NCBI GenBank assembly: GCA_904374385.1
Contig: CAJFGA010000011.1
Coordinates: 1-42,239 of the forward strand
Direction: 5' to 3'
Origin: an uncultured Clostridia bacterium
GTDB lineage: Bacteria; Bacillota; Clostridia; Christensenellales; Borkfalkiaceae
DNA length: 42,239 bases
Part shown: positions 1 through 42,239 of the stretch, piece after piece
Layout of the letters: every line of letters starts with the position of its first letter
Position numbering within the stretch: the stretch's first letter is position 1
The notes under the pieces: generated by a model
What the model saw: only the letters and a program-made list of their open reading frames with translations
Databases searched by the model: none
Told to the model about the DNA's origin: nothing
Program-made: the position numbers and the translations under genes

Positions 1-1026
1 CTAATCACATAAATACCGACTGCCAAACGACAGTCGGTACAACGAATTTGCTGTTTGTTTACCTATTTTTAATAAATCCCCAAGGATATTTACCTTGAGA
101 TAATAGTCTTTGCCAACCAGGGCGTGGCCGTCCAGCAAAACCGCATTGGCGTGCTTTGCCGCGTGCTCGGCGATCACCTTGCGGGTGTTGGCAAATTTTA
201 TACGGTAATCCTTGGCGGTATTGCTGACATCGGAAAACCCTTTGATCGGGCTCATCAGAAACACCGTCTTGTCCGAAAAGCGGGTACAGAGCGCGTCGAT
301 CAGCGGGCCCACGCGCTCTTCGATGGCAAAGAGCGGGCGAGTGGCGATGTTAGTGCCGAGTTCGAGATAGACGGCATCGAACTGCTCGGTCAAGAAATAC
401 TCGAGTATGGCGCTTTCGCAAAAACAGCCGCTGCCGATCCCTTTGTTGAGAAATTCGATCCCTAAAATCTGTTCGGCAACGGACAGATAATTGAGCCTCG
501 GGTAAGGGGTGCCCACACCCTGGGTGATGGAAGATCCGTAGGCAAGGATACGCTTTGCGGGCACCTCGCCCGGCTCCGGCGGACGGATGCCCTTTGCCTT
601 GACGCCGAGAAAGCGCACGGGCGCCTCGCCGTTGAGAACGACGCGCCAAATTTCCGGAGAAAAGCGGTTGCACTGATTCGCCCGCAGCCCCTTGACCTGT
701 TCAAACCGCACAAAGGTCAGCTCATTCTCGCCCGCCGCCGTAAATACGCTCTGATTGAGGTAATCGCCCTGATATACGGAAACTTCGACGGGATTTTCGG
801 CGTACAGGCAGACGGCGATCTCATCGGAGGCAGTCGCAAAGCGCAGTTCACAGTTGGTCAGTTTGCGCGCATAATTTTCATGCCCCTTATATATGCCGGT
901 CACGCGGCCCGCCTCGTCATATTCGGGCATGCCGATGGCGGACAGCGCCCTTTGCGGAAAACGGTAGAGGGTCCCGTCTTTTCCGACTTCCGCTATGTTG
1001 AAAAAATCGATATTGTTTACGATCAT
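1..1026 (-). CDS. SGNH/GDSL-type hydrolase with an aberrant C-terminus
   Basis: Likely esterase/deacetylase acting on acylated glycans. The first ~145 residues look like the beta-rich accessory domain of such hydrolases. The SGNH domain follows, with block I GSSITQG (nucleophile Ser166), block II glycine in GIGSG (~197-200) and block III LGTN (Asn226). The block V Asp-x-x-His motif expected just after KDYYLKV (~312) is absent. The last ~30 residues are an unrelated basic tail ending at a TAG at the window edge, in a locally AT-rich stretch. The start is supported by GAGG six bases upstream. It is the last gene of the leftward glycan locus, after a terminator-like hairpin. I infer that the native 3' end was replaced and the enzyme is probably inactive. 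The fold assignment is firm; the substrate is unknown. Confidence 0.75.
   Translation of the reverse strand: MIVNNIDFFNIAEVGKDGTLYRFPQRALSAIGMPEYDEAGRVTGIYKGHENYARKLTNCELRFATASDEIAVCLYAENPVEVSVYQGDYLNQSVFTAAGENELTFVRFEQVKGLRANQCNRFSPEIWRVVLNGEAPVRFLGVKAKGIRPPEPGEVPAKRILAYGSSITQGVGTPYPRLNYLSVAEQILGIEFLNKGIGSGCFCESAILEYFLTEQFDAVYLELGTNIATRPLFAIEERVGPLIDALCTRFSDKTVFLMSPIKGFSDVSNTAKDYRIKFANTRKVIAEHAAKHANAVLLDGHALVGKDYYLKVNILGDLLKIGKQTANSLYRLSFGSRYLCD
14..39. repeat. Perfect 9-bp hairpin inside the aberrant tail of the SGNH gene
   Basis: TACCGACTG (14-22) and CAGTCGGTA (31-39) form a perfect stem with an 8-nt loop. It lies in the stretch that replaces the expected hydrolase C-terminus. It has no T-tract, so it does not look like an ordinary terminator. 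It could belong to the end of a mobile element lying beyond the window, which is inference only. Confidence 0.5.
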
Positions 1027-1041
1027 TGTATCCTCTTTCCG

Positions 1042-1080
1042 TTCAAAAAGCCCTTTGATGCGATCTCGGGGCTTTTTGAA
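1042..1080 (-). terminator. Hairpin after the repeat lipoprotein gene
   Basis: A perfect 12-bp inverted repeat (TTCAAAAAGCCC at 1042-1053, GGGCTTTTTGAA at 1069-1080) with a 15-nt loop lies 21 bases past the TAA of the repeat lipoprotein. The T-rich arm end gives terminator character on the minus strand. The SGNH gene starts only 16 bases beyond, so partial read-through is likely. Confidence 0.65.
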
Positions 1081-1101
1081 ACCGGTTGTTACACTATTGC
1101 A

Positions 1102-4100
1102 TTATGCACCCGTATACAGATCAAAATTCTCTTGTGCATAAAAGCGCATATTGTCGATATAAAACACAGTCTTTACATTGGGCGCAAGCGCATAGAACGC
1201 AAAGTCCGACTTGGCAAACGGGCCGTTTGCAGAATTTGAGGGGGATACGAACATGACCATGGTATACCAAGTATTTGCCGAAAGCGAAGTTACTTTTTCA
1301 CCGGACATATTCAGTGTATAGTACCAATTCCTTGCGGGGTTTTGGTCTTGATCTACGCGCGGTTCCGTCCAAAGCGTTCCGGGATTTCTCGGCACGGAAC
1401 GGAAGCCGTTGCCCTCTGCAATATAAAAATCGAACGTCACATAATAGTATCCTGCGTTCTGCGGCCAATTGTTGATATCGACGCGATCACTCATTTCGTT
1501 GGCAAGCCCTGCCGTTTCAAACTTCATCACGCCTTCGCGCTCACCGACGACAGAGGAATCTGTCGCTGCTGTCCAAACGGTATTCGCGCCGGTACCATCG
1601 TAAACGGCACCGTTCTGCGTGACCGTAACCCCATTAACAAGATCGACCTCTTCATATGCGCCATCCTCTGTATCGAGATCAAATTTTTCCTCGGTATAAT
1701 AGCGCATATTGTCGATATAAAACTCTGTGCCTCGCGCCAGGAAGAAGTAATAGGTATCTTTGTCGTTGAAAGGATCGCGCCCATTCGTTCCGTCATCAAA
1801 CACAACGATGGTGTACCACGCATCGAGAGACACCGTTTCGCCTCCAGCGAGCCTGTGGCCGTTTTCATCGATCATGTAAAACCAAGTCCAGTTCTGGTGG
1901 TATATACCTGTCGAATGAGGCGGTTGTACCTGGAGAATGGAGCCATTCGAAGACGTAGACAGTGCCGGGCCGCCGCCGAGCTGAGTCCCTGCAGGCAAGT
2001 AAACATCAAACGTCACATATCTGAATGCCTGCTGATACGGCCAATTTGTGACCTGTACACGATAATCCTGAGACGCCTGCGTCGATGAGAACCACATAAC
2101 GCCTTCGCGGCCTTCTGTAATTTCGGAGTCCTCTGCAGACGTCCATGTAACCGTTCCCTGCGTCCCCTGCACAACTTCTATATCGTTGACAAGGTCGACT
2201 TCATCGTAAGCGGCCGTTACGTTGATCGTGATCACATATACGCCCGCGCTCGTGGTGACGATCGCTTCGTAAGAAGGATCCAGCGAGGCGTAAACGCCCG
2301 CAATCCAATCGGAAATATCAGCACTCGTCGCGATCACTTCGCCGTCGACCGCAATCGATTCGATCTCCCCTTCGATCTCATCCGAATCGATGACGAAAGC
2401 ATCGTCGGTCAGCTTGTCAAAGGTAAAAGGCTCTGCGATGGTTTCCGCCACGATGATATCCACATCCATGACATAGCGATACGCTTTGCTTCCGTATGCG
2501 ATCGTAACCGTCACTTCGGCAGACGTATTTTCAGAAACTTCGTTCGCGCTGATGGTCATGCCGTCAATCCGTATCGCATCATCCGCAGAGGAAAGGGTGA
2601 TCTCGCAATCGGTAAGAGCCGAACCGTGCAGCTGCACGCCGAATTCGGAGGCGGTCAGCGTTCTGCTTTCGCCGGCAACGATGCTCATGCCGGCAGGGGC
2701 ATTCGTAACATTGAACAAGTCGAATTCATCCTGCGTGTAATAGCGCATGTCATCGATGTAGAAGGTGAGAGCTTCCTCGTTGTTCAATCCGTACAGGCAA
2801 GCCGATTCTTTCGCAAACGGGCCGTTCGCGGAATTGGAAGGCGAAACAAACATGACCATGGTATACCATGCGCCCAAATCGAGTTCGGTGACGACCGCCC
2901 CGCTTTCGGCATCGATCATATAATACCAGTTTCTGCCGGAAGGCTGCGCTTGATCGACGCGCGGCTCTGTCCAAAGCATGCTGCTGCCTGTTCGGGGGTT
3001 CGAACGGAATCCCGTTCCTTCTGCAATATAGAAGTCGAACGTCCAATAATAGTAGCCCGCATTCTGCGGCCAATTATTGATGTCCACGCGATCCTGGTAT
3101 GCGTCGGCCAAGCCGGCTGACTGATACTTCATGACGCCCGTACGGTCGCCGACGACGGATGTATCGGTCGACTCCGTCCAGACGGTATTCGTTCCCCTTC
3201 CGTCATAAACGACGCCGTTCTGCGTGACGGTGACGCCATTGACGAGATCGACTTCTTCATATGCTGCACCGAGCGTTACGGGCAAAACATACCAAAGATC
3301 CGAATCCGTCCGGATGAGCATGTTGAAAGACCGATCTTGCGCGGCGACATGGCTGAACGACGTGACCCATTCGGTGAGATCGGCACTCGTCGCAATTTCG
3401 CCCAAATCGACGCTGACAGAGGTGATCGTCCCTTCGATCGCATCGCTTTGAATCGTGTACGTTGAGGGGTCAAGATAGTCGATAAAGTACGTTTCGTCCA
3501 AAACCGTCGCATCGGTCAAGAGGATCTCGACGGTATATTCGAGGAAGGCATCTCCGCAGGCGATGCGGACGGTGACCTCGGCACAGGTATCTGCACTGAT
3601 ATTGCCGGCGGTGATCGTCATGCCGTCGACCGTGATCCATTCACTGTTCGATGTGATCGTGACGGTGTAATCGGAAACCTGCGAAGCCCCCTGATAGACG
3701 GTGAAAGCATCTTCGTCAAAGGTATAGGAAGCGCCGGAAGCCAACATTTCGGGCGCCGCGGGCCGCGCCGTCGTATAGAGCAGATCGTATCCGTCGGCGG
3801 AGTAATAGCGCATGTTGTCGATATAGAATATATCGCCGGGGTTATAGGACATGATCAGGCAGCTGGGCTTGCTGAAAATATCGGCATTCGACTGCGGCAG
3901 CACGACGAACGTATACCATTCGTCCGCCTCGATCGTGTCGGCAAGGTTGCCTTCGGAATCGATGAAATAATACCACGTTCTGGCAGGATTTTTCGCTATA
4001 CCGGGCTGTGCCTGCACATAGATGCGGTCAGAACTGCTCGTGCGGATATGGATGTCGATCCCGTTGGAGCCTTCCGGAATATAAACATCAAACGTCCAGT

Positions 4101-5539
4101 AGGCGTAGCTTTCGCCCTGCGGCCAATTGTTGATGTCTACGCGGTAGCCGAACGCATTCGCGTCTTCAAAGGTATTGCTGTACCAGTATTTATAGACGCC
4201 CGTCCTGTTTCCGACGACGGCGGCTTCATCCGCATTGCCGTCTACGAGGTTCCAAACGGTCGTCGGCGAAGGGTTGACCGAGCCGCCCGCAGCGGAAGAA
4301 CCTTCCGTGACCTGTACGCCCATACCCATCGTGAGATCGACTTCATCGTAATCTGCAGTGACCGCAATGTCGACGTAATAAATACATTCATCCGTCGCGA
4401 CGGTCACACCGGAGAACAAGAGCGGTTCGACGGCGCAGCGGCCGAGCGTGAGGATCCAATCGGTCAGATCGCTGCCGTGCGCAACGATGCCGCCCGCCAC
4501 GGTCACACTCTGCACGGTGCCGAGGATCTCGCCGGCAAGAATATCGGTATAGGTGGAAGCGTCTGTCTTGCTGAGCGTGAGCGTTTCCGAAAGCGCAACA
4601 TCGGGCAAAACGACCGTAACGACGACGGTGGCGACGATTTCATATTCTTCGCCCTCTACCGTAACGCTCGCCGCAGCGGTGATCACAGCGGTGCCCGTTC
4701 CTTCGGCAACGATCGTGCCGCCGTCGACTGAGGCGACGGAAGGATCGTTCGATTCCCATACGACTGCCGCGCTTTCGTCCTGCGTACCGCCGACGGAAAC
4801 GACGGGCCGAAGCGCAATATCCGTGATGAACGAATCGTCGGCGCCTTCTGGCTTGCTCGTGCGCAGGGTAACGGCGGACACTACATTTTCGCCCGCATCG
4901 TACAGCATGATGCTGCCGTCGATATTGACGTTGACCTGAATAGACCGGGTAAAGGATTCTCCCCTCCAAACCGTCGAAGCCGTAACGAGCGTTTGGCCGG
5001 TCGCAACGCCGGTCACGGCGCCGCCTTGCGTCTACGGTGGCGATGGCTTCGTCAGCGCTGGCAAAGGTGAACGAGACCCCCTCTACCGCGCTGCCGCGAT
5101 AGGTCAAAGACGGCGTTACGGTGACCGTGCCGCCCTCGATCACGCTGACATTTTGTTTATCGAAGGTAATGACGGGCAAATAGGAAGCCTCCGTAACGGT
5201 GACGGCGCAGGTCGCGCTCGCCTGCGTGCCCTGCAGAGATGCGGTCACCGTAGTGCTGCCGATGCCCATGGCGGTGACGGTACCCCCGTCGACCGCGGCA
5301 ATATTTTCATCCGCGCTCGACCAGACGATGGTGCCCGCCGTATCCGACGATGCCGTCAGCGTGGCGGTACTCCAGCGATCCAGTTCAAGCGTATTTCTGC
5401 TCAGCGTGACGGAAGGCGTCGGCTCGGGCACGGGCGTTTCGGGCGGGTTGTCCCCGCCGCCCGAGCAGGCGGCGAGGATCCCGGTGAAGCCCAATGCCAG
5501 CATCAGCGCCAGCAAGAGAGCAGCTAACTTTCGCTTCAT
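1102..5539 (-). pseudogene. BIG2-domain lipoprotein with four long repeats, broken by a +1 frameshift
   Basis: The product begins with a lipoprotein signal peptide (lipobox LAAC, Cys at ~25) behind GGAGGGAATTTGT-ATG. At least two BIG2-type Ig-like domains follow (motifs VTLSRNTLELDRWSTATL and IAAVDGGTVTAMGIGSTTVT). The reading frame then shifts near 5024-5030: dropping one A from GACGCAAGGCGG restores ...ATVDAGGAVTGVATG.... In the second frame come more Ig-like segments and four copies of a ~185-residue module (hallmarks NNWPQ, YYWTFDFYIAEG, RNWYYMID, FYIDNMRYY), which look like beta-sandwich carbohydrate-binding modules. The whole protein would be ~1479 residues, anchored outside the cell. 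It follows the DUF4838 lipoprotein gene by 43 bases, suggesting a shared glycan-binding role. A sequencing error is an alternative to true inactivation. I cannot name the repeat family. Confidence 0.8.
1105..4355 (-). repeat. Four dispersed ~540-575 bp coding repeats in the lipoprotein
   Basis: Copies lie at about 3780-4355, 2715-3272, 1676-2217 and 1105-1665. Each starts with an AYxEVDLxNGVxV-type segment and ends with FYIDNMRYY. The last two copies are nearly back to back; the others are separated by ~500 bases encoding Ig-like segments. The second and fourth copies are the most alike. These are protein-module duplications, not a mobile element. Confidence 0.75.
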
Positions 5540-5582
5540 ACAAATTCCCTCCTCTGATATTTTTTAGACAATGCGTGCATGA

Positions 5583-7547
5583 TCAAATTCCCCAAGAAGA
5601 CCACAATTCCGTGATCGCCTGTTTCTCCGCATAGCGGTTGACTTCGAGCGCATTGCAGTCGTTGCGGAATTGGTTGCGCAGAGCCGTCAATTCGCTCTCG
5701 CTAAAACGGTTGCCCCACAGATCGAGAAGCAGATAGCGCGGCGACAGAGATTCGAGCTGCACGTTTTCCAGATACATGGCGTATGCGGTCGGGTCTTCTT
5801 CCGCGAGGGCGGCAAGATCCTCTTCCGCCTGGTCACAATAAGAGATCCAGCGCTCTAAAAGCGTCGCCGGCCAATACCGCTGTTCGAGCGGCTCGATGCC
5901 TTGGTAGCCGACGTAATCCATCGTCTCTTCCATGAACAGGAAGTGAGAGCGCAGCTCGTCAAAGTACCGGCGCATCGTGGTTGCCGCAGGCCCGAAATAA
6001 TTGGTAAAGAACTTATCGATCAGTTCCTCCATATCATAATTGACGTTCCAGTGCAATTTTGCATTGAGGTACAGCTTGAGCGCGCAGAATCCGGTAGACT
6101 GAATGGAATTGTACTGGCTTTGGTCAAGCAACCATTCCGCGCCAACCTCCGCCCACAGGCGGTAGTTCGCCTGCATGGAGTTGTAGGTGTTCGTAGGGAC
6201 GAGGTAGTAATGGAAGCCCGTCGAATACGTCCACATATAGATATTATCGGTGATGGTTTCCCAGCCACGCAATGCCGTATAATAAGGGGCATTATATTCG
6301 TCGTAGAAGTCCTTCTGATAGGTCGCCAAAATGGGCGCGTACAAGATGCCTACGTTGTCGGCGCACAGAACGGTATCGTCGATGGGCGCGTAAGTATCGG
6401 TCGCCTCGTCATACGTCACGGGAGCCGGCTCAGTGGCATGATATGCGAAGAAAACGATTTTTAAATCGCGCTCATAAGGAGTCCCTTCCGGCGTTGCAAA
6501 CCATTCGTCGATGAGTGCGCTCACCTGATTGCAAAAGCGGATGACGGAAACCGCATCGGTACCGTACTGCTGATTGAGCGCCGTGCAGTCGGCACAGGTG
6601 CACCAAGTACTGGTATCCTCCATCGTAATGGTCACATAGGACCTGTCCTGCGCGATGATTTCACTTTCAATGCGCTCCGCTACCAATTCTGCCATCTCCG
6701 TAAGGGACGCGCTGTCCCCGTGCGCGGTATAGCAAAGCTGCGTTCCGTCTTCGCTGTACCATTCGGGATGCAGCGAACGATAGATATCGGGATCAACATA
6801 TTTGAAACTATTATGCCACGGGCTATTACCTATCGTTAACCAAATTGTATTATCGGTAATGCGCATCCTTTGGCGCAAAGTCGTATTATAATCGGTAAAG
6901 CCATAGGTAGACTGCATATACTGGATGTCGGGCGCGTCGATGATATTCATTTCGTTCAGCTTCATATCGCGCACGTCGGTCGCGATGACAACTTCGTCTG
7001 CGCCGTACACTTCAAAGCCCAGCTGATATTCCAGCCAAGTATAGGCGGCGTAGAGCGTGCCCGTATCCGTCGTGCCCATGATATACACATTGTCGTCCTT
7101 TGTCTGCACATATACGCCGTTATCGTCGAGCCGCGCAGCGATGTCGCCGCTGATGGACACGCCTGCGGAAGCCGCGGCCTGGGTATTGCCGACGGAGATA
7201 TAATTCGTATTCGGCAACGCGGCGTCGGTCACGACATCGAGCGTGATCCCGGACGCCTCGTAGATGAGCACGGAAATTTCCGAGGCGGCCGTTTCGACGA
7301 GATCGCCGCACTCGTCCGGAATGACGATCACATAATCGCTGCGGCCGTTCGAAATAAAGTCGGCAGAGCCCTCTTCCACATAAATTTCATGCGTGCCGCC
7401 CTCCCATGCGCCCGGCGTTGCCGGCGCAAGATTTTCAGAACCGGGAGTAACGGGCGTTTCGCCCCCTTCCTTGGAGCATCCCGCAACGACGCCGAACAAA
7501 AACAGGGCTGCCAAGATGCAAACTAAAATTTTCCGTATATTTTTCAT
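5583..7547 (-). CDS. DUF4838-type lipoprotein
   Basis: A 654-residue exported lipoprotein: signal peptide with lipobox VAGC (Cys24), then a Ser/Thr/Gly/Pro linker. The N-terminal alpha/beta domain (~45-190) resembles the accessory domain of alpha-glucuronidase-like enzymes (TLYAAYTWLEYQLGFEVYG). The DUF4838 region (~200-560) contains HPEWYSEDG and a CxCADC cysteine cluster (TWCTCADCTALN) typical of the family, which is found in polysaccharide-utilisation loci. The precise reaction is not established; a glycosidase-like role on a complex glycan is inferred. The start is fixed by GAGGTAAACGGTT-ATG, and its ribosome site overlaps the TGA of the upstream surface-protein gene. The reading frame is intact, unlike its neighbours. 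The next gene downstream is another lipoprotein. Confidence 0.75.
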   Translation of the reverse strand: MKNIRKILVCILAALFLFGVVAGCSKEGGETPVTPGSENLAPATPGAWEGGTHEIYVEEGSADFISNGRSDYVIVIPDECGDLVETAASEISVLIYEASGITLDVVTDAALPNTNYISVGNTQAAASAGVSISGDIAARLDDNGVYVQTKDDNVYIMGTTDTGTLYAAYTWLEYQLGFEVYGADEVVIATDVRDMKLNEMNIIDAPDIQYMQSTYGFTDYNTTLRQRMRITDNTIWLTIGNSPWHNSFKYVDPDIYRSLHPEWYSEDGTQLCYTAHGDSASLTEMAELVAERIESEIIAQDRSYVTITMEDTSTWCTCADCTALNQQYGTDAVSVIRFCNQVSALIDEWFATPEGTPYERDLKIVFFAYHATEPAPVTYDEATDTYAPIDDTVLCADNVGILYAPILATYQKDFYDEYNAPYYTALRGWETITDNIYMWTYSTGFHYYLVPTNTYNSMQANYRLWAEVGAEWLLDQSQYNSIQSTGFCALKLYLNAKLHWNVNYDMEELIDKFFTNYFGPAATTMRRYFDELRSHFLFMEETMDYVGYQGIEPLEQRYWPATLLERWISYCDQAEEDLAALAEEDPTAYAMYLENVQLESLSPRYLLLDLWGNRFSESELTALRNQFRNDCNALEVNRYAEKQAITELWSSWGI

Positions 7548-7558
7548 AACCGTTTACC

Positions 7559-10500
7559 TCACATTACATTGACGGTGTAGGAGACGATCGCCGCATTGCC
7601 CGCGTCGTCCGCCGCATAATACGTCACCGTCCATGCGCCTGCCACGTCGGGGATAAACCCATTGTAGTAGGTCACCGTTTCCGCCATCGTGTAGAGCGGA
7701 ATCATGACGCCGTCCGGGCGGGTCAGGTATACATAATAGACCACATCGTCCGTAAAGTCGTCCGTGACTTCGATTTCCGCAACGGGGATTGTCTGCCCGA
7801 CCGAACCGGTGCGCACAGAACCGTTCACATAACGGATCTCGGGCGCCTGATTGTCGGTCACGCTGATGGTAAAATAGGACGACTGGCTGAGTCCAGAACC
7901 GTCTTCCGCCTCCCACAGGACGCTGTAAGTGCCGAGCCTGTCGACGACGAACGTATACTGCATGCCGGGATCGACGCCGTCAAGGGCAACGCCCGATTGA
8001 GACGTGACGATGGCGTTCGAAGGATCCGTAACGGTCACCGTAAAGGATACATGCGGATCGAGCACGTCGGTCGCGATCGCGGGGACGACGGTCACGACGT
8101 CGCCGGGAGCAAAGCTCCTGCTCATCGCGCCCAACAGGGTGATCTGCGGGTTGGCAATATCGTAATCTCTGCTGTTCAAGCTTTGGTTATTGATCGAGGA
8201 CACGAAGATGCCGGCTTCGCCGCTCACTTCGGCAAAAGCGCCGCCGATGCTCACCCTGCCCGACGCAAAACCGCCGAAGCTGTACGGAGCGACGGAAAGA
8301 TCGACCGTGAGAGAGCCTATCGAAAGCATTTTTGTCGACGTATTGTAAGAAATGGTAAAGGAAATCGGCGCTCCTTCGTTTCCGTACCAACTGCCGGAGA
8401 AGGATCCCGCCGTATTGCCGTCGATCTCCACGATCGCGTTGGCGCCCTCTTCATTGCGGAAAATATCGAGCGTGAAGCCGCACGCGGCGTCCTCAGGATC
8501 GGTAAAGGTCATGCGGAGAATGCCGAAGGCGTTGCGTTCGGGATCGACCGCCGCCGTGATCGAAAAGCCCGCGTCGACCGGGTTGATAAAGGTAAACGAT
8601 GCGTCCTGCGATGCCTGCACCGCGACGGAACTGCTCGATGCGGACGACGTTATGTTTGCGCCGTAGAAATAATTTTCCATATGGACGGAATCGCCGTAAC
8701 CGACCTCGACCACCGTGGCCGTGACGGAAACGGGTTCCGCCGTTCCCGCTGAAAACGTGACGGTGATCTCCCCTTCCGTTGCGGGCGTGAAGAGGCTGCC
8801 GGAAATCGTCGCCTGCTCGTCCGTCGAAGAGAATGTCACTGCCGTCTCGACGGGGCTGCCCGAAGCGTACGCATAGGCGACCGCTCCGGAAAGATCGTAT
8901 GTGCAACCGGCGATCAGATAATCGGGCAAGGCGGGGACTTCGGTAATGCGCACGATATTGCCCGCTTCGACCGTCAGGTCATAGCTCTCCGAAACCGAAG
9001 AGATATAATCGCTGAGGGTATAGGTAACCGTATATGTGCCCGCATATTCGGCCAGGAAAACGCCGTCCGTTACGTCATAGACGACGTCGGAGCCTTGCAG
9101 AGAAGCGGTCACGGCGACATTCCATTCGCCGACGGTGCCGCTGACTTCATAGCCGCGAACCTGCACGTTCTCGCCGGATAAGCCCGCCTGCGCGCTGCCC
9201 GTAAGCGTAACGGCGAGCGCCTCGCTGCGCGCCGCGGCGCGCACGGTGACCGTTTGGGTCGCCACGTTGCCGAAATTGTCCTTCGCGCTGTATTCGATGA
9301 CGTAGTCACCCGCTCTGTCGGGCGTGAATGCGCCGTCGATCACGTCAAATTCGGAAGCGAGCGACGAGCCGTAGCCGTACCATACCCGGCAGGAAAAATC
9401 GGGATCGCTATCCTCATCGTCCGATACGGTCGCGCCGAACAACCGGTAAGGCTGCCCTACCACCGCCTGCGGGATCTCGGCGGGAAGATCGATGTCGATT
9501 GCGGGGGCTTGGGTATCGCGCACCTCTTCGGTGTCGCCCTGCGTCAGGTCGATATTCGCTATATTCGTGAATACGAGCGTGGTAGAACTGGAATTGTAGG
9601 AACCGCACGTAATGGAAAGATAGGCCGTGCCGTTTTCAAACCCGTTCCAGAACTGCGAAAAGACGACGGGATCGTCAAAGCGGACGACCTCGGTCATATT
9701 GGCGCCCGTATAGAGGGTCTTGGAAGTATAATCGAACCAGAGATAATAGGCCTGCGTCGCATAGGTTTGGCCGTTGGCGCAGTCGCCGTACAGCGAGAAA
9801 GTAGAGGGCGTACCCCAAGTATCTCCGCTGTGCAATCTGCTGCCTTCCCAGCCGGACTGCGCCTAGAATGCGGCGCCCGCACGCGTATAGGTGCTGTTGC
9901 GCGCCCAATCATACGAAGGGGTATCCGCAACGTCCGCCTGCTGTGCCGTGATCGTGAGATAATTGTCAGGATTCTGCGTATCGGTGAAGGTAAAGATCAC
10001 CTGCAGCGCGTCCGCCGTGTTGATCACGCTCGGAACGCAGTACATTTGAATGAGCGCAGATGCCGACGTCATGCTGCCGAAATCGATGGGCTTGTTGAAG
10101 GTAAACGTATCGCCCCTCTCCAACTCGACGACCACGCCGGGGCGGTCGGCAACGTTGGGATCGGACGGCGTACCATAGTAAGCCCTCGACCCCGTGCCGC
10201 TCACTTCATAGAGATGCTGCACGGCAATAAAGGTGCGCGATTCCTCGACGGGCACGCCGCCGATTTCCGCCGTATAGAGCAACGTGTATTCGCCCGCCTC
10301 GTCCAACGGATAGGAGGCGGCGCTACGCGCCCTGCCGGAGGGATAGACGAGCGTCGTATCCGACGTCGTCACCGTCTGTCCGCCGTACGAGACGGAAGCC
10401 TCGGGCGGCGTCAGTGTTTCGCCCGTGAAATAAGTATCTGCGATATCCGCGTCGGCGACGGACGGCACTGCCGCCTGCGCCGTGCCGAAATAGATGCCGG

Positions 10501-10573
10501 CAAAGAGCGCCGCGACGATCAGAAGCGCAAATACAAGTAACACGGTGGTTGCTTTGATCAAGCGTTTTGTCAT
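7559..10573 (-). pseudogene. Large secreted Ig-like surface protein interrupted by an in-frame TAG
   Basis: Two open stretches in the same frame are separated by one TAG codon at 9863-9865 (protein context RAGAAF-stop-AQSGWEGS, where CAG to TAG would explain it). The chosen ATG at 10573 follows GGGAGGAATTT. The product would be ~1003 residues: a signal peptide/membrane segment (1-33), a jelly-roll-like region (~90-420), then repeated Ig/HYR-like domains (for example DTQAPAIDIDLPA, DYVIEYSAKDNFGN, DNQAPEIRYVNGS) ending with VAGAWTVTYYAADDAGNAAIVSYTV. No anchor is visible at the C-terminus. It sits between the permease fragment and the DUF4838 gene. Because TAG serves as a normal stop elsewhere in the window (14205), recoding is unlikely. 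Function unknown; glycan binding or surface adhesion is plausible. Confidence 0.75.
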
Positions 10574-10589
10574 AAATTCCTCCCTTTTT

Positions 10590-11117
10590 TTATTCTTTGA
10601 TTCCACCCATAGAAACATTGCCGATCAGGCGTTCGTGGAATATCAAAAACAAGATGAGTATGGGGACCAACATGATAATGGAAGCGGTGATCCGGCTCGG
10701 AACGCTCGAATTCATCGTGGCGTTCGAATTGGAATATGTAAACACGCCGAACGCGACCGTGGGATAACTCGGAATATAGATGAGCGGGATCTGATAATCG
10801 TTCCAATATGTGATAAAGTTCAAAAGAAGCACCGTAAAAAAAGTGTAACGCGCGAGCGGGAAATAAATATTGACCATGATGCGCAGCTCCGACGCGCCGT
10901 CGAGATACGCCGCCTCGGCGTAATCCTGCGGGATGCCCTTGAACATCGCGTTGAACACGAGGAAGTACATGCCCAGGAAAGACATCTTCATGATCCATAT
11001 CCCCCACATCGTGTCGTACAGCCCGAGCGCACGGGACATCTGGATCTCGGACGGCAGGTTGCCGATGATGGGCAGGACCATCGCCACGACTACGATCGTG
11101 TAGATGACCGAACTCAT
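10590..11117 (-). pseudogene. MalG-type sugar ABC permease, N-terminally truncated
   Basis: The 175-residue product matches the C-terminal two thirds of carbohydrate ABC permeases of the MalG/CUT1 class. Several membrane helices are present, and the EAA loop that contacts the ATPase is clear (EAAYLDGASELRIMVNIYFP, ~68-87). It ends with RLIGNVSMGGIKE, as such proteins do. The family is usually ~270-300 residues, so about 100-115 N-terminal residues, including the first helices, are missing. The same frame stays open upstream only to a TGA at 11166, reading KFSKFKMSSVIYTI, which still looks like permease. It overlaps the end of the oxidoreductase gene by 4 bases (ATGA). No binding protein, partner permease or ATPase is present. 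It is most likely the 3' remnant of a gene cut by a deletion. Confidence 0.75.
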
Positions 11118-13117
11118 CTTGAATTTAGAAAACTTTGCCGTCGCATCTCTTCCGCGTATTTTTCGTCAAACGATACGGACAAATACTGTGCTTTTTTGCC
11201 GTCGCTGATCCATAAATTGGGAAGCCCGTAAGGCCGGTTATAACCGGAGAGCACATTTTCCGCTCCGAATATATTTTGCGCGGGCGCAAGGTCGGCAAAG
11301 CAGATGTTTTCGTACGAACGGGTAAACACAAACCTGCGGCGGTCGCGCTCGAAAGGTTCCTGCTCTTCGCAGATAAAAGTAGGCACGCCCGTGACGCTCT
11401 CTTTAGAGGCATACAAGGAGACCCCTTTTGCGGGCAAAAACTGGATGTACACTTTGTTATCTTTGCCGGCATGCGCATCGACGGGCAGGATCAATTTGCC
11501 CGCAAACCCATCGGCGAGCTTCAATTCGCCCTGCTTTACGATGCGTTCGGGCAGATAATTTTCGGGCAAGTCCCCTTCCAAAATCCGGTAACGAAGCACT
11601 GCGTTTTGCCCCTCATTTTTGACAAAGACGCTCAAGCGGTCGATGCGGGAAGGCGTCGGCAAGGCGAGCACATACGACTTTTCGAGCGGAAGCAGCACTT
11701 CGCAGTCGCTGTTTTCGTACGATTTCACGCTCGATGCGGCGCACTGCGCATGAGAAAGCGCGTATGCCTCTCTGTGCCCCATGATCGTCTGATCGTCGCG
11801 CAGCAAAAGAGCCTGCAGTTCGGGAATATGGTTTTGATACACTTCCCGCGGGGCACAGCCATACTTTTTACATAAATATGCCCCTGTACCCGCCGCCTGC
11901 CCGCCTGCGGCGCATGTGGCCATGACGCGGGTGGAGCCGTTGGCAATGCGGGTGCAGCTCGTGTTTCTGCCCGCAAACAGCAGGTTTTTGATGTTTTTAG
12001 AATAGAGCGTGCGGAACGGCACATTGTACATGCCGGGAACAAAGTTCCAATAGGTCGCAGGGCGCTCGTCATACACGCCGTAGTCGGCATGCACGTCCAT
12101 CGGCCACCCGGCTATATAAGCGGCGTCTTCGAAGGGCGTTTTGTTTTCCACATCGTTTTGGTTGAGAATATAATCTCCGACGAACCGCCGCGATTCGCGC
12201 TTGCCCGCGAGCGGGCAGACGCGGATAAGCTTCATGTTCTCCGCCTCGGGGAATTTTCCGCTGTTTTTGATATAGTCCCACAGCCCGTATACGATCTTGC
12301 GGAGTTCCCAAGTGATCTCGTCGTTGTCCTTGATGGTATCGAGGTGCCCGCCGTATTCTACCCACCAAAATCCCTGAAAAAGCCCTTCCCAGTTCTTTGT
12401 GAACACGCGGTTGTTGGTGCCCAGCCCCTTAAAAAAGCTGCACTTTGTGATATCGTATGCGAACTTCGGCCGTTCATACGGCTGCGGCGTTTCCGTGCGC
12501 ACGGTGCGGAACATCACGGTATCCCCGTTGGTGATGTGCGTTGGATGTTCGGGCGCGAGTTTTTCGTGAAATTCTTCCCGGCCCTCCGTCCCCTTCATAA
12601 AGAGTGCGCCGGCGCGCGCGCCGATAGTGCCGTCGCCCGTACAATCCGCAAAGAGGGGGGCGCGGAATTTCAAACGCCGCTCCGCCGCAAGCTGCACGCA
12701 TTCGACGGATACAATTTTATCGTCCGCGCATTCGACCCCGTCGGCATATGTATTCAGATAAAGATCGATGTTCTTTTCGCCGAGCACCATATCGAACAGG
12801 GCGGCGTCATGATCCGCGCCCTTATCGGTCGCAGCGTGCGCATAATGATAAAGTTTGTTTTTGATCTCTTCGATCAAGCCCGTCTCGCGCGCGTAAACGC
12901 TGACCGACCAACGGGAATTATAACAGGCGCCGTCTATTTCGATGCCGATTTCGGAACTTGCGTTGCCGCCCAAGACGGGGCGGTCTCCGATCAGCGCCGT
13001 TTTGACGCCCCTGCGCGCCGCGGCGATCGCCGCGGCCATGCCCGAAAGCCCCGCCCCGATGACGACAAATTCGTAGTCGAACGTTTCCAACGGATCGCGA
13101 ATGATATGATCTTTCAT
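11114..13117 (-). CDS. FAD-dependent oxidoreductase (PF12831-like), probably C-terminally truncated
   Basis: A 667-residue flavoprotein of the type found in polysaccharide loci. The N-terminal Rossmann motif is VIGAGLSGMAAAIAAARRG (~18-36), followed by RPVLGGNASSE, a family signature. Later come DCTGDGTIGARAGA and the FAD-closing segment NLLFAGRNTSCTRIANGSTRVM. The start at 13117 follows AAGGTG; a longer upstream reading has no support. The C-terminal discoidin-like domain begins (LPNLWISDGKKAQYLSVSFDE) but stops abruptly with FLNSR where relatives continue for perhaps 70-90 residues. The stop overlaps the start of a permease piece that lacks its own N-terminus. I infer that both are halves of a deletion joint. 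It is divergent from the AraC gene, which probably controls it. The redox substrate is unknown, perhaps a sugar. Confidence 0.75.
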   Translation of the reverse strand: MKDHIIRDPLETFDYEFVVIGAGLSGMAAAIAAARRGVKTALIGDRPVLGGNASSEIGIEIDGACYNSRWSVSVYARETGLIEEIKNKLYHYAHAATDKGADHDAALFDMVLGEKNIDLYLNTYADGVECADDKIVSVECVQLAAERRLKFRAPLFADCTGDGTIGARAGALFMKGTEGREEFHEKLAPEHPTHITNGDTVMFRTVRTETPQPYERPKFAYDITKCSFFKGLGTNNRVFTKNWEGLFQGFWWVEYGGHLDTIKDNDEITWELRKIVYGLWDYIKNSGKFPEAENMKLIRVCPLAGKRESRRFVGDYILNQNDVENKTPFEDAAYIAGWPMDVHADYGVYDERPATYWNFVPGMYNVPFRTLYSKNIKNLLFAGRNTSCTRIANGSTRVMATCAAGGQAAGTGAYLCKKYGCAPREVYQNHIPELQALLLRDDQTIMGHREAYALSHAQCAASSVKSYENSDCEVLLPLEKSYVLALPTPSRIDRLSVFVKNEGQNAVLRYRILEGDLPENYLPERIVKQGELKLADGFAGKLILPVDAHAGKDNKVYIQFLPAKGVSLYASKESVTGVPTFICEEQEPFERDRRRFVFTRSYENICFADLAPAQNIFGAENVLSGYNRPYGLPNLWISDGKKAQYLSVSFDEKYAEEMRRQSFLNSR

Positions 13118-13151
13118 ATTGTTTTGCACCTTGCCGCGCGCCGCGCGCGGG

Positions 13152-13167
13152 ATAAAATAAATTTTAT
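13152..13167. promoter_or_regulatory. AT-rich inverted repeat in the divergent AraC/oxidoreductase intergenic region
   Basis: ATAAAAT-AA-ATTTTAT is a 7+7 bp inverted repeat within the only 65 bases between the two divergent starts. Its position fits an operator or overlapping -10 region for one or both genes. I could not resolve clear -35 elements, so the promoter itself is not assigned. Confidence 0.35.
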
Positions 13168-13182
13168 TCTGCGAGGGATCCC

Positions 13183-14052
13183 ATGCAAAAACTTGCCGAT
13201 GAGATGATATTTTATATACGCTTTCTTGAAAAGGAATACGGCCTGGAAATTTCGCTGTGCGATCTGCACGAGCGGATCTTTCCCTATTCCAACCTATTGA
13301 CCCCCTATCATACCCACCGCAATCATTCATGCGTTTTGCTCAAAAAATACGCCAACGTACAAAAGGAATGTATTCATTGGCAAAAGTTAGTACGCAAAAA
13401 ATGCCTGCATGCGGATCATTTTTACGGAGTTTGCCATGCCGGCATGGGGGAGTATATTTTTCGCATCATGCATCGGGAAACCTATCTCGGCTTTATCAGC
13501 GTGAGCGGGTACTGCCAAGAACCGCACAAGGCGCACGGGCGCATGCGCCGCATTTGCAATCGGCACGGCGTGCCTTATGCCTCGCTCTCCTTTCTGTTCG
13601 AAACATCGACGAACCGCCCCCTGCCCGAATTTGAACGGCTGCGGGCGCTCGTACTGCCGCTGCAGAAAATGTGCGAACTCTTTTACATAGCCGTACTTTC
13701 CGAAGAAGAAGGAAAAATTTCTCCGCCCGATGCGCTTTTGAACGCCCTGCAAGTGTATCTCGCCGATAACTTTACCAATCCATTGACGCTGGACGAAATC
13801 AGCCGCCGCCTGCATTACAGCAAATCGTATTTGTGCCATTATTTTTATGCAAAAAAAGGGATGGGCATCATGCAATATGTAAACGGGATGCGCATCGAAC
13901 TTGCAAAAAAATTGCTGTGTGACGACAGCTTTTCCGTCGCGGAGATCGCCTTTCAGGTCGGATTCAACGACGCCAATTATTTCACCAATTGTTTTCGCAA
14001 AAGGGAGGGCGTTTCCCCTACGCAATACCGCAAAAGCCAACATTTACTTTAA
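13183..14052 (+). CDS. AraC-family regulator with PocR-like sensor domain
   Basis: A 289-residue transcription factor. The N-terminal half has a PocR-type arrangement with conserved cysteines (KECIHWQKLVRKKC, then FYGVCHAGMGEYIF, ~66-105), a domain thought to sense small ligands. The C-terminal ~100 residues are a standard AraC double helix-turn-helix (LTLDEISRRLHYSKSYLCHYF, then SVAEIAFQVGFNDANYFTNCFRKREGVSP). The start follows GAGGG. Being divergent from the leftward glycan locus, it is the likely activator of that operon in response to a sugar or metabolite. It is intact although its presumed targets are damaged. The class assignment is firm; the ligand and regulon are inferred. Confidence 0.88.
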   Translation: MQKLADEMIFYIRFLEKEYGLEISLCDLHERIFPYSNLLTPYHTHRNHSCVLLKKYANVQKECIHWQKLVRKKCLHADHFYGVCHAGMGEYIFRIMHRETYLGFISVSGYCQEPHKAHGRMRRICNRHGVPYASLSFLFETSTNRPLPEFERLRALVLPLQKMCELFYIAVLSEEEGKISPPDALLNALQVYLADNFTNPLTLDEISRRLHYSKSYLCHYFYAKKGMGIMQYVNGMRIELAKKLLCDDSFSVAEIAFQVGFNDANYFTNCFRKREGVSPTQYRKSQHLL

Positions 14053-14121
14053 TGACAGTATAATATAGATCGAGCTTTTTTTCCTTAACATAATTGCTGT
14101 AATTATATAAATTATTGCACA

Positions 14122-14159
14122 AAGCGGGAGAGGGCGGAATGATCCGCCCTCTCCCGCTT
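14122..14159. terminator. Perfect 17-bp hairpin between convergent genes
   Basis: Arms 14122-14138 and 14143-14159 (AAGCGGGAGAGGGCGGA and its complement) pair perfectly around an ATGA loop. It lies between the AraC gene (+) and the MBG-repeat gene (-), so a bidirectional terminator role is expected, although the T-tract is weak on both strands. Confidence 0.7.
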
Positions 14160-14204
14160 GCTCCGTTTATGGAGTATCGAGATTTACTTGAATGAAGAAC
14201 GCGG

Positions 14205-16664
14205 CTACTCCCACCGCAAGATCCCGAACCGATAAGAAATTTCGTAAAACGAAGTAACGTCTCTTCCCCGTTCATCGTAGATCGTCACGTTCTCGATGGT
14301 GTTTTCCGCCCATTCTTGGTCGCTGTTCAGCACGCCGGTCACCTCGATCTCGATGGTATGCCCGGCTACGAGCGAACCGAAAGAAACATAGGCGCTGTTT
14401 TCGCCAGCAGAGTTGCCGTACAGAGGCTCCCCTTTGTTTTCTCCCGTGATCGATATGCTCGCGATCATGATCTGGCGCGGGCGCACTTCTAACACCGGCC
14501 AACTGTAATTTCCGTCGAGAACGAATATATTCTCGTCGTTGACGTTGGCTCCCGTAACGACGTCATAGGCGTCCATGGACATCCGCGTAAATTCACTATC
14601 GAATAGATACAACTGGCCGACTTCCGTCAAATGCGGCAAAGAAAATTCTACGCGCACATCGGGCGGTTTGACAAGAGTATAATCCTCGTCCGTAAAAGTG
14701 AGCGGTGCCCCGTCATAATATTTGCTGATGCCGTAGACGGTCAAAATGATCTTTGTTTTGACGCGCAGCTTGCCGTATTCGTAACGGATATCGTAATTGG
14801 AGGTCACATTGTTGCCGTATTCGTCCAATATGTACATTTCAAGCGCGTTGTCTACATATACCACCCGCGTATCGGTATCCGTAACGCCCGTTAGAGTGGC
14901 GGCCGACGCCGAAGAGGGCGTCACATACATGCTGTGCCCGTCGACGAGGGGATTCTCCGAATCGGCAAGCAGCCAATAGTCTTCCCTTCCCGAAAGGGAA
15001 TAAACCATCCCCTCTTCATAGATCCATGTGGCAGAATTAGTCCCCACGGCAATCGGACGGGCGGTGATGGTCAGCGTACCGGCGTACCATATCGGTTCAA
15101 AATTAAGGGTAACGTCGCGCCCGGTACTGTCGGCAATGTAAATTTGCGGCACGTTGTCATATACCCCAACATCCGTGAACACGGCATCAGAGCTCACCTG
15201 AAGCGTGTGTCCCGCGGGCAGCCCCTCCGCTTCCACTTCTCCGCCGAACAACGGCGCGCCGTCGTACACCTTCTGCGCGCTGTGCGTGCGCAGCACAATG
15301 CTAATGGGCAGGACTTCGATCGTGCCGAGATCCAGCGCGATCGTATAATTGTCCGTCACCCTATCCCCTTCTGCCCCGAGAATATATAGCTCCGGCTCGT
15401 TCAGAATGCTGCTGACATCCGTCAACGAATCGGGGAAAGAGATGTGCAATTGCTGCCCCGGAGCAATCGAACCGGAGGTGATTGAATATTCGGGCGCGGA
15501 AATCGGCGTGCCGTCATATACTTTTTGCGCACTGGCCGTTGCAATTGCAATTTCACGCAGAGAAACCTCGATGGTACCGATCTCCCACTGCAAATTATAA
15601 TTGTGCGTGACATCGCCGCCGGAAGCACTGCGAACGGCAAAGATCGGGTCGTTGGTAAGCAATCCTACATCGGTCAGCGTTGCAGGCAAAGAAATTTCCA
15701 AGCGCTCCCCTTCCGCGATCGAGCCGGAAAGGATCTGATACCCGTCCGCGGTGAGCGGCGTGCCGTCGTACACCTTTTGCGCGCTGTCGGTCGCGACCGT
15801 CACTTCTCGCGGCAAAATCGCAAGCGTGCCGATTTCCCATTCGATGTCGTAGTAGCGGGCAACATCTTCTCCGCTTTCGCTGCGGATAAAAAATTCCGGG
15901 ATGTTAGAGATCTCTCCCACATCGGTCAGCGCCGCGGTAAGGTTCAATTCCAGGGTATCGCCCTCTGCGATCGAACCGGAAAGAATCCGGTATCCGCCCG
16001 CGGTGAGCGGCGCGCCGTCGTACACCTTCTGCGCGCCGTCCACCGCAATGTGCAGCGGCCGCGCATGAAAGGCGACCTCTTTCGTTTTCAATGCGAGCGC
16101 ATAGCAGTCGGTAACGTCCTCCCCGCTGCCGTTTTTAATGGCAACGGTGCCCGCCTCGATCGTGCAGCGGCCCTCCGCTGTCACGGCAAAAGAAAAATCC
16201 ACTACATTCAGCGCATCTTGATAGGCGAGATCTGCTGCAAACGAAGGTTCCTCTCCGTAAAGATAATCTTCGGCCGAAAAAACGACTTCCGTTTCCATCG
16301 GCAGAATACTGTAAGAAAAAGTCTGCCCGTATTTCGCGTTGCCCGCGATGCCGCGGGATACGGCGCGCACCTGATATTCCCCTACACGGCGCGGCATTTC
16401 CTCCGTCCACTCATCCGCCCCCTCTTCGCGGTATTCGACAGAGACCCTGCCGAGAACGGCCTTCGCCTGAAAGGGCAGATCTTCACCGTAGACGATTGAC
16501 TGCGGGCAAGATTCCCCGTAAATACTGCCCGGCACCGTAAAGAGCACGACGAGCATGGCGATCAAAAGGAGCAAAATGCCGAGGATCAGAAAGCGGAAAT
16601 GCCACAGACGATCGAATATATCCAGCCACTTGAACAGCTTCTTTTTATATGCCTGATAGAGCAT
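14205..16664 (-). CDS. Membrane-anchored MBG-repeat protein
   Basis: An 819-residue protein with a short basic N-terminus, one membrane helix (~25-45) and a long extracytoplasmic part of beta repeats. Four clear repeats carry the motif AQKVYDGxPL at ~211, 295, 379 and 463, a regular 84-residue period, each with DVTxNYxxxxEIGTxxV later in the unit. Degenerate copies lie on both sides (YGISKYYDGAPL near 670). This is the MBG type of bacterial surface repeat. The start is supported by GGGAGGCTCAA-ATG. The stop is TAG. It follows the transglutaminase gene by 12 bases and is the last gene of the eight-gene operon. The transglutaminase C-terminus carries two related repeats, so the two proteins may be partners or assemble together outside the membrane. 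It could be a substrate of the transglutaminase; that is inference. Confidence 0.8.
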   Translation of the reverse strand: MLYQAYKKKLFKWLDIFDRLWHFRFLILGILLLLIAMLVVLFTVPGSIYGESCPQSIVYGEDLPFQAKAVLGRVSVEYREEGADEWTEEMPRRVGEYQVRAVSRGIAGNAKYGQTFSYSILPMETEVVFSAEDYLYGEEPSFAADLAYQDALNVVDFSFAVTAEGRCTIEAGTVAIKNGSGEDVTDCYALALKTKEVAFHARPLHIAVDGAQKVYDGAPLTAGGYRILSGSIAEGDTLELNLTAALTDVGEISNIPEFFIRSESGEDVARYYDIEWEIGTLAILPREVTVATDSAQKVYDGTPLTADGYQILSGSIAEGERLEISLPATLTDVGLLTNDPIFAVRSASGGDVTHNYNLQWEIGTIEVSLREIAIATASAQKVYDGTPISAPEYSITSGSIAPGQQLHISFPDSLTDVSSILNEPELYILGAEGDRVTDNYTIALDLGTIEVLPISIVLRTHSAQKVYDGAPLFGGEVEAEGLPAGHTLQVSSDAVFTDVGVYDNVPQIYIADSTGRDVTLNFEPIWYAGTLTITARPIAVGTNSATWIYEEGMVYSLSGREDYWLLADSENPLVDGHSMYVTPSSASAATLTGVTDTDTRVVYVDNALEMYILDEYGNNVTSNYDIRYEYGKLRVKTKIILTVYGISKYYDGAPLTFTDEDYTLVKPPDVRVEFSLPHLTEVGQLYLFDSEFTRMSMDAYDVVTGANVNDENIFVLDGNYSWPVLEVRPRQIMIASISITGENKGEPLYGNSAGENSAYVSFGSLVAGHTIEIEVTGVLNSDQEWAENTIENVTIYDERGRDVTSFYEISYRFGILRWE

Positions 16665-16676
16665 TTGAGCCTCCCG

Positions 16677-18971
16677 TCAAGTGACGCGCAGCGTGCCGTA
16701 GATAAGTTCGACGGCATAGCAGTCCGTAACGTCGTTGCCTTGCCGATCGTAGATGACGACGAACGATACACTGTTTTCGCTTTTACCCGGATACTGCTGC
16801 CAACCGGAGAAATAAACCTCTATTTGATGCTCGGACAACAGTCCCGTTTGGGTAAAGTCCTCGCACGTCAGTGCGCCGCCCTGCAATGATTCATAGGATG
16901 CGGTTGCCGATCCCGTCGTGATCGTAATCGCGCGGGGCCGCACTTCGAGCGTACCGAATTCTTTTGTGATGTAATACAGATACGTTACATCTTTTCCGTT
17001 CTCGTCAAAAACAGTGATGCTCGTAAAAGTATTGGTTACTTTACCGACTGTAACCAGTTCTGCAAATCCGGATGCGCTGATGCGGTGTCCCGGCAGCAGT
17101 GCACCGTCAGTCACAAAAATCGCCTCACCGCGCAGCGCCGTGCCGTCATACTCTTTGACGACAGATTCACTTTGAACGGCGATCGGCTGCGCCACGATTT
17201 CCTCGCCGTGGTCATCCCCCGCGCTTCCGGGGCCTTCGCCGCCCGGTATACCGCCCTGACCCGTCACTTCTAAGGAAACCCACCCGAAGCCGTCGAGATA
17301 GACTTCTACCCACGCATGCGCATTGGCAGCTGTAAAGCTGGCATATTCCCCTGCCCGCACATTTCCCGCAATACCGATGGTATATCGCGCGGGGATGCCC
17401 AACGTTCGGAAAAGGAGAGTCGCCGCCGATGCGTAGTGCTGGCAGATACCTTCTTTATAATCGCGCAAAAAAGAAACGACGATATCTTCCTGTTGGTCGA
17501 GCGAACGGTCATACTTTAAGTTATATGCGGCGGCATTTTGCACAAACTGCGCCACATCGGCAATAAAATTCGCATCTGTTTTATCGAATCCCTGTTCGGC
17601 TATCACCTGCCGCAAATATTCCGCCGTTGAGGAAGGAACATATAAGTAATTTTCGTAAACAAAGTTCCTGTAAACCCGTTCTGCCTGTGCAGCATTTCCC
17701 GACAACGTATAGGAGAGCATTCCGTCTTCCTGAAAATGATAGCTGTAATATGTGAGCGAATACGGGGCGGCTGTAGAACCGCTGTAAATGACGTCGCTTC
17801 CCTGTACGGCATGGTTGCCGCTTCCGAGAACGATATTGTACGGCAAATAATATTGGCTGCCGTATACGGTGATCTGCATTTCATGCTCTGTCATCCCCAT
17901 ACCGGAAAGACTGAACGCCGGCAGGTAATTCATGCTGTATTCACTGCCCGTATATTCCTGCGCCTGCCCCCAGACTGTTCCGTCATAATTGCCGAAACTT
18001 TTATAACGTAAATATACCTTTTCAGATATATCTGATTGCACGGTCATCATAATGAGCATACCGCTGTTGTTTCCGTCGGAGTCCCCCATTTCCGGCATAC
18101 CGATCATACCGTTTTCGATCAAGTTACCGCCGAATATAGTTTCATCCGAATTTCCGCCGGGATTTCCGCCGGGATACACATCCGTATTCTCTCCAGAATT
18201 TCCGCCGCCCGGATTTCCGCCGCCCGAACTACCGCTCGGCAGATCGGGCCATTCCTCAGGCCAATCGTTCGGAAGATCGGAAGGCCAATCTTCCGGCATT
18301 TCGTCCGGAAGCTGTTCGATCCAATCCTCCGGCAGATTTTCGATCCAATCTTGCGGCGTATCTCCTTCAAACCAATCTCCGGGCAGGCTTTCCGCCCAAT
18401 CTTCAAACCAGCCGGGCACAGAACCGCCTCCCATCCCCGGAAGGGAAGGAAAGTCGTCCGGCCACTCCGTCGGCCAATCCTCCGGCATTTCGTCCGGAAG
18501 CTGCTCGATCCAGTCTTCGGGGAGAAAATCTTCCCAATTTTCGGGCAGATTTTCCGTTATATCCCCGGGCAGGCTTTCCACCCAATCTTCAAACCAGCCG
18601 GGCACCGAGCTTTCGCCTGATAAATCGGGCAGATTTTCAAACCAGTCTTCCGGAAATTCGTCGGGCCAGTCGCCGGGCATTTGATCGGGCAAATTATCCA
18701 GCCAATCTTCGGGGAGGGATTCAGCCCAATCTTCCAGCATGCTGCCGGAAACACCGCCGCCACCGCCGATCTCAATGTCGTCAAGCAGCCCTTGCAGCCA
18801 ATCTTTAAACCAATCGGGCGCATCGAAAGGCAATTCTATGGTGATGCCTTCGTTCTGATACTTTTGGCGCAGATAGCGCGCGCCCATCACCGCCGAACAG
18901 ACCATAACGGTGCACATAACCAGTAAAAACAGCGTGCCCAAAATATACAGCCATTTCGACCTCTTTGTCAT
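16677..18971 (-). CDS. Membrane-anchored transglutaminase-like protein with W/P/D-rich stalk
   Basis: A 764-residue protein: N-terminal membrane helix (~8-32), an acidic low-complexity stalk (~50-250) built of PEDWxxxLPDExPEDWP-like units, a Gly/Asn linker (~250-305), a beta-rich region, then a transglutaminase-like core. Catalytic Cys510 lies in GICQHYASA and His552 in AHAWVEVYL. The third position is Glu568 in GWVSLEVT instead of Asp, as in some bacterial relatives. The C-terminus (~600-764) holds two MBG-like repeats (VVKEYDGTAL, FGTLEVRPR). It may be a protease, cross-linker or peptidoglycan-peptide enzyme; the family does all of these. The start follows AGGAGGAAAGAA. It lies 10 bases downstream of the AAA gene and 12 upstream of the MBG protein gene, all in one operon. 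This resembles MoxR-linked transglutaminases. Confidence 0.82.
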   Translation of the reverse strand: MTKRSKWLYILGTLFLLVMCTVMVCSAVMGARYLRQKYQNEGITIELPFDAPDWFKDWLQGLLDDIEIGGGGGVSGSMLEDWAESLPEDWLDNLPDQMPGDWPDEFPEDWFENLPDLSGESSVPGWFEDWVESLPGDITENLPENWEDFLPEDWIEQLPDEMPEDWPTEWPDDFPSLPGMGGGSVPGWFEDWAESLPGDWFEGDTPQDWIENLPEDWIEQLPDEMPEDWPSDLPNDWPEEWPDLPSGSSGGGNPGGGNSGENTDVYPGGNPGGNSDETIFGGNLIENGMIGMPEMGDSDGNNSGMLIMMTVQSDISEKVYLRYKSFGNYDGTVWGQAQEYTGSEYSMNYLPAFSLSGMGMTEHEMQITVYGSQYYLPYNIVLGSGNHAVQGSDVIYSGSTAAPYSLTYYSYHFQEDGMLSYTLSGNAAQAERVYRNFVYENYLYVPSSTAEYLRQVIAEQGFDKTDANFIADVAQFVQNAAAYNLKYDRSLDQQEDIVVSFLRDYKEGICQHYASAATLLFRTLGIPARYTIGIAGNVRAGEYASFTAANAHAWVEVYLDGFGWVSLEVTGQGGIPGGEGPGSAGDDHGEEIVAQPIAVQSESVVKEYDGTALRGEAIFVTDGALLPGHRISASGFAELVTVGKVTNTFTSITVFDENGKDVTYLYYITKEFGTLEVRPRAITITTGSATASYESLQGGALTCEDFTQTGLLSEHQIEVYFSGWQQYPGKSENSVSFVVIYDRQGNDVTDCYAVELIYGTLRVT
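18221..18745 (-). repeat. Imperfect tandem repeats encoding the W/P/D/E stalk
   Basis: The stalk region of the transglutaminase gene is made of repeated short units, seen on the plus strand as recurring CAATCTTC and CGTCCGGAAG blocks. A ~37-base segment near 18293 recurs almost unchanged near 18481. The protein unit is DWxExLPxxxPEDWP with some variation. Such tracts expand and contract by slippage. Confidence 0.7.
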
Positions 18972-18981
18972 TTCTTTCCTC

Positions 18982-20430
18982 CTACCCGTTCCGCGCGATG
19001 CGGTGAATATATGCGAGACAGCGCGCCATGCGGCCCTCGCCGAACAGCCCGTTCATAAAACTGCACAGAGCGTCCGCTTCGCTGCGTACATACGCCGCAT
19101 TGAGCGCTTCAAATTTACGGAATACTTTTTTACAGAGGATGTCGTCGAGGGCATCCATTTCCTCTCCGCCGCAGCTGACATAGACGGAGATGTAATTGCG
19201 GATCTGCTTCATAATACGATTGCCGAAAGTGATTTGGAACTTATCGATGAGATATTCGTCCAAAACGCGCAGACGGCGCTCGTTGCGGGTCGTAATTTCA
19301 AACCAGGCCTGTTCGCGCTCGATGAGGGAGCCGAATTCCTCCGCGGTAAAGGATACGGGCTTTTGCGCCGCTTCCTCTTCCGAGAGGACAAACTCTTCCG
19401 CCTTGCGGTCGAGTTCGAGCACCATCGCGCGATCGTATACCTTATCGGAGATGGCGAAGGTGGAATCGTCGTTGTTTGCCGTGCCGATGAACCACATGTT
19501 TTCGGGCAGTTTGATGCGCCCGTGTTTGAGCCCCTGCGGGTCATTTTCCCAAACGTCCGGAACGACGTCGAGATAGCGCGACTCGGCATCGGGGATTTCC
19601 AAGAGGGACAAAAACTCGGCAAAATAATATTCCACCCGCGCGATGTTCAGCTCGTCGAGCACGGCAATATAGATGTCCTTCCGCTTGTTTGCCTCGTACA
19701 TCTTTTCTAAAAGGAGCGTTTCATTGAATTTTTTTGTAAATTCGTTATAATATCCGAGAAGATCGGTACGTTCCTTCCACATCGGCTGTACGGGGATAAT
19801 GACGGAGGGATTGCCCAAAAATTCGCCGAAGGCATAGGCGAGCGACGTTTTGCCCGTGCCCGACATACCTTGCAGGATGATGATGTGCGACACCGCCAAA
19901 CTGGAAATAAACTCGCGGATGTCGGTCGGACTGTAAAACAGCCCCAGCCTGCCCGCCGCAAAATTGCGGAACTTTGTGCAGAGCTCCTGCAAAGAGGAGA
20001 TGCGCTCTCCCTGCCGCTTTTCGCGCGGCGCGCGCGACTCGTCCATTTCATTGAGCTGGCTGAACCGCGGTGGCGGCAGCTGTTTTTCCAGCGCTTCCTT
20101 GGCGGCGCGTTCCGCTGCCTCGCGCTCGGCGACAATGCGGAGCGCCTCTTTCCATGCGTCGCGCACGCGGCGGTATTTTTTCCGCCTGTATTTATTGACG
20201 ATCAGCAATACGACCAGCAAAAGCGGAATAATAAGCACCCAAAACACCAAAAGGATGCTGAAAATGCCGCCCGTTTTTAAAAACTCGCGCACAATGTCCA
20301 GTATATCGGAAAGCCGGTCGGTCATTTGCAGATAAATGATCGCAAAGAGCAGCATGCCGCACAGCAGCAGGAACAGCGCGACCAAAAAGATGACCAATTT
20401 ATAATGTTTTTTCGGTTTAGGTTCGTACAT
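18982..20430 (-). CDS. Membrane-anchored McrB-like AAA+ ATPase (first paralogue)
   Basis: A 482-residue protein with two N-terminal membrane helices (~11-33 and 56-78) and a basic/charged linker (~80-140). The cytoplasmic AAA+ module has Walker A GMSGTGKT (188-195), Walker B AVLDELNIARVEYYFAEFLSLLE (from ~256, Asp259-Glu260) and sensor 1 FIGTANNDDSTFAISD (~315-329). The long Walker B helix and the GTANN segment are close to the McrB/AAA_5 group, not classic MoxR. The C-terminal lid region (TFGNRIMKQIRNYISVYVSCGG) is shared with the other AAA proteins of the operon. The start follows GGAGAGAACG and overlaps the previous gene by 14 bases, suggesting translational coupling. It likely remodels or gates an envelope complex with the coiled-coil partner. 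No nuclease is visible nearby. Confidence 0.85.
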   Translation of the reverse strand: MYEPKPKKHYKLVIFLVALFLLLCGMLLFAIIYLQMTDRLSDILDIVREFLKTGGIFSILLVFWVLIIPLLLVVLLIVNKYRRKKYRRVRDAWKEALRIVAEREAAERAAKEALEKQLPPPRFSQLNEMDESRAPREKRQGERISSLQELCTKFRNFAAGRLGLFYSPTDIREFISSLAVSHIIILQGMSGTGKTSLAYAFGEFLGNPSVIIPVQPMWKERTDLLGYYNEFTKKFNETLLLEKMYEANKRKDIYIAVLDELNIARVEYYFAEFLSLLEIPDAESRYLDVVPDVWENDPQGLKHGRIKLPENMWFIGTANNDDSTFAISDKVYDRAMVLELDRKAEEFVLSEEEAAQKPVSFTAEEFGSLIEREQAWFEITTRNERRLRVLDEYLIDKFQITFGNRIMKQIRNYISVYVSCGGEEMDALDDILCKKVFRKFEALNAAYVRSEADALCSFMNGLFGEGRMARCLAYIHRIARNG

Positions 20431-22213
20431 CGTTCTCTCCGCTCTGCGCCTCTTCCTTCTCTGCTTCCGTCGCCTCTGCTACCGGTGCTGCATCCGCTTC
20501 GGGCGCGGCGTCCGTTCCGTCTGAGCCATCGGCCTTTGTCGCTGCGCCCTTACTTTTGTGCAACTTGTCGAAAAACGACCGTTTGAGTGCGGCAAAAAAA
20601 TCTTTGCGCAGCATCTTTTTTGCGCCCTTCCATTCGCTGCGCAAAAATTCGCCCAAAACTTCGTATTCGAATTCAAGCTCTTCGAACGCCTGTTCTGAGG
20701 TATAATCGTCTGCATCGGTCAAAAGGCCGTGCTCCTTGCGCAGAGCCAAAAACCTTCCTTTCAGCAGGGCGTCTTCCCGCCGCAGCGCCTCCATTTCCCG
20801 CCGCAGCATCTCGAATTCTCCGCTCTTTTCCGCGTAACGCGCGTCGCTTTCCCGCATCGCTTCGTCATTTTCGGCGATCAAACGGGCGATCTCCTCTTTC
20901 TTTTCCTTATCGGACTGCACGAGCGCGGCGGCATGTGCCACCGCCTCTTCCTCCATTTTGCGGCGCAGGGACTCTTCGCGCGCATCCCGCTCTTCCAGTT
21001 CGGCCGCGTGCGCCGCATGCAGGGAAGAGATCTCCTCGCCGAGGGCTTCCGCCTGCTCATGGAGCGCGCGGATCTCCGCCTCGCGGTCTTTGAGCGCCGC
21101 CTGCGCCACAAGGAGCTGCTCGCTGTCCTTCTCCAAAGCGCGGTTGCGCTTTTCGAGCAGCTGCATATACTCTTCGGGAGAACCGCCTCCTTCACGGATG
21201 CGCCGGCGCAAATTTTCGAGCTGTTCCCGGACGGCGCGCCTTTCCTCCTCGCGGCGGCGCGCTTCTTCCCGCTCGAACTCCGCGGCAAGCTCCCCTTCGA
21301 TGCCCATGCCGTGTTCGTAAGTGAGAAAGGAGAGCAACAGGGCGGGCTCGGTAAATTCCCGCGCGATCCTCTCCGTTTTCGGGTCGGGCGAGCGCTCTTC
21401 CTTGGTCACGGTAAAGCCTTCTTTATCGTACGCGAGAAGAAATTCGTACAGGGCGACCACTTCTTTAAAATTTTTATCCATCCGCAAGACGTTTGTCTTG
21501 GTAATGGGCGGTTTGAGCTTGTCAGCCTTGGATACCTCTACCATCAGCGGGGTGTGCAGATAATAATACACCGTGCGCTGCATGTGTTCGAGTCGCTTCA
21601 ATTGCTCTCCGATCCGGTTGTGGCTGCGCAGATACGGGTCATCTTCGCGCGATTCCCGCATGGAAAATTCGTATTGAAGGCGATGTTTTCCCTCCGTCAC
21701 TTCCTTGCGCAGCAACACTTCGCCGCGATATGTGTTCGTTTCGCGGACGATTCGGTTATAGCGCAGGGAGATGAAATCGTTCAGCCGGCACAGCATCATG
21801 TAGAGAAACCTGTTTTCATAGACGGCATAATTGTTCAGCCTCTCTACGGTGTATAGCTTTTCGGGCATGAGATCCTCCCCTTCGGGAGGTTTGCGCGAGA
21901 TCAGGTTGCTGTGCCGCGCGAGATGCTCTACCGATTCCCGCGAAACGTGCTTCACCTTTTCTATAGGCTCCACTTCGCCGCTCGAACGGATAAACTGGCG
22001 CTCTTCGTCGATCGCCTTGCCGATAAAAACCAGCCCGTGCTCGATCGCTTCCACCCAATCCTCTTCGATACGGCATTCTGTCCGTATGACGGTGATCTTG
22101 TCGCTCTCGTCCGCATGCACGATGGCGTCGCGCAGCGAAGCGCCCTCGCGGTCCTTTTGCAGGATTTTGCCGTATTCGCGAAAGGCACGGTAAAAAAGAT
22201 CCCATTGCGTCAT
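20417..22213 (-). CDS. DUF2357/McrC-like protein with long coiled coil
   Basis: A 598-residue soluble protein. Residues ~1-290 form a mixed domain whose centre, VERLNNYAVYENRFLYMMLCRLNDF (motif YENRF at 132-136), resembles the DUF2357/McrC N-terminal signature PENRF(V/L)K. Residues ~305-500 are a highly charged heptad-rich coiled coil (REEERRAVREQLENLRRR onwards). After a small helical segment comes an Ala/Glu-rich acidic tail (~555-598). I see no PD-(D/E)XK nuclease motif, so unlike McrC it should not cut DNA. It sits between the two AAA genes, as McrC pairs with McrB, and is the natural adaptor of these ATPases. The start follows AGGGGGATCGTGCG-ATG. The DUF2357 link rests on a short motif and context and needs a profile search. 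Confidence 0.6.
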   Translation of the reverse strand: MTQWDLFYRAFREYGKILQKDREGASLRDAIVHADESDKITVIRTECRIEEDWVEAIEHGLVFIGKAIDEERQFIRSSGEVEPIEKVKHVSRESVEHLARHSNLISRKPPEGEDLMPEKLYTVERLNNYAVYENRFLYMMLCRLNDFISLRYNRIVRETNTYRGEVLLRKEVTEGKHRLQYEFSMRESREDDPYLRSHNRIGEQLKRLEHMQRTVYYYLHTPLMVEVSKADKLKPPITKTNVLRMDKNFKEVVALYEFLLAYDKEGFTVTKEERSPDPKTERIAREFTEPALLLSFLTYEHGMGIEGELAAEFEREEARRREEERRAVREQLENLRRRIREGGGSPEEYMQLLEKRNRALEKDSEQLLVAQAALKDREAEIRALHEQAEALGEEISSLHAAHAAELEERDAREESLRRKMEEEAVAHAAALVQSDKEKKEEIARLIAENDEAMRESDARYAEKSGEFEMLRREMEALRREDALLKGRFLALRKEHGLLTDADDYTSEQAFEELEFEYEVLGEFLRSEWKGAKKMLRKDFFAALKRSFFDKLHKSKGAATKADGSDGTDAAPEADAAPVAEATEAEKEEAQSGENDVRT

Positions 22214-22231
22214 CGCACGATCCCCCTTTCC

Positions 22232-23506
22232 TTATACGCTTCTGGCGATCCTGCGGACGTACTCCCGGCAGCGAGGCATCTGACCCTCGCCGAAGAGAGA
22301 TTCGAAGCAGTTGCACAGTTCTTCCGCCTCGCTGCGGATATACGCGGCGTTTTGCGTTTCCAGCTTACGCAGCACTTTTTTCGCCAAAATATCGTCCAGC
22401 GCGTCGATCTCCGTTCCGCCGCAGGCGACATAGACGGGCAAGTAGGCGCGTATCTGCCGCATGATGCGGTTCCCGAAAGTGATCTGAAACTTTTCGATGA
22501 GATATTCGTCCAGCTTTTCCAACCGTTCGAGATTTTCGGAGGAAATATCCCCCTCTTTGAGGACCGCGGCGACGAGTTCGTTAAAATGGCGCGCGCTGAT
22601 CGGCACCGTCCGGCTGCCGGATGCCTGGAAAGGCTCTGACTTTCTGTCAAGATTGAGTACCATCGCGCGGTCGTATACCTTGTCGGAAATGGCAAAGGTA
22701 GAGTCGTCGTTGTTCGCCGTGCCGATGAACCACATGTTCTCCGGCAGTTTGATGCGCCCGTCTTTCAGCTCTTCGGGGTCGTTCTTCCATTTGTCGTTGA
22801 CCACTTCGAGATATCTCGATTCCGGATTGGGGATCTCCAGCAGGGAAAGAAATTCGGCAAAATAGTATTCCACGCGCGCTATATTCAGCTCGTCGAGGAT
22901 GGTAATGTACATTTCTGCCTGTCCGTTCGCCTCGTACATTTTCTGCAAAAGGAGCGTTTCGTTGAAATGCTTGGTAAACTCGTTATAGTAACCGAGAAGG
23001 TCTGTGCGCTCCTTCCACATAGGCTGTACGGGAATGATCGTGGAAGGATTTTCGATAAATTCGCCGAACGCATAGGCGAGCGACGTTTTGCCCGTACCCG
23101 ACATGCCCTGCAAAATGACGATGTGCGACACCGCAAGCCCTGCAATAAATTCGCGGATGACGGAAATATCATAATAAAGTCCCAATTTGCCCGCAGAAAA
23201 GATGCGGAATTCTTCGCACAGTTCGCTGAGCGACACATCCGCAAACACTTTCGGGGAACGCGCCTTTTTTTCCTCATCGTATTCTTTGAGCATGCCGAAT
23301 CTGGATTCCGGTTCGACCTTTTGATTTCTCTCCTCTTCCGATTCCTTCGCCTTTTTGTCGTCCTCGCGGATCTGCTCCGTCATTTTGTTAAAACGGCGCT
23401 CATTGAGCATGACCGAGACGATGACGAAAATCATGATGACAAACATCACGGCGATATAAATGATGATATAAACAGGCTGCGTCAAAGTTTCCCAAATTTT
23501 ATCCAT
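22232..23506 (-). CDS. Membrane-anchored McrB-like AAA+ ATPase (second paralogue)
   Basis: A 424-residue paralogue of the ATPase two genes downstream. It has one N-terminal membrane helix (~12-34), a charged linker (~35-90) and an AAA+ core with Walker A GMSGTGKT (134-141), Walker B TILDELNIARVEYYFAEFLS (Asp205-Glu206) and sensor 1 GTANNDDSTFAISD. The stretch from IPVQPMWKERTDLLGYYNEF through Walker B is nearly identical to the paralogue, while linkers and membrane parts differ, showing duplication followed by specialisation. The start at 23506 has AAGGGA upstream. It is 21 bases after the GH3/pseudo-AAA fusion gene and 18 before the coiled-coil gene. Two active subunits plus a dead one (next gene upstream) suggest a mixed AAA ring at the membrane, which is inference. 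Confidence 0.85.
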   Translation of the reverse strand: MDKIWETLTQPVYIIIYIAVMFVIMIFVIVSVMLNERRFNKMTEQIREDDKKAKESEEERNQKVEPESRFGMLKEYDEEKKARSPKVFADVSLSELCEEFRIFSAGKLGLYYDISVIREFIAGLAVSHIVILQGMSGTGKTSLAYAFGEFIENPSTIIPVQPMWKERTDLLGYYNEFTKHFNETLLLQKMYEANGQAEMYITILDELNIARVEYYFAEFLSLLEIPNPESRYLEVVNDKWKNDPEELKDGRIKLPENMWFIGTANNDDSTFAISDKVYDRAMVLNLDRKSEPFQASGSRTVPISARHFNELVAAVLKEGDISSENLERLEKLDEYLIEKFQITFGNRIMRQIRAYLPVYVACGGTEIDALDDILAKKVLRKLETQNAAYIRSEAEELCNCFESLFGEGQMPRCREYVRRIARSV

Positions 23507-23527
23507 CGGAGATCCCTTCGTTTTATT

Positions 23528-26500
23528 TTATTTTTGTTGGCTTTCTGTTTTCATGTGTCTGAGCAATCTTCTGCAGCAGGATATCTCTTCGCCCCCGAAG
23601 ATCTCTTCCAAGGGCGCGATCGCATCCCCTCCGCCTGCCGCGCACAGCATCCCGAAGATGCGCGGCAAAACTTCTGCTGCCACTGCGGAATCGAGCGCGG
23701 CGGAGGCGTCTCCTCCGCAGGCGAGGAAGGCCGAGATATGCATCTCCAGCTTGATCCACTGGCGGTTTCCGAAGCGGTAAGATTGCGCCTGCCCCGCCTT
23801 TTCTTCCAAGCGGTCCACCCGCTTCCAGAGCCTTTCGTCGAGAGGATATGCGTCGCGCACCCGCTTGCAAAGGTTTGCAAACTGATAATAGCCGAGCGGT
23901 TTGACGAGCGTCTTTTCCGCCGTTTCTCCGCATTCGTTCAGTTCCGGCGCGAGCACCGCCGCGATCTCGGCGATTTCGGGAGGGATCGCCGAGAGGCTTT
24001 CCCCTTCTTTTAGCTCTGCTATGATCCATAGATTGGGCGGCACGAGATGCTCCGGCTCGACTTCGGCATCGGGGAGCACCACCGGCTTTTCGGCAGGAGC
24101 CGGGGCAAACACGCGCACGGCTGACAGCTCCGTAAGCGCCTCCGCACGGATATGGCGCAGCAGCGCTACATGCATGGACGCCCTCTCTTTGCGCGATGTT
24201 TCCAGCGCCTTGTAAAGTTCCGTTTTCCCCTTTTTGCGGCGGTCATGGAAGATAAAGAGGTCTGTCTCCTCCGCGTTTTCGGCATACAGCCGATTGCCGA
24301 AATATGCAGCGAGTATCTCGCCGAATGCGTTCCACTGTTTTTCCGCCCCGCCGGGGACGATGATCAGGCGGGATGCAGCAAAGGCGGCGAGCATACTGCG
24401 CAGATCGCTTTCCGAAATAAAGATGCCCCGCTCGGAAGAAAACGTCTGCAGATCGCGGCATACGGCGGCGAACGTCTGCGAACGGTCAAAATATTTTGGT
24501 TCGTCCGCATTGCCCGCGGCCTCCGACGCCTCTCCCTTTTCCGTAGCGAACGCCTGAAGGAATACTTCCTCTGGCGTAACATATGTGCTGATCCCGCTTC
24601 CGAATCGCAGTTCCTGCCGCAGCTTTCCCTCTTGCCGAAAAATTTTATTGCGGCGCCGCTTTTCCGCGATCAAGAGGATTGCCGAAACGAGAATCAGCGC
24701 AAGGCCCGCGATAATGATCCCCAATTCGGAACCCGAGATCTGCGTAGCCGACAGGACAGACGTCGCGCCGATCATGATAAATAGCAGCGCCAAAAGCAGC
24801 AGCCCCCAACCCGCAAAGCGAAGCGGCTTGTTTTTTGCCGGGCGGCTCCCTCCAGCCGCAGTGCCCAAGCGATATTCCTTGCCGATATTGGAAAGATCGC
24901 GGAAATAATCGGCGGGCCGGGCATTCGATTTTTCACGCCGCTCGCCCTCGAAAAAGCGAACGCCGCGCAAACGGATATCGGAGACGGAAGCGCCCACGCT
25001 GATCATATAATTTCCTGCAGCGATCCCTTCTGTACGCGCGCTTGCGTCGAATGACGCCATGCGCGCGCGAGGCAACGCCACCGTCACCGTTTTTGCCTCG
25101 CCCGGCGCGAGCGGGATACGGACAAAGGCCTTCAGTTCCTTTTTCGGCGCGTCGGCGGGCATATCGATGCCGCCCACATATACCTGCGCGACCTCACAGC
25201 CGGCGCGGCTGCCGATGTTTTTGACGGTAAATTGAATTTCTTCCTCCCCTACGTTCAGCCCAGAATAGGCAAAGCGGGTGTAACTCAGGCCAAAGCCGAA
25301 CGGATAGCGCACTTTGTACCCCGCCGTATCATAGTAGCGATAGCCCACAAAGGACCCTACGCGCGTTTTTCCCGTACTTTTATCCGATTTCCACGCGCCG
25401 AGCAGGGCATCTGCATCGTCGTAATATGTGCGCGCGAGGCGGCCGGAGGGTTCCGCGCGGCCCGTGAGCACGTCTGCCAGCGCCGCCGTACAGAGCGCCC
25501 CTCCTGCCGGAGCGAGAACAGTCGCGGCGAAATATCGATCGAAAGACATGTCTGCCGGCATATCCCCCGGCAAGACGGCGATCATGCGTTTCCCCGTATG
25601 GCGGAGCGCATCGATGAGCGCCAAACGGTTTGCGGGAAGGCGAAGACAGTTTGCCCTGCCCCTTTCCCCGACAATTTCCGGATACAGAAAAACAATGAGA
25701 ATATCGGCCGATTTTGCGAGGCGCACCGCCTCTGCGATATCCTGATCCCCCTTGTCCTCCTCCCGCACATATCCGCGCGCCTGCCCGACAACGGGCACGG
25801 GCGACATGGCGGCGGCAAATCCCTCGGGTGCCTGACCGATCACGGCGACCCTCTTGCCCGCCGACAGGGGGAGCATCGCTCTGTTTTTCAGCAATACGAC
25901 CGATTCCTGCGCGAGTTGCAGGGCAATCTTTTCGGAAGACGTGTATCTCTTGGATGCGGGGAGCATGCGGTTGACGCGAAAGGCAAAATCGATGACGTGG
26001 TCGACCGCCTCGTCGACCGCCGCCGTATCGATCGCGGAGCCGTCATCCAACGCCCCTTGCAATTCTCTCTCGGTCGCGCTGCCCTCCCTGCGATAGGCGG
26101 ACATCTGCTCGAACCTGCCGACCGCCCTGTCCAGCGTCAATCCAGCGCCGCCGATGCAGGATCCGATGAGAAACGTATGAAAATCCGCACTGGGCGCCAC
26201 GCCGTCGCATACCGCAAAAACATCGCCGAACTTGCCCGATGCTATATCCTTGAACAACGCTTCGTTGGCGGACGCATAACCGCTTCCGGCCTCCGTCAGC
26301 GAGCCGACGACAACCTCTCCCGGTTCTTCCCGCGCGGCAAAGAGAAAGGGCTTGCGAAAGAGCTCATGCACGGCGCGCGCATCCTCACATTCGTCCAAAA
26401 ATTCAATGTCCGTATCCCGCAAAGCGAGGCGGGCGTAACCGCACGCCGCCCCCGCAGCATGTACCGCGCGGGCGATCGCCGCGCCGATCGTACCGTTGAG

Positions 26501-26827
26501 AAAAGCATCTTCCGACAGCCCCGGCGCATACGCGTTCGCGACGCATTTCAAATCGGGGGTGGAGAGCAGGTTGATCCCGTTGCCCCGCGCCTGTACGGAG
26601 AGATCTTCCGTCATGCAGCCGATCAGCTCTGCGTCCCAAGACCGGGCGGCGCTTTCATATGTGGGGTATCCCCCGTTCTCTTCATTGAGCGAACGGAGGG
26701 AGGCGCGCCGTACGGCAGGAACGCCCGAACGCTGCAAGCCTGCCTCGGAAAGGCTCGCAAAGTCGGTAAGGAGCGCAACTTTCTGCCGCATCGTTAAATT
26801 TTCGATGATGCTCTTATATTTTAACAT
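23528..26827 (-). CDS. Degenerate GH3 glycosidase fused through membrane helices to a pseudo-AAA domain
   Basis: A 1099-residue fusion. Residues ~1-290 match the GH3 N-terminal domain, 300-525 the C-terminal domain (SVVLLKNRAMLPLS, RYPFGFGLSYT) and 530-625 the fibronectin-III-like domain. The GH3 Lys-His-Phe substrate motif is missing where it should be (~130-138), so activity is doubtful; an Asp208 (AVCDG) occupies the nucleophile region. Membrane helices at ~674-690 and 702-722 follow. Residues ~780-1099 align along their length with the AAA paralogues: VPGGAEKQW replaces GMSGTGKT, LLRHIRAEALTEL replaces VLDELNIARVEYY, and RFGNRQWIKLEMHISAFLACGG matches the lid. Both Walker motifs are lost. 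Its ATG overlaps the stop of the upstream small membrane protein gene. Likely role: a sensor or scaffold linking a sugar-like ligand to the AAA ring. Which side of the membrane each part lies on is unresolved. Confidence 0.82.
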   Translation of the reverse strand: MLKYKSIIENLTMRQKVALLTDFASLSEAGLQRSGVPAVRRASLRSLNEENGGYPTYESAARSWDAELIGCMTEDLSVQARGNGINLLSTPDLKCVANAYAPGLSEDAFLNGTIGAAIARAVHAAGAACGYARLALRDTDIEFLDECEDARAVHELFRKPFLFAAREEPGEVVVGSLTEAGSGYASANEALFKDIASGKFGDVFAVCDGVAPSADFHTFLIGSCIGGAGLTLDRAVGRFEQMSAYRREGSATERELQGALDDGSAIDTAAVDEAVDHVIDFAFRVNRMLPASKRYTSSEKIALQLAQESVVLLKNRAMLPLSAGKRVAVIGQAPEGFAAAMSPVPVVGQARGYVREEDKGDQDIAEAVRLAKSADILIVFLYPEIVGERGRANCLRLPANRLALIDALRHTGKRMIAVLPGDMPADMSFDRYFAATVLAPAGGALCTAALADVLTGRAEPSGRLARTYYDDADALLGAWKSDKSTGKTRVGSFVGYRYYDTAGYKVRYPFGFGLSYTRFAYSGLNVGEEEIQFTVKNIGSRAGCEVAQVYVGGIDMPADAPKKELKAFVRIPLAPGEAKTVTVALPRARMASFDASARTEGIAAGNYMISVGASVSDIRLRGVRFFEGERREKSNARPADYFRDLSNIGKEYRLGTAAGGSRPAKNKPLRFAGWGLLLLALLFIMIGATSVLSATQISGSELGIIIAGLALILVSAILLIAEKRRRNKIFRQEGKLRQELRFGSGISTYVTPEEVFLQAFATEKGEASEAAGNADEPKYFDRSQTFAAVCRDLQTFSSERGIFISESDLRSMLAAFAASRLIIVPGGAEKQWNAFGEILAAYFGNRLYAENAEETDLFIFHDRRKKGKTELYKALETSRKERASMHVALLRHIRAEALTELSAVRVFAPAPAEKPVVLPDAEVEPEHLVPPNLWIIAELKEGESLSAIPPEIAEIAAVLAPELNECGETAEKTLVKPLGYYQFANLCKRVRDAYPLDERLWKRVDRLEEKAGQAQSYRFGNRQWIKLEMHISAFLACGGDASAALDSAVAAEVLPRIFGMLCAAGGGDAIAPLEEIFGGEEISCCRRLLRHMKTESQQK

Positions 26828-27414
26828 GATTCTTCTCCGAACACCTGCACATACTGCCCGGCCGCATCGCCGCCGTTCTCCGCGTTTTCTCCCCCGAAGA
26901 AGAGGACGAGCAGACTGATACCCAATGCCAAAGCGAACAGCCCGACGGCAGAGAATACGGCGAACAGTGCGTACCTCTTCGACCGATTTTCCGCCTTATA
27001 CGGGCCCGCTGCAGTCACTTTTTTCCCTTTGCGGGGAAGCGACGCCTTGCTCCGATAACCTACCTGCACCGTATCGTTCGTACAGGAATAGACGTAATGC
27101 CCCGAATATACCTCTTGGATGCTGCACTCCACAGCATTCCAACCGGAGGGGATCATTAAATCGGGCAGAGAAAATTCCGCACCGCGCGCCGCAGACAGCC
27201 CCTCTACTTCAAAACAGCGCGATTCCCCTTTTCTGCCGCCCGCGCGCCGTACCGACAGCCGGACGCCCGTTACGATGCCGTCCGTGCCGTTGTACAGGCG
27301 CAGAGCGAGGCGGTTTGCTTCGCCGCCGCGGAGGATCAAATAACGACGCGCGCTGACAAAAAAATCATCCGGCCGTTCGGCCTCCCATTTCGCGATCACT
27401 TCTGCGCTTGCCAC
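26821..27414 (-). CDS. Small membrane-anchored protein of the AAA operon
   Basis: A 197-residue protein that I do not recognise. A beta-rich domain (~18-125, ARRYLILRGGEANRLALRLYNG, then QEVYSGHYVYSCTNDTVQVGY) is followed by a basic linker and one membrane helix (~147-173), then an acidic tail ending EESC. The start is a GTG at 27414 placed right after the TAA of the upstream gene with GGAGGG at good spacing; longer readings in this frame overlap that gene and lack a ribosome site. Its 3' end overlaps the GH3 fusion start by 7 bases. The AEFSLPDLMIPSGWN segment loosely resembles AQFTRPLALPEGTD of the preceding protein, so both may share a small ligand-binding fold. That similarity is weak. 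Confidence 0.6.
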   Translation of the reverse strand: MASAEVIAKWEAERPDDFFVSARRYLILRGGEANRLALRLYNGTDGIVTGVRLSVRRAGGRKGESRCFEVEGLSAARGAEFSLPDLMIPSGWNAVECSIQEVYSGHYVYSCTNDTVQVGYRSKASLPRKGKKVTAAGPYKAENRSKRYALFAVFSAVGLFALALGISLLVLFFGGENAENGGDAAGQYVQVFGEESC

Positions 27415-27415
27415 G

Positions 27416-28348
27416 TTATTTTCCCTCCGTATGCGCGCCGGGCACAACGCCAGAACGGCGCGTCTGATGGCGTGCTGGCAGGCGCTGCAGCAGTATTGCC
27501 GCCCCGTTGCGTACACGGCACGCGGCGGCCGCAGCCAAGTATTGCAAGCGCAACCCTGTTTTATAAATTGCCGCGGCGACCGGCGCCCAACGGCTTTTCC
27601 GCAAAGCGCCCTCCTGCACGGCGGCATTGCCCAGCGCTTTCAACCGCGTATTTATATACGCATATAATTTTTTTATAAAGACGACCGCCGTCACGAGCAA
27701 AAGAGGCAGCCCAACAATACATGCCGCCGCAGCGCACAGCGCCGCCACATACTGCCCAAACGACCATACCAAGTCGGCGTGCGCGCCGCTGTCCAAACAA
27801 TAAAAAACGAATAAGAGCGTGAACGCAAACAGCGCGACCGCCGCTGCCGCCAACGCCAAAAGAAAGAGCGCAAAGCGGGCAAAAAAAGCGGCGCAGAACG
27901 TTCCTCCGCGCGCAAATTTCTTTCCATTTGCACGGGTAAAGATAACGGAAACGCAGTCTGTACCCTCCGGCAACGCGAGAGGCCGGGTGAATTGCGCCCC
28001 GCAGGAACTCTCTTCCACGCGGAAAATACCGATAATCCGCCCCTTGCTGTTATAGGCGATCACCTCGTAACGCCCGCAAAAAACCGGCTGCGCCCATTCG
28101 CCTATAAAGCGGCAGGAACGCGCACTGTTCGAGCGGCAAAGCTGATATTGCGCGATAAATTCCCGCGCAGGAAGGGACGGCTCATACAATACGGAAACGC
28201 CGCCGCGCAGATTGTACTTTCCCAGCCCCCTGTCTCGCACGGGAAACAGGGCAGACAGCATCCAAAAGAAAAGAGCCGGAAGAACGGCAACGGCAAAAAC
28301 AGCCGCCAACGCGACGCCCACAAGATACCATACAATCCAAATTATCAT
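27416..28348 (-). CDS. Multi-helix membrane protein, first gene of the AAA operon
   Basis: A 310-residue protein of unknown family. There is an N-terminal membrane helix (~3-33), a ~110-residue loop domain with six cysteines and beta character (GRYEVIAYNSKGRIIGIFRVEESS), two further helices (~155-183 and ~196-226) and a basic, Ala/Arg-rich C-terminal tail (~230-310) likely in the cytoplasm. The start is ATG at 28348 with GGGGAGGGCCG upstream. A candidate promoter lies about 100 bases upstream. The next gene starts at its stop codon, so translation is coupled. It likely forms part of the same membrane complex as the ATPases. No homologue comes to mind. Confidence 0.65.
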   Translation of the reverse strand: MIIWIVWYLVGVALAAVFAVAVLPALFFWMLSALFPVRDRGLGKYNLRGGVSVLYEPSLPAREFIAQYQLCRSNSARSCRFIGEWAQPVFCGRYEVIAYNSKGRIIGIFRVEESSCGAQFTRPLALPEGTDCVSVIFTRANGKKFARGGTFCAAFFARFALFLLALAAAAVALFAFTLLFVFYCLDSGAHADLVWSFGQYVAALCAAAACIVGLPLLLVTAVVFIKKLYAYINTRLKALGNAAVQEGALRKSRWAPVAAAIYKTGLRLQYLAAAAACRVRNGAAILLQRLPARHQTRRSGVVPGAHTEGK

Positions 28349-28445
28349 CGGCCCTCCCCTGCAATTCGCTGCAAACGGCGCGCTCCGGAACCAAACAACG
28401 ATGCCGCGCGGTTTGCTTTTCTCTTCGTTAAATCATCATATTACA

Positions 28446-28474
28446 ATTCTACCATATTACAGAATAAATAGCAA
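28446..28474 (-). promoter_or_regulatory. Candidate sigma-A promoter of the eight-gene AAA operon
   Basis: On the minus strand, TTGCTA (28474-28469), a 17-base spacer and TAGAAT (28451-28446) preceded by TGG (extended -10). Transcription would begin near 28439, giving a ~90-base leader before 28348. No other promoter is evident inside the tightly packed operon. Confidence 0.55.
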
Positions 28475-28691
28475 TCAAACCGCACATAAATTTCACCGTT
28501 TCATCAAATTACTTTGCGCATCGCGCCTTCATAATGTGCCCCTTCGAAGCGAGCCCGAAATAAGGAAATCTTTGCCAAAAGCCAAAAACAGAACGGGAAT
28601 GCGCCATTTTGAAAAGAAAACAGTCGCACATTCACAAATATTGATAACTTTGATAAAACTTTCCCCAATTTAAACGGTTTTTTGTCTGACG

Positions 28692-28720
28692 TTGATTTTT
28701 TAACCCATTCATGTTATAAT
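28692..28720 (+). promoter_or_regulatory. Strong sigma-A promoter of the 77-residue protein gene
   Basis: TTGATT (28692-28697), a 17-base spacer and TATAAT (28715-28720) with an extended -10 TGT. The start would be near 28727, leaving a ~75-base leader to the ATG. Confidence 0.75.
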
Positions 28721-28803
28721 TATATTGCAAAGCAAAGAGACGCTCTTATGGTTCTGCTTCGTTGACATTTGCAGTTGCACAGTAAAACAGGAGGTATCTC
28801 ATC

Positions 28804-29037
28804 ATGAAAAAGACAGTCAGAGGCGTCGTTTACGACACGGAGAACATGACGGTCGTAAAAAAGGTGTCGCACGGTGCATTCGGCGATCCCGCCGGCTATG
28901 AAGAAACCCTGTACGTTGCAGAAAACGGTTCTTATTTTCTGTACACGAACGGCGGCGAAGCATCCCCTTATACTGCCGAAAAACTGACTTCTCTCTCCAA
29001 GGCGAAAGCCGCGGCATGGGAAAAGGAAAACGCATAA
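28804..29037 (+). CDS. 77-residue conserved-type small protein
   Basis: It begins MKKTVRGVVYDTENMTVVKK and contains YEETLYVAENGSYFLYTNGGEASPY, ending with a Lys/Ala/Glu helix (LSKAKAAAWEKENA). This pattern (xGxxYDT..., YEETLYxxxxGxYFLYxxGG, then a helix with AxxWxE) recurs in small unannotated proteins of Clostridia, to my recollection. Function is unknown. The ribosome site AGGAGGT is near ideal, the promoter is strong and two terminators follow, so it should be well expressed as a single-gene unit. It has no signal peptide or membrane helix. It is one of few rightward genes in the left part of the window. Confidence 0.8.
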   Translation: MKKTVRGVVYDTENMTVVKKVSHGAFGDPAGYEETLYVAENGSYFLYTNGGEASPYTAEKLTSLSKAKAAAWEKENA

Positions 29038-29040
29038 CGT

Positions 29041-29065
29041 AAACGCGCGTCTACGCGCGTTTTTT
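29041..29065 (+). terminator. Intrinsic terminator of the small protein gene
   Basis: Stem AAACGCGCG / CGCGCGTTT with a 4-nt loop followed by a run of T, starting 3 bases after the stop codon. Confidence 0.85.
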
Positions 29066-29079
29066 ACCGTAAAGACGAA

Positions 29080-29108
29080 GCCCGTTGCCTCCGTGCAGCG
29101 GGCCTTTT
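29080..29108 (+). terminator. Second terminator hairpin
   Basis: A 9-bp stem (29080-29088 with 29095-29103, one G-T pair) around a 6-nt loop, followed by CTTTT. It backs up the terminator just upstream. Confidence 0.6.
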
Positions 29109-29173
29109 CGTATAACAACAACGTCCGAGGGCAGTCCGCGGGGAACAGAATGCTATTATGAGGGCGACAGCCC

Positions 29174-29216
29174 GAAAACAAATATCCGCAGGCTTTGCCT
29201 GCGGATATTTGTTTTC
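29174..29216. terminator. Perfect 20-bp hairpin, bidirectional terminator
   Basis: Arms 29174-29193 and 29197-29216 are exact complements around a TTT loop. The core CCGCAGGC/GCCTGCGG is GC-rich and the outer parts are A-rich/T-rich, so each strand reads as GC stem then T-rich tract. It lies between the convergent small protein gene and GH3 gene. A further 8-bp hairpin GCCCTGCC-TC-GGCAGGGC sits at 29263-29280. Confidence 0.75.
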
Positions 29217-29325
29217 AAAAGCAAGCGAAAATCATCGCCGCTACAATTTCATGAAAGAGAGAGCCCTGCCTCGGCAGGGCCGCCGCGCGCCGTATTCACA
29301 GTTCAGAAGCAAAACGGCGCCGTTT

Positions 29326-31470
29326 TTATTTTACAAGCGTAAATTCCGCCGAAAGATCGGTACTGCTGTCCAATCCGATCCATACGTCGAATTTGCCCGC
29401 TTCGGATCCATATTCCCCGGAAGCCGTATAAAAGCGCAGCATCTCCTCCGAAAGGGTAAACGCGACGTCCTCCTCCGTCCCCGCGGCAAGAAAAACGCGG
29501 CAAAATCCCTTCAGCTCTTTTACGGGACGGACAACGGAGGCAAAACGATCGCGGATATACAGCTGTACGAGCGCACTGCCCGCGCGGCTGCCCGTGTTTT
29601 TCAGGCGGGCCGATACGCGGATACTGCCTCCCGCCTCCAGCACGTCGGAGGAAAGGCGCAGTCCGCCGATATGCCAATCGGTATATCCCAACCCGTAGCC
29701 GAACGGGTATAAGGGGGCGTTGCATACATCGCGGTATGCGCTGACATACATGCTGTTTTTCAGGGTATCGGGAATGCGCGGACGGCCGGTATTAAAGGAG
29801 TTATAATAGAGCGGGCACTGCCCTACCGCACGGGGGAAGGACATGCTCAGGCGCGCCGTCGGCTCTTCCTTCCCGAGCAATAGATCCGCAACCGCGTTGC
29901 CGCCCTCCGTGCCCGGCTGCCATACATACAATATTGCATCGCAATAAGGCTCTATTTCGGTGAGCACCTGCGGTCTGCCGCCAAAAATGACCGCTACGAC
30001 GGAGTGCCCCGCCTCTTTGAGCGCCTTTACGAGCGCCGCCTGTGCCGGAGGGATGCTAATATCGGCACGGCTCGCCCCTTCGCCCGAATTATCGGACGGT
30101 TCGCCGATGCAGGCGATCACCGTATTTATGCCGCTGAGTTTTGCAAGGCCTGCCGGGATATCGCTCACACAGGTTTCCGAGATCCCCTTGCCGCAGCCGG
30201 TGGCCGAAACAAGGTTTCTGCCTAAGGCAGATTCCAATCCTTCCTTGATGCTGACCGCCTCTTCCGCTCGGCCACGGCACGCCCAATTTCCGAGAATATA
30301 TTTCTCCTCCGCAAACGGCCCCGCAAGCGCAAACTCTCGGTCCTCCGAAAGGGGCAGTACGCCTTCGTTTTTTAAAAGCACGGCTGACCTGACCGCGGCC
30401 CGACGCGCAATCGCCCTGTGTTCGGGCGAAAGGCTGACCTCTTCGGCCTTTTGGGGATCGGCCGCCCCGTAACGATTTTCAAAGAGGCCGGCCTTTTCCT
30501 TCATTTCCAGCACACGGCGGAGAGATTCATCCACCAGCTTTTGGCTCACTTTTCCCTCTTTTACAAGTTCGGGAAGATGGCGTATATATGTAGGAGACAT
30601 CATTTCCATATCCAGACCGTTGCGAATGGCGGTCTCTGCACACTCTTTTTCCGATTCAAGATAGCCGTGCACGATCATTTCCGTGACCGCGCCGTAATCG
30701 CTGATGAGCACGCCGTCGAAACCCCACTCATCGCGAAGAGTATCCACGAGCAGCTCCCTATGTCCGTTGACGGGAATGCCGTTCAAAAGGTTAAAGGACG
30801 ACATCACCAGATCCGCCCCCTCTTCCACGCAGGCGCGGTATGCCGGCAGATAATACTCCTTTAAATTTCTTACGCTTACATCCGTCGTATTATAATCCCT
30901 TCCCGCCTCGGCAGCACCGTAGGCGGCAAAGTGTTTGACGCAGCAAAGGATACCTCCCTCATGATAGCCCCGCACAAATGCTCTGCCCATCTCGCAGTTC
31001 AAAAACACATCTTCTCCCGTCGTTTCCATGACGCGCCCCCAGCGGGCATCGCGGACAAGGTCGACCATCGGCGAAAAAGTTACATGCGTACCGCCGTATT
31101 TTGCCTCCACGGCCGACATTTTTGCACATTCCTCGGCGAGAGCGGGATCAAACGAACAGCCGATCGCCAAGGGGATAGGAAAAATAGTGCGATATCCGTG
31201 CACGACGTCCTGCATAAAAATCAGGGGGATCGCATGCGGCGATGCATTCAAATATTCATCCTGTATGGCGATCGCTTCCGACGCCGTATCGAAGTTGAGA
31301 ACGGAGCCGATCCCCGCAGCGTCCTCGCGGCAGATCTCGATCCCCTGCTGGGCGCCGGTCACCTCCGCCGCGATCTCCGCATGGATCACCACTGCGTTGA
31401 CCTGCGTAAGCTGCCGGGCTTTCTCCTCCAATGTCATCTTTTCAATCAATTTTTCCACTCTTTCGCTCAT
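29326..31470 (-). CDS. GH3 beta-glucosidase-type glycoside hydrolase
   Basis: A 714-residue canonical GH3 enzyme releasing terminal beta-linked sugars. The N-terminal TIM-barrel-like domain (1-~330) carries FMQDVVHGYRTIFP, DARWGRVMETTGED, the substrate motif KHFA (179-182) and the nucleophile Asp258 in GVLISDYGA. The alpha/beta sandwich domain (~360-580) includes AVLLKNEGVLPL, and the C-terminal fibronectin-like domain starts near PFGYGLGY. There is no signal peptide, so it is cytoplasmic and would act on imported oligosaccharides. The start follows AGGAG. It has its own promoter (31512-31540). It is intact and shows what the degenerate GH3 module of the nearby fusion (23528-26827) has lost. 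The exact sugar specificity cannot be read from the sequence. Confidence 0.92.
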   Translation of the reverse strand: MSERVEKLIEKMTLEEKARQLTQVNAVVIHAEIAAEVTGAQQGIEICREDAAGIGSVLNFDTASEAIAIQDEYLNASPHAIPLIFMQDVVHGYRTIFPIPLAIGCSFDPALAEECAKMSAVEAKYGGTHVTFSPMVDLVRDARWGRVMETTGEDVFLNCEMGRAFVRGYHEGGILCCVKHFAAYGAAEAGRDYNTTDVSVRNLKEYYLPAYRACVEEGADLVMSSFNLLNGIPVNGHRELLVDTLRDEWGFDGVLISDYGAVTEMIVHGYLESEKECAETAIRNGLDMEMMSPTYIRHLPELVKEGKVSQKLVDESLRRVLEMKEKAGLFENRYGAADPQKAEEVSLSPEHRAIARRAAVRSAVLLKNEGVLPLSEDREFALAGPFAEEKYILGNWACRGRAEEAVSIKEGLESALGRNLVSATGCGKGISETCVSDIPAGLAKLSGINTVIACIGEPSDNSGEGASRADISIPPAQAALVKALKEAGHSVVAVIFGGRPQVLTEIEPYCDAILYVWQPGTEGGNAVADLLLGKEEPTARLSMSFPRAVGQCPLYYNSFNTGRPRIPDTLKNSMYVSAYRDVCNAPLYPFGYGLGYTDWHIGGLRLSSDVLEAGGSIRVSARLKNTGSRAGSALVQLYIRDRFASVVRPVKELKGFCRVFLAAGTEEDVAFTLSEEMLRFYTASGEYGSEAGKFDVWIGLDSSTDLSAEFTLVK

Positions 31471-31511
31471 AATATATACTCCTTTATTCCAAATGCGCGG
31501 GCATATATAGA

Positions 31512-31540
31512 ATTATAACACGGTACACGGCAATTTGCAA
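31512..31540 (-). promoter_or_regulatory. Promoter of the GH3 gene
   Basis: On the minus strand TTGCAA (31540-31535), a 17-base spacer and TATAAT (31517-31512), with extended -10 TGT. Start near 31505, 35 bases before the ATG. Confidence 0.75.
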
Positions 31541-31591
31541 GCGTCTGTCCTCCATTTTTCAAGGGGAAGGCAGGAGCGCATTTTCCCGTTC

Positions 31592-31633
31592 GCTAAAGCG
31601 ATGCCCCGCCTGCAGGCGGGGCATCGCTTTAGC
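31592..31633. terminator. Perfect 42-bp palindrome at the end of the M16 gene
   Basis: Positions 31592-31612 and 31613-31633 are exact reverse complements with no loop. The TAA of the M16 gene (31629-31631) lies inside it. It has a strong GC core but no T-tract, so transcription termination is likely but not textbook; mRNA stabilisation is an alternative. Confidence 0.6.
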
Positions 31634-32825
31634 CGAGAAAATAAATGCACCGCTCGGCGCGCGTGAACATCTGCCATATTTCACGCAGGCGTGCGTCGGT
31701 AAAGCGCGACGCACGTTCGCGCTCTTCTTCGAGCGTCACGGGGCGGAAAAAATCTGCCCATTCATCTACATAATGTGCGCACAGGCGCTCCGGATTGTCA
31801 TATAAAAAAGCAGTATTGTCGAATAAAAAAGGCCGCACCAATCGCAAAAACGGCGTACCGGCCGCCTCTCGTTCAAAGGCATCCACCAACGCGAGAAAGC
31901 GCTTTTTGTCTCTCTTTTTGACATACGTCATATATGAAAACACGATCTCGTCGCCGAGAACAGAGTAAGAACCGTCCACCGAATAAAAGCGGAACCCGTT
32001 TTTTTCGAAAAAATGCAAAAAGGCCGCGTCCATGCCGTCAAACAGCGCGCTTTTGAGCCAATATACGGCGCTCTTGCATTCATCGTCGGTATTTTCGGCA
32101 TGATACGTTACGAGTGCCTGCAGATCCCGCCCGTGCCCGCGGCGGATAATTTTTTTCTCTTTTTTCTCCTTCCTCACGGTATTGGGCACATAGCGAAAGG
32201 GACGAAGCGGTATGTTACCGAATGTTTTCCGCACATTTTCGAGGTCATCGCCGGAAAAAGCCCCCGCAAGAAAGAGCGTCATGCCGTCCGTAAACAGGCT
32301 TTCGCGCGCGGCGGAGATCTCCTCTTCGGTAAAGGCATTCAAATCCTCAACGGAGCCGAGCACCGATTTCGTGAACCGCCCGTCATACCAGGCTTCGCGC
32401 AGGATATCCGCCGTACGGTTGTCGTAGAAATCGTACTCGAAGATCTCATTTTCTATCACGCCGAGAACGGACTCTTCCTCTTCGTCGCCGTATTCCTTTT
32501 GGGTAAGCATGGAATAGAGCAGCGAAAGCTGCTCGGCAAATACTTCTTTACGGCAGGTAAAGTTGAAGCACATATAGTTTTTGGTCGTATACCCCATAAT
32601 TTCGGAGCCGCGCGCCGTCATTTCGGCGCTGATATCGGCTGCGCGCCTTGCGCCGGCACGTTCAAAAAATAGGTGTTCGACGCAGTGATAAACGCCCGCC
32701 CTGCCCTCGGGGACAAAGGGGAAGACCACGGAAAACGCCGCCGTATGCAGCGCGGGCGCACAAAACGCGATCATTTGCGCACCGTTCGCCAATCTTTCCG
32801 ATTTTTCGAGATATTCGCTGCCCAT
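31629..32825 (-). CDS. M16-family (insulinase-like) zinc peptidase
   Basis: A 398-residue single-repeat M16 protein. The inverted zinc motif HxxEH is present as HCVEH (His47, Glu50, His51), and Glu127 in the ENEIFEYD stretch is the expected third ligand 76 residues on. The second half (~190-398) resembles the partner domain (LFLAGAFSGDDLENVRKTF) without a zinc site. The start at 32825 follows GGAGGAGAAAAA; an upstream in-frame ATG is inside the promoter and was rejected. It has no signal peptide. Bacterial M16 enzymes often work as two-gene pairs; no partner is adjacent here, so it may act as a homodimer or with a distant gene. It is likely a processing peptidase; the substrate is unknown. 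Confidence 0.85.
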   Translation of the reverse strand: MGSEYLEKSERLANGAQMIAFCAPALHTAAFSVVFPFVPEGRAGVYHCVEHLFFERAGARRAADISAEMTARGSEIMGYTTKNYMCFNFTCRKEVFAEQLSLLYSMLTQKEYGDEEEESVLGVIENEIFEYDFYDNRTADILREAWYDGRFTKSVLGSVEDLNAFTEEEISAARESLFTDGMTLFLAGAFSGDDLENVRKTFGNIPLRPFRYVPNTVRKEKKEKKIIRRGHGRDLQALVTYHAENTDDECKSAVYWLKSALFDGMDAAFLHFFEKNGFRFYSVDGSYSVLGDEIVFSYMTYVKKRDKKRFLALVDAFEREAAGTPFLRLVRPFLFDNTAFLYDNPERLCAHYVDEWADFFRPVTLEEERERASRFTDARLREIWQMFTRAERCIYFLG

Positions 32826-32851
32826 TTTTTCTCCTCCGTTTCGGCGGGGAT

Positions 32852-32880
32852 ATTGTATCACAAATATACCGCACTGTCAA
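32852..32880 (-). promoter_or_regulatory. Promoter of the M16 peptidase gene
   Basis: On the minus strand TTGACA (32880-32875), a 17-base spacer and TACAAT (32857-32852) with an extended -10 TGA. Transcription would start near 32846, about 20 bases before the ATG. Confidence 0.75.
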
Positions 32881-32982
32881 TGCCGTGCGTCATCACGCAT
32901 CTTAAAAGGCGACTTTTGCGCAAATATTTCTACAATTTCGGCAAAAATCGGCAAAATAGTACAAAAGCTCGCCTTCTTTCTT

Positions 32983-33008
32983 GCATTTTTTATACAACTT
33001 TATCCACA
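32983..33008 (+). promoter_or_regulatory. Intergenic motif with perfect DnaA box (copy 1)
   Basis: The motif ends in TTATCCACA (33000-33008), a perfect DnaA-box 9-mer, preceded by an AT-rich block containing TATACAA. A nearly identical motif lies at 35365-35389. A weaker inverted 9-mer (TGTGGGAAA) is at 33023-33031. The surrounding 32881-33041 is AT-rich and non-coding. Confidence 0.5.
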
Positions 33009-33041
33009 AAGTACTCGAAATTTGTGGGAAAGCATACTTTT

Positions 33042-35258
33042 TCAATCACGGGGAAACAGATAGAAAAGGCGTTCCAATCCCCGCCATATTTCCCCTGCAC
33101 CGAGGCGCTCTGCCCCGGCCAGCCCGCCGTCGGACGCGCCGCCGCAACACGCGTCCTTTTTGACCGATACATAACCCGCCGCGCTCTTTTCTTCTGCGGC
33201 CCTGCCGAACAACAGGGCGGGCGTTCCCGCCCGCTCCGCCGACATGGCAAACCCTTCCGCACAGCCGATGCAATAATCTGCTTCGCAAAGTGCCTGTACA
33301 TGGCCGCCCTGCGGCACCTCCTTCGCCTCTATCCGGGAAGGCTCGGAAATTTTCGACAAGATCTTCCCGTGCAAAGCGGCGTCTGCGCCGAACAGCAAGA
33401 TGTCTGCACCCGTTCCGGCGGCAATCAACCGGCACAGGAGCGCCGCCCTGCCCGGTTCGGCCTGCCATATCTCCTGCAGGCCATCCGTGCAGAAGGCGAT
33501 CTTCGATTTTTTGGATGCTTTTTGTTCCGCGTTTTTTCCGCCGGCGGCGTAGCGAGCGGGATACAGGTCGCGCTGGGGCGTATCCACATCGGAATCGAGA
33601 AAAGGATTGAAATATCCGTCTCCCAGGCAAAACGCACATCCCCAAACCTGCCACGCGGTCTTTGCGCCCGCGCGCTCGCCCGTCTGCCCGCGGCTGACCT
33701 TTTCCTTATGGCGCAGGCGCACGTCCGGCAAATACAGATTGCGGTACCCTGCCGCGCACAGCCGCAATCCGAAATCCACGTCATTGGATACGACGGCAAA
33801 TCGTTCGTCGAACCCGCCCAGCCGCTTAAATTTTTTCCGTTCGACCATCACGCAGGCGCCCGTCACAAAGCTGCACTCGCGGCGCAGATGTAAAAGTCCG
33901 CGATATTCTTCGCTCGCCTCGGATGCGTATTGATAATAGTGGCGCGCTCCGCCGCCGCGCTCGACGAGAAACCCGCCCGCATGCTGCACCGCGCCGCCCG
34001 GATAGAGCAAGAGCGCCCCCACTTCCCCTACATCGGGGCGCGCGGCTTCGGCGAGCATCCGCTCGATCCAATCGGGCGTGAGGACTTCGGTATCGTCATT
34101 CAAAAAAAGCAAAAAATCCCCCTTCGCTTTTGCGGCGGCGAGGTTGTTGAGCCGCGACCAGTTGAACGGTTCGGGGATATACAGGATGCGGCACCCGTAT
34201 TTTTGCAGGCGCTTTTCGCCGTAGGCGCGCGAGCCGCGCGAATTATCGACGACAATCAGCTCCATGCGGCGATACGAAGACCTTTTGATGATCGACGCGA
34301 GGCACCGATCGATATAATTTTTCGTATAACAGGTGGGAATTATGACGGAAACGAGCGGCTCCCCCTGTACGTCGCGCTCAATAGACACGCTGCCATGTAC
34401 GTTGGTTTGCAGGCGCGCTCCCTCTCCCCGCCGCGCGATAGCCGCCGAACGGAGGAGAGCCAACGCGGCGTCGCTCGCCCCTTCCTCCATCAGATGAAAG
34501 AATACCCCCGCGACATGGCAAACCTCGCCCTGTTCGGAAAGTTTTAACAGCATGTCATACAAAAACGCCGCATGCGGCAGAGATTCATCCGCCGTTTCCG
34601 CCATCAGAGAGCGGCGCGCAGCAAATGCGCCGCACACATAATCGTACGCCAAAAAGAGATCGGGCGACCATTTCGGTTTAAAAAACGGCCGTACATATTC
34701 GCCTTTTACAATACAATCGTGATCGGTATAGACGGCAGCAGCCCCTTTCGCCCCGCAAGCGAGGACAAACAAGCCCTCTTTTTCCAGGCGATCCCCCGCA
34801 CGTAAAGTCACGACATAATCGCCCGTAAGCATCCCGTACGCTGCGCGGCGGTTCGGAGCGCGCAAAACGCCCTCTGGCACGGAAAGGGCATCGCCCCCGA
34901 ATAAAACGACCTCGCGGGGCGGCAGAATCTGTTCGCTTAGATCGCCCCACAGATCTTCGAGAGCCTCCCCTCCCTCATTTGCGTCGATCACGACGGAAAC
35001 GCTTTCGCCGATCCTTTCCGCCGCTCGGGCATACACTTCCAATGTTTCGGGCGAAGGGGCGCAGGCCGCGCGCACTTTGGCATAGGAACGCTCCCGCTCC
35101 GCCACGCCGCTTTGGCGGAAACGCCGCAGCGCGGCGCCCAGCACATTGCCCTTGTGGCGCGCCGCAAATCGGCCCATGCGCCGCAACAACATCTTCCAGC
35201 CGCCTGCCGTTTTCAGATCGACGCCGTAACGCCTGCAAAAATTTTTGATCTTTCCCAT
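33042..35258 (-). CDS. Two-domain GT2 glycosyltransferase
   Basis: A 738-residue cytoplasmic glycosyltransferase. The N-terminal GT-A-like domain (~85-255) has the degenerate pattern VYTDHDCIVKGEYVRPFFKPKWSPDLFLAYDYV, matching the YSDEDK...FFKPDWSPDL segment of large rhamnosyl/GT2 enzymes. The second domain (~300-560) is a full GT2: VSVIIPTCYTKNYIDRCLASI, LNDDTEVL (metal/nucleotide-sugar Asp pair) and GGFDERFAVVSNDVDFGLRL. The C-terminal ~150 residues resemble a partial GT-B-like segment (GRAALLCRLIAAGTGADILLFG). It probably builds a surface polysaccharide or glycan. The start is ATG at 35258. The gene stands alone with AT-rich, DnaA-box-bearing intergenic regions on both sides. No promoter of good consensus was found. 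Confidence 0.85.
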   Translation of the reverse strand: MGKIKNFCRRYGVDLKTAGGWKMLLRRMGRFAARHKGNVLGAALRRFRQSGVAERERSYAKVRAACAPSPETLEVYARAAERIGESVSVVIDANEGGEALEDLWGDLSEQILPPREVVLFGGDALSVPEGVLRAPNRRAAYGMLTGDYVVTLRAGDRLEKEGLFVLACGAKGAAAVYTDHDCIVKGEYVRPFFKPKWSPDLFLAYDYVCGAFAARRSLMAETADESLPHAAFLYDMLLKLSEQGEVCHVAGVFFHLMEEGASDAALALLRSAAIARRGEGARLQTNVHGSVSIERDVQGEPLVSVIIPTCYTKNYIDRCLASIIKRSSYRRMELIVVDNSRGSRAYGEKRLQKYGCRILYIPEPFNWSRLNNLAAAKAKGDFLLFLNDDTEVLTPDWIERMLAEAARPDVGEVGALLLYPGGAVQHAGGFLVERGGGARHYYQYASEASEEYRGLLHLRRECSFVTGACVMVERKKFKRLGGFDERFAVVSNDVDFGLRLCAAGYRNLYLPDVRLRHKEKVSRGQTGERAGAKTAWQVWGCAFCLGDGYFNPFLDSDVDTPQRDLYPARYAAGGKNAEQKASKKSKIAFCTDGLQEIWQAEPGRAALLCRLIAAGTGADILLFGADAALHGKILSKISEPSRIEAKEVPQGGHVQALCEADYCIGCAEGFAMSAERAGTPALLFGRAAEEKSAAGYVSVKKDACCGGASDGGLAGAERLGAGEIWRGLERLFYLFPRD

Positions 35259-35364
35259 ACTCCCTCCGCCTAGACCGCCGTGCCTAAAAGGAATTTTTTT
35301 CTACAAATTTAATATAAAAGCGCGACTTTGCCGCAATTTTTTACATCATTTTTACAACTAAAGG

Positions 35365-35413
35365 GCATTTTTATACAAATTTATCCACATTGCCCACACT
35401 GATCTTGTGCACA
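35365..35413 (+). promoter_or_regulatory. Intergenic cluster of DnaA-box-like 9-mers (copy 2)
   Basis: TTATCCACA (35381-35389, perfect) is followed directly by TTGCCCACA (35390-35398) and, after 6 bases, TTGTGCACA (35405-35413); the last two deviate by one or two bases from TTATNCACA. The first box ends a ~25-base motif shared with 32983-33008. Upstream (35290-35380) is T-rich. It lies just past the LysR stop codon. Confidence 0.5.
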
Positions 35414-35420
35414 GAGCCGT

Positions 35421-36272
35421 TTATGCGCGCTCTAAAAAGCGTTCTGCCTGCGCATTTCCCTTTTTATAGGAACAATAGCTGACGATCTCCGGTGCGGAAA
35501 AATCGAGCAGGCGCACCGTTTCGAGCGCGCCCGATACGATCTCCCGCTCTGCCATTTTGCGCGGCAAAAAACTGTAGCCGAGCCCGTCCTTCAAATAATC
35601 GATGACCTTGCTGCTGTTGTCGATCTCGAATCCGAAGGCATGCCGCGGCGGGAAGAGCGACCGCACAAATTCGCCCGCCTCTCCGAAGGCAAAATTGCAC
35701 ATGAGATAGCGCGAAGCGATGAGCTGCTCTTTTGTGATGCCCCCTTTATATTCATTGGCGGCGGGACAGGCGAGCAAGACCAGCTCGTCGGCAGAAAATT
35801 TGCGGCACAGAAAGCCCGTTTTTTTGAGCGGGATGTATGAAAATGCGATATCCACGACATCGTCCTGCAGCATGCGCAAAAGATCAGCGGAGTGCCCGAG
35901 CACCACTTTGAGGGAAACCTCCGGATTATCGCGGTAAAAACCGCTGATGAGGGGGTAGAGCTCGCTTTCATACACGGCGTTAATGGTGCCGATGCGCAAT
36001 TTGCGCTCGAATTTTGCCGCGGCATTGACCTGTTGGATAAAGGATTCTTCCAGCTCGACGATGCGCAGGGCGTACCCTAAAAACAGTTCTCCCTCCTCGG
36101 TCAGTTCCACGCCGCCCTGCTTGCGGACAAACAGGCGCTTGCCCGTTTCGTTTTCGAGTTCCCCGATGCGGTTGGTCACGGTAGACTGCGCAATGTACAT
36201 GCGCTCTGCCGTGCGCGTGAAATTTTTCAGCTTGGAAAGCATGATGAACGTCTTGATCGATTCGGTATTCAC
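35421..36272 (-). CDS. LysR-family regulator, divergent from leuC
   Basis: A 283-residue LysR protein. The winged helix-turn-helix (~1-60) reads MLSKLKNFTRTAERMYIAQSTVTNRIGELENETGKRLF, followed by the usual effector-binding domain (RKLRIGTINAVYESELYPLI to the C-terminus). The start is a GTG at 36272 preceded by AGGAGGGG; the upstream ATG codons lack a ribosome site. By position it likely controls the divergent leuCD-leuB operon, responding to a pathway intermediate, as LysR regulators of leucine/isoleucine synthesis do. This assignment is by neighbourhood. The spacing between the two starts (148 bases) leaves room for LysR boxes overlapping the leuC promoter. Confidence 0.88.
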   Translation of the reverse strand: MNTESIKTFIMLSKLKNFTRTAERMYIAQSTVTNRIGELENETGKRLFVRKQGGVELTEEGELFLGYALRIVELEESFIQQVNAAAKFERKLRIGTINAVYESELYPLISGFYRDNPEVSLKVVLGHSADLLRMLQDDVVDIAFSYIPLKKTGFLCRKFSADELVLLACPAANEYKGGITKEQLIASRYLMCNFAFGEAGEFVRSLFPPRHAFGFEIDNSSKVIDYLKDGLGYSFLPRKMAEREIVSGALETVRLLDFSAPEIVSYCSYKKGNAQAERFLERA

Positions 36273-36345
36273 GGCCCCTCCTGTTATCCGGCGCATCATT
36301 CGAATTTTCGATGAAAGCGATTAAATTTATCTATTTTATAAATCG

Positions 36346-36374
36346 TTTACAAATTATATCACATGTGGTATAAT
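36346..36374 (+). promoter_or_regulatory. Promoter of the leuC operon
   Basis: TTTACA (36346-36351), 17-base spacer, TATAAT (36369-36374) with extended -10 TGG. The start near 36381 rules out the upstream ATG at 36373 and supports 36421. The AT-rich sequence just upstream is the likely LysR target. Confidence 0.8.
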
Positions 36375-36420
36375 GCTGTCAAATCCAAAAACAAAAAATT
36401 ATAAGGAGATCACTGTTTTT

Positions 36421-37683
36421 ATGGGAATGACAATGTCTCAAAAGATCCTCGCCTATCATGCGGGATTGGACAGCGTAAAGGCGGGCCAGCTCATCAATGC
36501 AGAACTGGACATGGTGCTCGGCAACGACATTACATCGCCCGTCGCGGTCAAGGAGTTTGAAAAGGCGGGTTTTGCCTGCATCCAATGCCCTGCAAAGGTC
36601 AGCTTGGTCATGGATCACTTCACGCCGAACAAGGATATCAAGGCAGCCGAACAGGTCAAAACGGTGCGCAACTTTGCAAACAAATACGGAGTAGAAAACT
36701 TTTTTGACGTAGGCCGCATGGGCATCGAGCACGCTTTGCTGCCCGAGCAGGGCCTTGTCGGCGCGGGCGACCTCGTCATCGGGGCGGACAGCCACACCTG
36801 TACTTACGGCGCTTTGGGCGCTTTTTCGACGGGCGTAGGCAGCACGGACATGGCGGCGGGCATGATGAGCAACAAATGTTGGTTCAAAGTCCCCTCTGCG
36901 ATCAAATTCGTGCTCAAAAACAAACCCGCCAAATATATCTGCGGCAAAGACGTCATCCTGCACATCATCGGCTTGATCGGCGTGGACGGCGCGCTTTATA
37001 AATCGATGGAGTTCGTCGGCGACGGCATCCGGTATCTTACCATCGACGACCGCTTTACCATCTGCAACATGGCGATCGAAGCGGGCGCGAAGAACGGCAT
37101 TTTCCCCGTGGACGATGTGACGCGCGAATACCTGAACGGCAGGTTCAAGCGCGAGATCCGCGTGTTTGAAGCCGATCCCGATGCGGAATACGAGCGGGTC
37201 ATCGAAGTCGACATGAGCAAACTCCGGCCGACCGTGTCCTTCCCCCACCTGCCCGAAAACACGCGGACGCCCGAAGCCTGGGGCGATGTGAAGATCGATC
37301 AGGTCGTCATCGGCAGCTGCACCAACGGGCACATTTCCGACCTGCGCATCGCGGCAGAGATCCTCAAAGGCAGACACGTCGCCAAGGGCGTGCGCTGCAT
37401 TGTGATCCCTGCGACCAATACCATTTGGAAACAGGCGATGCACGAGGGATTGTTCGACATCTTTATCGACGCGGGCGCGGTGGTTTCCACGCCCACCTGC
37501 GGGCCCTGCCTCGGCGGGCATATGGGCATACTGGCTGCGGGAGAAAGGGCGGTCGCCACGACGAACCGCAACTTTGTCGGCAGGATGGGGCATGTAGACA
37601 GCGAGGTATACCTCGCATCCCCCTATGTTGCGGCGGCAAGCGCCATAGCGGGCAAGATCGCGACCCCCGACGATATTCAATAA
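36421..37683 (+). CDS. leuC: 3-isopropylmalate dehydratase large subunit
   Basis: Converts 2-isopropylmalate to 3-isopropylmalate in leucine synthesis together with LeuD. The 420-residue length and [11 protein letters not shown] start fit the HACN/homoaconitase-like bacterial-archaeal branch. The [4Fe-4S] ligands are visible in GSCTNGH and in TCGPCLGG (CxxC), and the active-site region [15 protein letters not shown] is intact. The start is placed at ATG 36421, with AGGAG 12-16 bases upstream and the promoter further back; ATG at 36373 overlaps the -10. leuD follows after 21 bases. An antisense reading frame of over 600 codons across leuC-leuD is a codon-bias shadow. The homologous homoaconitase is a less likely alternative, given leuB in the same run. 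Confidence 0.95.
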
Positions 37684-37704
37684 ATTTATAAGAGGTGAAC
37701 GAAA

Positions 37705-38199
37705 ATGCAAGTACGCGGAACAGTTTTCAGATATAAGAGCGACGTAGATACGGACGTCATTATCCCGGCGCGGTACCTCAATACCACGTCTGAGGCGGAG
37801 CTCGCCTCTCACTGTATGGAGGATATCGACAAAGACTTCGTCAAAAAGGTGAAAAAGGGCGACATCATCGTCGCGGAAGACAACTTCGGCTGCGGCTCCT
37901 CGCGCGAGCACGCGCCCATCGCGATCAAGGCGAGCGGCATCTCCCTCGTCATCGCCAATTCCTTTGCGCGCATCTTCTACCGCAACTCTATCAACATCGG
38001 GCTGCCCATTTTGGAATGCCCCGAAGCGGTGAAAAACATCAAGGCGGGCGACGTCGTGTCCTGCGACCTTTCCAAAGGCGAGATCGTCAACGAAACGACG
38101 GGACAGAAATTTCAGGCAGAGCCCTTCCCCGAATTTATCCAGAACATCATCGACAAGGGCGGGCTGATCGCCTCTATCAAGGCAGAACAAGCAAAATAA
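37705..38199 (+). CDS. leuD: 3-isopropylmalate dehydratase small subunit
   Basis: The swivel subunit of the LeuCD enzyme, 164 residues. It has the family opening [27 protein letters not shown] and the substrate-recognition loop [18 protein letters not shown], then [18 protein letters not shown]. Its length is standard for the short HACN-type small subunits. AGAGGTGAACGAAA precedes the ATG. It is co-transcribed with leuC; a small membrane protein gene follows after 51 bases. Confidence 0.95.
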
Positions 38200-38250
38200 A
38201 GCTGCCGCCCGCAGCCTGCTGCCGAGACGGCTTGTGCCCATGGAGGACAT

Positions 38251-38874
38251 ATGAAAAAAATACGCGACAGAAAATCAAATCTGCTCCGCGAAACGCTGTT
38301 GTACGGCATTGCGGCGATCGTATTTGCGGGGCTGGCAACGGCGCTGTGGTTTTTGCAGCGCACGATCGGCATCGCTGCGATCGCCATCGTGTGCGCGTTT
38401 GCGCTCGTCGCGATCGCAAATTTTATCATCGGGCTGCTCATATACCGTTCTTTTAAAAAACTTTCCAAGGACGGATCTGCGCCGTTTGCGTTCGTCAATG
38501 AATTCGGCCACCTCGAACTATTCGGCGGCACGCGAGAGGATGCGCGCGCCTATGCCGAATTTTGCGTGAACAGCTATGCGAAAATGTTCCGCCCCGTCGA
38601 CGAAAATCCGAAGAACGACGAGATAAAAGCGGCAAAAGCCGAACAGAAAAAATTGAATGCCGAAGAAAAGGCTCTGCGGGCGAAGCTGACGCATTTGCGC
38701 CAATTCGACCATTTTTCCCCCGCCGACCTGCCCTTTTTGGAGGGAAAGGCTATCTTTGTGAGCGACCGCGGATGCGCGGCGTTCGCGCGGCAGTCCGATT
38801 GGGAGGCGGCGCGCGAAAAAAACGAAATCGTTCTGTTGGAAAGCAGTTTCGGCAAAACTAAAGAGAAACAATAA
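38251..38874 (+). CDS. Two-helix membrane protein inside the leu operon
   Basis: A 207-residue protein of unknown family. Two membrane helices (~14-35 and ~40-65) are followed by a cytoplasmic domain (~66-207) with a Lys/Ala/Glu-rich helix (~125-150) and the segment HFSPADLPFLEGKAIFVSDRGCAAF. The start follows GGAGGACAT. It lies between leuD and leuB with short gaps (51 and 18 bases), so it is co-transcribed, though no leucine-pathway role is known for such a protein. It could be a housekeeping hitchhiker or a regulator/transport helper; I have no evidence for either. Confidence 0.7.
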   Translation: MKKIRDRKSNLLRETLLYGIAAIVFAGLATALWFLQRTIGIAAIAIVCAFALVAIANFIIGLLIYRSFKKLSKDGSAPFAFVNEFGHLELFGGTREDARAYAEFCVNSYAKMFRPVDENPKNDEIKAAKAEQKKLNAEEKALRAKLTHLRQFDHFSPADLPFLEGKAIFVSDRGCAAFARQSDWEAAREKNEIVLLESSFGKTKEKQ

Positions 38875-38892
38875 AGAAAAGAGGTAAAAGAC

Positions 38893-39975
38893 ATGAAAAA
38901 ACATATCGCAGTGCTCGCGGGCGACGGGATCGGCCCCGAGATCACGGACGGCGCCATCGCCGTACTCAACAAAATCGGCGAAAAATTCGGACACGAATTT
39001 GAATTCGAACACCTTTTGATGGGCGTCTGCGCCATCGAAGAGACGGGCGAACCCCTGCCCCAATACACGATCGACCGCTGCCTCGCTTCCGACAGCGTGC
39101 TTTTGGGCGCGGTCGGCGGCGCGGTGGGCGACAAGCGCATCGAAAAGCTGCCCGGACACCTTCGCCCCGAAGCGGGACTTTTGAAGATCCGCTCGGCATT
39201 GGGGCTGTATTCCAACCTGCGCCCCGCAAAGCTCTTCCCCGCCTTGGCGGGCGCCTGCCCCCTGCGCAAAGACATTGCCGAAAAGGGTATCGACCTCGTG
39301 GTCGTCAGGGAACTGATCGGCGGCATCTACTTCGGCGAGCGCGGAAGGGGCACCGAAGAGGGCGGCGAATACGCATATGACACCGAAAAGTACAACGTTT
39401 CGGAAGTTACGCGCATCGCAAAGATCGCCTTTGAACTGGCGAGAAAGCGCCGCAAACACGTCACCTCCATCGACAAGGCGAACGTTCTGGAATCTTCCCG
39501 CCTGTGGAGAGAAGTCGTGCACAATGTCGCCAAAGACTATCCCGATGTGGAACTCACGGACATGCTTGTGGACAATACCGCGATGCAGCTCGTCAAAAAT
39601 CCTTCCCAGTTCGACGTGGTGCTCACCTCTAACATCTTCGGCGATATCCTTTCGGACGAGGCGGCGCAGATCACCGGCTCGATCGGCATGCTCGCTTCCT
39701 CTTCCCTCGGGGCGACCAAGCGCGGGCTGTACGAACCCATCCACGGCTCCGCCCCCGATATCGCGGGCAAAGACATTGCCAACCCGATCGCAACCATCCT
39801 TTCGGCGGCGATGATGCTGCGCGATTCCTTCGACATGACCGAAGAGGCGAAGGCGGTGGAAGACGCCGTCAATCAAGTGCTCGACGAAGGCTACCGCACG
39901 GCGGATATCATGAGCGAGGGCATGCGGCAGGTCAAGGGCAGCGAAATGACGAAATTGATCGTCGATCGCATTTAA
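38893..39975 (+). CDS. leuB: 3-isopropylmalate dehydrogenase
   Basis: NAD-dependent oxidative decarboxylation of 3-isopropylmalate, the third step of leucine synthesis. The 360-residue protein shows [34 protein letters not shown] (substrate Arg region), [33 protein letters not shown] (catalytic Lys), the metal-site [31 protein letters not shown] and the NAD-binding [25 protein letters not shown] precedes the ATG. It is the last gene of the leuCD operon, ending at a good terminator. leuA and ilv genes are not in the window. Confidence 0.96.
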
Positions 39976-39991
39976 GCAATTTAAATACGGC

Positions 39992-40030
39992 GGGAGGCAG
40001 CGCACATTGCGCCGCCTCCCCTTTTCTTTT
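39992..40030 (+). terminator. Terminator of the leu operon
   Basis: Stem GGGAGGC-a-GCGC / GCGC-c-GCCTCCC with a 5-nt loop, followed by CTTTTCTTTT, 16 bases after leuB. Confidence 0.85.
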
Positions 40031-40271
40031 ACTCGACCTCAAGGTCTTGGGATTTAAATATATCGTCGTCTAAAAATTCTTGCAGGGTCATATCGAATCC
40101 GTGCGCGAGCATGATGACCGTGCTCAGCGTGACCGTTTTGTTTCTCCCCTTCATGATGCACGCCATGCTGCCGTGCTGGATGCCGGACTTTTGTTCTAAT
40201 CGGTATTGCGACATTCCCTTTTCCGCCAGTAAAGCTGCAACCCGTTTTGCAACGGCATCATTGACTGTCAT
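40029..40271 (-). CDS. XRE-type helix-turn-helix regulator
   Basis: An 80-residue Cro/CI-like DNA-binding protein: VAALLAEKGMSQYRLEQKSGIQHGSMACIMKGRNKTVTLSTVIMLAHGFDMTLQEFL contains the typical five-helix HTH fold, then an acidic tail. The start follows AGGAGGGG. It is divergent from the SLOG-like gene. A perfect 14-bp palindrome (40334-40347) and a smaller inverted repeat (AACTA-N4-TAGTT, 40295-40308) in the shared intergenic region are candidate operators, pointing to autoregulation and control of its neighbour. No second domain is present. Confidence 0.88.
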   Translation of the reverse strand: MTVNDAVAKRVAALLAEKGMSQYRLEQKSGIQHGSMACIMKGRNKTVTLSTVIMLAHGFDMTLQEFLDDDIFKSQDLEVE

Positions 40272-40333
40272 CAGGCCCCTCCTTGTGCAGGTTTAACTAC
40301 ACATAGTTTAGCAGATGCCGATAAAAATTATAT

Positions 40334-40347
40334 GTAGGTATACCTAC
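40334..40347. promoter_or_regulatory. Palindromic candidate operator
   Basis: GTAGGTATACCTAC is a perfect 14-bp palindrome. It adjoins a minus-strand TATAAT (40332-40327) for the XRE gene and lies just upstream of the -35 of the plus-strand SLOG gene promoter, the expected place for an XRE repressor. Confidence 0.55.
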
Positions 40348-40355
40348 CTAATTGC

Positions 40356-40384
40356 TTGCGTAAGGCCTTTATTTTCTGTATAAT
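40356..40384 (+). promoter_or_regulatory. Promoter of the SLOG-like gene
   Basis: TTGCGT (40356-40361), 17-base spacer, TATAAT (40379-40384). Start near 40391, 24 bases before the ATG. Confidence 0.7.
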
Positions 40385-40414
40385 GACAGTACCGGGACGA
40401 AAAACAGAGGGCGT

Positions 40415-40861
40415 ATGATCGTTACATTTTGCGGACACAGAAATTTTGTCAAAACAAAACAGATCGAGGGGGCCTTGATAGACTTGCTCGAAGATTTTGC
40501 CGCGCACAACCGAACGCTGGATTGCTATTGCGGCGGCTACGGCAGTTTTGACGGCTTCACTTCCGAGTGCGTAAAAAAGGTGCAGGAACGCTATTCTAAC
40601 GTGCGCAACTGCCTTGTCATCCCCTATATGACGCTGGAATATCAAGAGCGCGTCAAATATCTGCAAGATTATTATGACGAGATCATCTATCCTCCGTTAG
40701 AAAACGTGCCGAAAAAGTTTGCCATCCTGCGCCGCAACGAATGGATGGTCGACCATGCCGACGTTGTCATCGCATACGTCTTGTATTCCTGGGGCGGCGC
40801 CGCGCACACTTTGGAATATGCCAAAAAGAAACGCGCCGTCGTCTATTCCCTGCATCCATAA
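40415..40861 (+). CDS. SLOG/DUF1273-like nucleotide-binding fold protein
   Basis: A 148-residue protein starting MIVTFCGHRNF, with a glycine-rich loop CYCGGYGSFDGFTSECVKKV and a C-terminal WMVDHADVVIAYVLYSWGGAAHTLEYAKKK. This is the Rossmann-like SLOG arrangement (strand-GHR..., GGxxGxD, then VDxADxVIAxx...GGxxxxxxYA) of YpsA/DUF1273-related proteins, which are thought to bind nucleotides or nucleotide-derived ligands. Its function is not established; some relatives belong to stress or defence pathways. It is divergent from an XRE regulator and followed by its own terminator. No partner effector is encoded next to it. Confidence 0.75.
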   Translation: MIVTFCGHRNFVKTKQIEGALIDLLEDFAAHNRTLDCYCGGYGSFDGFTSECVKKVQERYSNVRNCLVIPYMTLEYQERVKYLQDYYDEIIYPPLENVPKKFAILRRNEWMVDHADVVIAYVLYSWGGAAHTLEYAKKKRAVVYSLHP

Positions 40862-40875
40862 TCTTTTCCCTTTTT

Positions 40876-40900
40876 GCCTTCCCGAACAGGAGGGCTTTTT
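40876..40900 (+). terminator. Terminator of the SLOG-like gene
   Basis: Stem GCCTTCC / GGAGGGC (one G-T pair), 6-nt loop, then TTTTT, 14 bases after the stop codon. Confidence 0.7.
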
Positions 40901-40929
40901 ACACGCGCGCGGGGAAGGCGGCGCAAAAG

Positions 40930-40958
40930 TTGACAAAACGCACCGTGCGTATTATAAT
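40930..40958 (+). promoter_or_regulatory. Full-consensus sigma-A promoter of yggS
   Basis: TTGACA (40930-40935), 17-base spacer, TATAAT (40953-40958), an exact match to the consensus. It lies inside a longer open reading frame running into yggS, which argues that the frame's upstream part is not coding. Confidence 0.85.
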
Positions 40959-40998
40959 AGACGCAAACGGAAGGCGGTTTACCGCCGCAGGGGCGATT

Positions 40999-41673
40999 AT
41001 GATTGCTGAAAATGTAAAAAAGACGCTCGCGGAGATCGCGGGCGGCAATCCTTTCGGAGAAAAAGTGACGCTCGTCGCCGCGACCAAAACGCGCACCGCG
41101 GACGAGATCAACGAGGCGATCCGCGCGGGCATTGCGGACATCGGCGAAAATAAAGTGCAGGAATTTACCGAAAAATTTGACGCCGTGATCGGCGCAAGGC
41201 GGCACTTTATCGGGCATTTACAGACGAACAAGGTCAAATACCTGATCGGCAAGACCTATCTTATCCATTCCCTTGACCGCTATGAACTGGCGGACGAAAT
41301 CGAAAAGCGCGCGGCAAAGGCGGATTGGACGGCGGATTGCCTGATTGAGATCAATATCGGCAGCGAACTTTCCAAGAGCGGTTTTTCGCTCGAAGAAGGC
41401 GCTGACGCCTATCAAAAATTGCGCCGATACCCGCACATCCGCATCAAGGGACTGATGGCGATGCTTCCCCTTTCGGACGACGAGGCGATGCTGAAAGAGC
41501 TTTGCCGCAAAATGCGCGCCCTATATGACAGCCTGCGCCGCGAGGATGCGGATATCGAACATCTGTCCATGGGCATGAGCGGAGACTGGAAGCTGTGCGT
41601 GGAAAACGGCAGCAATATGATCCGCTTGGGAACTTCGCTGTTCGGCCCGCGCATTTACCCGCAGACTCTCTGA
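40999..41673 (+). CDS. yggS: YggS-family pyridoxal-phosphate homeostasis protein
   Basis: A 224-residue PLP-binding protein (YggS/YlmE/PROSC family) that buffers vitamin B6 and affects amino-acid and cell-wall metabolism; it has no established enzymatic turnover. PLP-lysine is Lys30 in LVAATKTR. Other signatures are IGENKVQEFTEKF, HFIGHLQTNKVKY, INIGSELSKSGF, LSMGMSGDW and MIRLGTSLFGPR. The start is ATG 40999 with AGGGG upstream; the open frame runs further back but across the promoter. In many Firmicutes it lies just before sepF, and a broken sepF follows here. Confidence 0.93.
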   Translation: MIAENVKKTLAEIAGGNPFGEKVTLVAATKTRTADEINEAIRAGIADIGENKVQEFTEKFDAVIGARRHFIGHLQTNKVKYLIGKTYLIHSLDRYELADEIEKRAAKADWTADCLIEINIGSELSKSGFSLEEGADAYQKLRRYPHIRIKGLMAMLPLSDDEAMLKELCRKMRALYDSLRREDADIEHLSMGMSGDWKLCVENGSNMIRLGTSLFGPRIYPQTL

Positions 41674-41698
41674 AAGAGAGGGCGGCAGAGGGGGCTGT

Positions 41699-41851
41699 AT
41701 GGCATTTTCGATTTTTTCAGACAGAAAGACGAAAACGGCGTAAAGGGTCAGAGATATCCTGAGCGGGGCGGTATAAGCCTTGGGCGGCGGCATGGCGAAA
41801 CTGGAAAAAGATATGTACGTATTTACGCCCGATGGCGTGAACGCACAGTAA
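41699..41851 (+). pseudogene. sepF: Remnant of sepF, internally deleted and with two stops
   Basis: Read in one frame from ATG 41699 (ribosome site AGAGGGGG): MAFSIFSDRKTKTA, stop, RVRDILSGAV, stop, ALGGGMAKLEKDMYVFTP, then DGVNAQ and the final TAA. The second part matches the SepF C-terminus (DFLSGAxYALGG...xYxFTPxxV), with TAA exactly where the usual Tyr codon is. The first part fits a SepF membrane-targeting N-terminus. About 100 central residues of the ~150-residue family are missing. SepF links FtsZ to the membrane; a working copy must be elsewhere, or division relies on FtsA. Location right after yggS, as in the ylm cluster, strongly supports the call. Translation could yield only a 14-residue peptide. 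Confidence 0.75.
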
Positions 41852-41912
41852 CAGCGAATCATTTTACACGGTTTCTTTCGAAGCCGATGCGAGATAACAG
41901 AACTTTAACCGG

Positions 41913-41944
41913 AAGAACGGCTGGTCTGTAGACCGGCCGTTCTT
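41913..41944. terminator. Terminator-like hairpin after the sepF remnant
   Basis: A 14-bp stem (one T-G pair; AAGAACGGC... / ...GCCGTTCTT) with a TGTA loop lies in the 172-base gap 41852-42023 between the sepF remnant and the convergent ADP-ribosylglycohydrolase gene. Nothing else is recognisable in this gap. Confidence 0.6.
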
Positions 41945-42023
41945 TCCGTTATGATCTGTTTTTTTGCGCCGCGCGGCGTCTGCCAAAGCGGAGCGCACCC
42001 CCTGCACATCGCTCCATAGCCGA

Positions 42024-42239
42024 TCACTTTGCGACCATCTGCTCCATCGTCCGATCGACGAGATCGGAAATTTTTACCTTTCCCACCCCGAACACGGAGG
42101 TATCGAGCGTTCCGCAAAGGGGCGCCGTCCATTCCTTTTTGATGCCTTGAATGCCGTTCATCATGCCGAGTACGGAACCGACCGTAGCGCCGTTGCAGTC
42201 GGTATCGAAGCCCGCCTCCACCGCCATGCAGACGGATCT
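42024..42239 (-). CDS. ADP-ribosylglycohydrolase-family protein, 3' end only
   Basis: The C-terminal 71 residues of a gene continuing past the window edge (the frame is open to 42239; the ATG at 42227 is internal). The metal-binding motif GFDTDCNGATVGSVLGM is the DTDxxxxxxG signature of the ADP-ribosylglycohydrolase family, which removes ADP-ribose from proteins or hydrolyses related substrates. WTAPLCGTLDTSVFGVGKVKISDLVDRTM fits the C-terminal end of bacterial members. It converges on the yggS/sepF unit. Substrate and full length cannot be judged. Confidence 0.85.
   Translation of the reverse strand, partial: RSVCMAVEAGFDTDCNGATVGSVLGMMNGIQGIKKEWTAPLCGTLDTSVFGVGKVKISDLVDRTMEQMVAK

Follow-up and report, generated by a model that had tools for sequence, protein, structure and literature searches.

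McrBC-type machines are best known from restriction. Besides E. coli McrB/McrC itself, the described systems resembling our locus are the CoCoPALM systems, named in eLife 2024 (PMC11090510), and the CoCoNuTs. CoCoPALM combines an NxD-type McrB-like NTPase carrying TM helices with a DUF2357 coiled-coil protein and is linked to surface structures rather than to nucleases (PMC11090510). The locus analysed here, within a window of 42,239 nucleotides from an uncultured Clostridia bacterium of the Borkfalkiaceae, shares these features, with the surface link being one of gene neighbourhood. It differs from CoCoPALM in usually having two active AAA genes and an extra pseudo-AAA domain fused to an apparently dead GH3 module. 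AAA1 and AAA2 have TM helices, which may or may not correspond to the FtsB-like TM/coiled-coil domain of the CoCoPALM GTPase, and Pfam recognised none of the pilus-assembly or signal-peptidase genes typical of CoCoPALM in the window operon. A set that fits the description of CoCoPALM (PMC11090510) was found on another contig of the same genome (C20; L137, 10000-29427), where a further McrB-like gene with TM helices (41% identical) and a DUF2357/zinc-ribbon gene adjoin T2SSE, T2SSF and A24 prepilin peptidase genes.

The likeness to CoCoNuT lies in the active AAA proteins, which are 39-42% identical to three plasmid proteins (the plasmid relatives being from Deinococcus, Rhodoferax and Pseudanabaena), in the NxD motif and in the DUF2357 partner. 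On the plasmids the genes run AAA-domain protein, hypothetical, AAA, DUF2357, an order like that of the helicase-associated CoCoNuTs (PMC11090510). In contrast to CoCoNuTs, the window system is membrane anchored, with neither nuclease nor helicase recognised; the Pfam scan of the operon proteins found no nuclease family, McrC-borne or HEPN/other, although a diverged one is possible. With E. coli McrB/McrC the system shares the DUF2357 domain of McrC and an AAA2 profile that matches McrB as the only solved structures at E <= 0.01 (3/3), and it differs in its membrane anchors and in having no recognised DNA-binding domain or PD-(D/E)xK nuclease. In both AAA1 and AAA2 the P-loop is intact, and their NNDD motif can be aligned without gaps to NHDE/NQDE of the plasmid relatives and NKDD of the C20 protein, which together with the DUF2357 coiled-coil partner places them in the NxD branch of McrB GTPases, with some room left for NxxD, as NNDD is also gapless with NTAD of E. 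coli McrB. The NxD motif is missing from the fusion itself. We take the fusion to be a putative accessory subunit of a membrane machine of the NxD McrB/McrC-like type, a relative of CoCoNuT/CoCoPALM in which no nuclease was recognised.

The earlier note on this DNA had described the ORF at 23528-26827 as a GH3 fold joined by two membrane helices to an AAA-related domain, and each of these elements was recovered (Table 1). The frame is open on the minus strand over 1099 aa, with 7 stops in the plus-strand reading. In the Pfam scan, GH3_C (residues 310-516, 6.6e-28) and an Fn3-like domain (residues 545-614, 1.4e-14) were found in the fusion protein, and neither GH3_N nor AAA was matched. A family profile aligned residues 5-623 to the beta-glucosidase 7ms2 (6-670 of 755) at 6.9e-130, and the AlphaFold2 model, built on an alignment of 54 sequences (pLDDT 88.1, pTM 0.70), has a beta-glucosidase as its top Foldseek match (E 6.8e-39). 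The likeness to GH3 beta-glucosidases of the 7ms2/8j9f type thus extends over the full fold, Fn3-like domain included, whereas the fusion has lost most catalytic and subsite residues and is joined to a membrane AAA part. The C-terminus matches both window AAA paralogues in the own-genome search (5.8e-17 and 2.5e-13) and aligns to these paralogues by hhalign with a probability of 99.9 (E 3.7e-33, 331 columns). By hhalign and AF2 secondary structure it has the homologous alpha/beta plus lid fold, which is unconfirmed by Foldseek, the 50 matches listed being glycosidases.

Table 1. Features of the fusion gene and of the neighbouring operon genes (window positions).
Feature	Coordinates	Strand	Evidence
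Fusion gene (FUS), 1099 aa: pseudo-GH3 + TM hairpin + pseudo-McrB AAA+	23528..26827	minus	ORF, Pfam, profile-profile comparison, AF2 model
GH3-like module (residues 5-623) with loss of most catalytic and subsite residues	24959..26815	minus	profile, Foldseek, alignment
Asp208, GH3 nucleophile position	26204..26206	minus	alignment
Two transmembrane segments, residues 667-724	24656..24829	minus	hydropathy
Pseudo-AAA+ domain, residues 780-1099	23531..24490	minus	profile-profile comparison, AF2 model
Former Walker A position (PGGAEKQW), residue 825	24332..24355	minus	alignment
Former Walker B position (LLRHI), residue 889	24149..24163	minus	alignment
Former sensor-1 region (NLWIIAELKEGESLSAI)	23984..24034	minus	alignment
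Conserved helical lid, residues 998-1038	23714..23836	minus	54-sequence alignment
MEM310: membrane protein, usually first gene of the set	27416..28348	minus	hydropathy
MEM268: N-terminal domain, then one TM helix; start codon uncertain	26821..27627	minus	hydropathy, relatives
AAA2: McrB-type NTPase, intact motifs, one N-terminal TM helix	22232..23506	minus	Pfam, alignment, hydropathy
DUF2357 (McrC-like) protein, long coiled coil	20417..22213	minus	Pfam, model
AAA1: second McrB-type NTPase, intact motifs, two N-terminal TM helices	18982..20430	minus	Pfam, alignment, hydropathy
Transglutaminase-core protein, N-terminal TM anchor	16677..18971	minus	Pfam, hydropathy
YDG/MBG repeat surface protein, N-terminal TM anchor	14205..16664	minus	Pfam, hydropathy

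The motif positions read from the letters (PGGAEKQW at 825, LLRHI at 889, NLWII at 932, FGNRQW at 1019) proved correct, and the losses first seen in the window protein, namely both Walker motifs and the Lys-His-Phe motif, turned out to be general. Residues were counted in 41 fusion proteins, i.e. the window and 40 family loci, against 55 active paralogues. Neither the Walker A Lys nor the Walker B Asp-Glu pair occurs in any fusion (0/41 each vs 55/55 each), the sensor Asn is kept in 1/41 (vs 55/55), and the arginine R280, guessed from its position to be an arginine finger or trans Arg, in 0/41 (vs 55/55). The lid Asn, on the other side, is found in 41/41 fusions and 55/55 active paralogues, and E998, W1001, D1005, N1021 and E1028 are invariant across the 54-sequence alignment, six GH3-less forms included. 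By homology, the C-terminus is AAA+ of the McrB type; the Walker A/B, sensor 1 and trans Arg residues of this class are not retained. For the GH3 part, we take Asp to be the nucleophile, Glu the acid/base, and Lys-His together with Arg the subsite. The Lys-His of the KHF motif is found in 0/41 fusions, the Arg is deleted in 41/41 and the acid/base Glu is kept in 3/41, whereas two different stand-alone GH3 proteins encoded in the same genome each have all four elements. The Glu-Asp of the SED motif is kept in all 41 fusions, and conservation within the GH3 part is highest in segments of its C-terminal domain, not of the barrel. The nucleophile column holds Asp in 9/41, Glu in 17/41 and another residue (Gly, Lys, Arg and Thr among them) or a gap in 15/41. 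The window fusion keeps the Asp (Asp208), which counts against a simple dead-enzyme reading, and as the position is acidic in 26/41, a residual function of the GH3 pocket may persist. In sum, the fusion belongs to GH3 by fold and not by its catalytic and subsite residues, and both of its enzyme parts look dead. A stand-alone GH3 gene with catalytic motifs lies at 29326-31470 of the window, near the recurring operon but outside it.

Hydropathy (Kyte-Doolittle, with TM helices counted in the linker region) locates hydrophobic segments at residues 667-698 and 695-724 of the window fusion. Two linker helices are predicted in 29/41 fusions, four in 12/41 and an odd number in 0/41, and hydropathy gave no N-terminal hydrophobic segment in any of them (0/41). 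Since the helix number is even and an N-terminal segment was not seen, the GH3 module and the AAA domain would face the same compartment, presumably the cytosol, where the active paralogues need NTP. On the even count of predicted linker helices we reject an extracellular sugar receptor. Besides, two loci (L118, 353-3490; L127, 2936-6145) keep GH3 and pseudo-AAA with no linker segment above 1.5.

The search of 301 family genomes returned many matches spanning both halves of the fusion. Stretches were fetched from 40 of the matching genomes, chosen because they matched, and the architecture is present in 40/40; together with the window, at least 41 of the 301 family genomes therefore carry it. 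This identical architecture rules out a local oddity or a joining error, for which the earlier note had allowed. At the order level, 15/396 genomes (families f1, f3, f19 and f32; frames of 1052-1395 aa) matched at E <= 1e-75, a cut-off that also loses diverged members, and the matches read more closely are f1 members. The class sample added a fusion in G760 (frame 1107 aa), the examined part of which matches both halves, the remaining matches having frames mostly of AAA-gene length, and the one match in the phylum sample (1/398) is the window's own genome. Among the matches listed in a literature search covering few subscription journals, no title or abstract describes the fusion architecture.

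The operon in which the fusion recurs usually has the order MEM310, MEM268 or an LRR version of it, fusion, AAA, DUF2357 coiled-coil protein, AAA, transglutaminase and surface repeats, and in the window (14205-28348) neighbouring genes overlap or lie within ~20 bases. At least one AAA gene follows the fusion in 28/28 family loci where the contig continues (12/40 end at contig ends). The order fusion-AAA-DUF2357-AAA occurs in 24/40 and, on contigs that continue, leads on to genes for a transglutaminase or surface repeats. Deviations with one AAA gene are fusion-AAA-transglutaminase with no DUF2357 (2/40; L052, L057) and fusion-DUF2357-AAA (2/40; L053, L054), and in the named loci L107 and L109 the set is likewise reduced to fusion, one AAA and transglutaminase, DUF2357 being absent. 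MEM310 was recognised together with MEM268 (or the LRR version of the latter) in 33/40 family loci, and it went unrecognised in L065 and L066. A fixed eight-gene operon is ruled out by several loci that are without an AAA gene, DUF2357 or both upstream genes. In large MEM268 relatives, BspA-type LRRs follow after a single TM helix (3/3 scanned in family loci), and as a candidate outside sensor this MEM268-type LRR protein ranks above the GH3 part. These large forms of 1341-1792 aa lie at L039:925-6303, L042:7497-11522 and L036:6175-11499, while the window form is short.

The DUF2357 protein is recognised by Pfam (8e-08) and has a helix at 346-494 in its model; no nuclease domain was recognised in the window protein. 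As the model has no PDB match at E <= 0.001, its relation to McrC is drawn from Pfam together with a single weak BLAST match, to a plasmid DUF2357 protein (2e-09). DUF2357 proteins measure 566-825 aa beside a GH3 fusion (L081, cut at a contig end, excluded) vs 485-557 aa in seven loci without a pseudo-AAA, a comparison (window, L067-L136) that is confounded by ancestry and start-codon choice. Elsewhere in the window, the ORFs 1102-5016 (1304 aa) and 36379-38250 (623 aa) have no Pfam match at E <= 0.1.

The evolution of the fusion was followed in 70 loci from named genome records, found with AAA2 as query and the best 80 matches kept. Of these, 49/70 carry the GH3 fusion (47 at full length, 2 cut), 6/70 a membrane pseudo-AAA without GH3 at the same position (L105, L106, L111, L125, L130, L133) and 8/70 the core without pseudo-AAA (L083, L087, L088, L089, L093, L101, L103, L112), whose immediate upstream neighbour is in its place a membrane protein of ~270-330 aa; seven were left unjudged (six contig-end cuts, and L131, which is without the first AAA too). 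In the alignment, Walker A is intact in AAA1 of the fusion-less loci (6/6). All pseudo-AAA sequences form one clade (56/56, support 1.0), with L068 and L072, both named Candidatus Gallimonas, near the window protein; judged from these two, the source of the window is a Clostridia MAG close to that candidate genus. Most GH3 forms nest within this clade and L136 falls outside with weak support, so that GH3 may have been gained or lost once or several times. The fusion is under purifying selection: dN/dS (NG86) is 0.15-0.29 in the 4/6 close pairs with dS <1.2, dS being saturated in the other two, and in three of those pairs with AAA genes it is ~1.5 to 4 times the AAA1/AAA2 values. These dN/dS values and the long intact ORFs rule out a degenerating pseudogene.

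With two enzyme folds maintained and most of their catalytic residues gone, several readings of the fusion have to be weighed. The earlier note had interpreted it as a GH3 pseudo-enzyme joined via membrane helices to a pseudo-ATPase, which holds, and had added a sugar-binding sensor, for which we see no support. In such a sensor, GH3 would bind a cytosolic saccharide and signal via the membrane hairpin and the pseudo-AAA to the active NTPases, and the whole fold kept under selection, the mostly acidic nucleophile position and the invariant SED Glu-Asp fit this picture. However, sugar sensing is unsupported because little of the canonical GH3 subsite survives deletion or replacement and, since conservation also peaks outside the barrel, we regard this role as distinctly unlikely. 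A GH3 part that is still enzymatic, with an unusual mechanism or substrate, could likewise draw on the conserved fold and on the nucleophile Asp of the window protein and of 9/41 overall, but a rarely kept acid/base, a subsite without Lys-His and Arg, and Gly, Lys, Arg or Thr at the nucleophile column of other members make it very improbable.

The genes around the fusion bear on a further possibility, anti-phage defence. The system would then be a McrBC/CoCoNuT-like one located in the membrane, with the fusion serving as its sensor or scaffold and an effector aimed at membrane or wall. Both active AAA proteins match the PADLOC candidate PDC-M26A (3.2e-47 and 1.9e-53), the NxD motif recurs in their plasmid relatives, whose genes are arranged in a CoCoNuT-like order, and AAA2-type matches, other subfamilies counted, occur in only 104/301 family genomes. 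Of PDC-M26 the A gene model alone was matched, by 2/7 proteins scanned; the literature searched held no paper on PDC-M26. As the fusion and DUF2357 proteins had no PADLOC match, the Pfam scan gave no nuclease or HEPN family and the operon instead supplies a transglutaminase and surface-repeat proteins as partners, we consider defence unlikely, if less so than the two readings above, and keep it as a live alternative.

The explanation we favour, with moderate confidence, is a membrane-anchored non-catalytic adaptor of a machine that serves the cell surface. Its C-terminal half, from which the nucleotide site and the arginine shared by the active paralogues have disappeared, would stem from an ancient duplication of a McrB-type AAA+ NTPase. 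The pseudo-AAA may act as a ring subunit, with the kept helical lid docking the fusion onto the co-encoded active membrane AAA+ paralogues, and the N-terminal half, a putatively dead cytosolic beta-glucosidase-like module, could offer a docking or regulatory platform. Judging by gene neighbourhood, the machine as a whole probably governs how the transglutaminase and the repeat surface proteins of the operon are displayed or remodelled. Since DUF2357 can be absent, its protein would be at most an optional partner and the docking proposal builds on the AAA genes; its absence from L052, L057, L107 and L109 disfavours a fixed four-part complex. The pseudo-AAA is not essential to the core either, since in eight loci with AAA/DUF2357 no pseudo-AAA was found. 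A bolder version of the adaptor would have the dead protomer, devoid of cis and trans catalytic residues, fix the seam of the ring, and a metabolite read by the retired cytosolic glycosidase gate the motor, coupling carbohydrate state to transglutaminase-linked surface-fibre assembly; this is a long shot.

Based on our data, catalysis appears to be lost from two unrelated enzymes that these gut Clostridia nevertheless retain as one protein under purifying selection, both folds being apparently reused as non-catalytic parts. The findings extend McrBC-type machines to membrane systems with cell-surface partners in which no nuclease was recognised. In this context, the recurring operon pairs a dead fusion with live copies of one of its enzymes, the AAA NTPase, which makes the role of a dead subunit in AAA+ machines directly testable.
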